Shown: positions 1-54,188 of the stretch, piece after piece
Layout of the letters: every line of letters starts with the position of its first letter
Position numbering within the stretch: position 1 is the first letter of the stretch
IMG/VR virus record: IMGVR_UViG_3300008050_007858
Location: 1 to 54,188 of that record
Direction: 5' to 3' (one strand)
DNA from: a virus
DNA: 54,188 nt
Position numbers and translations under genes: made by a program
The notes under the pieces: generated by a model
Databases searched by the model: none
What the model was told of the DNA's origin: nothing
Seen by the model: the letters and a program-made list of their open reading frames with translations, nothing else

Positions 1-7913: not shown

Positions 7914-10900
7914 TTAGTAATTAGATGAGTCATCATTTCCTGCGTTTCCTTGAGATAAACGGGACGCACCCGATGATAATCGCTGAACATTGGTGTTAAC
8001 CGTTGGTCCCCCAGTGGAGCCCCCGATAAGACCTCCCAAATTATTGGCTGACTGCTGGGTGAGTGAACCGACCATTTCAGGATCTATAGTAGAAGTTAGA
8101 ACAGGATTTTCGGGAGCGGGGGATCGAGGGGGCGCAGGCTGAGAAGCACCTTGTTGTACCTCAGCATTTCCACCGGGGTTTAGGATAAAATATTCGTTAT
8201 AAACAGGGAGATCAAACAGTTCCTTGTTCTGGATTAGTTCGACGTTTGCGGTCTTTTCCGCCATTTCGGTTAAGGTTTCTTGAATGTCCTTTTGCCCTAC
8301 CGGACGGAGGCGGCACAGTAGCCCCCCACTTTCAATGCGGTCCCCGACCGCACCAATGCGGACCCAGACTTCCTGATCTAAACGACGCCAAACAGGCAGC
8401 CCAACCTTTGACTTAGAGATAAATCCATCCTTAAAGTTATTAGGATCACCTCTATTTAGGTCTTTGAAGTCATCCAAGTATTCTACTATACACAGTTGTT
8501 TGTAATTCATCCAAAAAGCCACCATCTTCGCATATACTTTCATAGGGTCTTTTGTGGTGGAATAAGCAGGATCATCTGGCATCCCCAACTCGTAATAAGA
8601 TATTTTTTGATCGGCAGGCATCCCCTGCGGGGCATCTTTGTCAAACAACAAAATTCTACGGGCAGTCAGGTCCCCGGTCAAAGCGACCGGAGAAGCAGTA
8701 GTCGCACACATTAACATAGACTTTATCTGGTTGGGCAAGTTTCTAAGGGGACCGTTAAGCATATCTACCACATTATTCGGAGTAAGTCCAAACGCATCAC
8801 GCAAATTAACCATTGAGTTAAAATATTCCTTCTCATAGCGAGGAAGCGACGTGCCGGAAATATTAGGATCTAGTTCTAGTTCTCCTAAGATGCCAAAAGA
8901 GAGCTTGATAGGAGGTAGTTGAGGTGCGGGCTTTGAACGAGGGGAGTCCGGACCTTGTGACCCCCTGATGAGACTGAGGTTATCGAGCCCCTGAGTGTTT
9001 AAGAGGCTGGCGGCCTCGGTGATGGATGACAAAAGCCCTCCCTCAATGGCCACCTGGGCTGAGAAGGTGAAGGAATCCGGCTCTATATCTGTGGTGGGAC
9101 TTTTCCTTTTCTTTAGGGATGGTTTTAATTTTTCTATCTCCAATAAATATTTCTTTCCCTTGCCGTAAGCCTCGATATTACATTCATGTTCTGCGTTAAG
9201 GGAATCAAGTAGAGAATTGTATAATCCGTCGTCCGGGGAAACTTCCTGTCCAATACCATGGTCGGCACGGTAAAAAACTCGATCTAAATATTTCATTTTG
9301 TATTTATAGCTTATCATTTCTGCCCCAAGTAGCGCATATTGATCGAGATCATACTGAGCATATTCTGGATTTGTGATATATGAAGGTTGTACTATGGGAG
9401 AGGTTTGTAAACTTAAAGAGTCCTTGTCTGTCGGAGAGGACCCATGTAATATAGTATGAGGGGTAAAATAGGCATAAGACGGCGCAAGATAGGGAGGCTC
9501 CATAGCAGCAGCAGCAACTTGTCCCGATGGAGTTTTGCCCTCTATAAAGTACTTTTCAAATTCCTGTGCGATGCGGCGGCGGTAATAAGCTTCAGTAATG
9601 CGAGCAATTCCGTACTTTCCTTTGCTTTGTCCTTGGTTTTCTCCGTCAAACTGTCCACCCAATAGATAACTGTATCCGTACTTGTTCTTAATTCCATAGG
9701 TAAAAGTCTCATCAAAGTAATGCTTGTGGCGCAACAAAATCATCTTTCGTTCCCAGGACGCAGCCTGCTGAAGTGCGGATTTACTAGAGGTATCATCCAG
9801 GGAATTAAAGTCGCTCTGATACGTCGCTACCACTGTTTCCAAAGAAGAGGCGAGGATATCCACCGCCTTAGACAGTTCCAGAATCACCTGAGGGTTTATT
9901 GACGGAGCGGCAATGGCTTCAAAAAGTCGCTGGCGCAGTTCATTATATGCGGGTACTGGATTGCCGTTTTCGTCCAAGGTAATGAACCTGCGAGATATTT
10001 CTACCCCGTCAATTGATTTAATAAAGTTGGGACTATCATCTTGAAATTGTATATTAAGCTTTGATAAAAGTTCTACATAGATATTGATTTGATCCTGAAG
10101 GATTTTTTCTACCGTAATGCCTCCCTCATACCTTATAAAGTTTAAATTATAAGCAGATACACTAGGATTATAAATGATGCGATTAAGTTCGACTTTCGTC
10201 TTACCTGTAGTATAATCATATAGCCCCCGGCCATCTTTCACCAAGGGGGGATAATTGTTTGTCCGAGGGGCAGAATTGACTATCATATTATAGATTCCCA
10301 AAATAATGTTTCGAGAATTTTCAGCTACCTCATAGCATTTTTTCAGGTAATCAGGAGCAGCATCCTGGACAACAACCTCTGCCCCGTATTGGTATTTTGC
10401 TGGATTGGCTTGAATAAGTTTATCCCCGACCAGCGGCACCTGCGGCGGCGGCGGCGGCAGTGGCGGCTGCGGCATCTGCGGCATCTGCGGCATCTGCGGC
10501 ATCTGCGGCATATTCGGCAGGTATCGCCATCGTTGGCGTTGCGATGCTTGATCAGTAAAAAAATCACTACCCTCGTAAGTTTGAATTCCAGCGGTCCTTG
10601 CCGGTCCCCCTGGGAGGCTTATATCGTGTCCCCACGCAAGCTGGCGAGGGGGATTAATCACAATTTCTGGGTAAGTCGAGGATGGCCCCTTTACTTTATT
10701 TCTATTTGAGGTGGGCAAGTCGTTGGAAACAGATTGAGCCAAAAAATCTACTTGTTGACGATACATGTTTAAATCCAACACTTGAGATTTGGTAACAAGT
10801 TGGCGTCTTAGGGGAACTGATGTAAACCGCAGTTGCCCATCTACTATTAGGTCTCTAGCCGTGAGTCGATCCCTATACAATTTTGGAAAGTGACTATTTT

Positions 10901-12149
10901 GTGCTAAATAATCCACTAAGTCAAAGTGGAACAAAAAGCGAGCGTTATCCCCTAGTCCCCTAGATAGACAAAGCGAAGAAAAAGAATCATCACGATGGAT
11001 TCCAAAAAATGATTCGTAATCTAAAGATGAACCCCTTAAACTGTTAAACACGGTATCATAGAAATCATAAACAATAGTCTGAGGAGCTAAGTCTTCTATA
11101 AAGCGGAGATCTTGTAATATCCGCCGGTCGGGAGAATCTATAGGGTCACTATCCGGAGTAAAATTAGGCCCCGATTCTGTTATTAGAGTTGCCTGAGTGA
11201 GTAGGTTCGGCTCAGGCACAAGGCGGATTCCAGTCTCCGTGCGGTTGGGCTCTTCCCGCAGAACAATGTCCGGAAACTGATATCCATTCCCTAAAACCGT
11301 AACACAGGAGATCAGCCCCATGCCACCATTGAGCATATAAAAGTCTGGGGGCATGTTCTCCTCGACTCCGAGACTTTCTAAAAACCTTGGGTAATCCAAA
11401 TACACTACCGCATGTATGCTGAGGTGGTCCGACACAACGTTTGGTACCCCAAAAGGTGGGGCGTCTGGGAGGCGTAAAACAATTGGAGACACTTCTAGGG
11501 CATCGGACATAAATTGAGCTTGGTTGCCAGTCCTCCGAGAAACATTGATTATATTTTGGTCTGTTCTTGGGTCGAAAGGAAGCAGATCAACCAAAGGGCG
11601 ATCGAAATAAACAAGATCCGAATACTCGGCGAAACCATGGTGGTGAGCCGAAGGGTAATAAAACCCTTGGTCATCAGTCATTATTCCTATGTGTTCTGAT
11701 GTGTAGTAAGGGCTTACAGGACTGACCGATTCGTTAAGCAGATGAGACATAGAGGGCGTAAATGACGATAGTAAGTCCCCCTCTAGAACACGATTTAACT
11801 CATCCGGTAATAGGGGAACCTCTCGGTCCTCCTGGTCAAGCCTCGGTGCCTTTCTTAAAACAGGCTTGCTAGACTTTAAATAAGCATTATAGACATCTTT
11901 GATATAGTATAAGCCTTCGGTCTGTTTTTGATTAAAAGATACCACTAAACGTAAGTTTAAAAAGTTAATATAATTTGTATCTTCGTACCATCGCAAAGTA
12001 GAGCGTCCAGTGACTCGCTCTATAAAGCTGCCTTCAATAGTTATAATATCTGAATGACCTTGGTTCGCCGTTTCTAAGCTTACCTGCTCAACGGAAAATT
12101 CAGGACCAATGAGGTCGGTTTCACAAATTCTTATAGGATCGTCGGCCAT
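7914..12149 (-). CDS. very large virion protein with Met-Pro-Gln repeat and polyproline linker
   Basis: A 1411-residue protein with no family I can name. It begins MADDPIRICETDLIGPEFSV and an N-terminal segment that reads as a compact beta-rich domain. Near residues 547-570 there are five MPQ triplets followed by PPLPPPPPQVP, a stiff extended linker between two globular halves. The second half is helical in places (for example YEVAENSRNIILGIYNMI), with KKRK-type basic spots, and the tail is Ala/Pro/Gln/Ser-rich and likely disordered (QQGASQPAPPRSPAPENP). It sits between the 305-residue and 1056-residue structural genes with two-base and 24-base gaps. A tail or baseplate role is inferred from size, context and operon. 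Confidence 0.65.
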   Translation of the reverse strand: MADDPIRICETDLIGPEFSVEQVSLETANQGHSDIITIEGSFIERVTGRSTLRWYEDTNYINFLNLRLVVSFNQKQTEGLYYIKDVYNAYLKSSKPVLRKAPRLDQEDREVPLLPDELNRVLEGDLLSSFTPSMSHLLNESVSPVSPYYTSEHIGIMTDDQGFYYPSAHHHGFAEYSDLVYFDRPLVDLLPFDPRTDQNIINVSRRTGNQAQFMSDALEVSPIVLRLPDAPPFGVPNVVSDHLSIHAVVYLDYPRFLESLGVEENMPPDFYMLNGGMGLISCVTVLGNGYQFPDIVLREEPNRTETGIRLVPEPNLLTQATLITESGPNFTPDSDPIDSPDRRILQDLRFIEDLAPQTIVYDFYDTVFNSLRGSSLDYESFFGIHRDDSFSSLCLSRGLGDNARFLFHFDLVDYLAQNSHFPKLYRDRLTARDLIVDGQLRFTSVPLRRQLVTKSQVLDLNMYRQQVDFLAQSVSNDLPTSNRNKVKGPSSTYPEIVINPPRQLAWGHDISLPGGPARTAGIQTYEGSDFFTDQASQRQRWRYLPNMPQMPQMPQMPQMPQPPLPPPPPQVPLVGDKLIQANPAKYQYGAEVVVQDAAPDYLKKCYEVAENSRNIILGIYNMIVNSAPRTNNYPPLVKDGRGLYDYTTGKTKVELNRIIYNPSVSAYNLNFIRYEGGITVEKILQDQINIYVELLSKLNIQFQDDSPNFIKSIDGVEISRRFITLDENGNPVPAYNELRQRLFEAIAAPSINPQVILELSKAVDILASSLETVVATYQSDFNSLDDTSSKSALQQAASWERKMILLRHKHYFDETFTYGIKNKYGYSYLLGGQFDGENQGQSKGKYGIARITEAYYRRRIAQEFEKYFIEGKTPSGQVAAAAMEPPYLAPSYAYFTPHTILHGSSPTDKDSLSLQTSPIVQPSYITNPEYAQYDLDQYALLGAEMISYKYKMKYLDRVFYRADHGIGQEVSPDDGLYNSLLDSLNAEHECNIEAYGKGKKYLLEIEKLKPSLKKRKSPTTDIEPDSFTFSAQVAIEGGLLSSITEAASLLNTQGLDNLSLIRGSQGPDSPRSKPAPQLPPIKLSFGILGELELDPNISGTSLPRYEKEYFNSMVNLRDAFGLTPNNVVDMLNGPLRNLPNQIKSMLMCATTASPVALTGDLTARRILLFDKDAPQGMPADQKISYYELGMPDDPAYSTTKDPMKVYAKMVAFWMNYKQLCIVEYLDDFKDLNRGDPNNFKDGFISKSKVGLPVWRRLDQEVWVRIGAVGDRIESGGLLCRLRPVGQKDIQETLTEMAEKTANVELIQNKELFDLPVYNEYFILNPGGNAEVQQGASQPAPPRSPAPENPVLTSTIDPEMVGSLTQQSANNLGGLIGGSTGGPTVNTNVQRLSSGASRLSQGNAGNDDSSNY
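10471..10506 (-). repeat. 9-base tandem repeat encoding Met-Pro-Gln
   Basis: Four perfect copies of GGCATCTGC (plus strand) lie head to tail, with partly matching copies on both sides (10462-10470 and 10507-10515). They are in frame and give MPQ triplets in the minus-strand protein, next to a GGC/GGT-rich tract encoding polyproline. The unit length is a multiple of three, so copy number can change without a frameshift. Confidence 0.9.
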
Positions 12150-12151
12150 TC

Positions 12152-13069
12152 TTAATCCTCAAATTCAATGCCGGCGTCGGCACATAGTTTAGCTATTTCT
12201 GCTTCAAAATCGGATCGATACAAGCTTGATCCTTTTTGTTTAGATTTTTCGTCAATTTCCAAATCTAGCCTAACTGATAGGAAATATTCCACATATTCAG
12301 GAGTCAGGTCTGGAAAGGCTTCACCTATTGCGGGATCGGTTCCCCTTAAATTGCCTTCAAGTCCAGCCTCATGGGCAGTCTGCCGGAGGCTGCCGGCAAA
12401 AGATCCGTCATTTAAAAATTTGAGAGGAATGAGGTTATCTTCTTGTCCCGGCATTCTACGGAAAACTTCTATCTCGTAATTCCCATTACCCTTAAAGATA
12501 GTATTAAGCTCCAAAATATCCAGCAAGAGGCGTTCATTACTCTGTAAAGAATATTCAGTATAAACCTTATCCACACCGTTATCATCTTGATAAACAATGC
12601 TTGTCTCGTTATATACTGTCTCCAGCGATGCCGTGAATACCGGAATAACCAAATTAGACTTGAACTCATAGTTACCGGCGAACCCAGCACTGTCCTCTAT
12701 ATTGTTGATTAGCCACGATGGCGCATAATCCGACCAGGGGCTATTTCTTCCCAAGAACCTAAAAAATTGAGAGTTAGCTGGGGTAAGATTGGAAAACTGG
12801 TACTCTCCTATGTCAACTGCCTTTTCTTCGGCATAAGAGGCAGTAAAGTTTGATTGGACCCTGAGACGTGGCGTGCCCTCTTTGATTCGAGGGACAATTT
12901 GGTTCTGGATCTCTCCGTAAATTCCAGCATACCCAGAATCATAAATGATATCACTATCATATACTCCGTAATAGGAAGGGTTAAACCTACCTTGGGAAAA
13001 TTTCTTTTTCCCATACGGAGTTAATTGAATATCTATGACATCTTCTTTTTGGTTAAAAAACTTTACCAT
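12152..13069 (-). CDS. virion structural protein related at the N-terminus to the 344-residue gene
   Basis: A 305-residue protein beginning MVKFFNQKEDVIDIQLTPYG. Its N-terminal motif (I-x-L-T-x-x-G-K-K-x-x-x-x-G, then S-Y-Y-G-V-Y-D-S-D-I-I-Y) aligns in pattern with the block at the start of the gene at 3578-4612, suggesting a shared fold. I recall both as conserved structural proteins of aquatic T4-like phages, with no function assigned. The remainder is mixed alpha/beta and acidic at the C-terminus (CADAGIEFED). It sits two bases upstream of the 1411-residue gene and 29 bases after the 3188-residue gene; AGGACG precedes the ATG as ribosome site. Confidence 0.7.
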   Translation of the reverse strand: MVKFFNQKEDVIDIQLTPYGKKKFSQGRFNPSYYGVYDSDIIYDSGYAGIYGEIQNQIVPRIKEGTPRLRVQSNFTASYAEEKAVDIGEYQFSNLTPANSQFFRFLGRNSPWSDYAPSWLINNIEDSAGFAGNYEFKSNLVIPVFTASLETVYNETSIVYQDDNGVDKVYTEYSLQSNERLLLDILELNTIFKGNGNYEIEVFRRMPGQEDNLIPLKFLNDGSFAGSLRQTAHEAGLEGNLRGTDPAIGEAFPDLTPEYVEYFLSVRLDLEIDEKSKQKGSSLYRSDFEAEIAKLCADAGIEFED

Positions 13070-13098
13070 ACTATAACTATCGTCCTAATCAATATTCT

Positions 13099-16000
13099 TT
13101 ATCCGGACGGTCGGAATTGAAGTCCGATACCAGCAGTGAGATTATCCAAAGAGGGTCCAGGGGGCGGCGGCGTGAAAATATAACCCTCACCCGGTAGCTC
13201 GGGCAGTGGTCGGCGTTGGTCAGCGAGTTCTCTATCTAGATCGGGACGGAAGCCTACCTTAGTATTTATTTTCACCATCTCAGTCAAAGAGCAATAATCA
13301 TAAGGCCAGTTATAACCAGGCAAATGGTCTAAATGATATTTTGTTTCTTCCCAAGTGCGGCGATAGCTTTCCAATTGTTCAGCCCCTACCCCGAGTCGAG
13401 AAGACGCCTCTCGAACTATCGCATCAAACGTCAAGTTCTCTATGCCCTCTACCTCTTCTTGAATAAGTTGAGTATAACTTCGGGTTCCTCGTTCTTTAAC
13501 TTTGAACACCATCCATCGAATCTCTGGATTGAATCCGTTTTTTGTGAATGTAGTATCTAAAAGATCATGACGGGGTACACCGGTTTGTGGAACACCGAGC
13601 AATTCCTGTGCCTTAAATACCTCGGGAAATACATTTGCGCCGACCCCCTCGGTTTCTTCAGCCGGCATATAATGATCTATCCCCACCAAGCTTTTTTGTA
13701 CTCGGGTAGAAGAGTTGGGCATGATGCCTTGCCAGATGTCCGCTAGATCTTGCTCGGAAAAAGCTACGACATGTTCCATAAGATAGATCACAGGAACCGC
13801 ATATCTGCTTTCTGGGTCGGGAGCATTATCTAAAGTATCAAATGTATCAGGACCAAAGGGGTTGATAATCTCCGGGATGTCGGGATAACCTGTGGGAACC
13901 ATAGGTTTAAGTCTGGTCATTATTCCCGGCGGGAAAGAATATTTGGTAAAGGACCGGCGGAACTCTTTAACCTTGGGGCCAAGAGTAGCGTAATCTCCCC
14001 TCAGAGTCATAACTCGTACAATATTATCTTTATCTCGATAGAACGGGATGGCTACAACGCCTTCTGAAAAAATCTTCTGTTCGGGTCCGTCGTCCTGAAG
14101 TTCTCCTAGTTTTTTGGCTCGGCGAGGATCCCAGCCACCCCTCATAATTTCACTCTCATCAAATCCAACCAAACTTGCCAATGATTCAATACGAGGACTA
14201 TTCCCCAACTTTTCATATACATATTTAGGAATTTTGGAACAATAGCGATAACGACCAGTGCAGGCACTGGGAGCAGCTTGGCTTGGGTCCCCGACTAGGC
14301 GATAATCTAAATCCTTTTTGGAGATATCTCGCAAGAACATATAAATTCCCTCGCCATCTTTGGGTTTTCTACCCGAAGAGTGCCACATTCCATAAGTCTG
14401 CGAATTATATTCTCCGACGGCGACGGAGGACGAAAAGTTCCACTCTCCTGTGGCAGAAGTTGAAGTGTTTCGATGATCTAAGATTGGACATTCCCACTTA
14501 GGCATAATCACCCACTTGTTGGGATTTAGTGTTCGATAGGTGCCGTTGTCAGTGGGGAAGATATTATTAATTACAATGGACCGGTCGATATCCATACGGT
14601 TTTGCCATGCTCGGTTCCATTCGTATTTGGGAGTAGCAGTGGTGGAGACATACGCACCTGCGTCGGGGCACCAAAACGACCCCGAAGAGAAGTCATAATA
14701 ACTTCCGCTCTCATTTATAAATTCTACATAACTCTGGTCCAAAATCTCTTCCAGCGTTACTTCAGTCACTCCGGCTTGCGGAATATAGGTAAACCGTGCC
14801 AGGCTGGGACCATAATAATAAGGGGGTGTAAAGGGGGCAAACTCGCCTCGGTGATGTGGCCACTCAGCTTCTTTTGGGCGTTCGCCGGTCGAAGTGGAAT
14901 CATCAGTGGCGATATTATACCCGGTCCATGTTGTCGTTGTCGAGCCGGTGGCTGTAGGCACACCAAAAGCATAGGGGTTGTTATAGAGGTTCATGTTTGA
15001 TGTCTTTTGAAGTCCCACCTCCATCATATAGGCAATATTTTCCCTCACCTGTACGACATTCACTCCCCCTTGTAGATCTGATCCGTCGCCTGTGAAATTC
15101 TTTGGGTTCCCAAATTTGGAAACGAATTTGGTCATAAAGCCAGGTTCAGCGTTCGCCGTCTTCTTTTTCTTTAAGAAGAATTTGGGAGTAGCCCCTAGAA
15201 AGTTAGAGATAGCATTGCGATATAAAGTATCGTTGCCACCCTCTTTGACAGAGCCGGTAACATCGTTGTAGAGATACATGTTAACATCAGATAGGATAAT
15301 ATCAGCATTATCAGTACGCTTAAGATATTCGTCAGGGTTAAGTATTGCCTCGAAGGGGAATCTCTGGGACCACCAAAACGTTGCTAAATCGCTGCCTGTC
15401 AGGTTATCTGCGAAGTTCCATCCGCCGCCATCGTCAGTTGAAGACGGGCGTCTCGTATTCCCTGGAATATTAGCCGCTGGGACTGCCGAACTGTAAGACC
15501 CACTCTTAAGTCCAGAAAGTGGCTGTGTGGCTGGGATGGGGTAAATGGTCTGGCTCTGAATACCATCTCTCAAAACGGGATAATCTACTGATATACCCGA
15601 CTTGATGGAATTATAAAGAATACCAGGCGCAAAAAATGGTCGCAATAAAGTACGCCAGCGCATTGGCGAACTTCCAGATGCTCCACCATAAGTAGCAGCG
15701 CCACTATAAGAAGAGGAGAAAAGAGTAGAAATCTGAAGGGATCTATCCTGAGGATAGAAGCCGTCATACGGTAAAAACTTGATCAGCGCATCGGAACTAA
15801 GCTCAAAATGTTTTGGGTACTTATTAAACAGAAGATCAATTCCACCTTCCGCCATAAAGTCCTCAAGATTCTCCACATAATCAGTATAAACATAACGATT
15901 ATAAAAATCATTGAAAGAGCTATTATAATTATCGTGGTTGGCTCCGGTGAGAGAGAGTGTGGTAGTTACTCGATTAAGGGGATCAATATTCTCCAAATAA

Positions 16001-19000
16001 GTGGGATAATGTTCACTCACTCTAAATTCAGGTACGATGGTATATTCTTGCCCTGCCAATCTAGTGTCTTCGTGAAAATCCTCGTAAGAATTATAAAACG
16101 GGTATTGCTTATTTAAAGTGTCCCCATATATGCTAACACGAGACCGGGCAGCCGACCAAAAAGGACGAGTCAATGGACCGCCCGGAGCTAAAATGGCAGG
16201 GGAAAAATCATAACCTTTGCCGGCGTTTATAAAGCGAGATGGCGCATTATAAACATATTGACTACTAACCGTGTTAGCCTTAGTGACGTATTGAGGTGAA
16301 ACAAGTGTGGCACCAGCATTATAAGCCGTCCCATAATGTGTTAAGAGAAGTTCACCACAGGGAAGTGCCGCCGCTGCGCCGGCCAAGTCCTCAGAGAGGT
16401 AAAACCCATCTTGAGTGTTGAACTCCGAAAAAATCCAGCTATCCAATGGCCAAATGGAGCCCGTACCGTCGCCCGTAGGTGGTACGCTGGCATATGGCTG
16501 TTGGTCCACGTTCTTCAGTGTATAGCCCTGCGAAGTTTCAAAAGCAGACTTCCAGCGATTAGCGTTTCGACTTACTTGACGTTGATTTACCTCAGAGGAT
16601 AAATCTGTCACCGCAGTAAATGTCGCCATTGATGCCATCGCACTGGTGGCATTAATATTGACGTCATCTTTCCAAAATCCTATTGTGAAGTTCAGACGGG
16701 CTCGGGATTCCGAGAAATAGGTATATATTTCTTGCGGGTATATTGTTTCCGAATAACTGTTTAATTGGACGATGTTAACGCCGTCCACTTGCGAAGCCAC
16801 ACCTTGAACATAATTGTCTCGGATTATCTCATAGGGTCTCTTTATCTTTCCTCGATACCACTTCCAACGACGGTAATGTTGGTTAAGAGGTCGATTAGCA
16901 AAGCCCATGAGAACATTGCCATAAGAATATTTAACCGTTGTATTAATCTGATTTCGGGGCTCATACTCAGTGCGGGCGGCAGAGCCTGGGCTAGTTTTTA
17001 TGAAGGTCCTTAGCGGCTTGTATCTAGATGTGATAGGGGTTTCTTTATAAGCATTAGAAAAACGGTTAGTTATAGATATACCTGTGCGGTTTATATAGGT
17101 GCTGCTTTTCCCCCCGGTCGATATTACTATCCCCCCGTTGTCAGGATTTTCATCCGGGCGTAGTCTGCGAGAAATAAGCGGGAGGCGGTACATGAGATTC
17201 TTATTTAAATTTCGAGCAGGCTTTATCTCGCCGCTCCTAAGTTGGGAAAACGGTGAATAAAATGGCTGCCTAGCCCAAAGGTATCTTACTGAGCCGGCAC
17301 TTCCCGTAAAGGCGCTCGTCCCTAAGTATGGAGAAATACCAAGACTGCTGGTATACGTCGTCATATTAGGGGGTAGCTGTGTCCCTGATAAAAGATATCT
17401 TTGGTAACTGGGATTATCACTGCCGGATAATGCCCATACCCACAACATATTATCGGCTGCGGGAATGGGTCTAGTAACAAACCCATTGTCCCTTATCGAT
17501 CCTGTTTTATATACCCAAGGGTCAAGGGGAGGGTAACCAACCTCATAATATATTTCTCTTCTTAATGTGGTGTTTCTTTGTGTTTTATGTAAAGCCGCAA
17601 GACCGCCGCCGCCGGGCGAACCGCCTCCAGGTGGCATTTTAGGAGAAAATCTATAAAAGCCGTTGCCATGGCTAGCATTTATTATATTGGGCTGACTAAT
17701 CGGGAGCACAACGATGGGAGATTCTTTCCCGGCATTAAAATGAGCCAACGCATCAGCACCATATAAAGAGGTAGCATAATTAAATTCATCGGTAGAACCA
17801 CCGACGACTGAATCTACAAGGTTTTGCTGGAATCCTCCCCATCCCGTGTATATTTTCAAATATCCGTGAATCCCCGCACCACCACCTAGGGATTGTCCCA
17901 TTGATCTATTGGTCAAGTTTCCAATTCGCCTGACTGCTTCGTTACGAAATGGCAGAGCATTATTGGGAGAAAATTGGTCCGAAGGAATATCCCGTGCCTG
18001 TTGGCTGGAATCTTGTGGGCTGCCGGGGGCGGCAAATTGGTTAGCTATTATGCTTTTGGTAATACGCCGGTTAGCTTTTTGGCGAGGGGATTCGTATATA
18101 AAGGCACCATAAATTCCTGAGCCAGATGGGGATGTAGACAGGAGCGTCCGAGAAGAAGGAGGAGTCACAAATACTGTGGGCATTGCGGATCCAGTTGTTG
18201 GCAAAGCTGACGAGTCTAGAGAATAGTCAGCCGTATTATAGATAAAGTCTACATTGGCCAGGGTGCGATCGCCGCCCTCGATGACTTCATAATTTTCAGT
18301 GAAATTACCAATTGGAAGAGCACCTTCCCATGCTTCTATCGAGCCAGTGAATGTCGGAATGTTCGAAATATTAACGGGAGACTTTGAAGCCAATCCTCTC
18401 AGGTAATTGCCTTTAGGTATAATCCCGGTAGTGATCCGATTGAGTGAAATCTGAGAAGTTGCTAGGGTTAGAGTGTGAGACTCCTTCCGAGGTCCTCGGA
18501 TCCGAGGAGAGGTTGCCATAAGTTTCCTCATGGGGTTGACATGGCGTGCCTGAATTCCGCCGACGTGCTGCTGGGTAAACGGACCTTGCATCGGAATACT
18601 GTACTCAACAGGATGAATACTGTCCTCATGCATATTAGTTAAAGCTACGTTTGTGATGTCGTGAGACACTAGAGCGGCTTTGTAATCGTCTACAATCCCC
18701 GCTGTTGCCTGGGAGGAAGAGAGAGCAGTAAATGGAGAAAGGCGCTGACCTTTATAGGACTGATATCCATCAGACGCCTTGAAAGATACCCACTTCTTTT
18801 GGAGTTCTGGTGGCTTAAGGGCATCATTACACACCTCTTGGTCGAATGTAAAATCGGTATAAACAACATCTTTTACATTTCTAATTTTATTAAGATATTG
18901 GTTTATGCCGCCCACAATAGGAGTACTAAATTCACCACTAAAACAGTAAACATTACTAGAGGTGTGAAGAGATTGGACCGCAGATAAAATAGAAGTCTTA

Positions 19001-22000
19001 TCGGCATTGACGCCCCACACTGAAGATGAAATATTTATATTAGACCTGTTGGCACGGGTTCGCCACCACCAACAATTCTCAGCCTCATCTTGGACTCCGG
19101 CAGGAGTCGGCAATGGAGCGTGAGAATATTTCCAGCCGGGAATATCGGGGCATAGACTATCAGTATTGGTGATGGTAGCTACCGGGCTAGGAACATTCCG
19201 TCGAAATTTACCTGGGTATCCATATTTGACCTTAGGTCTTTCTAGAATATGGTTTTCTACCACTGTTCTTATATTTTTAGCAAACCTTGCTGATGCGGGA
19301 AAAAGCTGCTCAACCAACTCCGACATTGAAGTATCTATCCATTTGTAAAACTTAACGTATTTTTCAAAATCGATAATATTTGTATCAGAGTTGCGAAAGA
19401 ATATTTCTCTCATCTTTTCAAGAGACTTATAATCTTGACGGTACTTATATACGGGCTCGCCGATAAGATTATTCATTTCCTCCATGGAAGCAAAAAGCTG
19501 AAGCATCCTTTCTGATAGGCTCTTGTAAAGACTCTTTTCTACCGCATAGAAATACGAAATTGGGCGCATATTGCGATTAAATCTTTCGTCATCAGATACA
19601 ACAATGTTGACCATATCGCTGCTGGCAGCATATTCGGGCACCTGAAGTTTTTGAGAAAATGTATACTGTTTGATAGCGGGCTCAGAACTAGCCTCGAAAA
19701 AATCTCCTCGTCCGGTGTGCTGGCGCAGATTTAGACTAGAGAAGTCATCTCCCTGGTAGTTGTTGAGGTACTGTGTTGAGTTAGATCCAGAAGAAAAATC
19801 GTCTACCCAAAATTTCCCGGACGCATTACTTCCGGTTACATTATTGAAATCCCAGTTTAGTGCCAGCGTTTCAATTTCTGGGATAAATACCCCAGGGGCC
19901 TTGTTTTGAAACCCGTAAGCGTTCCTATAAGGGTTCAGTCTGCCAAAGCTATCTGTCTCTTTGGCGTGAAGATCTATCGTTCCCGTGGGAAGATAATCCG
20001 TCCAATAGCGAACACTAGAAATCCTCACATCGGTTGGTGCGATTGCCGATCCAGTAAAATCAGTCCTTTCTGAGCCAGCATAAATTCTTTTTGCCAAATT
20101 TAAATATTGGGAGCCGGAGATATAACTTACACTCTTCTTAACAGAAAAGCTGTTTCTCAACAACCCTGTGTTGTAATTGTACCCACAAAGTTCAAGGGCA
20201 TAAGAACTAGATGGTGTAGAAGATCCATCGCTAATGGTGGTTCCCAGTACCTTTTGAGCAAAGGGATACTTAGGAGCTTTAACACTTAAAGCGAGGTTCC
20301 ATTTTTCATTCTCATACACTCCCTGGAAAATGCTACTTGTCAAAAGCAGGGCATCGTTTCTATCATAAACTGCGAAATACACATCTTTTACATGACTGTC
20401 CGGGGAGACTATTTCCGCATATGTGCTGGGGCTTCGCACGGCCTGGACCTTCAACCCAAAGTCCATATATTGTGTAGCCCACTGTAATGCTGTTGAAGTG
20501 GGAGAATTAAACTGTGGGGTATGGAAGCCAAAAAGCGACGCAGAAACCAGTGATGGTACCTCATAGGATAGCATATCTTTGTTTGATTTGTCTGGGAATA
20601 CTACTTCTGCCTCTAGTGTAAAGGCAAATTCATCAAAAGTGGTTTCGTGACTACCTGTTGGTGACGACCCGGAGATTAACCCGAAAGAGGAGCCTGGGTT
20701 TCTTGAATCATAGTATTGGTATATCGTACCGTAGGCATCCTGTTTGTGGCGTAATCCGGAAGTATCAATATATTTCTTAGCACTTACTCCATCTAGATAA
20801 TTATTACGAAGGATGTAGTCTTCGTTGCTCGGGTAAATATTTACCGCTATAATATTTTCTCCGACCCCCAAACAGCGAATAAAATTCCGAATAGCTTTCT
20901 CAGTGCCTTTGGATTTATAAATATAGACAAGATTATTATAGATGTTCTTGTAGATGGAGTTCTTAATAGAGAACAGCGCCTGGTCAAAATTAATTTGTTC
21001 GTCTCGCTGGGCATATTGTGCCAGCGTGCCAATGTTTTCAAATAATTCTGGTGCCTCCGTACCTAATGTTTCCAGTAGTCTGTCGTTGTAGGGAAATTCA
21101 TTTAAACTTCCTGTCTCGCTCCCGCTGGGATAGGAGGTGTTGCGAATTTTAGAAACTGCCCCAATTTGGGCATGTAAGACATCAAAATAGTTAGATACTA
21201 CCTGAACTAAGTCTTCTAGTTCCTTGGAGTTTTCTTCGTCCTCTTCTCTGATCCACTTAGGGAAGGTGTTTATCAACCCAGCGGAATTATTAAGATCGTA
21301 ATAGTTTCCGAGGCTTACTAATGAGTCTTTATTGTAAACATATTGAATGGTTTGACGGACGGCAGGGTCCTTTACTTCTCTTTTGGAGATTAGGGACATT
21401 GAGTCAATGGCGGAAGCAGTATTTCGAGTCAGAGCACCATTATAGCCGGTAAACAAACCATTAGAGATCCGTCCCGAATAATCTAATACCACCTTATCGG
21501 CGCTGCCCGTGCCCGTAATACCTTCGTTAAATTTATAATATAAGCCCAAGGCTACATTGGCATCGTGTTTGTTTGTCCCTCCGTCAACATGAGAAAACCA
21601 ATACCTGCCGATATCTTCGGCGGTGCGGGCTGTTTTCCAAAATCTAAATTCATCTAAGGAAGCAGATAGTTTACCCTGTCCCGCCTGGTCTGAAGGGGCA
21701 CCGAATTGATCTACGACGGCATAAGTGGTTGAGGATGTAACAAGCGCCCCCAAATTAGCCCGGAGTGAACCTGTGACCAATCCGATCTCAGCGCCGGCAG
21801 TGATGGACCTCTCAAAGCAGATTCCGTCTACATAAAAATCAAGTTCCGGCTGTTTTAGGCTTGTGTCGAATGTAAACGCATAATGATGCCAACTACCGCT
21901 GGACAAATCAAGCCCACCAGTTGTCGGAACTGGAGTAGAAAAGTAAGCTGGGGACGAGGAGCCTGACTGAAGAGTTACATAAAACCGGTCCTGGGCTCCC

Positions 22001-22665
22001 CCGTTGCTTGCTGAAATATAGATTTGAAAACGTCCATACGAATCTGAACTAGCCGTAATGCCATTCCATAAATCCATAATAACCTGACGGTCAGAAGAGG
22101 TGGAGGTATTTGTGATCGAATCCTTCTTGAAGAAAAATTCTACTGAAGATCCACTTGGTCCGCCAAACTCTAGATTGTTTGTCCTATCTTGAGGTACGCT
22201 ATAAATGGTTGTCTTATGAGGTCCGCCCTTTACATTAATATATTCAGGGTTAGATGATATGGCATAGCCGTTAATTCCCGGAGTTGAAATCTCGGCGGCA
22301 GAGTTGGCCCCGACGGTGACATACCCTGTGGACTTGGGATATTGCTTATCATAAATATATTGTTCAAAAAGGTTTAAGTCGTTATAAAACTTAAGCTTTT
22401 CATAAGCGGACCCATCATATGGATAGTACCCCTTGATATATTCAAAAGAATCTTTATAGTATTTCTCAGCAGAACCAAATTTGGCAAAATTTTCCGGGTT
22501 AGAATAATCTACAGGAGGAATAAATGTGTAGTTTTTCCGTATGCTTTCGGAGAGATGCCCTGCTGACTCAATCCCTGGTCCTGGGCTGCTAACATCTGTG
22601 CTCTTCAGATATTTGCTAACTACCGTTGTCTGTTTATTTTTCTCAAATAACCTCTTAATGGTCAT
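13099..22665 (-). CDS. giant virion protein (3188 residues) with LamG-like domain
   Basis: The largest gene here, with no break over 9.5 kb. Residues about 165-355 form a LamG/concanavalin-like domain: SSVEFFFKKD, SWHHYAFTFD (258-267), LDFYVDGI and SLDEFRFWKTART (336-348) are its usual signposts. A second LamG-like fragment follows (LGLYYKFNEGI, VLDYSGRISNGLFTGYNG). Around residues 685-930 another beta-sandwich seems likely (FTLEAEVVFP). The rest is Tyr/Ser/Asn/Pro-rich and unrecognised. LamG folds commonly bind sugars or proteins, so a tail or baseplate protein that touches the host is plausible. The start overlaps the preceding stop as ATGA. T4 itself has no protein of this size. Confidence 0.75.
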   Translation of the reverse strand: MTIKRLFEKNKQTTVVSKYLKSTDVSSPGPGIESAGHLSESIRKNYTFIPPVDYSNPENFAKFGSAEKYYKDSFEYIKGYYPYDGSAYEKLKFYNDLNLFEQYIYDKQYPKSTGYVTVGANSAAEISTPGINGYAISSNPEYINVKGGPHKTTIYSVPQDRTNNLEFGGPSGSSVEFFFKKDSITNTSTSSDRQVIMDLWNGITASSDSYGRFQIYISASNGGAQDRFYVTLQSGSSSPAYFSTPVPTTGGLDLSSGSWHHYAFTFDTSLKQPELDFYVDGICFERSITAGAEIGLVTGSLRANLGALVTSSTTYAVVDQFGAPSDQAGQGKLSASLDEFRFWKTARTAEDIGRYWFSHVDGGTNKHDANVALGLYYKFNEGITGTGSADKVVLDYSGRISNGLFTGYNGALTRNTASAIDSMSLISKREVKDPAVRQTIQYVYNKDSLVSLGNYYDLNNSAGLINTFPKWIREEDEENSKELEDLVQVVSNYFDVLHAQIGAVSKIRNTSYPSGSETGSLNEFPYNDRLLETLGTEAPELFENIGTLAQYAQRDEQINFDQALFSIKNSIYKNIYNNLVYIYKSKGTEKAIRNFIRCLGVGENIIAVNIYPSNEDYILRNNYLDGVSAKKYIDTSGLRHKQDAYGTIYQYYDSRNPGSSFGLISGSSPTGSHETTFDEFAFTLEAEVVFPDKSNKDMLSYEVPSLVSASLFGFHTPQFNSPTSTALQWATQYMDFGLKVQAVRSPSTYAEIVSPDSHVKDVYFAVYDRNDALLLTSSIFQGVYENEKWNLALSVKAPKYPFAQKVLGTTISDGSSTPSSSYALELCGYNYNTGLLRNSFSVKKSVSYISGSQYLNLAKRIYAGSERTDFTGSAIAPTDVRISSVRYWTDYLPTGTIDLHAKETDSFGRLNPYRNAYGFQNKAPGVFIPEIETLALNWDFNNVTGSNASGKFWVDDFSSGSNSTQYLNNYQGDDFSSLNLRQHTGRGDFFEASSEPAIKQYTFSQKLQVPEYAASSDMVNIVVSDDERFNRNMRPISYFYAVEKSLYKSLSERMLQLFASMEEMNNLIGEPVYKYRQDYKSLEKMREIFFRNSDTNIIDFEKYVKFYKWIDTSMSELVEQLFPASARFAKNIRTVVENHILERPKVKYGYPGKFRRNVPSPVATITNTDSLCPDIPGWKYSHAPLPTPAGVQDEAENCWWWRTRANRSNINISSSVWGVNADKTSILSAVQSLHTSSNVYCFSGEFSTPIVGGINQYLNKIRNVKDVVYTDFTFDQEVCNDALKPPELQKKWVSFKASDGYQSYKGQRLSPFTALSSSQATAGIVDDYKAALVSHDITNVALTNMHEDSIHPVEYSIPMQGPFTQQHVGGIQARHVNPMRKLMATSPRIRGPRKESHTLTLATSQISLNRITTGIIPKGNYLRGLASKSPVNISNIPTFTGSIEAWEGALPIGNFTENYEVIEGGDRTLANVDFIYNTADYSLDSSALPTTGSAMPTVFVTPPSSRTLLSTSPSGSGIYGAFIYESPRQKANRRITKSIIANQFAAPGSPQDSSQQARDIPSDQFSPNNALPFRNEAVRRIGNLTNRSMGQSLGGGAGIHGYLKIYTGWGGFQQNLVDSVVGGSTDEFNYATSLYGADALAHFNAGKESPIVVLPISQPNIINASHGNGFYRFSPKMPPGGGSPGGGGLAALHKTQRNTTLRREIYYEVGYPPLDPWVYKTGSIRDNGFVTRPIPAADNMLWVWALSGSDNPSYQRYLLSGTQLPPNMTTYTSSLGISPYLGTSAFTGSAGSVRYLWARQPFYSPFSQLRSGEIKPARNLNKNLMYRLPLISRRLRPDENPDNGGIVISTGGKSSTYINRTGISITNRFSNAYKETPITSRYKPLRTFIKTSPGSAARTEYEPRNQINTTVKYSYGNVLMGFANRPLNQHYRRWKWYRGKIKRPYEIIRDNYVQGVASQVDGVNIVQLNSYSETIYPQEIYTYFSESRARLNFTIGFWKDDVNINATSAMASMATFTAVTDLSSEVNQRQVSRNANRWKSAFETSQGYTLKNVDQQPYASVPPTGDGTGSIWPLDSWIFSEFNTQDGFYLSEDLAGAAAALPCGELLLTHYGTAYNAGATLVSPQYVTKANTVSSQYVYNAPSRFINAGKGYDFSPAILAPGGPLTRPFWSAARSRVSIYGDTLNKQYPFYNSYEDFHEDTRLAGQEYTIVPEFRVSEHYPTYLENIDPLNRVTTTLSLTGANHDNYNSSFNDFYNRYVYTDYVENLEDFMAEGGIDLLFNKYPKHFELSSDALIKFLPYDGFYPQDRSLQISTLFSSSYSGAATYGGASGSSPMRWRTLLRPFFAPGILYNSIKSGISVDYPVLRDGIQSQTIYPIPATQPLSGLKSGSYSSAVPAANIPGNTRRPSSTDDGGGWNFADNLTGSDLATFWWSQRFPFEAILNPDEYLKRTDNADIILSDVNMYLYNDVTGSVKEGGNDTLYRNAISNFLGATPKFFLKKKKTANAEPGFMTKFVSKFGNPKNFTGDGSDLQGGVNVVQVRENIAYMMEVGLQKTSNMNLYNNPYAFGVPTATGSTTTTWTGYNIATDDSTSTGERPKEAEWPHHRGEFAPFTPPYYYGPSLARFTYIPQAGVTEVTLEEILDQSYVEFINESGSYYDFSSGSFWCPDAGAYVSTTATPKYEWNRAWQNRMDIDRSIVINNIFPTDNGTYRTLNPNKWVIMPKWECPILDHRNTSTSATGEWNFSSSVAVGEYNSQTYGMWHSSGRKPKDGEGIYMFLRDISKKDLDYRLVGDPSQAAPSACTGRYRYCSKIPKYVYEKLGNSPRIESLASLVGFDESEIMRGGWDPRRAKKLGELQDDGPEQKIFSEGVVAIPFYRDKDNIVRVMTLRGDYATLGPKVKEFRRSFTKYSFPPGIMTRLKPMVPTGYPDIPEIINPFGPDTFDTLDNAPDPESRYAVPVIYLMEHVVAFSEQDLADIWQGIMPNSSTRVQKSLVGIDHYMPAEETEGVGANVFPEVFKAQELLGVPQTGVPRHDLLDTTFTKNGFNPEIRWMVFKVKERGTRSYTQLIQEEVEGIENLTFDAIVREASSRLGVGAEQLESYRRTWEETKYHLDHLPGYNWPYDYCSLTEMVKINTKVGFRPDLDRELADQRRPLPELPGEGYIFTPPPPGPSLDNLTAGIGLQFRPSG

Positions 22666-24170
22666 GGTTCTTCTTCGCTTATCCGGAACTTAAATATATC
22701 TGGCTGGACTTTATATTGTCCGTTTAATTTATAGGCGAACTGTATACCATAAGAATATCCCTTGTCAAGGTAAGAAGTATCAAGATCAAAATAGTTACCA
22801 CTGACGTCGAATGACATTTTAGTAGCGTTACTGCTACCGGTGCCAAAACTTATTACATCTTGCCGGTCGATGGTCCGAAAAACCCTATAGTAAGCCTCCT
22901 CAATAATCTGCGGCTTAATAGTGCCCACTGCGACATTATAAATATTAGGGTTCCAATCATATTTCCTGATAAACGCTCGGAGGCGAGGTTGCTGCCCTTG
23001 GCGGTAAGTGGGCTCTAGATTAGCAATGGTGGTAACTTTTTTATCTTCGTAAATTAAAGGAGAGGCGGTAAGCACTTGAGGCTCGTAAGATCCCGTAAAG
23101 TACTGAACGGGGTTAGACGAGAAATCAGGACCAACTGATCCAGTATACCACACATCATACAAAACGTCCTGAGTTCCCGTACACGCAAAAGAGGCTGTAT
23201 AAATTCCGGTTATATCGGTGCCAAATTCGTTTAACAATCCTCCGGTAACATAGGTAACGGTGTTGTTGTTACCATCAACAATTAAGCCAGGAATAGCGGC
23301 TCCAGACAGTGCTGAATAAACTGCTACCCTCAAATAATTTTTAGCTAAATGAGGTATATTCTTTAGTTGCCCGTTGATGACATTGTAAAGATAAAGGGTG
23401 TTAAGATTGTCCTCGCCAGTAAGCAAGCTACTACTTACAGCAAAATTGCCTCGATTATCTTGGCGACTACTATCCCATTCTGCCTGGATGTAAGGCCTCT
23501 TGAGAAAGTATTCGCTCGTTCTTCCAAAGAACTTCTTGGTATAAAAGCTCCCAAGTGATCCTGAAATAACTTTATCGCTGTTTTTAATCAGAAATCCGTA
23601 ATTGTTCACAGCCCCAGCACGCCATCGGTCCATGGCAAAATCTATGTTCACGGTAAGGTCTTCTACCCCGCCTGAAAAGAAATAGCTGGCGGAGCGTGGT
23701 ACGTTGGTAAAATCGGAATCTCGATAGTAGTCTCCGCCCTCAGTAGTCCACGCAACATTGGTCTTTCGTTGTCCCCAGTTCGATGCCCCTAGATCAGTAT
23801 AATTGTCCATATCTAATCCACGTCCCTCTATCCACTCTGATTTAGCTATGGCAACATCTAAGCTATAGCTCAGTGGGGTGGTGCCAGCATGTGGGGCGTT
23901 GAACATTTTTAAGGTATACGAAACACTAGAAGAGGGAACCGACCCGGCAGTAATATCAGATAAAATAGTGTCTACCGGAAAATGAATTAGAACCCGTGAT
24001 TGTTCTGCATTAGCAGCACTAATAGATGCCGAAGTTTGACCGTGTATTACAAATGTCTCTAAAATATCGGCAGCACCCATATTAGAACCAGTACCCCGAG
24101 TCACAAGGCTGCCCTTGAAAGCGTTTGTTATGGTGTTATCAATATTGGCGTAATATCTCTTGATAGCCAT
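22662..24170 (-). CDS. virion structural protein with DNRLRE/CBM-like N-terminal half
   Basis: A 502-residue protein starting MAIKRYYANIDNTITNAFKG. The N-terminal half has the layout of DNRLRE-type beta-sandwich modules: a 'SRVLIHFPVD' strand, then KMFNAP, ATAKSEW-like SLDVAIAKSEWIEGRG, WGQRKTNVAW, and a late VNIDFAMDRWRAG. Those modules are found in secreted, surface-binding proteins. The C-terminal half is beta-rich (FTGSYEPQVLTASPLIYEDK) and ends in an acidic tail. The gene lies directly after the gp6-like gene (TAATG overlap) and overlaps the giant gene by four bases, so the three are made together. Baseplate-associated attachment protein is the best guess; the domain call is from pattern memory. 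Confidence 0.65.
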   Translation of the reverse strand: MAIKRYYANIDNTITNAFKGSLVTRGTGSNMGAADILETFVIHGQTSASISAANAEQSRVLIHFPVDTILSDITAGSVPSSSVSYTLKMFNAPHAGTTPLSYSLDVAIAKSEWIEGRGLDMDNYTDLGASNWGQRKTNVAWTTEGGDYYRDSDFTNVPRSASYFFSGGVEDLTVNIDFAMDRWRAGAVNNYGFLIKNSDKVISGSLGSFYTKKFFGRTSEYFLKRPYIQAEWDSSRQDNRGNFAVSSSLLTGEDNLNTLYLYNVINGQLKNIPHLAKNYLRVAVYSALSGAAIPGLIVDGNNNTVTYVTGGLLNEFGTDITGIYTASFACTGTQDVLYDVWYTGSVGPDFSSNPVQYFTGSYEPQVLTASPLIYEDKKVTTIANLEPTYRQGQQPRLRAFIRKYDWNPNIYNVAVGTIKPQIIEEAYYRVFRTIDRQDVISFGTGSSNATKMSFDVSGNYFDLDTSYLDKGYSYGIQFAYKLNGQYKVQPDIFKFRISEEEP

Positions 24171-25963
24171 TATTTAACCACTCCTTTTACGTCCACATCG
24201 GGAAGTAGTATTTCCCCTACTGAGTCGGGTGGGATAATTATATATCGGCCATCATCGGACAAGTTAGACCGCACATCAAATACATAGTCGCTATAAACAC
24301 CACCTGATTTATTTTCGAATTCTACATGGATGGTGTCCGTGACTCCCGGAACATCGTTGAGCAATTTATATATTTCCGAGATATAGATTGCTTCTCCGAT
24401 GTCACGCTTAATATTGAGATAATTATTCTTAAGATATTGTACACAATCTTGAAGTACTTTATACCGGTTTACATCCAAGTCTGCCAAGATTTCAAAGTTT
24501 ATCCCTAAATTAATAACTTTTCCGTCCAAAATATCGATAGTATCATTCACCATACGGTAGCGGTTAAGCCATATCTTGAGGTTGTTTCGTAAGGTGGTAT
24601 TGGGGGTTGTAAAATTGCCTGATGTGTTCTCGCATAGGGTATAAATATTCAAATTTCTTTTATATGAACCAGGGTCTTGAATAACATTTACTCTCTTCAG
24701 TTTGCCGAACTTTGACGGCATTCGATAGCACAAGTTAATATAATCATTTCGGGTGACGGCTCTATTTTGAGTAGCAAAAGTGGCATAGGCTCGGGTTCGG
24801 ATTTCGTCGGCTGTGAGGGTGCTGGTATCCCCGAGGATCGGGTTTTCATTATCCACCTCTAGTGAGTCCTCGACCAGAGAAACTTGAGTTGCGGATAAAT
24901 TTCCCTGGTTTTTAAATGTGAATTTTGGGAACGTGACGGTAACTACGGTATTGACGGGTGCGTTTACATTCTCCACGTCATTGGCGGCATAGTCAATAGT
25001 AAGAGTAGTGTTAACGGGCACGACTCCAAACTTATCGGAAGTTATTAAATCCGATGGGTCGAAAGTTTCATCCGCTATATATTTTCTTCCTGTGGTTCTT
25101 AAGACAACATCCGAAGGGTCGGCTATTAAGTCGCCCGTAAGGTTGTCGGCAGAGCCATATCCAAATTGTAAAGTGGTGTTTCCAGCGACATCGTGCTCAA
25201 CCGTAAACCTTCGTGGGACAGGCGTAGCTGTGAGTACATAAGGGGTCGCCGTCATATCTGAATTAAAGTTTGCTTGTTCCTTATAAACTACGTCCTCTGT
25301 GAGATAATTTACCTCGTAATATTCGTTTCCTTGAGAGTCTTTCACTGACAATATTTCAGAAATATTATTGGCTCCAACCGGGACTCGTCGGAATCTTTGA
25401 TAATTTCCTATCTGAACATTTGTTTGGAATTGTTTTCCGGATATTACTTGCCCATAGGCTTTTACCGCAAAAGACAAAGGAACACCAGTGGTCGGGTCTA
25501 CCGCAGCGACAGTGACCTCGTTGGAGCTTTTGGCAAAATCAACATTCTCCACAAGAGTAAAACTAGATCCCCCATTTGAGGTGAGGATAGTTCCTCGCTG
25601 TAAAATAGGAAAATAAGACAAGTCTGGCCCACGAGAAGTGGCGTTAGCCGGTACCGTTATATAAAACGAGCAAATCCCTGTAGATGTAGCGGAGCCGGGC
25701 TGTTTATACCCTAGTTGCTGGGCCAGTCGGGAAATATTAGAAAATTCAATTGCGCTATCCAAAAAGCTTTCGTTTGCTTGATAATCAGTATAAAAAGATA
25801 GCTGATCTCCTACATAAGAAACCATATCCAAGACCAGAGAACCAAAGGATGCTTCATTGAAATCTTTAAAGGTTGTGGGATAGTATCGTTTGGCATAATT
25901 CACCAAATCATTTTTGATACTCTCGAAATCTCTACTAGTATAATTAATGGGTCGTTTAGACAT
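24170..25963 (-). CDS. 6: baseplate wedge protein, T4 gp6 family
   Basis: A 597-residue protein whose N-terminus reads INYTSRDFESIKNDLVNYAK, then a block with FNEASFGSLVLDMVSYVGDQ and YTDYQANESFL, the hallmark of the gp6-like baseplate wedge family in T4-related phages. The middle is beta-rich and the C-terminal half contains the conserved pattern 'TRNDYINLCYRMPSKFGKLK', as in baseplate J/gp6 proteins. In T4, gp6 forms the wedge core that joins the inner baseplate to its periphery and rearranges when the tail contracts. T4 gp6 is about 660 residues, so the length fits. It is 32 bases downstream of the gp25 gene, a typical order. Confidence 0.88.
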   Translation of the reverse strand: MSKRPINYTSRDFESIKNDLVNYAKRYYPTTFKDFNEASFGSLVLDMVSYVGDQLSFYTDYQANESFLDSAIEFSNISRLAQQLGYKQPGSATSTGICSFYITVPANATSRGPDLSYFPILQRGTILTSNGGSSFTLVENVDFAKSSNEVTVAAVDPTTGVPLSFAVKAYGQVISGKQFQTNVQIGNYQRFRRVPVGANNISEILSVKDSQGNEYYEVNYLTEDVVYKEQANFNSDMTATPYVLTATPVPRRFTVEHDVAGNTTLQFGYGSADNLTGDLIADPSDVVLRTTGRKYIADETFDPSDLITSDKFGVVPVNTTLTIDYAANDVENVNAPVNTVVTVTFPKFTFKNQGNLSATQVSLVEDSLEVDNENPILGDTSTLTADEIRTRAYATFATQNRAVTRNDYINLCYRMPSKFGKLKRVNVIQDPGSYKRNLNIYTLCENTSGNFTTPNTTLRNNLKIWLNRYRMVNDTIDILDGKVINLGINFEILADLDVNRYKVLQDCVQYLKNNYLNIKRDIGEAIYISEIYKLLNDVPGVTDTIHVEFENKSGGVYSDYVFDVRSNLSDDGRYIIIPPDSVGEILLPDVDVKGVVK

Positions 25964-25995
25964 GTTTTAAATTTCCACCGGATTGTTATTCTTAA

Positions 25996-26397
25996 TTAGT
26001 CACCTGCGGAAGTAATTTGTAAGGTGTCTTGTAAGTTCAAACTACCAATATTATAGTGAATCGATACCTTGACTTCATTAGCAGCCAATAAGGAATCGGT
26101 GTCTGAAGTTTCAAACCGAACCGCCAAGATATTAATGAAGGACATATATTTCTCTGTTTGCTCGTAAATTCTGGTAGTTATTTCTTGATAGGTCTTGCCT
26201 GCCATTGGCTCGAAAAGCATTTCATAAAGACCAACACCGAACTCCGGTAACATAATACGTTCCCCACGAACTGTTAAGAGGAGGTTTTTAAAGTTTTGTT
26301 TAACGTTTTCGCCCAATGCCTTAGTCAGGGCATAGGGTCCGTCCTCACTACTATATGAGAGCGGCAACCTAACTCCTATTCCTTCCATTTTGCTCAT
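25996..26397 (-). CDS. 25: baseplate wedge protein, gp25 family
   Basis: A 133-residue protein of the GPW/gp25 family, the most conserved wedge component of contractile tails. The N-terminus (GIGVRLPLSYSSEDGPYALT) leads into QNFKNLLLTVRGERIMLPEF, the family core, where the strand-turn 'L-T-x-x-G-E-R-x-M-x-P-x-F-G' is diagnostic. Then come LYEMLFEPM and the alpha helix ending with EQTEKYMSFINIL. gp25 binds the end of the sheath and starts its assembly. The length matches T4 gp25 (132 residues). The ATG has a strong GTAGGAGGACAGC site upstream, nine bases after the 1863-residue gene, so it is likely translated well. Confidence 0.92.
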   Translation of the reverse strand: MSKMEGIGVRLPLSYSSEDGPYALTKALGENVKQNFKNLLLTVRGERIMLPEFGVGLYEMLFEPMAGKTYQEITTRIYEQTEKYMSFINILAVRFETSDTDSLLAANEVKVSIHYNIGSLNLQDTLQITSAGD

Positions 26398-26406
26398 GCT
26401 GTCCTC

Positions 26407-29400
26407 CTACCTGAGACTGTTTCTTGTTTCAGCGAATATGCGTTGCTGTTCTTTTATATTAATTATCAACTCTCTCAACAATTCTGCTTCTGTACATTCC
26501 GAAATATAACGAGACCGTAGAGGAAGTTTAGGCTTGGCGTTGTTTCCTAGGTTTTCTTCATCATAGGGAACATTAGTTGTATAAGTTTGTCCACCTACTT
26601 CTATTTCAAATTCATAATTTTCTGTATCCACGAGCCAGTCTGGGTGTGTGTCTATCCAGTGGTCCGCTGAGATTTGGGCAAAACCTTCTTTTATAAGGGC
26701 CCTTACTAGTTCTAGATATTCTTGGTACTCTCCTTCTAGACTTGTAATCAAATCAAGTAAAGCCCTAATTCTTGTCTTTGAATCATCCGATTCCAAGTGT
26801 TGTGAAGCAAACCACCCCACGAATAAACCGATGCCGCCGTCAGCACCCAGGCCTGCCCATTTTACAACAGGTTTGTCTAAAAGGTTATCGCTATATGACG
26901 TGGTTAATATATGTTGGAAATCAAGCCCTATCCATTCGGGACTTCCCCACTCGCCGCCATACTTTATTCTTCTTTTTATCCAGTTCCAATATCCTGCGAG
27001 GTATCTAATGTTACGATTGACCGGATCTGCCCCCTCTTGATTGCCCCAAAAATCAGTATCTGCGACTGAACTGAGGGCAAGAACACCCCAGGCAGCGCCG
27101 AGGGCAGCGGATCCGTAAGGGTTCGCCATTTGAAAATTAGCCCAAGCATAGGTTGCCATGGCTGCGTCAGGCCATATACTGGATCCTCTTCCTGCCGCAG
27201 TATATATCCCGTCTGGCTCAGTCGCAGCGTTCATTTTTTCTATAATGGAAGCTTTTTTATCTTCCATTCGTTCTAGTATCTCATCTAGTCGTCTCAGGTC
27301 GGCATTGGACTGGTCGCATTCTCTGTCCTCACGAGCCGAGCGGCGCTCCATTTGTCCCATAGAATAAAAGGTCTCTCCCAATGCCGTAGTTGGGAACCCA
27401 GTATAAGGTACCGCAAACCTGGGCAATGAGGTGGGGTTGATGGCCAACAAAAACGCATCGTCAGCTATGCCAATACGAGAATTAGTTTCATACTCATATT
27501 TGGGGTATCGAGTGGTTAAATCTACTTGGGTATCAAAATATATGATATGCATGGCAGTTAAAAGAGGAACAGGTAAATAATATTGAACATCATGCCTATA
27601 CCAATCTTCTGGCTCGTGGGCCATTATCGCAGCAAAATTGTGTCTATCGGGACCTAGTATATAAGTTATTTGTTCTTCAGTAGGATCAAATCCATTTGTC
27701 CTAGGTGGGTATGGTGGATTACCCCGTTTATAATCTTGAGGATTAATGGACCCTAAATATATCAGAATGTCTTCTTTAAGCTGCTGTAACATCAGAGACC
27801 CCATAGCACGATAAGCTCTCTGATCATCATAAAAATTCTCGGTCGTGTTTCCGCTCATGCCGACACGATTGATAACTAAAATTATTGATTGCTTTATTAT
27901 TTCATAGAATTTTTGAGTTGCGTTGAGGTCTGCGCCAAATAAAATCTTTTCATTATTGAAAGATCCAAGCGAATTAGTAGCCCGAGAATAAGCCTGCTCA
28001 TCTTTTAGCCCAAACACTTCCAACACTGTATCTACATTTTGAATATATGCCCCGTACAAACCCTTTTCCTTCAACTCTTCCGTTATCTTGTTGAGCATAT
28101 AGGTTGAAATAGCCGTCACAGTATCTGTCGTACCCCAATAAGAATACACTCTAAGTAAAGGACCCACATTCAAGAAAAACTTAGATACTCTAGATTCAAT
28201 ACTTGTCATGAAAGCTTTAGCAATCGCCTCTTCTTGGGTAGTGATACAATCATCATCGTTTGCCAGAAAATAGGGAGTAACAAAAGATGTAATATAGGCA
28301 GGTAGCCTTGTTCTTGCTAGGGGCGTAAAATAAAAATCTGAAATTATTTCATAAATTGTTTCTCTATTATTTGACGCCGGCACTATTTGTCCTTGTTTTG
28401 TCCTAAATGTCGTATTATAAAGCTGCGTGTCGTCCATGAGATTGGGCAGTTTACTTATAAGCCCTGGGTCGAGTATAAGAGAGTACCCATTTTCATTGTT
28501 TCTTTCTGCCATGTTATTACGAACCAAAACAGTTCGGTAGTCGGGTTCCTGTTCCACCCTTATTCCAGTCCTTTGTAATACTATTTTATATTGATCCCCG
28601 GTAAGTTCTAAGTAAACATCTTTTTCTCGAATTTGAGGTCCGCTGGTCTCCGGAGCTTGGCGTCCATCTTCTAGAGTTACATCACCATATCTGATTGATT
28701 GATTGGCTGTCTTATAGAACCTTTCAACTTGGGGATCAGCAAGGGTAATGTCTGGAACTATAGGAAAAGGGGTAAACCATAAATTAATTGCATTCTGCTG
28801 TTGATCTAACGCTCGCCCCATTGGAGTTTCTAACAAGACGGTTCCCCGTGGCGGCTCGACGACTGGATCCTCAGTAAAGAGACTCATAAGTCCTTCCATA
28901 GCCGCATTACTAAGAGCAGCTATCCATCGAAGAATGGCGTCGTATATGCCGGCATTGGGTATATTATCTAAAAAGTCTTCAAGCTCCAATTGGAAATTAA
29001 ATTTTCCTTCCAACATAGAGCATAAGCTAATCAGTTCCCACCTTTTAGCATCTATGACTTCCTGAGCTTGTTGTTGTTTTTGTTCATCTGACAGGTCAAA
29101 TTCCCATCGAAGGTCGGGGGGTGTTGCTTCACGATCGTCACAATAAGATTCTACCGCAGTGATAGGGTCGTTCCCATATAGGGCGTCTCGTGCGGCTTGA
29201 GAGATTTGGTTCCCTAGTTCCCGAAAATAATTTACAATATTATCTTTTTCAAACCCCAAAATAGCGTATCTTATATCCGGCTCATTATCAGGTGGTTCGG
29301 CTCCGGTGCGGGGTCGCAGAGACTCTTGATACATGCTTACAACAATCTTATCGTCCCACTCTATCTGGGGTCGCTCGGCAAACAAGGCTTGAGTATCAAC

Positions 29401-31998
29401 CTCTCCAGCATTTATCATTTCGTCTATAGTGTTGATAAGAAGCTCAGAGGCAGTGCCATCTAAAAGCTGCCCTAACTCGGTAGGTGTGACTATGGTTGAT
29501 ACATCCCGATGAAGCTGGAGTATTTGTTCTTGTCGGGGGGCAGAAGTAGTAATCCTTCGTTCTTTTTCTTCATTATAAGAAACTGTCTTATTGAGCAAAT
29601 TCAAGTCAGTCGCTATCTCTACTATGTCAACGCCTCTAATCAAGTCATTCAACATAATACGACCATAGTTGGACCCCTTACGGGAATCAGTCAAGCCGGT
29701 AGCAGCATTGAAGGGATCTTCGGGTCCGCAGCCCAAAGCTGCTTTGAATACATCTTTTAAAACACCTAAAATTAGCTGCTTAATAAATGCTATCAACATC
29801 AATTGAATTTGTTTTTTCCAGAGTGCCCACAAATTGCTATTGGCACCCTTTTTAAAACTAAATCGTAGAGGGGGGTTGACTATTCCTCGGGTTACTAATT
29901 TATTAATTTCTTTTGGGGACCCAGCGGGCTTTAAAATTTGATCTTCAATGGCCGAGCCGATCAACCCACTGATACAGGCTATTTCGCTATTTACCCAATT
30001 TTCAACGTCTCGGGCGACGGCCGCTGGGTTTTCAGCGTATCGTAACGCATCATTCATTCGTTCTTGGTTTATCTTTTCCTCAATCAATTCATCTCTGACG
30101 TGTAGGGCAGCATATTTTGTAAGACTCCATATGGGAGCCTTTCCGTTTGCAAGGCGATAAATAGTGAAAGCTTCTTTTAGTAATGTAGATTGAACACTAT
30201 CACATGATCCCATTGCCGCTGTTACGCTATAATATAGATCCTTTTGGGAAACTGACATCTTAGACAAATCACCGGGCGATGGATTGTCTGTCAATTGATC
30301 TATTTTTTGAAAAATATTAGGAGGCTTTGCAATGCGAAAATCCCTTTGATTGCGCTTCCTTTGTTCGGTAATGGGAGAGATTTTAATAGCCGGCAAAACA
30401 TAAGAAGTTAAAAATTCTTTCCATAGGGGGCGGTCTTGCTGCTGTTGATTGCCTACTACATTCTTAACCAAAAGGCTGTTGAAAACGAAACCAAAGGTGC
30501 GATTACCAAACGTAGCAAAAACATCGATTGCCTTAAAAGAGGTGAGAGGGGCTTCTTCATCCACTAGAGAAGTGGGAAGCAAAAAGGTAGCGCCGAGACC
30601 CTTAGAATATAGAACTCCATCTACGATGATATAGGAAATTCTCATGTCTTCCCTAAAGACAAACTCTATTAAGTTAGATAAATCCTCTTTTGTGGTAATC
30701 TCATTGAATTTAAAAAACCCACTCAAACTATCATAGAACGTTTCTAGTTTTAAAATCTCTCTCTCAATATCAAACCCGGAAATTACATCCGGGGTTATTT
30801 CCTCCACTATCATTATGTTTTCATAATCTTTGAGAACTCGCAGCGTAGCCTGGATTGATTCCTGTAGATCTTTTAAACTAAAAGTACTATGCCTCAACGA
30901 TGTATTAATATTAGGATTAATCAACCTCTTGGCTTTTTCATATGGCTGGAGGTCGATATCCTGGGTTGATTCGTTCTGGGCAGAGTCTTGTAAGAGATCG
31001 CTGTCGATCAGGGACTTCGGGATTGTGATAGCATAAACCCAGCGGGAGCCAGGTCTTTTGTCCAAATAGGTTCGAATTTTTATTTCATCTTCAGCCTGAA
31101 CAAGTAAGCTTATGTTTTGAGGAGAATATTTACCTACCAGCTTTAGTATCTCTTTTTTCCCTAGACTCTTAGCTGCCCCATAATTTTCACGAGTGGATGC
31201 GCTGGACCCCAAGAGTCCCACGTCATAAGCGCCCTTGTCTTGAGAGTTTGTTCTTTTAATGAAGTAATATAGCTCGTCGTTGGGGTTATAATAATAAACC
31301 TGAGACATTTCTCCAGGGAGGGCATTCTTATGCCAGTTGTACAAATCAATATTATCTGGCTGGCCTCGAAAGGGCACCACGTTCTGGTCCTCTATAGTAG
31401 AGACTTGAGGCTCTAACAAAGATGTAACCGGGTTTCCAAAAGATTCTCTAATTTTGCGACGGCGAGTAATAGAAAAAGTATAGGGAATAGAAAAGAGTTG
31501 AGAGGTGTTTTGTTTAAGTAGATTTTCCCTGGACACCTCCAGGGGCACGTCTACTTGATTTAGATCCTCATCCACTAAGTGCTGAACTCCTGTGGACCCT
31601 GAGATGGCTGCCTGGTTTTGAGGAAGCTGTGCCTGGATAGAAGTAGGAGATGTATAATACCTTTCCACTCCGCTGTCAAGTAGTTTTCCTGAGATAGTGT
31701 TTAATTTTGCGATAGCGTCAACATCACTCAACATTTCTAAAACGGAGCCGGCTAGGATAGCATTCTGGGGATATACTGAAATATATGCCGAGAGGTCTTG
31801 CTGGGTAATGGTGTCACCCGGTTCAATGATGCCTGGCTCGGCGTTAAGGGAAGTCCCCAGAGAGGGAAAATCCCCAAAGTTTATGAACGTGTCGTGGATG
31901 CCAGCAATTACCCACTGGTTTCTTGTATTTTCCCAAGCATAGCCATACTCTTGATAGTATGGGTTTACAATACTTTTTTGTCGATTAGTTAATGCCAT
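26407..31998 (-). CDS. very large virion/baseplate protein of unknown family
   Basis: An 1863-residue protein located between the hub genes and gp25, so a baseplate component is likely. T4 has gp7 (about 1030 residues) as a large wedge protein here, but I see no motif that proves equivalence. It starts MALTNRQKSIVNPYYQEYGY. Hydrophobic helices occur near residues 728-750 (MLIAFIKQLILGVLKDVFKA) and in the C-terminal third (ALGAAWGVLALSSVAD), more amphipathic than typical membrane spans. A charged coiled-coil segment (NADLRRLDEILERMEDKKAS) precedes it. The C-terminus ends in a charged helix (INIKEQQRIFAETRNSLR). No Shine-Dalgarno site is visible before the ATG at 31998. Confidence 0.65.
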   Translation of the reverse strand: MALTNRQKSIVNPYYQEYGYAWENTRNQWVIAGIHDTFINFGDFPSLGTSLNAEPGIIEPGDTITQQDLSAYISVYPQNAILAGSVLEMLSDVDAIAKLNTISGKLLDSGVERYYTSPTSIQAQLPQNQAAISGSTGVQHLVDEDLNQVDVPLEVSRENLLKQNTSQLFSIPYTFSITRRRKIRESFGNPVTSLLEPQVSTIEDQNVVPFRGQPDNIDLYNWHKNALPGEMSQVYYYNPNDELYYFIKRTNSQDKGAYDVGLLGSSASTRENYGAAKSLGKKEILKLVGKYSPQNISLLVQAEDEIKIRTYLDKRPGSRWVYAITIPKSLIDSDLLQDSAQNESTQDIDLQPYEKAKRLINPNINTSLRHSTFSLKDLQESIQATLRVLKDYENIMIVEEITPDVISGFDIEREILKLETFYDSLSGFFKFNEITTKEDLSNLIEFVFREDMRISYIIVDGVLYSKGLGATFLLPTSLVDEEAPLTSFKAIDVFATFGNRTFGFVFNSLLVKNVVGNQQQQDRPLWKEFLTSYVLPAIKISPITEQRKRNQRDFRIAKPPNIFQKIDQLTDNPSPGDLSKMSVSQKDLYYSVTAAMGSCDSVQSTLLKEAFTIYRLANGKAPIWSLTKYAALHVRDELIEEKINQERMNDALRYAENPAAVARDVENWVNSEIACISGLIGSAIEDQILKPAGSPKEINKLVTRGIVNPPLRFSFKKGANSNLWALWKKQIQLMLIAFIKQLILGVLKDVFKAALGCGPEDPFNAATGLTDSRKGSNYGRIMLNDLIRGVDIVEIATDLNLLNKTVSYNEEKERRITTSAPRQEQILQLHRDVSTIVTPTELGQLLDGTASELLINTIDEMINAGEVDTQALFAERPQIEWDDKIVVSMYQESLRPRTGAEPPDNEPDIRYAILGFEKDNIVNYFRELGNQISQAARDALYGNDPITAVESYCDDREATPPDLRWEFDLSDEQKQQQAQEVIDAKRWELISLCSMLEGKFNFQLELEDFLDNIPNAGIYDAILRWIAALSNAAMEGLMSLFTEDPVVEPPRGTVLLETPMGRALDQQQNAINLWFTPFPIVPDITLADPQVERFYKTANQSIRYGDVTLEDGRQAPETSGPQIREKDVYLELTGDQYKIVLQRTGIRVEQEPDYRTVLVRNNMAERNNENGYSLILDPGLISKLPNLMDDTQLYNTTFRTKQGQIVPASNNRETIYEIISDFYFTPLARTRLPAYITSFVTPYFLANDDDCITTQEEAIAKAFMTSIESRVSKFFLNVGPLLRVYSYWGTTDTVTAISTYMLNKITEELKEKGLYGAYIQNVDTVLEVFGLKDEQAYSRATNSLGSFNNEKILFGADLNATQKFYEIIKQSIILVINRVGMSGNTTENFYDDQRAYRAMGSLMLQQLKEDILIYLGSINPQDYKRGNPPYPPRTNGFDPTEEQITYILGPDRHNFAAIMAHEPEDWYRHDVQYYLPVPLLTAMHIIYFDTQVDLTTRYPKYEYETNSRIGIADDAFLLAINPTSLPRFAVPYTGFPTTALGETFYSMGQMERRSAREDRECDQSNADLRRLDEILERMEDKKASIIEKMNAATEPDGIYTAAGRGSSIWPDAAMATYAWANFQMANPYGSAALGAAWGVLALSSVADTDFWGNQEGADPVNRNIRYLAGYWNWIKRRIKYGGEWGSPEWIGLDFQHILTTSYSDNLLDKPVVKWAGLGADGGIGLFVGWFASQHLESDDSKTRIRALLDLITSLEGEYQEYLELVRALIKEGFAQISADHWIDTHPDWLVDTENYEFEIEVGGQTYTTNVPYDEENLGNNAKPKLPLRSRYISECTEAELLRELIINIKEQQRIFAETRNSLR

Positions 31999-32009
31999 TG
32001 TATTTCATA

Positions 32010-32906
32010 TCAGTTGGTTGTATTATAGTCGCTATTAATAAATCCTTCTCCCCAAGGAAACAGGTAATTATTCACCCACTTAAACATGTTCATTTCGTGG
32101 TTTTGCATCTTAGCGGTAAGAAGTCCAAGTGGGACCGCCTGGGCGGCTGCGGCACCTTTGGAGGCTGGGTCTATACTTCCGGCTGCCATAGGGGTCACTA
32201 GCGCCAAGTATTGAACCATAAAATCCGTCAATAAAGCGTGAGTATCGGAAACAAGCAAAGCCATCTCATAAAGGGCATTTTGAAGTGAATCCCCCTTAAC
32301 CAATGGTTCCTGGGCGGAGTCATCGTTTCCAGCTATTAAGTCGATGCCCTGTACTGAATCACTTATGTTAAGTCCGGGGGAATTGTAAACATTGCCTCCC
32401 GTAACAAGCTTAATCCCCTCTCTTCCAATTATTCGGACACCATCAGCCTTGATGGCTATTCCCGAACCTCCTCTCATATTCCCCACATACCCATCAACCA
32501 AAGAAAAGTTGTCATCAATATTAGTTTTCTGGCTAATATAAATTCTGGCGGCATCCAATTCTGGACTTTTGTCGGTAACTACGGCTATTCCATTCTCTAC
32601 CTCACGGCTCATTATCCCAGTCATACCAGCAATTATATCAATACATCCAGCGTGAGTGTGTCCGTTTCCCCCATATCCACTGCTTTTTCCCCTGGGTCTG
32701 TCTCGTCCCATAATAATAAAAGTGTTATTACTTCCCTGCATGACTTTTTCAGTGGTGGTGCGGTTATAGAGAGGTTGCGGCTCCACTATGTTTTGATTAT
32801 AAAACCCGCTATTATATTCAGTAGGAGATGATTGAGCTTTGAGTTGTTGCTCTTTCTTGGGACTGATATTATCAGGTATATTTTTTCTCTGCTTGCGGCC
32901 GCCCAT
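32010..32906 (-). CDS. baseplate/hub-associated structural protein
   Basis: A 298-residue protein beginning MGGRKQRKNIPDNI. The middle holds a Gly-rich segment (GKSSGYGGNGHTHAGCIDI) followed by DAARIYISQKTNIDDNFSLV and GIAIKADGVRIIGREGIKLV, a beta-strand-rich block I recall from T4-like aquatic phages next to the gp5-like hub. It resembles the repeat-like strands of a tail spike, but no function is proven. The C-terminal third is a long helical region. A longer frame could start at TTG 32924. I choose ATG 32906 because GGAGG (32922-32918) stands the right distance upstream and the TAATG overlap with the muramidase gene is typical for this genome. Confidence 0.7.
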   Translation of the reverse strand: MGGRKQRKNIPDNISPKKEQQLKAQSSPTEYNSGFYNQNIVEPQPLYNRTTTEKVMQGSNNTFIIMGRDRPRGKSSGYGGNGHTHAGCIDIIAGMTGIMSREVENGIAVVTDKSPELDAARIYISQKTNIDDNFSLVDGYVGNMRGGSGIAIKADGVRIIGREGIKLVTGGNVYNSPGLNISDSVQGIDLIAGNDDSAQEPLVKGDSLQNALYEMALLVSDTHALLTDFMVQYLALVTPMAAGSIDPASKGAAAAQAVPLGLLTAKMQNHEMNMFKWVNNYLFPWGEGFINSDYNTTN

Positions 32907-34279
32907 TAGCGATTTTTCCTCCAAAAATTATACATCTTAGTATCATACTGATTAACTCTATAATTGGGACCATTATATATTTTTGCAAAAGCGGCGAAGT
33001 TAGGAGGGCTCGAATTGGCTGCTCTTTTGGCTCTAGGATTTTTACTCATCCATGCTATTAACATCAGGTCCGAAGCTTCAGAGGGACTGTTCCGGAAACC
33101 GTCCCATGCCTTTTGAGCGTCGCCATCATAAGCGTCTAATAATGCCCAACCCATAACCTGATACAGCCCAAACGAGGTACACTTTATTGCCATAGCCGGG
33201 TCTATATCGAAAGCCCTAGCAAAAGCAGTTTTCCCAGTTTCTGAGGCGGTAGTAGAAAAACCCCTGGATGGATTGCGAGTATATGGGATCTGACTGCGTA
33301 GATTGGGGCGGCGACGGTGCCATAAATGAGGCTCAAAGCGTAGTGCGGCAGGCTTTCCACGGCTCTCGACATGGCGTACCGCAGCGAGGACCTCGCACGG
33401 GATGCCTGCCTTTCTACATAATTGGTCGTTACTAAGGGAACTCTTGGAGTTTTCCGAGACTGTAAACCTAGGTCCGCACCCCGGAATCGATAAACTAGGC
33501 ATTGGAGTAGGAGACTCCAGCGGTCGGGTGGGCGCAGGCTGCCCAGGCTGGGGGGCTGATGCTGCTTTGACGGTCGTAGTCTTAGGGGGGGACTCCGTAT
33601 ATGATGAGGGCGTCTTCTTCGGGGTTTTATCTGTAATTCCCCAAAATTGTGCGGCTGTTGTCAGAATGTCAGATACCACTTCGACTTGTTCACTGATTGC
33701 GGCGTTTGTTCTCTCCACTGACCATGAAGCCACATTGGGCTTTGGCTTGGTTTCCTTACATGGATCAGTAAATGCGCCTTTAGATGTTTTTCTATCTTTC
33801 CCCGTTGTAGAATCAACAGAAGACCCAGCAACGCCAGCTTTTATGACCTCAACTACTCGTCCTCCTAAAGTTGGGTTATTCCTGTCATATAAACTGACAA
33901 CTACATGATCGCCAGCAATTGGCTGAACATCACCCATCCCGGAAAATTCTCCCGGTGCTAGCTTCTTTATTCCTTCAACATTTTTAATTCCCGGAGGAAG
34001 ATTGTCGGGGTCTAGAAGCTGGGGGTATAAGGCCCGTAGATCCACCCGGACTGTGTATGCTTGAGTGGTAGTGGAGAGAAATATAGAATACCAAGGTGCT
34101 GCGGTCGGAGTTACTGATAACACTCGAACGGTAAACTCGTTGACGCCTTGGTTAACCGTCGCTACATGTGAGCGAGCCTGGGCTAACTTAGAGGCATGAG
34201 TATTTGTGGACGACCCCGGAACATAGCCGGGGCGTGAGCGTGGAGTAGAAGGATTAAGCGGGGTATTACTATTCGCCAT
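32906..34279 (-). CDS. gp5-like baseplate hub protein with C-terminal N-acetylmuramidase domain
   Basis: A 457-residue protein with three parts. Residues about 45-150 look like the OB-fold domain of gp5/VgrG hubs (FTVRVLSV, VQPIAGDHVVVSLYDR). Residues about 215-265 are a Pro/Thr linker. Residues about 285-457 match the N-acetylmuramidase family PF11860 (DUF3380): VRHVESRGK with the likely catalytic Glu305, RFEPHLW, SFGLYQVMGWALL and FAKIYNGPNY. The enzyme would cut the peptidoglycan glycan strand at the tail tip during DNA entry. In T4, gp5 carries a different lysozyme domain of the T4-lysozyme type, placed in the middle of the protein. Here a non-homologous muramidase appears at the end. Confidence 0.85.
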   Translation of the reverse strand: MANSNTPLNPSTPRSRPGYVPGSSTNTHASKLAQARSHVATVNQGVNEFTVRVLSVTPTAAPWYSIFLSTTTQAYTVRVDLRALYPQLLDPDNLPPGIKNVEGIKKLAPGEFSGMGDVQPIAGDHVVVSLYDRNNPTLGGRVVEVIKAGVAGSSVDSTTGKDRKTSKGAFTDPCKETKPKPNVASWSVERTNAAISEQVEVVSDILTTAAQFWGITDKTPKKTPSSYTESPPKTTTVKAASAPQPGQPAPTRPLESPTPMPSLSIPGCGPRFTVSENSKSSLSNDQLCRKAGIPCEVLAAVRHVESRGKPAALRFEPHLWHRRRPNLRSQIPYTRNPSRGFSTTASETGKTAFARAFDIDPAMAIKCTSFGLYQVMGWALLDAYDGDAQKAWDGFRNSPSEASDLMLIAWMSKNPRAKRAANSSPPNFAAFAKIYNGPNYRVNQYDTKMYNFWRKNR

Positions 34280-34280
34280 C

Positions 34281-34577
34281 TTACTCGCCCTTTATTAAGT
34301 CAAAAAGTTCTTTCTTGTCCAGATCGCTAAGAGAACCCTCTTTAATCGATGTTTCTTTTTTATAAACTAGAGTAGCCAATTTAACGAGTTGCTCGTTACT
34401 CCTTTGGAGAGTTTCTACATACTTGGCAGCTATTGGTCCCGAATCGGAATATCGGTCCTGATTGCCGGGGACTCCCATATATTCCTTCAGTTCCCCCAGT
34501 AGGGTTTCGGTCTCCTGCCGGTCGTTTTTTATATTATCTAAAGCCTGTTCAATAAGCGAGTCAAGGTCTTTGCGCAT
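34281..34577 (-). CDS. small conserved phage protein, possibly terminase small subunit-like
   Basis: A 98-residue, mostly helical, charged protein starting MRKDLDSLIEQALDNIKNDR. The core reads AAKYVETLQRSNEQLVKLAT and the end DLDKKELFDLIKGE. I recall similar small proteins in aquatic T4-like phages beside the late sigma factor, and some helical DNA-packaging small subunits have the same look, but the assignment is uncertain. A GGAG site stands nine bases before the ATG. A 12-base AT-rich element (34598-34609) lies 20 bases upstream, so this gene may start a transcript that continues into the virion genes. Confidence 0.6.
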   Translation of the reverse strand: MRKDLDSLIEQALDNIKNDRQETETLLGELKEYMGVPGNQDRYSDSGPIAAKYVETLQRSNEQLVKLATLVYKKETSIKEGSLSDLDKKELFDLIKGE

Positions 34578-34597
34578 TCAAAATACTCCACTGGTGA

Positions 34598-34609
34598 TAT
34601 AATAAATAG
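34598..34609 (-). promoter_or_regulatory. candidate phage promoter element CTATTTATTATA
   Basis: The minus strand reads CTATTTATTATA, identical over 12 bases to the sequence at 54038-54027 before phoH. Both end 20 to 22 bases before a start codon and lie in two of the few real gaps of the window. There is no good -35 box. T4 late promoters consist of a -10-like TATAAATA alone, recognised by gp55, and a gp55-type sigma gene is the next gene upstream. A late-promoter role is therefore an attractive inference, though the sequence differs from TATAAATA. Confidence 0.4.
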
Positions 34610-34613
34610 CAAC

Positions 34614-35309
34614 CTAGTGGATTTCTCCATTGTCCCACTTGCTTTTAAAAAGTCGATACCGTTGTCGCATTTTATTCAAGCAACTTACAATTTGTTTGGT
34701 ATTAAGTCCGGTAATCTCTCTCATATAGAGATATATGGCTTTTTTGTTAAATATTTCTATTTGATCGATACTGTTCATTAGTGTGAGAACGGCGTCCAAA
34801 ACCTTCTTTTCGTTATCTTTGAGAGTGAGCCGATCCCAACCCTCCACCTCTTTTAGTAGGGTGAGCCAAAATTGTTTTTCCTCTTGCTCATCCAGCACAT
34901 CTTTAGTGCTACATTGGTCTGTTGCTTCGACCTCTCGTATCATAAGATCATAATTAATTTCTCGGCGGTTTTTGGTTGCCTGCTTTTTAGCTTTATGGGT
35001 GAACCAATTTTTTGTAACCACAGAAAAATAAGAAAAAGCTTTCGTTCCCTGGTTGGGGTTGAACTTTCCCAAAATAGTGGTGAGCCAGATTTTACATTCA
35101 TCCCTAAGGAAGTCAATATTCTGAAGGTTAGTAAATTTATAAGTATAAACTATCTTATCCACTAGCTCATTAAAGGCTGGCTGGATTTCTTCAACATAAA
35201 GCTTCGTCCTAATGGTATTATCAGTTGTTGAACAATAGGCGACGATCGATTCCTCAGTTTTAGAGGTAAAATAATACTTTTTAGTCTTCTTCTTGTTTTT
35301 GTTCTTCAT
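34614..35309 (-). CDS. 55: late-transcription sigma factor, T4 gp55-like
   Basis: A 231-residue basic protein with the features of the gp55 branch of the sigma70 family. DFLRDECKIWLTTILGKFNP, GTKAFSYFSVVTKNWFTHKA and the following RREINYD correspond to the region 2 block that binds the -10 element and core polymerase. The length is slightly larger than T4 gp55 (185 residues). The C-terminal helix-rich part (IVSCLNKMRQRYRLF) could be a region 4-like or coactivator-binding tail. It would direct RNA polymerase to late promoters for the virion genes that follow. The start is firmly placed by GAGGAAAG seven bases before the ATG, although it overlaps the preceding gene by 29 bases. Confidence 0.85.
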   Translation of the reverse strand: MKNKNKKKTKKYYFTSKTEESIVAYCSTTDNTIRTKLYVEEIQPAFNELVDKIVYTYKFTNLQNIDFLRDECKIWLTTILGKFNPNQGTKAFSYFSVVTKNWFTHKAKKQATKNRREINYDLMIREVEATDQCSTKDVLDEQEEKQFWLTLLKEVEGWDRLTLKDNEKKVLDAVLTLMNSIDQIEIFNKKAIYLYMREITGLNTKQIVSCLNKMRQRYRLFKSKWDNGEIH

Positions 35310-35598
35310 TTAAACTTTCCTCGCTTTCTATGTCTAGTACCGCAAATATATTTTTGTACTCTTCTACCTCGCTTTTGAGGTCCTTGGTGTGAGTTAATAA
35401 TCCCTCCAAGGTGCTGTCCCCATAAAAAATATCCCTGTTATAAACGGAACTTAAATGCTCCTCATAAGATGATATACTTTTATGTATATGGGATGCTAAC
35501 GTGCCCTGGTAAGAAAATCTCTTAAGCAGTTCTTTGACATACCATATCCCTAGGAGGTTAAGCCCCACACTGACCACCAGTGCTGTCCAAAATATCAT
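35281..35598 (-). CDS. small membrane protein with one N-terminal transmembrane helix
   Basis: A 105-residue protein. Residues 1-20 (IFWTALVVSVGLNLLGIWYV) form one transmembrane or signal-anchor helix. The rest is a charged, probably helical or coiled segment (LEGLLTHTKDLKSEVEEYKN) ending in an acidic tail. I recall the same layout next to gp55 in other aquatic T4-like phages, function unknown. It overlaps the preceding gene as ATGA and its last 29 bases overlap the sigma factor, which suggests translational coupling. An inner-membrane location with the charged part in the cytoplasm is likely. Confidence 0.7.
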   Translation of the reverse strand: MIFWTALVVSVGLNLLGIWYVKELLKRFSYQGTLASHIHKSISSYEEHLSSVYNRDIFYGDSTLEGLLTHTKDLKSEVEEYKNIFAVLDIESEESLNEEQKQEED

Positions 35599-35858
35599 TT
35601 CTTAAAAATCCTTTTCCGAAAATCTCTTTTGGTATCCTTCAAAATAGAACGGTTCTCTTCAATACTATTAATTACAGTGCGGCCTGGTTTGGATGAGGAG
35701 CCACGATCTTTTTTGTATTGGATATTCACTCGCCCGATCACCTTTGTCAGGGTGTTGTCCTTTTCGCACGCAGGGCAATCAGTTTTAACCTGCTTATAGG
35801 GATGGGATATATCCACCTCTGCCTCGCAAGAGGAGCACCTATATGAATAACGAGGCAT
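35595..35858 (-). CDS. FmdB-like zinc-ribbon protein
   Basis: An 87-residue protein with two CxxC knuckles, Cys8/Cys11 (RYSYRCSSCEAEVDI) and Cys28/Cys31 (TDCPACEKDN), the signature of the FmdB/CxxC_CxxC_SSSS zinc-ribbon family (PF09723). The tail is very basic (ILKDTKRDFRKRIFKK), suggesting nucleic-acid contact. Such proteins are common in phages beside late regulators; the exact role is not known. It starts with ATG overlapping the upstream stop (TAATG) and ends overlapping the membrane-protein gene (ATGA). Confidence 0.8.
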   Translation of the reverse strand: MPRYSYRCSSCEAEVDISHPYKQVKTDCPACEKDNTLTKVIGRVNIQYKKDRGSSSKPGRTVINSIEENRSILKDTKRDFRKRIFKK

Positions 35859-36049
35859 TATTCCGTTTCAAACATCTGTTTCTCAGGTTGGATATTCGGT
35901 GATACAGTAGGGGGATTAGTAACGATAATTTCGTTTCCGCTCACATTAAGATCCCAGTCTTTAAGTAAGTCTGTAATGTCTATTTGTTCAGCCAGACACT
36001 TTTGTAAAGTCATCAAAAGAGCGCCGATGGCTTGGTCTGATAATTTCAT
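35858..36049 (-). CDS. small acidic phage protein of unknown function
   Basis: A 63-residue protein starting [20 protein letters not shown], likely an amphipathic helix, followed by EQIDITDLLKDWDLNV and a polar tail ending QMFETE. No membrane span or motif is visible. I recall proteins with 'GAL-x-x-x-LQ-x-x-L' starts and 'ITDLL-x-D(W/L)' cores in aquatic T4-like phages near the zinc-ribbon gene. It is coupled on both sides by ATGA and TAATG overlaps, so it is a real gene in this operon. Confidence 0.65.
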   Translation of the reverse strand: MKLSDQAIGALLMTLQKCLAEQIDITDLLKDWDLNVSGNEIIVTNPPTVSPNIQPEKQMFETE

Positions 36050-36456
36050 TTGCTTTCCTCCATTAAATAGTTTTGAACCAACTCGTGGATTGAGCCATCA
36101 ACATTATCTTTCCATGACTCATCTTCTTTTAAAATTCTATCTCGAATATTAGTAGCAGAAATAAATCCGACATCTTGTGGCGGCACATGTTCTATAATCC
36201 CATATCCCACACCTCTACCGTAATTTACACTTGAAATATCCGGGATTGGAATTGCCACCACATCCTCATCCGCATAAACAGCACGAATCATATTGAGGGT
36301 TTGCTCAGTGGTAAAAGGATTCTTTTCATCGGGAGGTATATCCCTCACGGCAATTAAAATAGGTTCATCATTTTTTAGTTGCTGGTCTATAAGCCACTTA
36401 TGTCCATTGTGAAATGGTTGCCATCGTCCCACAAACATTGCTCTTCTCTTATTCAT
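36046..36456 (-). CDS. NadM/NMNAT-like nucleotidylyltransferase
   Basis: A 136-residue protein of the cytidylyltransferase-like fold (PF01467). [15 protein letters not shown] contains the nucleotide-binding (H/T)xGH signature, and [13 protein letters not shown] supplies the C-terminal 'ISxTxxR' motif. The [10 protein letters not shown] form is closest to archaeal-type NMN adenylyltransferase (NadM). It could adenylylate NMN to NAD, or activate another phosphorylated substrate with ATP or CTP. The open frame extends to 36567, but I choose ATG 36456: AAAGGA lies five bases upstream, the family N-terminus begins there, and it overlaps the CysC-HAD gene by only eight bases. Its place next to APS kinase may or may not mean a shared pathway. 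It lacks ATP-sulfurylase motifs. Confidence 0.8.
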
Positions 36457-37399
36457 TTTTTTCCTTTCGTAAAACATCTTTAACCGTGTTTTTCCATGAA
36501 ATAAATTTATATCCCCGATCATCGATATATATATCGGCAGGGATTTTGAAGTTAGATATCTCATCAAAGTAGTGTCTTAGGTTTTTATCCTGTAGCCAAG
36601 AGTCGATTATAGACGCCGGCCGGGAGGATAGAACCACGAGCCTTTTCCCGGCTTCTTTGAGATGGTCTAGAGATTCTTTTAGGTCTTCCATTGGGTCGTC
36701 ATAGGCATTCATCAACCCCTGAAACCCTTGACTATACTTATGGATCACTCCATCAAAATCTACAGCAATTGTCCTCTTTTTTTCCAGAACATTAACCTCA
36801 TCGACGCTGGAAAGATACTCATTCTTTTCCAGATATTTTATTACCATATTAGCGCACTCTTCTAATGAGCCCCGACAAGTGTTAATGGTTATCTCTGGGT
36901 TAAGTGGTTCCTCATAGGGAGCACTTATACCGGTAAAATTAGGTATCTCTCCACTTCTTGCTTTTTTGTATAAGCCTTTGGGGTCTCGTTTTTCGCATAT
37001 TTCCAGCGGAGCTTTGACGTATATTTCAATGAAATTGCCTCCCATTACTGACCTAGCAGAGTCTCTATCCTCTCGATAAGGGGAGATGAAAGCCGTACAC
37101 ACCAGGCTTCCGGCATCAGCAAACAATTTAGCTACTTCGGAAATCCGCCGAATGTTCTCTTTTCTTTCGTGGGGTTTGAAACCCAGATCCTTATTGAGCC
37201 CCATTCTTACGTTATCCCCATCTAGAAGATGGGTTTGACATGAGCGGCGGTGAAGCAGTACCTCGACTGCGTTGGCTAAGGTAGACTTTCCAGAGCCTGA
37301 TAGTCCAGTAAACCAAAGAACTGCCGGCTTGTGTCCGTTTTTTAATATTTTGTCACGCAGTGCGACTGATGTATTATGAAAATGTAAATTTTTTGTCAT
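36449..37399 (-). CDS. cysC: APS kinase (CysC) fused to a HAD-type phosphatase domain
   Basis: A 316-residue two-domain protein. Residues 1-197 are adenylylsulfate kinase: Walker [10 protein letters not shown] (32-40), DGDNVR (60-65), [13 protein letters not shown] (104-116) and [20 protein letters not shown] (139-158). This enzyme phosphorylates APS to PAPS, the universal sulfate donor. Residues about 205-316 form a HAD domain: VDFDGVIH with Asp214 and Asp216 as motif I, VVLSSRP as motif II and ADIYIDDRG as motif IV. The HAD substrate is unknown; one speculation is PAP or another nucleotide by-product. The gene overlaps DUF2061 (ATGA) and the nucleotidylyltransferase. Host CysC proteins are usually about 200 residues without HAD. 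Confidence 0.9.
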
Positions 37400-37605
37400 G
37401 TGTTCTTAACTCCGAACTTGGATAGATTATACCACATTCTTTCGTGTCCGTAATACAAAAGTATCTTAGTTATTAATTCCACCGCACCTATTTTAACCCC
37501 GATCATTGGATCTCCAGAGATTAACCAACCCAATATAATTGTGTCAAGAGTTCCAACCATGCGCCAACTAATTGCTTTGGCGATATGTCGTTTACGAGCT
37601 ACCAT
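37396..37605 (-). CDS. DUF2061 small membrane protein
   Basis: A 69-residue protein matching DUF2061 (PF09834): [40 protein letters not shown] and YYGHERMW. Two hydrophobic helices (about residues 13-30 and 35-55) predict a membrane protein. In bacteria, DUF2061 proteins are frequently beside sulfate-activation genes such as cysC and cysN, though their role is unknown; linkage to cysC is repeated here in a phage. It overlaps cysC as ATGA and lies seven bases from the methyltransferase-like gene. No strong ribosome site precedes the ATG. Confidence 0.85.
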
Positions 37606-37612
37606 TATTCAG

Positions 37613-38230
37613 TCACCGCTCTTCCTTTTTTATTAGTTGATATGCGAACATATATAATCCATCTTCTTGTGGGCGTCGGACATTAAGTTTAATACCAACT
37701 TGAAATCCCTCTAAAGTAAATAACTTTTCATAAAACTGATTCATAAAATCCAGACTTATATCGGAGCTATCATCTACTTTATAAAATTTTTCTCTTCTTC
37801 GGGCCCATTGTATCTTGTCTTCAAAATCAAATGGTTTAGTTTTGACATTGAATATTATTATTGAATTGTCCGATACACACCCCAGGGAAGGCAAGAGGGA
37901 ATCAAAATGTTCACAATATTGATATTTACTACCATAACAGCCTTGTGGGTTGTCTAAAACAACCAAATCGTATTTACCCCCCTCTTCTTGGATCATCTTA
38001 TGGGAATCGCCAATAGAAACAACGGCGTTGCTGGGTAGGTTTTTTTCAAGATCATTTTTAAATCTTTTTTCTATCTCCCAAGCATGTACTTTGCTTACCT
38101 TGTGTGCGTAAAATTTTGTCTGCCAAGTTGCGTCTCGGGCAAAGAGATCTAGCGCAACGAATTTACTCATATCTATGTGGTGTTGGTTTTCTAATAAATA
38201 AATTACTTCCCTGATGGCGCTATCTCTCAT
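37613..38230 (-). CDS. SAM-dependent methyltransferase-like protein
   Basis: A 205-residue protein with a class I methyltransferase outline. FVALDLFARDATWQTKFYAH resembles motif I (normally DxFxGxGxxT), KVHAWEIEKRF supplies the acidic residue after strand 2, SIGDSHKMI the motif before strand 4, and YDLVVLDNPQGCYG strand 4 with a DNPQG instead of DPPY. The Gly-rich loop is atypical, so it may be a divergent or inactive enzyme. The substrate could be a sugar, protein or nucleic acid. It lies between the dehydrogenase gene (11-base overlap) and DUF2061. Confidence 0.6.
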   Translation of the reverse strand: MRDSAIREVIYLLENQHHIDMSKFVALDLFARDATWQTKFYAHKVSKVHAWEIEKRFKNDLEKNLPSNAVVSIGDSHKMIQEEGGKYDLVVLDNPQGCYGSKYQYCEHFDSLLPSLGCVSDNSIIIFNVKTKPFDFEDKIQWARRREKFYKVDDSSDISLDFMNQFYEKLFTLEGFQVGIKLNVRRPQEDGLYMFAYQLIKKEER

Positions 38231-39098
38231 CTGCTTGTTGATCCTTTACAAACTTCATCGGCTCCTCTATGGATACCGCTCTTCCTATAAGTTTTTCCCA
38301 GTCCCTGTCTGGTCGTACCTCAAGATTTTTTTCCCAAACCGCCGTCATAATTGCTGGGTTGATGTTGCATTCTAGCATGACTTTGATAATAGCGTTAACA
38401 TCCTTTGGAAAACAGGAGCCTCCAAAGCCATACCTACCATCGGGTCCTGGTGTTGATAAGTGTGTTTTGCCTATCCTTTTATCATACAATGAATATTCTA
38501 CAACTTTATCATAATCAATATTTTTTTGTTCGCATATTTGTCGCATTTCATTGGCAAAAGAAACCTTAGTAGCCAAAAAGCAATTACAGAAATACTTTAC
38601 CATTTCCGCCGTATTAGATCCAGTCTTAAGGATTGGAGTAGAGGGAAATCTTTTCCGATATAGGTTTTTAATTATTGTCGTTGCGGGGCGGGGACCTCCC
38701 ACAATAATTCGGTCTTGGTTCTTAAAGTCTTGTATAAAATTAGCTTCGGTTAAAAACTCGGGGTTGAACACTAGAGATAGGTTTTTATATTTGGACCCCA
38801 GCCGTTCGGTTGTGCCGGGAGGCACAGTTGACTTAAGGACTGCTATGTGCCCCTTAGAGAGTCGATTCAAATCTTCTAATACATTTTCTACGATCTCAGT
38901 ATTACAGCTACCATCTTTGTTCATCGGAGTAGGAACACAGACAAATATTATTTTAGACCTTTCACATAATTCCGTAAGAGAGGAACAGGTAGAATTTTTA
39001 TTAATGTCATATGTGTGAACCTCGAACACTCCTTCAAAGCCAACCCGAACGGCGGTCCCTACAAATCCCTGCCCTATGATCCCGATGTTATTATCCAT
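38220..39098 (-). CDS. short UDP-glucose/GDP-mannose 6-dehydrogenase
   Basis: A 292-residue enzyme of the UDP-glucose/GDP-mannose dehydrogenase family. GIIGQGFVG (6-14) is the NAD-binding loop, CVPTPMNKDG and STVPPGT are conserved loops, and GFGGSCFPKD contains the catalytic Cys229. Reaction: two-step NAD-dependent oxidation of the C6 alcohol of a nucleotide sugar to a uronic acid. The usual protein is 430 to 450 residues with a third, UDP-binding domain; this one stops soon after the central helix, without that domain. AGGAGGA before the ATG is a strong ribosome site. It probably gives acidic sugars for the glycan made by the surrounding transferases. Confidence 0.85.
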   Translation of the reverse strand: MDNNIGIIGQGFVGTAVRVGFEGVFEVHTYDINKNSTCSSLTELCERSKIIFVCVPTPMNKDGSCNTEIVENVLEDLNRLSKGHIAVLKSTVPPGTTERLGSKYKNLSLVFNPEFLTEANFIQDFKNQDRIIVGGPRPATTIIKNLYRKRFPSTPILKTGSNTAEMVKYFCNCFLATKVSFANEMRQICEQKNIDYDKVVEYSLYDKRIGKTHLSTPGPDGRYGFGGSCFPKDVNAIIKVMLECNINPAIMTAVWEKNLEVRPDRDWEKLIGRAVSIEEPMKFVKDQQADER

Positions 39099-39963
39099 GA
39101 ATATCCTCCTTTAATTTTTGAAAGCACTCGTGAATTCCGTCCCGAATATTTACATCGGTTTTCCATCCCAGTTTAAACAACGAAGAAGGTTGTGCTTGTG
39201 TTTCGAAGACATCTCCGGGGCGGCCATCCACATACTCGAAATGTACTTCTGGGAAATATTCTTGGCAGATTTTTTTCATTTCATTAAGAGAAATATTGGT
39301 CCCGGTTCCTGTGTCATACACTCCCCCATTAAATTTGCCCTCATATTCCATTGCAAAGATATTAGCCGCTACCACATCCCGCACATTTAACATATCACGT
39401 TTTTGATACCCCGTTCCGGTGATGAATGGATTTTTGTTTTGACGAATATATTCCATCCAATTAGCTACAGCAGTAGCATAAGCACCATCTGCCCTTTGGT
39501 CCGGGGAATACACATTAAAATATCTTAAAGATACGGTATCAATACCATATAACTTGGCGTATAAAGTGGTCTCTATTTCTGAGGTTAACTTCTGGAGTGC
39601 GTAAGGACTTTCGGGACCGTCACCGTTTCCAACTACTGAGGATGAGCTAGAATAAACAAACCTCTTACACTCTACTTCCCTCGCAAGATCTAAAATCCAC
39701 GACGTCGCTAAAGTATTATTAATCATTGTAGAGAGAGGATTTTCAACACTGAACTCTACTCGGGGCCAGCACGCTAAATGGAATATAATTTCCGGGTTAA
39801 AGTCTAAGTACTTCTGGCGGGATGACCCACTTAGTATCTCTGATATCTCACCCGAATTTTCATCTTCTGTATCGATACCTATTATTTCATGCCCACGCAT
39901 CATTAACGTATTATACAGGTGTGTTCCGATATATCCTTTATGTCCCGTTACTAAACACCGCAT
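39091..39963 (-). CDS. NAD-dependent sugar epimerase/dehydratase (extended SDR, GalE/WbpP-like)
   Basis: A 290-residue extended short-chain dehydrogenase. TGHKGYIG (6-13) is the NAD-binding loop, YSSSSSVVG and YALQK (Tyr121/Lys125) are the catalytic Ser-Tyr-Lys triad, RYFNVYSPDQR and DMLNVRDVV are typical of GalE, WbpP and related 4-epimerases or dehydratases. It converts a nucleotide sugar in the cytoplasm; which one is not readable from sequence. It lies directly upstream of the dehydrogenase, with an eight-base overlap. Together they could give uronic or epimerised sugars. Start ATG 39963 has GGGAGAA upstream. Confidence 0.85.
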   Translation of the reverse strand: MRCLVTGHKGYIGTHLYNTLMMRGHEIIGIDTEDENSGEISEILSGSSRQKYLDFNPEIIFHLACWPRVEFSVENPLSTMINNTLATSWILDLAREVECKRFVYSSSSSVVGNGDGPESPYALQKLTSEIETTLYAKLYGIDTVSLRYFNVYSPDQRADGAYATAVANWMEYIRQNKNPFITGTGYQKRDMLNVRDVVAANIFAMEYEGKFNGGVYDTGTGTNISLNEMKKICQEYFPEVHFEYVDGRPGDVFETQAQPSSLFKLGWKTDVNIRDGIHECFQKLKEDIHG

Positions 39964-39978
39964 CGTTGGATTCTCCCT

Positions 39979-40569
39979 CTACATATTCAGATTATAAAGC
40001 ATAGAGTAGTAATTTTTAACCTGTGGAGAAAAAAAGTCTACTTTTATATTAGATGTTTTAAACTTTTCAAGTTCTAGGTAATCTTTACCGCTTGGTCCCG
40101 AGAGGTATATTGAAGCTTCTGTCCTTTTACAGATATCCAATAACAAATCGGTCTTGGAGCCAGTGACACCTAGAGATGAAGCATATATTATGGGCGTAGT
40201 AATATTCATTCTTTCTCTACACCATTCGATAGACCGCATATTGATGTCTATTAGTTTTTCGTGCTCATAAATTGATGTGGCGTCCATCTTAAGGTTGTGA
40301 GATATTTTCTTAATCACCTTTTTTCGCCAGTGATTGAGTGAATTATCTACTGTTACCACATCTTTGATCATCTTAGAAGTGCTACTTTTAGGTACTGAAA
40401 CACCAAACCACTCCTCGGATCCCTGTTTGTTCAGGAATTTATTTCTATTTTGAAAGTAGTTTTTTCTATATTTAACACAATCAAGAACGATAAACAAATC
40501 CGCACAATCCATCTTTTGAAAAAACCCTTCATAAGGGAAGTGTTCCGGTTGATGTATGGTTACTATCAC
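39979..40569 (-). CDS. WbqC-like protein
   Basis: A 196-residue protein of the WbqC family (PF08889). The N-terminus VTIHQPEHFPYEGFFQKM is diagnostic, followed by the conserved YRKNYFQNRNKFLN and SGPSGKDYLELEKF segments. WbqC proteins occur in O-antigen and surface-polysaccharide clusters and are thought to be enzymes acting on sugar nucleotides or amines; the reaction is not firmly established. The start is GTG overlapping the previous stop (GTGA), with AGGAAACC upstream. Its presence among sugar-modifying genes supports a surface-glycan pathway. Confidence 0.85.
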   Translation of the reverse strand: MIVTIHQPEHFPYEGFFQKMDCADLFIVLDCVKYRKNYFQNRNKFLNKQGSEEWFGVSVPKSSTSKMIKDVVTVDNSLNHWRKKVIKKISHNLKMDATSIYEHEKLIDINMRSIEWCRERMNITTPIIYASSLGVTGSKTDLLLDICKRTEASIYLSGPSGKDYLELEKFKTSNIKVDFFSPQVKNYYSMLYNLNM

Positions 40570-41330
40570 CTGAGGTTTCCTAATATTTTCTCCTTAGTAT
40601 CAATTTGCTCAAAGATGCTGGATTCTGTATCAAATTTCTTTTTAACCACCATCAAATTACAATAATGGTGGAAAAATAAAATATCATTTCTAAACTCCCG
40701 AGGATTCATGTTGAGATATTTCTCTATATTTTGCGATATAGGGTGAGAAAAATTAGCCCTATTAGATTTGTCGGCTTGTATCCTTTTCTCTACCAAATTC
40801 GATGAAAAAATATCCAAATCTACCGAACGAATTTGTTTAACCAAAAACTCATCCCATTTATCTCTGTCCTGGGGGTATCCTAAGAAATGGTTATGGAACA
40901 CCATACTTGTATCTTCTATAAAATATAACCCTCCATTTTTTAAGCTTTCCCAAAGATATTCATAAGAATTTATCATATGGAAAAACACATGACTTCCGTC
41001 ATCAATTATAATATCAAAATCAATTTTCTTGATTGGATCAAAAGTGCTAGGGTTATTTTGGTCACCAATAAGGATTTCTATATTTTCTTCCTTGTGGCTT
41101 AAGCATTTTGGATCAATGTCTACTCCCCATATTTTAGCATTTGGAAAATATTTCTTCCACAACCTTAGGGATTCTCCATTTTTTACTCCAATTTCTAAGA
41201 TGTTTACCTTCTCCTGGCGAAGGGCGTGAAGGTAGAAATCATAGATCGGATAGTAGTGCGCAAATTTATCCGTATTCATGTTATGTTTGGCTGCTTCTTT
41301 TTTATCAATATTAGTTAAAGGGGTGTCCAT
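40566..41330 (-). CDS. class I SAM-dependent methyltransferase (sugar O-methyltransferase-like)
   Basis: A 254-residue protein. HYYPIYDFYLHALRQEKVN precedes motif I ILEIGVKNGESLRLW, then WGVDIDP, VLIGDQ-like EILIGDQNNP and FDIIIDDGSH. This layout matches the family that includes macrolide and rhamnosyl O-methyltransferases and surface-sugar methylases. The likely job is O-methylation of a sugar residue. CAGGAG lies seven bases before the ATG. It is flanked by WbqC (GTGA overlap) and PIG-L. The DNA here is visibly more AT-rich than the virion genes. Confidence 0.75.
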   Translation of the reverse strand: MDTPLTNIDKKEAAKHNMNTDKFAHYYPIYDFYLHALRQEKVNILEIGVKNGESLRLWKKYFPNAKIWGVDIDPKCLSHKEENIEILIGDQNNPSTFDPIKKIDFDIIIDDGSHVFFHMINSYEYLWESLKNGGLYFIEDTSMVFHNHFLGYPQDRDKWDEFLVKQIRSVDLDIFSSNLVEKRIQADKSNRANFSHPISQNIEKYLNMNPREFRNDILFFHHYCNLMVVKKKFDTESSIFEQIDTKEKILGNLR

Positions 41331-41359
41331 TTATTTGATCTCCTGTATTAGTATTAAAA

Positions 41360-41989
41360 TCATATCCATTTTAATATCCTATAGCACTCATAATGTTTGT
41401 ATTTTCCTTTTGTAAAATTTTCATGAAAATAGCGGGTTCCGAAATCGTAGTGAGACTCACTCTGAAGGTAATATCCTAGCTTACTGTAGGATTGTTCTAC
41501 ATTTATATCATAAAAGTTTAGCATCTTCTTTTTGATGTTAAATTCTTCTGATTCTAACCCGAGCCAATAATTTGGAACAAAGTTTAATGAACTGGGGGAG
41601 TAAAAAGTGATGAATTTATTACAATACTTATAAAGACCTTTGGATATATAATGGAGACTAGTATGGTCTGTATGACAATCTTCACTGTCGTGAGTCACAA
41701 GATCAAATACACCTTGTTTAAAGTCGATCGATTTATAAATTTTATCCTTCACCAAGTCAAAATTAGTGGTTAAAGATCGTTGATCAAATCCTAAATTAGT
41801 ATACTTTATTTTTCTTCCACACATTTCTTCTATGAGAGACAAATTACGTTCCCAAATACTCACTTTAGGAGCCCAAGTAGAAGCAGTAATAATTTCAATA
41901 TTGTTATACAGTGAGTGATTCCTCAACAAAAATCCCAAACACGAGATTTCAAAATCATCTAGATGGGCCACAAAAAAATAAAGAGTCAT
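41360..41989 (-). CDS. PIG-L/LmbE-family deacetylase
   Basis: A 209-residue protein. FVAHLDDFE (7-14) is the AHxDD(E) zinc motif of PIG-L deacetylases, slightly changed from the usual AHPDDE, and ITASTWAP and ERNLSLIEEM are the following conserved blocks. CHTDHTSLH (105-113) supplies the second H-x-D-H ligand pair. These zinc enzymes remove the N-acetyl group from GlcNAc-containing lipids or sugars. Within this cluster it would create a free amine on a glycan building block, which might then be sulfated, methylated or acylated. The ATG overlaps the upstream stop (ATGA). Length is normal. Confidence 0.85.
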   Translation of the reverse strand: MTLYFFVAHLDDFEISCLGFLLRNHSLYNNIEIITASTWAPKVSIWERNLSLIEEMCGRKIKYTNLGFDQRSLTTNFDLVKDKIYKSIDFKQGVFDLVTHDSEDCHTDHTSLHYISKGLYKYCNKFITFYSPSSLNFVPNYWLGLESEEFNIKKKMLNFYDINVEQSYSKLGYYLQSESHYDFGTRYFHENFTKGKYKHYECYRILKWI

Positions 41990-42957
41990 GTCGAAAGCAT
42001 CCTTACTATATCCTCGTGAGCTACACGACAGCCCTCCTCCATAGAATATGCTCCTTGGGCGAATTCAAAAGCCTGTTTAGACAAATTGTGGGTTGAGGCC
42101 TCTCTGATTTTTTCGATCATCTCGGCAAAAGAGTGCGGGTTATGATTTTTATATTGAAAACAATAGGCGTAAGCGGACTTGTGAGTTAAAACTAAATCGG
42201 AGATTATACAGGGAGTTCCTCCTCTTAGTGATTCAAAAATAACCCTGGGGCTGGGATCAAAAGGCTGAAAGGGTCTTGGGTCTGTGGTCAAAAATGAAAA
42301 CTTTGATTTTCTAATCTCTTCAGCCACCACCTCCCTCGGAACATCTCCCAAAAAGCGATAAGATAAAGATTTTCTTTCAAGTATTGTTTTGATAGTGTCA
42401 ACATAGGGCTGGTTTCTTACAGGTCCTATGAACACAAACTCGTGAGATTTGAAATCTTCCGGGGATATCAGGTTGAGGAATTCTATTTGATTTTTATCTG
42501 TCCCGAGACTGCCGACACAGACTATTTGTTGTGGTCTGTCTTGGTATGGATAATAGGATGAAAATATCTCCTGCATTTCGGGAGTAGGCGGCTTAATAAG
42601 TTGACCATCGGTAAAATAAGCATCAACCCCCTCTAAATTACCCGGAACTCCCAAGGGTATCAAGTTAATAACTTTAGTAGTGGGAGAATAAAAACTCTTG
42701 CCATAAGTTTGAAACGCACTGCTTTTACAGATAATGTAGTCATATGAGATAGATCTTAGGTACTCAATGTCAACATTTTTAAAAGAATTTTCTCTCTCGT
42801 ATTGAAGGGAAAATTCTCTCTTATCCTTCTTGAAATAGGAATAGACATTGTGATAGTAACGGCTAAAATAGGCAGGCAGTTCATTGCCTTCAAGTTGTCT
42901 TGTTTCCGGAGAAAAATGAAGAAACAAGATTTTAGATTTTTTATTGAAGAACGTCAT
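41986..42957 (-). CDS. GT-B glycosyltransferase
   Basis: A 323-residue protein with a GT-B outline. The N-terminal half starts KSKILFLHFSPETRQLEGNE and ends near PLGVPGNL. The C-terminal half opens with QIVCVGSLGTDKNQIEFLNL and has HEFVFIGPVRN and, as the donor-binding motif, PSPRVIFESLRGGTPCIISD, which carries the conserved Glu. A donor sugar cannot be named. It overlaps the sulfotransferase gene by 17 bases and PIG-L as ATGA. It lies among the most AT-rich genes of the window. Confidence 0.75.
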   Translation of the reverse strand: MTFFNKKSKILFLHFSPETRQLEGNELPAYFSRYYHNVYSYFKKDKREFSLQYERENSFKNVDIEYLRSISYDYIICKSSAFQTYGKSFYSPTTKVINLIPLGVPGNLEGVDAYFTDGQLIKPPTPEMQEIFSSYYPYQDRPQQIVCVGSLGTDKNQIEFLNLISPEDFKSHEFVFIGPVRNQPYVDTIKTILERKSLSYRFLGDVPREVVAEEIRKSKFSFLTTDPRPFQPFDPSPRVIFESLRGGTPCIISDLVLTHKSAYAYCFQYKNHNPHSFAEMIEKIREASTHNLSKQAFEFAQGAYSMEEGCRVAHEDIVRMLST

Positions 42958-43711
42958 CGTGTTTCCAATACCGGGAAAATATATTTTTTTCGTCTCTGGA
43001 TCCTATGAGAATCAAAGTGTCCTTAATGTCTGAGTCGGATATTTCTGGGGTTTTCGTATCTGCAGTTAATTTTACTTGTTGAATCCATTCGTTATTCATT
43101 TCGATCCCAAGCCAGTTACCTATGTTAGAAACACTGCTATCAAAATCATGAAGAATATCTTCATAATAAACACGCAAGAATAAGTCGGGATTTAAGTGAT
43201 CCTCTATATTCGCTGCCTGTAAAGAATCTTCTATCACCTTGGTACAAGCTGCCTCAAATGTGTCATAACCATGAGATTTCATATATGAACGAGCAGCAGC
43301 GGCTGGATGACGAACTAAGTGTAAAAAATAGAAATTATTTTCCTTGGACAATAACAAAAGGTCTGTTGGGGATTCTCTAAAAATTTGTGTAGTGCCGCCA
43401 GCTTTTTTGTCGCCTACAACTAATATCTTTTTCTTTTGAAACTCTGGGGATTTAGACAGGTGCCCCATGCCCTTCCATCGCTCTTGATATTGGGACATAT
43501 TATATCCTGTATTTTCTAGTCCATTTTTAAATTCGGCTAGCGCATTCTGATACAAATCTTGGAGGGCTCTGTCGTAAGGGTATGAGTGGTTGATAACTTT
43601 GTCCAAAAATCTAGATTCATTAGATATCAAACAATTGGGGTGATAATTCAGTACTTGCCCTACGAAAGTACTTCCGGTTCGTCCACTACCAATAAAACAA
43701 AGGTATTTCAT
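42941..43711 (-). CDS. PAPS-dependent sulfotransferase
   Basis: A 256-residue protein. CFIGSGRTGSTFVGQVLNYH (5-24) is the 5'-phosphosulfate-binding P-loop of the sulfotransferase superfamily, and HLVRHPAAAARSYM (131-144) is the 3'-phosphate-binding motif with Arg134 and Ser142. A central Glu/Asp-rich part and the C-terminal NNEWIQQVKLTAD-DTKTPE-like region are also usual. It transfers sulfate from PAPS to a hydroxyl or amine acceptor. PAPS would come from the CysC protein encoded about 5.5 kb downstream on the same strand. The acceptor is probably a sugar, given the neighbours. Start ATG 43711, one base after the GT8-like gene. Confidence 0.85.
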   Translation of the reverse strand: MKYLCFIGSGRTGSTFVGQVLNYHPNCLISNESRFLDKVINHSYPYDRALQDLYQNALAEFKNGLENTGYNMSQYQERWKGMGHLSKSPEFQKKKILVVGDKKAGGTTQIFRESPTDLLLLSKENNFYFLHLVRHPAAAARSYMKSHGYDTFEAACTKVIEDSLQAANIEDHLNPDLFLRVYYEDILHDFDSSVSNIGNWLGIEMNNEWIQQVKLTADTKTPEISDSDIKDTLILIGSRDEKNIFSRYWKHDDVLQ

Positions 43712-43712
43712 C

Positions 43713-44459
43713 TCAAAATTCCATAAAGTTTTTCTTACAAAATTCCAAAGCTTGCTCTAAGGACTCCACTTGATATTGTCCTTGGTTGATTTTTGGGTCA
43801 GCGTGCATATGATAAATTCTCGGCTTAAGGTGGTCGTCGCCAAATTCATGATGAAACTTTCGTTGCTTTTCTCGATTAGCTTTGCTGCGAATATTATATT
43901 CTACCGGCAGGATATAGAGTTTAAGACCTTCTTTACACCCCTCCCACAATGAAGCCCTAAAAGAGGGTTGGTCCCAGGGAGATATATGAAAATACCTATA
44001 AAAATATTCTTTCCAACGAGCGAAGAGTCGATTAGCTTGTGGACTCTTCCTGTATCCCATAACACCCGTGTTTACTTCTGAAAAAGCATATGGAACTACT
44101 CCATATTCGGGTATAGTGGTGGTGTATTTCTTTCTCTTACGAGCTAAATCATGGCATATAACCACGTCAAAAACATCCAACATCTCAAACACATCCGATA
44201 TATCATGATTAACAATGGTATCTGTATCTAAAAAGATAGTGGACTCATACGGAGATTGATCCATGTAATCAATCTTAGATCTTAGGTGACTAACTGTAAT
44301 TATTTTTAAATTGTCGATATGGGGAGATTCCACATCACGGTCAGCAAACATGGTGATATCTATGTCGGGCATCGCTTGTTTAACAGACTGGGCCGAGAGA
44401 AGGGCTTCTTTTATGAAGTTTTCCCCATAAGCTATATAAAGAATTCCTTGTGACGTCAT
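43713..44459 (-). CDS. GT-A fold glycosyltransferase, GT8-like
   Basis: A 248-residue protein with GT-A features: ILYIAYGENFIKEALLSAQS as first strand and helix, IFLDTDTIV with the metal-binding DxD (Asp78-Asp80), and GVMGYRKS, PWDQPSF and HMHAD later, as in GT8 and related retaining transferases. It would add one sugar from a nucleotide donor. No membrane segment or signal is seen, so it acts in the cytoplasm. It starts with ATG two bases after the preceding gene. The sugar donor and product are unknown. Confidence 0.75.
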   Translation of the reverse strand: MTSQGILYIAYGENFIKEALLSAQSVKQAMPDIDITMFADRDVESPHIDNLKIITVSHLRSKIDYMDQSPYESTIFLDTDTIVNHDISDVFEMLDVFDVVICHDLARKRKKYTTTIPEYGVVPYAFSEVNTGVMGYRKSPQANRLFARWKEYFYRYFHISPWDQPSFRASLWEGCKEGLKLYILPVEYNIRSKANREKQRKFHHEFGDDHLKPRIYHMHADPKINQGQYQVESLEQALEFCKKNFMEF

Positions 44460-44460
44460 T

Positions 44461-45450
44461 TTATTTTTTTATCCTTCTTATTTCATTATACACTTTTTGA
44501 GCCCATTGTATAGGGTCGTACTCTTGATCGAATTTAAGCTTGGCCGATCGGGAAACTTCGGTTCGATGAGACGGATCTTTCAAATTTTCAAATGCTTTTA
44601 ACCAGCTATGCTTGTAGTGGGCTAGGTACCCACATTGCTCATCCCCGAGTAAGTGAAAATTGCTGGGAGTTATATCTGCTACAACTGGGATTCCTAACTG
44701 ATGGAACACAAACGCTCTTCCAGCATTGGACTTATTTTTAAACCTAATCGTATAATCCGTTGAGTACAGCCCAAGATCAGGATCCGTCACTGTCTTGTCG
44801 AACTCCCCAGGAGTCATAGAGGTTACATTAGGAACTAGACCAATATCACACTCTCGTAGACTCTTTTCTATAGTATCATAGTTCCAATATTCTAGAGTGA
44901 TATTGGGGATTTTTGGTATCCCCACTGTCCAGGATTTAAACCCAGGGGAAGTTATAATTTTTAAGGTTATAGGGTTTGTCTCGCTAAACTCTTCCAGGGC
45001 AGTTGTTAGGTGAGGAGAAAATTTACACAAATGAGTGTGGCTTCCATGATAGCCAAAAATCAAATTCTTCTTATTTGAGTGAGTCTTAAGCGGAATATCC
45101 CTGAACATATCCTCAATTAGGGGGAAATAAAAGACATTGGGATGATGAGACAAACTTATTTTTTCTTCTATGGATCCCACAATAATAAAATCTTGACCCA
45201 CATGATCGTTGTCGGACGCTAAATTTATCGCTCCATAAATTTTGTCAGTATATTTCTCTTTGAGGGGTTGTATCAGATGTGAGTCATTTTTTGAAACAAT
45301 GATGACATCTGCTTTTTCTACTTCTTCTGTAACGGCGGTAATCTGGGAGTTAATGCCCGCTTCGTTAAAGTACTTATTGAGATCTCGAACCCATATCCTA
45401 TACGATCCTACAGCACAGTTATGATCGCTACTTACAAATACTATTTTCAT
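44461..45450 (-). CDS. GT-B glycosyltransferase-like protein
   Basis: A 329-residue protein. IVFVSSDHNCAVGSYRIWV and VIIVSKNDSHLI give the N-terminal Rossmann half, LIFGYHGSHTHLCKFSPHLT the interdomain segment, and RECDIGLVPNV and NAGRAFVFHQLGIPVVAD the C-terminal half. The usual donor-site 'E-x7-E' reads RAFVFHQLG here, so a canonical Glu is missing and the catalytic state is uncertain. It could act on an unusual donor or be a partner subunit. It is one base from the GT8-like gene and two bases from the methyltransferase. Confidence 0.65.
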   Translation of the reverse strand: MKIVFVSSDHNCAVGSYRIWVRDLNKYFNEAGINSQITAVTEEVEKADVIIVSKNDSHLIQPLKEKYTDKIYGAINLASDNDHVGQDFIIVGSIEEKISLSHHPNVFYFPLIEDMFRDIPLKTHSNKKNLIFGYHGSHTHLCKFSPHLTTALEEFSETNPITLKIITSPGFKSWTVGIPKIPNITLEYWNYDTIEKSLRECDIGLVPNVTSMTPGEFDKTVTDPDLGLYSTDYTIRFKNKSNAGRAFVFHQLGIPVVADITPSNFHLLGDEQCGYLAHYKHSWLKAFENLKDPSHRTEVSRSAKLKFDQEYDPIQWAQKVYNEIRRIKK

Positions 45451-45452
45451 TT

Positions 45453-46121
45453 TTAGAATCTTTTACGAATGATTACTTGATGATTAGGATTACCGCTGGC
45501 TGCGTTGCCGACTCTATATATTTTCACATCCTCAGCGCCCTTGATTAACCTCTCTATATCGTAGTAACAGCCAAACCTTTTGTCAAAGTCATCAAATATC
45601 CAGATAGGATTATCGGACTGTACATCTCTCAGGTTTATTACATCTTTAACCACGTCGCCATAATCGTGAGCGCCGTCGATATAAAAGAGATCAATCTTGT
45701 TATTTGACTCTTTAATTTTGTCGGCCATATTTTTGCTATTTCCTAATACAAAAGTGGTATCACTCTTGAGCCTTTCACTATACTCTATATTTCGAACGTC
45801 TTTAATATCACAACTCCAAATATGTCCGCCAGAAGCCTTGAGTGTGTGGGCGAATGTATAAAATTGAAGACCTTCGGCAGTTCCTACCTCAGCTATATTT
45901 TGGACATTAAAGTGTTGAACTATAGTGGACAGATAATATGGTCTACGCTGTAGCTCGGAAAAACATTGTTTAGTTTGAGCCTCGGACAGCTTATGGGTAT
46001 GAGCCTTATTTGCTTGGACCTTGAGAGATATATCTTCCCATATATTGATGTATTCTTGGGGAGGTGTCACCTCCTTTATATCAGGATATGTTTTTATGGT
46101 CAGTTTTTGTTCATTGTTCAT
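45453..46121 (-). CDS. class I SAM-dependent methyltransferase (Methyltransf_24-like)
   Basis: A 222-residue protein from ATG 46121. NIAEVGTAEGLQFYTFAHTL is motif I, then SCDIKD, and IDLFYIDGAHDYGDVVKDVI is the strand 4 block typical of Methyltransf_24. IFDDFDKRFGCYYDIERL follows. O-methylation of a sugar or small molecule is likely. The open frame reaches up to 46172, but I choose 46121: AAGGA lies seven bases before it (46133-46129), and it gives the ATGA overlap with the previous gene seen throughout. The longer form would overlap that gene by 55 bases. Confidence 0.75.
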   Translation of the reverse strand: MNNEQKLTIKTYPDIKEVTPPQEYINIWEDISLKVQANKAHTHKLSEAQTKQCFSELQRRPYYLSTIVQHFNVQNIAEVGTAEGLQFYTFAHTLKASGGHIWSCDIKDVRNIEYSERLKSDTTFVLGNSKNMADKIKESNNKIDLFYIDGAHDYGDVVKDVINLRDVQSDNPIWIFDDFDKRFGCYYDIERLIKGAEDVKIYRVGNAASGNPNHQVIIRKRF

Positions 46122-47026
46122 TGAGTGGTCCTTGGCGATATCATGAAGTCTAGATATTTTTGAGATACCCATTCCATATCGTAGCTTATATTATACTCAT
46201 TAATGCTCTGTTTTGTAAAGTCTAATTTGGGTGGCTCATATAACTTAACGGGAGCTAAGTTCCACTCATCTTCGTCAATGATTGTAGCTCCCAAGCCAGC
46301 CACCTCTTTGGTACCACCAGACGAAGAACAAATGATCTTACACCCACAGGCACGGGCATCAACCACAACATTGGGACAATGGTCCAACCAAGCTAAGTGG
46401 ATAAAATAATCACACGACTTCAAAATAGCCAACAAATAATGGTATTTAATATTTCCTAAATATTTTACTCGTGGATTCTCAATAGGTTTATTTTTTACTT
46501 CTCCGGCAATGAGCAATATATCTTTAGGTCCGGAGTACTTCATGAAATATTCGATATTCTCTTCTAACCTTTTGTGAGGTCTCCAGTGAGAGGCGCAACA
46601 CCACACTTTCTCATACCTGTCTTGGATATTAGAGATATTATGAGGCAGTTCATCTATCTGCTTCAGGTTGGCCCCGTTATGTATCACAATAGAGTGAGGG
46701 TGCTCCCCAAAAAAATGTGTTGTTAGTTTTTTGTTGAATTCGCTCTGAAAAATAACTCCTGTCGCATTGTCATAAGTTTTTTTAATCAACCTGTTCTGTT
46801 CCGAATAATTTTCAGAAGAATTAAAATATATTCCATCGAGCCTTTGGTACAACCCTCCTACTACTGGTTGACGAGTAGACTCAATAAACGCCAAGGTGGC
46901 AGTGGGATCTTCGTACACATTAAAAGTTACCCCTTTGTCTCCTAGGGCGTCGAACAACTTCCTCCCAAAACAGTTAGGCCCAGTATTGCTGGTTAAATTT
47001 ACATTTTGTAGGTGGAGGTTAGTCAT
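46118..47026 (-). CDS. GT4-like glycosyltransferase
   Basis: A 302-residue GT-B protein. NLTSNTGPNCFGRKLFDALG opens the acceptor domain, FQSEFNKKLTTHFF and IVIHNGANLK lead to the linker, and WCCASHWRPHKRLEENIEYF starts the donor domain. ILLIAGEVK, YHYLLAILKSCDYFIHLAWL and HCPNVVVDARACGCKII with SSSGGTKEV complete the GT4 pattern; the usual Glu in the donor motif is Asp here (VVVDARA). It is one member of the transferase run, overlapping the following gene by four bases and the previous by eight. Confidence 0.8.
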   Translation of the reverse strand: MTNLHLQNVNLTSNTGPNCFGRKLFDALGDKGVTFNVYEDPTATLAFIESTRQPVVGGLYQRLDGIYFNSSENYSEQNRLIKKTYDNATGVIFQSEFNKKLTTHFFGEHPHSIVIHNGANLKQIDELPHNISNIQDRYEKVWCCASHWRPHKRLEENIEYFMKYSGPKDILLIAGEVKNKPIENPRVKYLGNIKYHYLLAILKSCDYFIHLAWLDHCPNVVVDARACGCKIICSSSGGTKEVAGLGATIIDEDEWNLAPVKLYEPPKLDFTKQSINEYNISYDMEWVSQKYLDFMISPRTTQ

Positions 47027-48653
47027 AGCTCTTAGGGTTGTATCTAGATTTTTTTCGAATTTCTAGCATGTTCTGATACTGCTCGTGTTGGCTCTTTTTA
47101 TTGACAGCGTTTGGATTACCCACGTTGTAAACACATAACACTTCTTTTATAAAGTGACTCCGGTTGGCAGCTAGTTCTAAAGCTGGGAGCATTATAGCCT
47201 GATCATAGGAGGACTTATAATATTGTCCATCAATATCTAAAAAGTCCTTAGGGTCTATGTCTTTCCATACCCTATGTTTTAATGTTTTAAGGTGGGATGC
47301 TCGCCACACATCTTTACGAAAGTTATTTTCCCTTACGGTGAGGTCGGGATACGCAGAAGATTCGCTTCCTATTTTACCAGTGGGGTACTCTATAAAGCTT
47401 CCAAACGTAACAAGAGCTTCGTCGCCATAGTATTTGTCCAAGGTATCTAAGACATACTTATTGGATAGCCAATCATCTCCGTCTAAAATAACGATAATTT
47501 CTTCATCGTCAGGGCTGGCTTCTCTAATAAGATCTTCTATGTTCTTGAGCGCATATTTTTTCGTTTTATTTTTAAATAAGTGAAACCTTTTATCTTCCCC
47601 TACAAACTTTTTAGCAAAAGTATAAGTAGAGTCCGTAGATAAATCATCGCCGATATAACATCTCCAATTTGGGTTATTTTGCCCAGAGATGCTTCCTAGG
47701 GCTTTTTCTATCCATGGATCAGAATTAAACACTGGGACGATAAAGAGATATTGATTCATTTTTGTGGCAGGAGACGGGGTAGGGACACGGGGGGCTATAG
47801 TGTGAGAATGTAGGGTATCCCAAAAAAATTCTGCTCGACCTTCTAAATATTCCCTCATTTGCGCAATATTTCTGTTTTTGAACCACGTCTCTTCTTGGTG
47901 CTGGACATTATCATTAAGGATCAGCTTAGATCCCAGAAGAGCCGCCTCAATCACGAGGCGGGGGCATGTATCGGCTCCTTTGGGCAAAAAGATCAAACCT
48001 TGGTGGGAAGCTATCTTATTCAACATCGCCCTATAGGGTAATCCCGACACTATTTCGTACTTTAAATTATTGTTTTGTGCGTAAAAAATAGCGTCTTCGG
48101 TACCTTTTATCCACGAGTCCGATCCCAATATAAGATAAGACTCTTCTTTAGCTTCTGTTGGCTTGGTTTCTTCAGCTAGAGTATCTAAAAGTTCAGAGTT
48201 AAAGATTGAACTGAGGATATAATTAGATTTTGTCTCAAGCATAGGAAAACGCTCAAAATATCTCTTACTCTGATCTTCACTCATCCAAAAAACACTAGAA
48301 GCTTTAGCGAGAAACACAGCGAACAGTTTTCCAAATGAGCTTTGGTCACACTGACATGATCCCTCTATTTCTATGTGTTTTTCTATCGATCTTAATTTAC
48401 AAAATTTATAATCGTACTCTACCACTGAATATTGGAGGGTTTTAATAGCCTCAATATAACTAGTTTTATCCATGTGGGAGGCATTTGTAAAAACCCAGTG
48501 ATAATCCTTTAAGGAGTGAATTATTTCGGAAGTGACCTGATGAGAGTACAATTTAATGACCGGGACATCGGCTAGATCAATCAGCCCCTGGGTGGAAAGC
48601 TCTGCTCCGCCCACATAATCTTCCACATAGGCATCTGCCACAAAAACATACAT
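47019..48653 (-). CDS. two-domain glycosyltransferase (GT-B half plus GT2)
   Basis: A 544-residue protein. Residues 1 to about 285 read as a GT-B-like transferase (YVGGAELSTQGL, SYLILGSDSWIKGTEDAI, LIFLPKGADTCPRLVIEAAL with Glu237). A Pro/Thr linker (RVPTPSPATK) follows. Residues about 299-544 are a GT2 family enzyme: QYLFIVPVFNSDPWIEKAL, CYIGDDLSTDSTYTF and VILDGDDWLSN with the DxD at Asp391 to Asp393. Two activities in one chain could add two sugars in sequence. A Cys pair (GSCQCDQ) in the first half is odd. The start ATG overlaps the next stop as TAATG. Confidence 0.8.
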   Translation of the reverse strand: MYVFVADAYVEDYVGGAELSTQGLIDLADVPVIKLYSHQVTSEIIHSLKDYHWVFTNASHMDKTSYIEAIKTLQYSVVEYDYKFCKLRSIEKHIEIEGSCQCDQSSFGKLFAVFLAKASSVFWMSEDQSKRYFERFPMLETKSNYILSSIFNSELLDTLAEETKPTEAKEESYLILGSDSWIKGTEDAIFYAQNNNLKYEIVSGLPYRAMLNKIASHQGLIFLPKGADTCPRLVIEAALLGSKLILNDNVQHQEETWFKNRNIAQMREYLEGRAEFFWDTLHSHTIAPRVPTPSPATKMNQYLFIVPVFNSDPWIEKALGSISGQNNPNWRCYIGDDLSTDSTYTFAKKFVGEDKRFHLFKNKTKKYALKNIEDLIREASPDDEEIIVILDGDDWLSNKYVLDTLDKYYGDEALVTFGSFIEYPTGKIGSESSAYPDLTVRENNFRKDVWRASHLKTLKHRVWKDIDPKDFLDIDGQYYKSSYDQAIMLPALELAANRSHFIKEVLCVYNVGNPNAVNKKSQHEQYQNMLEIRKKSRYNPKSYD

Positions 48654-49903
48654 TAAATGTCCAGTTGAGAAAAGAGTTCATCTATTTCTTCACTGGTAGA
48701 GTCCATCTCCAAAATGGCGTCTACATACTTTTGATATATTTTTTCCTCTGAAAATTCAACCTTTAAATATTCCTGTAACTGTTTTGCCATGGATCGCTTA
48801 GCCCCTAGAGCTTCATAAGTGCTACGCAGCGATTTCTTATATGCTTCTACATCTACATAAGCCCATTTTGTGCCCCGGTTTATAACCCCATCCCAGACTG
48901 CTGCTTCTTCCACTGGTTTTAAATCGTATTTAATTTTGGTAAACAGAGGGGCTTTTTTGACCCTCCCGGATGTTGGGTTTTTCACAGGAGCGTACAAGAA
49001 ATCATTTTGGCCTGACCAAGCAGGCGCTACGACGGGCAATCCACTATAAGCAGCTTCAAAAATTGGTAGACCATACCCCTCGCCATGAGTAGTCGTTATA
49101 TAAGATTTCACAGAAGGAATTTTATATAAAGAATGAAGCTCATCTTCGCTTAGGTTTCCATGAACCAGATATACTTGACATTTTCTATCCGGATATTTTC
49201 CGCACCACGAGGAAATCTTCTTTGTGGTCATTTCATCGTCGATGATAGAATGGTTTCCCGTGTGGAACTTTAACAAAAGACCCACATCATCATTATCATG
49301 AAATTCTTCTATGAAGTTCTTTACGAGGGTGCCCACGTCCTTACGGGGGGATATCTGAGCTATCGCTAAGAAATTAAACTTTGTTTTTAGGTCGAGGTTG
49401 AGATCCACTACCTTCTTTTCCTTGACAGGATATCCAATAACGTCTATTGGTGTCTCTAGTCGCACTATGCCAGTCTCGCCAGTCTTTTTATCCTCAAATG
49501 GATAAGAAGTATTCAGGGAGCACTTAGCATGTTCAGATACTACAATGATTTTATCCACTTGGTTACATGCTTGAATCCATTCTGGGGATGCTTTATCTGT
49601 TTCTATTCCTGCGGTTACGCCGATATTAATAGTTGCGTGGTTTTGCCACTCAGTAGGCACCGTTACCTGAAGGGATATATCAAACTTGCCGCCGACATGA
49701 GCCATTTTGTTCATACACTCTAAGATACCCTTGGTCTCGGGATCATTGGTATCAATTGGCCAATTTGATACGCCCCACTCAATAGGCACCACATATATAT
49801 CAAATTGGTCCGGGCGGCTCTTTAGGGCTCTGTAAACGAGGCGGGCGTGTTCTCCATATCCACTCTTACTGAGAATTGGTCCCTTTAATAGTACTCTTAT
49901 CAT
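48653..49903 (-). CDS. GT4-like glycosyltransferase
   Basis: A 416-residue GT-B enzyme. VLLKGPILSKSGYGEHARLV has the Gly-rich acceptor loop; INIGVTAGIETDK and IIVVSEHAKCSL follow; FLAIAQISPRKDVGTLVKNF opens the donor half; GEGYGLPIFEAAYSGLPVVA is the canonical 'E-G-[FY]-G-L-x-x-x-E' donor motif. It is of full family length. Start ATG 49903 overlaps the neighbour as ATGA. It likely adds a sugar to a growing glycan; donor and linkage are unknown. Confidence 0.85.
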   Translation of the reverse strand: MIRVLLKGPILSKSGYGEHARLVYRALKSRPDQFDIYVVPIEWGVSNWPIDTNDPETKGILECMNKMAHVGGKFDISLQVTVPTEWQNHATINIGVTAGIETDKASPEWIQACNQVDKIIVVSEHAKCSLNTSYPFEDKKTGETGIVRLETPIDVIGYPVKEKKVVDLNLDLKTKFNFLAIAQISPRKDVGTLVKNFIEEFHDNDDVGLLLKFHTGNHSIIDDEMTTKKISSWCGKYPDRKCQVYLVHGNLSEDELHSLYKIPSVKSYITTTHGEGYGLPIFEAAYSGLPVVAPAWSGQNDFLYAPVKNPTSGRVKKAPLFTKIKYDLKPVEEAAVWDGVINRGTKWAYVDVEAYKKSLRSTYEALGAKRSMAKQLQEYLKVEFSEEKIYQKYVDAILEMDSTSEEIDELFSQLDI

Positions 49904-51165
49904 ATCGTTTTAAATCTCCATTTTTGATGGTTTTTTCTTTCTTCCCAAGATCCATTTTTCTCATGGAAATCAGTCATACACTGAACCCATCTATCTTTAA
50001 AATCGCTGAAGTTGTAATTCTTTTCTACATGTGCTCTTCCTGCTTTTCCGAGTTGGGCTCGTTCCTCAGGGCTCATTTCATATATTTTAACCAAAGAATC
50101 AATAAATTCTTCTTTAGTGATCCTATCCTCGTATATCCATGGCACCTGTTGGGATCCTATGACAGCCTTGGAGGCGGGCTCAATACCTATGCCAAAATAA
50201 TTTTCGCCGTCGGTGACCTGCTCCTGTAATCCCCCGGTCATGTTAACGATAATGGGTGTCTCACAAGACAGGGACTCCAGGGTTGATAACCCAAAACCTT
50301 CGGCATCTGATATATTAACCGTACAATCGGCCAAGTTATACATGAGGGATAAATCCTGCGCACTGATCTTGTCTACAGAAAACCCTATTTGCCCATTGGT
50401 GAGACCCAAATCATCAGCAATGTAGTCCAACGGCTGTCCGTGGGGATCGTGAAGATCAGTGTGCATAAGAAGAGTTGCTTTATCATGCCCCACTCGATCG
50501 AGGAATTCCTTGAACCAGAAGATCAAAGTACCAGATTGTTTTCTGCGGGCGTTTCGATTATTCCAGAAAAATACTACTTTGCCATCCATCTTATATTGTT
50601 GACGAATATTCGAGATTTTTTCCCTGTCCTCGCTGGAGATTTTCTTTTTAAAAATATGGGTATCCACTGCGTGAGGAATGTATTGTTCATCAATGGTGGG
50701 ACTCACGGTCCTCACAATGTCGCTAGTAACCTTAGAAATAGTAGCTACCTTATCGTTGGAATCATATTTACTCTTGTTAAACACGGGATAAGGATAATTA
50801 TCCCAAACATGGTAATAGATCATAGGCACGTTCTCCCGGATCTCATCCTCCATGTGCCACAACCAATCATAAAAACGTGGGTCCGTCATAAAATATAAAA
50901 TATCAGGCTTGAATTGTAACAAACAGCGCCGTATTTCCTGTTGAGTCCCATATGCTTTAACTGGCTGTATGATCCAGTCATTCCCATAGGCTTCCACAGC
51001 GGTTGTTTCATAAGAGGGGTGATCTACTGCTCCTCCTAGTGAAATTACTTTAAACTTCCCGCTTTGAAGGAGGGCCTCTATAATATACTTAGTCTGGGTG
51101 GCTACCCCAGAAGGAAGTAAAGGATGATCACTAATAGTCATCACTGTTATCTTTTTATCGGTCAA
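49900..51165 (-). CDS. GT4-like glycosyltransferase (TTG start)
   Basis: A 421-residue GT-B protein. ITVMTISDHPLLPSGVATQT has the Gly-rich acceptor loop, YHVWDNYPYPVF and SKVTSDIVRT follow, VVFFWNNRNARRKQSGTLIF opens the donor half, and ISDAEGFGLSTLESLSCETP is the canonical donor motif. The start is TTG 51165, chosen because AGGAGG (51179-51174) stands eight bases upstream and no ATG is nearer than codon 9. The Shine-Dalgarno site overlaps the stop of the previous gene. This is the first gene of the glycan run in the direction of transcription. Confidence 0.85.
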   Translation of the reverse strand: MTDKKITVMTISDHPLLPSGVATQTKYIIEALLQSGKFKVISLGGAVDHPSYETTAVEAYGNDWIIQPVKAYGTQQEIRRCLLQFKPDILYFMTDPRFYDWLWHMEDEIRENVPMIYYHVWDNYPYPVFNKSKYDSNDKVATISKVTSDIVRTVSPTIDEQYIPHAVDTHIFKKKISSEDREKISNIRQQYKMDGKVVFFWNNRNARRKQSGTLIFWFKEFLDRVGHDKATLLMHTDLHDPHGQPLDYIADDLGLTNGQIGFSVDKISAQDLSLMYNLADCTVNISDAEGFGLSTLESLSCETPIIVNMTGGLQEQVTDGENYFGIGIEPASKAVIGSQQVPWIYEDRITKEEFIDSLVKIYEMSPEERAQLGKAGRAHVEKNYNFSDFKDRWVQCMTDFHEKNGSWEERKNHQKWRFKTI

Positions 51166-51177
51166 GTTGATGTCCTC

Positions 51178-52017
51178 CTATGAACAATATTCCGTCTGGT
51201 AAAACTCGCACGTTCCGAAACGGTCTTTACAGTTTGTACACGCAGCCCGGTTTTTGATATAATTTTCTTTGGTAATATTATGTAATGCTTTAGTCAAAGC
51301 GTTAAGGGCATCTGTCGTTCTTTTTTTAGCTGCCGTCACTCTGACGAATTCTGCCTTCTTGCCGGCTTTCGCTGTTCGCTTCAATAAAACGAAGTGACAA
51401 TCCACATCTTTGGGGTCAACTTCGTACTTCTGGGCATAGAAATGCTTGTAGAATACGAGTTGATAAGCGAGGATTTTGTCGCTCTTCTTTTCACGCTTCC
51501 ATCCCCAAGAGCAGGTCTTCCAATCAATCAGGTGAACTTTTTCATCCTTCTTGGAGTAGACCACGAGGTCAATAAAACCTTTGAAGTTTTTTTCTGCTTC
51601 CGTGAATTCTGTGATGGGTACATAGAGTTGTTCTTCTGCTTTGAGTACTTCCCAGTCCTCGCCCAGCTTGCCGAACTTGTCGGCTAGGCATCGGTAAAGG
51701 TCCGGAACGATTTCAATACCATTTACAAGCCACTCTTTGAGTTTAAAATCACGCTTGGCTCGCTGTTGCTCACTCTCGGGCAGAGCTTTGAGTTCTTTCA
51801 AGAACTGCTCTTTAACTAGCGTTTCAATTGTGCCGGCACCTCTGTACTTTTCGGGAGAAGTCAAAGTAAATTCACAAACAGTGTGAAGAGCCTTCCCAAA
51901 AGCAGTGAAAATGTTGCCCTCGAACTGGGCAACCTTGTCAATGTAAGTTAGTTTGTGATAGTGGGGGCAGATGTGCCAGTTCCGCCACTCGGAATACGAA
52001 ATGTGTTTGCCGGCCAA
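51178..52017 (-). CDS. PD-(D/E)XK nuclease with probable Fe-S cluster (RecB/Cas4-like)
   Basis: A 279-residue nuclease of the PD-(D/E)XK superfamily. FGKALHTVCE contains the conserved His45, KGFIDLVVY the active-site Asp150, and VHLIDWKTC the Asp165-x-Lys167 pair. Cys17 near the N-terminus together with Cys260, Cys263 and Cys270 at the C-terminus has the spacing of the Cas4/AddB iron-sulfur cluster; Cys278 is an extra candidate. Such phage enzymes process DNA ends in recombination or degrade host DNA. Start is TTG 52017 with AAGAAGG six bases upstream. It lies between the metalloprotease and the first glycosyltransferase, with 12- to 14-base gaps. Confidence 0.85.
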   Translation of the reverse strand: MAGKHISYSEWRNWHICPHYHKLTYIDKVAQFEGNIFTAFGKALHTVCEFTLTSPEKYRGAGTIETLVKEQFLKELKALPESEQQRAKRDFKLKEWLVNGIEIVPDLYRCLADKFGKLGEDWEVLKAEEQLYVPITEFTEAEKNFKGFIDLVVYSKKDEKVHLIDWKTCSWGWKREKKSDKILAYQLVFYKHFYAQKYEVDPKDVDCHFVLLKRTAKAGKKAEFVRVTAAKKRTTDALNALTKALHNITKENYIKNRAACTNCKDRFGTCEFYQTEYCS

Positions 52018-52031
52018 TGTAACCTTCTTTC

Positions 52032-52700
52032 TTATTGGGTTTCTAGGTGGTGAAGATTATTAATCTTCTCATATAAAATAGGGCTCATTTTTTTTACTTC
52101 ATCACGCTTACCTAAATAGTAAGCCTCAAAGCCTGTAGCGAAATATTCTCTCAGTGAAACGGCTGCGTAGGGACGGACAAATATTCCCGAGGTCATCATG
52201 CGTAATGCCGTTTTCCCTAACCTCTTATAAAGAAACTCATCAAAGTTCTCATCATATTTAAGATTACCAAAATTATAACCCTCGACTCGGTACCCCTCTG
52301 ACTGGATTTCGAATTTTAGCTGTTTTCTCTTTCTTAAAAACTCTCGCTTAAGAGACTCGTCGCCATAAATATCTTCTGGGGTAATGGTTTCCATATGATG
52401 GGCAAACTCATGAATTATATCGTCTATTAAGTCTTGAGAACTAGACTGTTGATTGGAAATATAAAACACTCCATCTTTATAAACGGCGTTCACCTCCCGT
52501 GTATCAAATTCATCTAAGTGGATTATTTCAATCCCCTTAAGGTGATGTAGGTAATGCGAGGGAAAATTATTCTCAATGGATTTAAAGACAGCATTTAGAT
52601 TAATATTGTCCGAAATCGGGTCGATCTCTTTTACCTCTATTCCCCCTAGGTTGAAAAATCGAGGGGAATTATTGATCTTTTCTAAAATGTATTTTCTCAC
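52032..52700 (-). CDS. HEXXH zinc metalloprotease-like protein
   Basis: A 222-residue protein with DIIHEFAHHMET: HEFAH at 97-101 is the zinc-binding HEXXH motif and Glu98 the likely catalyst. A third ligand may be Glu185 or Glu192 in SLREYFATGFEAYY, far downstream as in gluzincin-like or related families. No signal peptide or membrane helix is visible, so it acts in the cytoplasm or is packaged. It might cut a host or phage protein; prohead proteases of T4 are not of this type. Start is GTG overlapping the phoH stop (GTGA). I cannot name its family more closely. Confidence 0.7.
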   Translation of the reverse strand: MRKYILEKINNSPRFFNLGGIEVKEIDPISDNINLNAVFKSIENNFPSHYLHHLKGIEIIHLDEFDTREVNAVYKDGVFYISNQQSSSQDLIDDIIHEFAHHMETITPEDIYGDESLKREFLRKRKQLKFEIQSEGYRVEGYNFGNLKYDENFDEFLYKRLGKTALRMMTSGIFVRPYAAVSLREYFATGFEAYYLGKRDEVKKMSPILYEKINNLHHLETQ

Positions 52701-54004
52701 AGTATCTCTGCTGCCAGTGTGGCTAAGGTCGATCGCTCGCCCTTGTATAAGGTAACATGTCCAGAAATCGGGAATTCTTTAAACTTCTCTACTGCGTGAG
52801 TAAGCCCGTTAGAAACAGCATCAACGTATGAGTTGTCAATTTGTTGAATGTCACCTGTCAACACTAATTTAGTCCCATGTCCTACTCTAGTTATTATAGT
52901 CTTTAATTCATGGGCTGTTAAGTTCTGGGCTTCATCTACAATCATAAAAGCATTGGAAATGGAGCGCCCACGAATATAGGTCATAGCTTCTATTTCAACT
53001 ACCCCTTGTTCCATATGCATATCTAATGCTGTTTTATCTCCAAACAAATATTCAAGATTATCTCGGAGAGGCGCAATCCACGGCATCATTTTTTCCTCTA
53101 AAGTTCCGGGCAAAAAACCTATATCTCTTCCCATGGGCTGAACGGGACGAGTAATTATTAACTTATCATATCCTCCTTGGGATTTTGCGCTGTGTAGTAC
53201 TTGTTCCAATCCGCAAGCGGCAGCGATGAGTGTTTTTCCTGTACCCGCTTGCCCGGTCAGTGAGACTATGTGTACATCATTATCAAAAAGAAGATCCATA
53301 GCAAATTTTTGCTCTTTATTATTTGCTGAGAGTCCCCAGATATCTTTGTAGGTATAAACCTTACGCAGTGGCGTTTCGTAATCCACGAAGCGAGCAATTG
53401 CTGATTTATTGGGATCGTTGGCCGATTTTAATATCACATAATGGTTAGGATAAATCTCAGTCTTTTGAGGAGGAAGGAGTACTGGCTCACCGTCATAAAA
53501 ATTATCAATAATATCATTCGCTGTTTCTATTTCCGTAGATCCATCATATAATTTCTCAACTGATTTTACGGCTTGCTGTGGCTGGTAATCATAACACTCA
53601 ATTCCAAAGGAGTCACATTTAACTCTCATGTTTAGGTCTCGGGAGATTACAGCAACATCCTGCCCTTCCAATTTGAGACGCAAAGTCACCGCAATAATTT
53701 TATTATCAGCATCGCCGGGCTCCATCCCGGCTGGTAAATAACGAGGGTCATATTGGGCAGCGAATACTCTCCCTTTGCCGCTGCCCAAAGGTACCCCCGA
53801 AAAAAGGCTGCCTTTTTTTCTTAAGTTATCCAATACTCGGTTCATCATACGAGCATTTAATCCCGCTGTATCTTGGCGGTGCTTGTGCTTGTCTATTTCA
53901 TCTAGAACCATGGTGGGTATAGCAATATCGCTTCTGCCGAAACTAAACAGCGACTGTGCTTCGGTGAGGTAAACGTTAGTATCAAGAATTAAGGTTTTAG
54001 TCAA
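52697..54004 (-). CDS. phoH: PhoH-like ATPase with N-terminal PIN domain
   Basis: A 435-residue protein of the PhoH2 type. Residues 1-130 are a PIN (RNase) domain, starting LILDTNVYL with Asp8, then VLDEIDKHK and DADNKIIAV, all acidic positions of the active site. Residues about 225-435 are the PhoH ATPase: Walker A GQAGTGKT (251-258), ITRPVQPMGRDIGFLPGTLE and Walker B FMIVDEAQN (353-361), then LTGDIQQID. Such proteins couple ATP use to RNA cleavage or unwinding; they are widespread in aquatic phages, with role not settled. The start is TTG 54004. The element CTATTTATTATA lies 22 bases upstream. Confidence 0.92.
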   Translation of the reverse strand: MTKTLILDTNVYLTEAQSLFSFGRSDIAIPTMVLDEIDKHKHRQDTAGLNARMMNRVLDNLRKKGSLFSGVPLGSGKGRVFAAQYDPRYLPAGMEPGDADNKIIAVTLRLKLEGQDVAVISRDLNMRVKCDSFGIECYDYQPQQAVKSVEKLYDGSTEIETANDIIDNFYDGEPVLLPPQKTEIYPNHYVILKSANDPNKSAIARFVDYETPLRKVYTYKDIWGLSANNKEQKFAMDLLFDNDVHIVSLTGQAGTGKTLIAAACGLEQVLHSAKSQGGYDKLIITRPVQPMGRDIGFLPGTLEEKMMPWIAPLRDNLEYLFGDKTALDMHMEQGVVEIEAMTYIRGRSISNAFMIVDEAQNLTAHELKTIITRVGHGTKLVLTGDIQQIDNSYVDAVSNGLTHAVEKFKEFPISGHVTLYKGERSTLATLAAEIL

Positions 54005-54026
54005 TTTTTTCCCGTCTTTAAAGATG

Positions 54027-54038
54027 TATAATAAATAG
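54027..54038 (-). promoter_or_regulatory. candidate phage promoter element CTATTTATTATA (before phoH)
   Basis: Second exact copy of the 12-base element found at 34598-34609. It sits in the 42-base gap between the tmRNA terminator and phoH and ends 22 bases before the TTG start. Coming directly after a terminator, this is where a new transcript would have to begin, which supports a promoter role. There is no clear -35 box. On the plus strand the same bases contain AATAAATA, similar to a T4-like late promoter, but no plus-strand gene follows. Confidence 0.45.
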
Positions 54039-54047
54039 ATCCATGAA

Positions 54048-54072
54048 AGAAAAAAGCCGCCCGAAGGCGGCT
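54048..54072 (-). terminator. Rho-independent terminator after the tmRNA
   Basis: The minus strand forms a perfect 7-base-pair stem, AGCCGCC with GGCGGCT (54072-54055), closed by a TTCG loop and followed by TTTTTTCTTT. This is a strong intrinsic terminator. Its first base is the final A of the tmRNA CCA end, so the stem directly abuts the tmRNA and ends its transcript before phoH. Confidence 0.92.
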
Positions 54073-54188
54073 GGTGGAGGTAGGGAGAATCGAACTCCCG
54101 TCTTGTCTAGTTCCACAGAAAGGTCATTCACAAGGTTGTGTCTGTATTTATCGTCGGACAGACAACTTGACTAGATCATCTTATTATG
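54072..54188 (-). ncRNA. ssrA: tmRNA (ssrA), 3' part only; 5' end beyond the window
   Basis: The minus strand ends GGGAG-TTCGATT-CTCCC (a perfect 5-pair T-arm with the TTCRANY loop, 54099-54083), then TACCTCC, discriminator A and an encoded CCA. No matching 5' acceptor strand (GGAGGTA-like) occurs in the 117 bases available, so a normal tRNA of 75 to 90 bases is excluded; a tmRNA fits. Upstream, GTTGTCTGT pairs with ACAG/ACAAC around a short loop, as a 3' pseudoknot stem would. A terminator follows the CCA at once, so this is not the permuted two-piece form, where the coding piece comes next. The tag reading frame lies outside the window. Confidence 0.7.

Follow-up and report, generated by a model that had tools for sequence, protein, structure and literature searches.

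A glycan-synthesis island in the viral DNA analysed here (the window, 54,188 nucleotides) probably encodes a phage-borne sulfation pathway, in which a small HxGH nucleotidyltransferase (NTase) would make APS, the APS kinase CysC would convert it to PAPS and a sulfotransferase would consume the PAPS; the activities, the acceptor and the role are read from sequence and gene context. Eukaryotes and some bacteria and archaea are well known to carry out sulfation. The literature searched contained no report of such a pathway encoded by a phage.

The APS kinase and sulfotransferase genes lie on the same strand with 5.5 kb between them, in an island that adjoins phage baseplate genes (Table 1). A Pfam scan of the window open reading frames (ORFs) placed all genes of the 36449-43711 stretch on the minus strand. 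A preliminary description of this DNA had reported a single strand and neighbouring glycosyltransferases, which were confirmed, and the CysC, DUF2061 and sulfotransferase genes and motifs quoted there were all recovered in place with scores far beyond chance. The reading frames of the cassette are intact, with overlapping, operon-like spacing, and the NTase gene, directly downstream of the CysC-HAD gene, starts with an ATG that overlaps the end of that gene by 8 bp.

Table 1. Features of the putative sulfation cassette and the surrounding glycan island in the window
Feature	Position	Strand	Evidence and remarks
HxGH nucleotidyltransferase (NTase), 136 aa	36046..36456	-	PF01467 26.7 bits; candidate minimal sulfate adenylyltransferase (APS-forming)
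CysC-HAD fusion gene	36449..37399	-	PF01583 + HAD_2
APS kinase (CysC) domain, residues 1-196	36812..37399	-	PF01583 E 7e-67; TIGR00455 257 bits
HAD phosphatase-like domain fused to CysC, residues ~204-316	36449..36790	-	HAD_2 23.1 bits, just under cut-off; DFDGV motif
DUF2061 small membrane protein	37396..37605	-	PF09834 75 bits; 4-bp overlap with cysC
Methyltransferase-like protein	37613..38230	-	Weak Pfam match, 14.6 bits
UDP-glucose/GDP-mannose dehydrogenase family, N-terminal and central domains only	38220..39098	-	PF00984 91 bits, PF03721 87 bits
NAD-dependent nucleotide-sugar epimerase	39091..39963	-	PF01370 145 bits
WbqC-like protein	39979..40569	-	PF08889 149 bits
SAM-dependent methyltransferase	40566..41330	-	phrog_21658 86 bits
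PIG-L-like deacetylase (weak)	41360..41989	-	PF02585 20 bits, under cut-off
Glycosyltransferase group 1	41986..42957	-	PF00534 29.5 bits
PAPS-type sulfotransferase, 256 aa	42941..43711	-	PF13469 51 bits; orthologue in L013; AF2 fold match
Glycosyltransferase run and one methyltransferase, same island	43713..51165	-	PF03407, PF13578, PF00534, PF00535

The window CysC matched PF01583 over its full length (225 bits) and scored above the cut-off of the NCBIfam model TIGR00455 apsK (139 bits). It aligned whole-length to solved APS kinases, with 202 bits to the plant APS kinase 3uie, and DGDN(V/I)[28 protein letters not shown] and FTGISAPYE were conserved in the alignment. The motifs of the APS kinase family, Walker [10 protein letters not shown], DGDN, FISPYR and DPKGLY, were all present. 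The intact motifs and the family assignment strongly imply that the window CysC phosphorylates APS to PAPS.

The CysC protein is a fusion, of which residues 205-316 form a HAD domain; this fusion and the neighbouring NTase of the same conserved cassette had both been missed in the preliminary description. The searches assigned the HAD domain to no specific family. The CysC-HAD fusion also occurs in L002, L004, L005, L013, L018, L023-L025, L028, L029 and L032, and the HAD domain is a separate gene in L175 and L176. We would guess that its role is to remove PAP, an inhibitory by-product, or some other phosphate. Most viral relatives have DUF2061 in their cassette, and it is fused to CysC in L018, L082 and L175; it may be a membrane partner of CysC, conceivably an anchor or an entry path for sulfate.

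The sulfotransferase passed the PF13469 cut-off of 27 bits, and its 5'-PSB (GRTGST, in GSGRTGST) and 3'-PB (LVRHP...S) motifs are intact. Its AF2 model, of moderate confidence (mean pLDDT 74.6), was matched by Foldseek to PAP-bound sulfotransferases with an E value of 4e-7 and a TM score of about 0.5-0.6. The best fold matches were tyrosylprotein and heparan sulfate 3-O-sulfotransferases, which resemble it in fold but share only ~15-17% identity with it, and the acceptor is not deducible from them. Neither the named phages nor exact peptide patterns searched in IMG/VR yielded a match to this protein; its orthologue in L013 (58% identity) was recovered only through CysC.

The preliminary description had seen no ATP sulfurylase and had suggested that the host may supply APS. 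The absence held, as canonical ATP sulfurylase (PF01747 over cut-off) was found in none of 50 viral records and none of the scanned window ORFs was CysD-like by Pfam. Supply by the host is probably wrong; the best candidate for the APS maker is the HxGH nucleotidyltransferase next door, which in some loci is fused to CysC. The NTase itself is not a canonical Sat (PF01747, 17 bits in L002, cut-off 24.3). It lies beside or is fused to a CysC-type kinase in 76 of 80 viral loci and in 60 of 70 cellular loci, and the cellular fusions occur in both orders (24 CysC-NTase, 16 NTase-CysC). Fused relatives include L121:9989-10867 and L134:9488-10345. In L177, L178 and L182, cysC is replaced by a distant CysC lineage, and the NTase is still adjacent.

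Neither Sat nor CysD of at least 180 bits was detected in 27 of the 42 tested cellular genomes with the pair, the CysD search having covered cellular genomes; some pair-bearing hosts, Nitrospiraceae genomes included, also have Sat or CysD. A search for CysN (TIGR02034) was uninformative: all 14 control genomes matched, 10 of them below the cut-off, as expected from related elongation factors. Among a sample of 118 haloarchaeal genomes, the fusion was present in six, none of which contained Sat, and the only other CysC in the sample (G109) has a canonical Sat 41 bp away. Cellular pairs adjoin sulfotransferases or an inositol-monophosphatase-family (CysQ-like) gene. In the Nitrospiraceae loci L096, L097 and L099, the partner is not CysC: the NTase comes directly after an APS reductase gene and also follows one for a sulfite/nitrite reductase-TusA protein, and the L096 APS reductase exceeded the TIGR02055 cut-off with 273 bits. 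Since APS is the metabolite common to the CysC and APS reductase contexts, a minimal sulfate adenylyltransferase derived from NadM is the most likely identity of the NTase.

It is unlikely that the host supplies APS, that the phage contributes only the APS kinase and the sulfotransferase, and that the NTase is a genuine NMN adenylyltransferase for NAD whose CysC neighbourhood is incidental. Among solved structures and curated families, the NTase is nearest to NadM/NMNAT, not to ATP sulfurylase: hhalign scored the NTase as NadM-like over the full domain (99.7%), the nearest PDB fold to its AF2 model (pLDDT 95.9) was NadM (TM 0.74), and the GRxQPxHxGH, NPFT and S-x-T-x-x-R motifs are shared with archaeal NadM (1EJ2, 1F9A) of the same superfamily. 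However, the NTase scored far below the NadM cut-offs (47.5 bits against 181 for TIGR01527 and 59.7 against 127 for NF002243), is ~30-45 residues shorter than archaeal NadM and has its own R-D and GRxVGY motifs. R38 and R81 of the 136-aa protein are conserved. The middle-region tryptophan and the VYSN segment (VYS/TN strand) of NadM are absent from the hhalign alignment and from the model, which contains three strands only. Its pairing with CysC, its fusion in both orders and its link to APS reductase also argue against an NMN adenylyltransferase, and NadM-like loci from the same search nearly all lacked a CysC neighbour. Because its sequence and fold are closest to NadM, assignment of the sulfate adenylyltransferase activity rests on genomic context and on the lost NadM-specific parts. 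Descent shared with Sat within the superfamily is not claimed, because profile comparison with Sat matched a short S-x-T-x-x-R region only (43%), against the full-domain match to NadM.

We consider it improbable that the activated group made by the kinase and the NTase is a different one, such as phosphoramidate or another 3'-phosphonucleotide donor, and that the sulfotransferase is unrelated to the pair. CysC homologues can be co-opted to act on other nucleotides, and the CysC-like Cj1415 of Campylobacter has been reported to make a phosphoramidate-type or other 3'-phosphonucleotide donor. The short kinases of L187-L250 and of alphaproteobacteria diverge from CysC; DGDN is absent from some of the alphaproteobacterial kinases, and therefore not every pair need make PAPS. 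The window CysC, however, keeps all motifs of a bona fide APS kinase, the pair is accompanied by sulfotransferases from three Pfam families, and the NTase has an APS reductase context in Nitrospiraceae.

A sulfotransferase was detected in 21 of the 31 dereplicated viral records that carry the CysC cassette, within 10 kb in 18 of them, compared with 5.7 +/- 1.8 expected from random placement under a null that ignores general clustering of accessory genes; the corresponding count for CysC records without the cassette was 3 of 18. The remaining 10 cassette records, some of them fragments, contained none of the three searched sulfotransferase families, and one of these carries a sulfotransferase-like gene under threshold (L041:14457-15236). 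No sulfotransferase was found in some phages of the short-kinase branch, such as L228. The preliminary description had named a consistent separation of the two genes as evidence against its proposal; the 18 records speak to the contrary, and a phage system that makes and uses PAPS is well supported, with both active-site motif sets intact and the pair recurrent in viral genomes both related and unrelated. The DUF2061-CysC-NTase block is 70-84% identical in the closest relatives (L002-L005 and L008), compared with ~30-60% for most flanking structural proteins, and in these relatives a PF03567 sulfotransferase lies 2.5 kb away in place of PF13469. Glycan genes also differ between relatives. Across phages, the PAPS-making cassette is probably retained, with the sulfotransferase and glycan genes exchanged around it. 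A cassette of decayed or passenger genes from host metabolism, playing no part in infection, is very improbable, for although phage accessory islands turn over fast and the glycan genes vary, the cassette is more conserved than most flanking structural genes, its frames and operon-like spacing are intact and it recurs in many unrelated viral contigs.

In a reference phage collection, 18 records (H1-H18) matched the CysC-HAD protein. H1-H4 were rejected as phage CysC; they look like bacterial DNA, H1 being a 691-kb Salmonella contig and H4 ("Pseudomonas phage Y4") an UNVERIFIED record whose content resembles a bacterial locus. The huge phage H5 has CysC, with no sulfotransferase seen nearby, and H6-H18 were discarded as CysC relatives, matching the HAD part only.

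In the proposed pathway, the NTase would form APS from ATP and sulfate, the CysC domain would phosphorylate APS to PAPS, and the sulfotransferase would pass the sulfate group of PAPS on to an acceptor. The acceptor is most likely a sugar, made by the glycosyltransferases, the dehydrogenase and the epimerase encoded nearby and carried by the virion or the surface of the infected cell. Its sulfation might, as the preliminary description had suggested, block superinfecting phages or change recognition. Like bifunctional PAPS synthases (human PAPSS1, bacterial Sat-CysC), the phage unit, a putative two-enzyme route to activated sulfate, has an APS kinase beside or fused to an HxGH-superfamily nucleotidyltransferase, but the latter is a NadM-like protein of ~136 aa, not PF01747, without a PUA-like domain and with fusions in both orders. 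Sulfated capsule and S-layer glycan systems of bacteria and haloarchaea likewise have a sulfotransferase in a glycan assembly cluster, whereas here it is phage-encoded with its own predicted PAPS supply. A paper on Halobacterium salinarum sulfotransferases mentions neither PAPS nor APS (PMC11980604).

The NTase looks like a previously unrecognised way of sulfate activation common to many phages, bacteria and archaea. We consider it likely that the HxGH protein represents a third class of sulfate adenylyltransferase, non-orthologous to the others (~136 aa, NadM-derived), that makes APS for PAPS-dependent sulfation in diverse phages, bacteria and haloarchaea, and stands beside APS reductase in Nitrospiraceae; phages would use it in a portable, host-independent PAPS synthase that serves virion or host glycans through swappable sulfotransferases. 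If true, the annotation of genes now called "NMN adenylyltransferase" or "cytidylyltransferase" would be corrected, and the NTase would explain the APS supply in many bacteria and archaea that have an APS kinase and a sulfotransferase without a known ATP sulfurylase. Phages would then carry a self-sufficient PAPS module with interchangeable sulfotransferases, a new surface chemistry in phage-host interaction.

An APS kinase (CysC), a DUF2061 protein and a sulfotransferase were found on a single strand of this 54,188-bp IMG/VR virus record amid glycosyltransferases, as the preliminary description had reported, together with a nucleotide-sugar dehydrogenase, an epimerase, a WbqC-like protein and methyltransferases. 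Absent from that description were a HAD domain (residues about 205-316) that continues the CysC protein and an HxGH nucleotidyltransferase (NTase) encoded by the next gene. The DUF2061, CysC-HAD and NTase genes overlap by a few bases. Beyond the island, on its other side, come baseplate wedge and endolysin-type genes, which makes the phage nature of the window secure. The structural region encodes very long proteins of 3188 aa (13099-22665) and 1411 aa (7914-12149), which are possible glycan carriers. The ~290-aa UDP-glucose/GDP-mannose dehydrogenase-type protein at 38220-39098 matches the N-terminal and central domains only, and a similar ~290-aa protein is encoded in another locus (L178:7133-8002).

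Positions of the sulfation genes in the window
Feature	Position	Strand	Remark
NTase, 136 aa	36046-36456	minus	next gene after CysC-HAD
APS kinase (CysC)	36449-37399	minus	profile match
DUF2061	37396-37605	minus	
Sulfotransferase	42941-43711	minus	PF13469

CysC scored 225 bits against PF01583 and 257 bits against TIGR00455 (cut-off 139), and its alignment with solved APS kinases from plants, fungi and humans was unbroken; by sequence, its active site is intact. The sulfotransferase scored 51 bits against PF13469, and R11, G13, S14, T15 and R134 were invariant in an alignment with eight other phage or bacterial sulfotransferases. Its AlphaFold2 model (mean pLDDT 74.6, shallow input alignment) resembles tyrosylprotein and heparan sulfate 3-O-sulfotransferases and the olefin synthase sulfotransferase domain; by sequence and by this moderate-confidence model, its active site is unbroken too. 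In the named-phage collection, the sulfotransferase had no match, and none of the matches to the CysC-HAD protein covered it fully. PHROGs names the HAD family (36449-36790) 'phosphoheptose isomerase' (phrog_1238), apparently a misannotation; the substrate of this domain may reasonably be guessed to be PAP.

In the closest relatives (L002-L005, L007/L008), the DUF2061-CysC-NTase cassette was retained with 69-84% identity at the equivalent position beside structural genes, the glycan genes differed from those of the window, and the sulfotransferase, 2.5 kb from CysC, belonged to the PF03567 family. In L013/L014, an orthologue of the window sulfotransferase was found 7.4 kb from CysC. The wider survey took in 80 viral CysC loci, and the PF03567 and PF13469 families were looked for in 49 records. 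A sulfotransferase was present in 21 of the 31 cassette records (CysC with NTase and/or DUF2061 nearby) and lay within 10 kb in 18 of them, versus 5.7 ± 1.8 expected from random placement on the same contigs; only 3 of the 18 CysC records without the cassette had one within 10 kb. Three Pfam families detected no sulfotransferase in 10 of the 31, one of which encodes, 3.5 kb from the cassette, a sulfotransferase-like protein (L041:14457-15236, motif FCSGKTGSRTL) that fell below Pfam thresholds; the Pfam-based counts are thus lower bounds. The recurrent pairing and the apparently intact enzymes support the proposed PAPS-dependent phage sulfation system. Four of the relatives also carry a sugar-activation gene set (L002:270-5262 and equivalents in L004, L005 and L008) of a KdsC-like HAD, a PfkB-like kinase, a SnoaL-like protein, a nucleotidyltransferase-RpiB fusion and a transketolase split into halves, which probably form an unusual nucleotide-sugar route. 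The UNVERIFIED record 'Pseudomonas phage Y4' (OQ572406), in which cysC adjoins a sulfotransferase-like gene, reads as bacterial chromosomal DNA.

Canonical ATP sulfurylase (Sat, PF01747) was above cut-off in none of 50 viral records, in agreement with the earlier observation; the suggestion that the host supplies APS fared less well, as the NTase adjoining CysC is a likely source. Of the 31 cassette records, most have the NTase beside CysC or fused to it. When the NTase itself was used for searching, 76 of 80 viral loci and 60 of 70 cellular loci belonging to the family had a CysC-type kinase next to the NTase or joined to it, the cellular fusions comprising 24 CysC-NTase and 16 NTase-CysC proteins. 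Ten more distant matches, outside the family by motif and mostly NadM-like, were unpaired, except that a CysC-type kinase lay beside one of two in L154. In L177, L178 and L182, CysC came from a different, distant lineage and the NTase was still adjacent; the structural neighbours of L178 are those of the window. Repeated fusion and co-replacement point to one shared pathway for the two enzymes. One NTase branch has a short divergent CysC-like kinase of ~146 aa (viral L201-L250; cellular L110, L114, L115 and L117); some short-kinase phages (L228) show no sulfotransferase, and L191, L193, L198 and L205 have one. Kinase-NTase fusions occur in alphaproteobacteria (L132, L142, L145, L147, L149-L151, L159 and L163), and in the two kinases read (L132 and L151) NADEVR replaces DGDN, possibly indicating a different substrate.

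The NTase model was very confident (pLDDT 95.9, pTM 0.88) and contains only three strands. Its best solved-structure match was the NMN adenylyltransferase NadM (TM 0.74), and the profile match to NadM (99.7%) bypassed the middle region, where NadM has its tryptophan and VYS(N/T)N strand; scores against NCBIfam NadM models were far under cut-offs. Across 56 diverse members, F8, G10, R11, H16, G18, H19, G80, R81, V83, T102 and R105 were invariant and R38-D39 nearly so, and the R-D and GRxVGY motifs were not seen in the aligned NadM rows. We read the NTase as a NadM-derived enzyme with a shrunken acceptor site and gained arginines, which would be consistent with sulfate as the acceptor.

The HxGH superfamily includes ATP sulfurylase, and APS is a substrate common to APS kinase and APS reductase. 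Cellular pairs lie beside sulfotransferases in L121, L131, L134, L137 and L128 (marginally in L091), and the L108 pair adjoins a CysQ-like inositol-phosphatase-family gene. In 27 of 42 tested cellular genomes with the pair, many of them incomplete assemblies, Sat was not found and the CysD sulfurylase subunit did not reach 180 bits; Haladaptatus halobius, whose record is titled complete sequence, is among them. Six of 118 sampled haloarchaeal genomes encode a CysC-NTase fusion, and these had no Sat and at most a weak CysD match (~33 bits); in the only other CysC-bearing genome (G109), a canonical Sat lies 41 bp upstream of CysC. In three Nitrospiraceae genomes (L096:6179-10420, L097 and L099), the NTase has no CysC neighbour and directly follows CysH, the APS reductase gene of an operon that also contains an Rrf2 regulator and a sulfite/nitrite reductase-TusA fusion; the L096 CysH scored 273 bits, above the thioredoxin-dependent APS reductase cut-off (235). 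As a caution, canonical Sat is present elsewhere in both Nitrospiraceae genomes tested. The sulfotransferase and CysQ-like neighbours, the missing Sat and CysD and the APS reductase context converge on APS as the probable product of the NTase.

We suggest that the NTase probably converts ATP and sulfate to APS, that CysC very likely converts APS to PAPS, and that the sulfotransferase likely moves sulfate from PAPS to an acceptor. A glycan is favoured as the acceptor because sugar genes surround the sulfotransferase; peptide or tyrosine sulfation instead is a less favoured alternative. Fusions of DUF2061 to CysC in L018, L082 and L175 make a membrane-associated PAPS synthase plausible. Searches of the open-access literature found nothing relevant on phage sulfotransferases with CysC or on an alternative ATP sulfurylase; the words 'sulfotransferase AMG' occur in one paper (PMC12285232). 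The sulfation chemistry is already known, and the novelty appears to lie in the phage setting, in the cassette and in the function assigned to the NTase.

Follow-up and report, generated by a model that had tools for sequence, protein, structure and literature searches.

Glycans made by virus-encoded enzymes have been described on the capsids of chloroviruses, where they have a conserved core (PMC7826918), on the virion proteins of XacN1 (PMC5852040) and, according to work cited in PMC12619734, on the capsid and tail tube of mycobacteriophages. Pelagimyophages, which are T4-type marine phages, carry a hypervariable, glycosyltransferase-rich region that is mixed with tail-fibre genes and has been read as encoding modifiers of the host O-chain (PMC7029224). 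In the annotated records of Flavobacterium phage immuto and Microcystis phage Mel-JY01, a nuclease, two glycosyltransferases and variable sugar genes follow one another in a glycan cassette. Finally, the sulfated capsule clusters of the bacteria Vibrio sp. KMM 8419 and Cobetia marina KMM 1449 group APS kinase, sulfotransferase and glycosyltransferase genes, and PAPS-synthesis genes plus a sulfotransferase are a hallmark of sulfated polysaccharide clusters, according to a paper on a sulfated bacterial capsule (PMC11641403).

We compared these systems with a glycan gene cluster in an IMG/VR viral record, a fragment of 54,188 bp (hereafter the window). As in chloroviruses (PBCV-1), mycobacteriophages and XacN1, the glycosyltransferases are virus-encoded and probably cytoplasmic, but the acceptor is proven in those systems and only proposed here, and sulfation is not reported in the excerpts of those sources that we consulted. 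The hypervariable region of the pelagimyophages is similar, although the paper describing it mentions no sulfotransferase. The immuto and Mel-JY01 cassettes have the same gene order, but differ in showing about 30% identity in the glycosyltransferase pair, in their other sugar genes and in having no annotated APS kinase or sulfotransferase. The KMM 8419 and KMM 1449 clusters include ATP sulfurylase and ABC export genes, both of which the phage lacks. Relative to known glycan islands, the new details are sulfate activation with two sulfotransferase families, and a constant two-enzyme anchor.

The original prediction described fourteen consecutive genes at 37613-51165. We confirmed the cluster but counted 15 co-directional genes. 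They lie on the minus strand and are transcribed from the 51165 end towards lower coordinates; neighbouring genes overlap slightly or are separated by no more than about 30 bp, and the run continues past 37613 to about 36046. The following genes were assigned by profile matches to Pfam, PHROGs and NCBIfam, and are given with their conserved flanks in the direction of transcription.

52697..54004, minus strand: PhoH-like gene, conserved left flank (PF02562 4.8e-50; phrog_2765 1.2e-106)
52032..52700, minus strand: metallopeptidase-like gene (HExxH), conserved left flank (weak Pfam matches only)
51178..52017, minus strand: PD-(D/E)XK-type exonuclease, conserved left flank (phrog_69 1e-19)
49900..51165, minus strand: GTB1, GT-B (GT4-like) glycosyltransferase, constant head of the island (PF00534 8.9e-12)
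48653..49903, minus strand: GTB2, GT-B glycosyltransferase, constant (phrog_2170 1.2e-18)
47019..48653, minus strand: two-domain glycosyltransferase with a C-terminal GT2 domain (PF00535 1.9e-16, residues 304-425)
46118..47026, minus strand: GT-B glycosyltransferase (PF00534 1.7e-9)
45453..46172, minus strand: methyltransferase (PF13578 4.9e-13)
44461..45450, minus strand: possibly GT-B, judging by a C-terminal motif (no Pfam, PHROGs or NCBIfam family)
43713..44459, minus strand: nucleotide-sugar transferase, GT77/GT8-like (PF03407 3.1e-8; GT8 model PF01501 below cut-off)
42941..43711, minus strand: sulfotransferase (PF13469, Sulfotransfer_3, 3e-13; GSGRTGST loop and LVRHP motif)
41986..42957, minus strand: GT-B glycosyltransferase (PF00534 6.2e-7)
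41360..41989, minus strand: possible PIG-L type deacetylase (PF02585 8.3e-4, 20.3 bits against a cut-off of 28.2)
40566..41330, minus strand: methyltransferase (phrog_21658 6.6e-24; PF08242 5e-6, below cut-off)
39979..40569, minus strand: WbqC-like protein (PF08889 2e-43)
39091..39963, minus strand: SDR nucleotide-sugar epimerase/dehydratase (PF01370 4.4e-42; phrog_540 2.6e-55)
38220..39098, minus strand: nucleotide-sugar (UDP-glucose type) dehydrogenase without the C-terminal domain (TIGR03026 1.9e-62; only PF03721 and PF00984)
37613..38230, minus strand: putative methyltransferase by motif only (no Pfam, PHROGs or NCBIfam family)
37396..37605, minus strand: DUF2061 small membrane protein of 69 aa, overlapping the APS kinase start (PF09834 5.6e-21)
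36449..37399, minus strand: APS kinase fused to a HAD domain (PF01583 7.4e-67; TIGR00455 equivalog, 256.8 bits against a cut-off of 138.7)
36046..36456, minus strand: NadM-like nucleotidyltransferase linked to the APS kinase (NF002243 2.8e-16, below cut-off; PF01467 5.5e-6)
34281..35858, minus strand: conserved right flank, encoding a zinc-ribbon protein and three small proteins; muramidase and baseplate genes come next

The proposed nucleotide-sugar dehydrogenase, SDR epimerase, WbqC protein and sulfotransferase are all supported by profiles. The proposed glycosyltransferase types were recovered as four GT-B enzymes and one C-terminal GT2 domain, with GT8 represented only by the PF03407 type, while two of the three proposed methyltransferases have profile matches, the third (37613-38230) belonging to no family, and the PIG-L assignment is weak, below the Pfam cut-off. 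The sulfate-activation module (DUF2061, APS kinase-HAD and nucleotidyltransferase, 36046-37605) had been overlooked. The protein at 44461..45450 is 58% identical in a sister phage; its AF2 model is unreliable (pLDDT 40.6), and a profile comparison with GTB1 was not significant. The C-terminal domain typical of the dehydrogenase family is missing from 38220-39098 and also from its 85% identical sister, and the short form is therefore stable.

PhoH, the metallopeptidase-like gene, the exonuclease, the cluster, the small genes, the muramidase and the gp25/gp6-type baseplate genes all lie on the minus strand of the window. The metallopeptidase-like gene has homologues in 147 of 160 loci; its position between PhoH and the exonuclease is kept in relatives, at 61% identity compared to 89-91% for its neighbours, a faster divergence. 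A megablast of the window against INPHARED gave no match, and relatives were therefore drawn from IMG/VR, where scans returned 75 loci for PhoH, 4 for the APS kinase and 80 for GTB1. The window is a fragment that lacks the region of the T4-type major capsid protein Gp23, which was found in all six large relatives tested. By Gp23, the nearest cultured phages are Mel-JY01 (37% identity over 98% of the query), immuto (45% over 65%) and Rhodothermus phage RM378 (43% over 56%), the last of which appears in the "Far-T4" phage literature. From the baseplate genes in the window and Gp23 in its relatives, the island appears to be carried by a T4-superfamily myophage lineage whose nearest cultured members are immuto, Mel-JY01 and RM378, as the T4-like label of the original prediction anticipated. 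Host assignment from binned contigs was discarded, as five bins gave five unrelated groups and probably contain mis-binned phage DNA. Beside the baseplate genes, at 13099-22665, we additionally identified a protein of 3188 aa with a concanavalin-like lectin domain (PF13385 9.5e-8), a candidate receptor-binding or fibre protein.

We stitched the region in 30 relatives, 29 of which retain both flanks. In these 29 IMG/VR contigs the island occupies the same site between conserved phage flanks, and measures 5.8-25.5 kb from GTB1 to the right flank, with 6-31 ORFs that are nearly all co-directional. Its content is exchanged much faster than its surroundings. Relatives whose PhoH is 83-86% identical to that of the window have 0-9% of island genes in common with it, compared to 70-82% of flank genes, and between pairs at 85-95% PhoH identity a mean of 29% of island genes have a homologue in the partner island, compared to 81% of flank genes. 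Even the closest sister (G001), whose island matches that of the window at both ends and in the sulfotransferase, retains from the PIG-L, MT2, WbqC and MT1 genes only a WbqC-like gene, at 26% identity and amid unrelated genes. The sister phage (L082:12868-13614) provides an example of cassette exchange: a formyltransferase-type gene takes the place of unrelated genes of the window. Comparison of sister phages gave saturated dN/dS values for nearly all genes.

The 459 island ORFs of at least 120 aa from 28 relatives fell into 220 clusters. SDR epimerases, methyltransferases, GT2 enzymes, aminotransferases and cytidylyltransferases were the commonest families among 145 cluster representatives, and the islands of the relatives, like that of the window, are rich in glycosyltransferases and sugar-nucleotide enzymes. 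One of them, in IMGVR_UViG_3300032086_003797 (L077:270-5262), encodes a transketolase split into two ORFs, an RpiB-type isomerase, a PfkB kinase and a HAD phosphatase, which suggests a phage-encoded route from pentose-phosphate intermediates to an unusual sugar. The comparison with related phages that had been proposed as a check is thus positive: this is a hypervariable phage glycan island of a known kind at a fixed site.

These data also bear on a chimeric assembly, in which a host capsule locus would have been joined to phage contigs. At 0.389, the GC content of the island falls a little below the 0.421 of the window, as such a junction might produce, but sister contigs also have a large part of this island, set between the same flank genes, and the site is occupied in all 29 relatives with phage genes on both sides. 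A scan of a genome collection with conserved GTB1 patterns, which distant forms may escape, returned only five loci, all flanked by phage genes, and not the host chromosome copy by which the prediction proposed to recognise a chimera. We consider this explanation already refuted. Separately, CP070664.1, a WOR-3 MAG "chromosome" (L220:6613-11044), contains a phage segment of PhoH, metallopeptidase, exonuclease and GTB1 that ends inside GTB1, with no phage homologues beyond, and is probably itself an assembly chimera.

In contrast to the remainder of the island, its first two genes are constant. GTB1 and GTB2 head the island in the relatives, with GTB2 present in 140 of 160 loci. In immuto and Mel-JY01 the order is PD-(D/E)XK nuclease (the annotation carried there by homologues of the exonuclease at 51178..52017), GTB1, GTB2 and variable cassette, with one gene separating the nuclease from GTB1 and with GTB1 of Mel-JY01 split into two ORFs; in RM378, GTB1 and GTB2 are adjacent and there is no cassette. 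We found no description of such an anchor in the open-access literature searched, a single library and weak evidence of novelty. The AlphaFold2 model of GTB1 (pLDDT 90.4) matches GT4-type enzymes, and its top solved match is a chlorovirus glycosyltransferase (PDB 3oy2, E 1.3e-20), although at 18% identity this tells little about the acceptor.

The constancy of this pair bears on what is glycosylated. The main rival to a phage-made acceptor is that the phage enzymes act at the inner membrane on host lipid-linked precursors or the LPS core, with the host flippase and ligase exporting the product and superinfection being blocked. This reading, which we consider somewhat unlikely, is the published one for the glycosyltransferases of pelagimyophages (PMC7029224). 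The enzyme classes are those of O-antigen loci, in which genes for WbqC, SDR enzymes and dehydrogenases are likewise present; the hypervariability would be consistent with phages competing with one another; and no membrane enzymes would be needed, as transferases for lipid-linked precursors can be soluble. However, GTB1 and GTB2 remain constant although the cultured relatives infect Flavobacterium, Rhodothermus and Microcystis, which belong to different phyla and probably have no surface glycan core in common, and the acceptor would therefore more easily be phage-made.

The export machinery was likewise sought. As in a bacterial capsule or O-antigen locus, nucleotide-sugar and glycosyltransferase genes are combined in one cluster, but neither an initiating sugar-phosphate transferase nor Wzx/Wzy or ABC export genes were found in the window or its relatives. 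The initiating sugar transferase family PF02397 was absent from 39 records. By hydropathy count, no protein in any of the 29 islands had more than two predicted spans, a count that missed DUF2061 and excludes only proteins with many spans. Autonomous lipid-linked export therefore finds no support. The absence of an initiating transferase, flippase, polymerase and acyltransferase-like multi-span protein from all 29 islands also argues against host-surface remodelling. The predicted lack of Wzx, Wzy, an ABC transporter and a lipid-carrier transferase accordingly extends from the window to its relatives, the view that the phage alone does not make an exported polysaccharide is upheld, and the likeness to a capsule or O-antigen locus is retained for the enzyme classes but not for the architecture.

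Another target would be the phage DNA, with glycans on its bases as in T4 and other glycosylated-DNA phages. Work cited in PMC12619734 indicates that phage glycosyltransferases can build diverse DNA glycans, and DNA would be an acceptor constant across phages. Nevertheless, the thymidylate synthase/dCMP hydroxymethylase family PF00303 was absent from 28 records, several of them of 150-204 kb, in a search whose control worked; Tet_JBP (PF12851) gave no match in a search run without a positive control; and the top 50 fold matches of GTB1, which resembles GT4 enzymes, include no DNA glucosyltransferase. We regard DNA glycosylation as highly improbable. The island encodes predicted soluble glycosyltransferases, as virion glycosylation would involve. 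The T4 late-promoter motif was not enriched, and promoters do not tie the island to virion genes. Between virion decoration and host remodelling, both left open by the original prediction, we lean towards a phage-made acceptor; the virion glycans of chloroviruses, XacN1 and mycobacteriophages serve as precedents.

Finally, we investigated the sulfate module. An APS kinase was identified in 8 records among the window and 50 relatives, and a sulfotransferase in all eight, from two Pfam families: Sulfotransfer_3 in the window, G001 and G023, and Sulfotransfer_2 in G013, G014, G015, G017 and G022. An initial check of Sulfotransfer_3 alone had recovered 2 of the 7 APS-kinase relatives, and the pairing with Sulfotransfer_2 in the other five emerged on further looking. 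Among the 43 records without APS kinase, only two (G021 and G030) had a sulfotransferase over the cut-off. The naive Fisher test gives p = 7e-8 for this pairing, although the records share ancestry. When the APS kinase is mapped onto a concatenated backbone tree of 29 phages, its distribution takes two changes, a single clade being rejected (p 0.019), and the sulfotransferase follows the APS kinase in nearly all pairings of two independent pairs, too few for significance; the link rests on two phylogenetic events only.

The APS kinase always lies at the island end, with strong DUF2061 matches in the same eight records, directly upstream of it where read. The walker loop and motifs of 36449..37399 align with solved APS kinases, and by sequence it qualifies as a true member of this family. 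In both APS-kinase lineages it is fused to a HAD domain, the C-terminal third of the protein, which could remove the by-product PAP. No ATP sulfurylase (PF01747) was found over the cut-off in 10 records, and the host should therefore provide the APS. That the NadM-like gene might form APS instead is speculation, as the 36046 protein has better matches to NMN adenylyltransferases and only a weak one to PF01747. The DUF2061/APS kinase end together with the sulfotransferase looks like a PAPS supply plus sulfation.

This module could instead comprise unrelated auxiliary metabolic genes, the island serving a free or small intracellular glycoconjugate or host metabolism. The resemblance of the APS-kinase-linked nucleotidyltransferase to NMN adenylyltransferases and the sulfotransferases without APS kinase in G021 and G030 fit such a role, but the APS kinase is always island-terminal and always accompanied by a sulfotransferase in the same island, and we judge it improbable. 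In one huge phage of 462 kb, an APS kinase has no glycan genes around it. APS kinase matches filed under Salmonella and "Pseudomonas phage Y4" in the phage collection were set aside, as they look like bacterial DNA; in the unverified Y4 record (OQ572406.1, L229:2940-11517), the APS kinase adjoins sulfotransferase-like and glycosyltransferase-like ORFs.

The best explanation, in which our confidence and our doubt are evenly balanced, is that a sulfated glycan is built in the cytoplasm on a phage-made acceptor, its core conserved and its outer sugars exchangeable. GTB1 and GTB2 would place the first sugars on this acceptor, most likely a virion protein, in the host cytoplasm. Nucleotide-sugar synthesis and the addition of outer sugars and methyl groups would fall to the exchangeable genes downstream, as would sulfation in this phage. 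Host APS would be converted to PAPS by the APS kinase, and the sulfotransferase would spend this PAPS on the glycan. A more ambitious version, distinctly doubtful at present, is a lineage whose virions bear sulfated, serotype-like variable glycans on a conserved inner core set by GTB1/GTB2 and which supplies its own PAPS, perhaps with the compact NadM-like protein as a minimal APS-forming enzyme.

A sulfotransferase that shares an exchangeable glycan cassette with its own sulfate-donor gene can be assigned a role concrete enough to be tested. Islands of this kind can be recognised by their GTB1-GTB2 pair, whose presence in the cultured phages immuto, RM378 and Mel-JY01 offers a direct route to the acceptor. 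If that acceptor is the virion, these phages would vary their own surface much as bacteria vary their serotypes, in a manner comparable to the chloroviruses.
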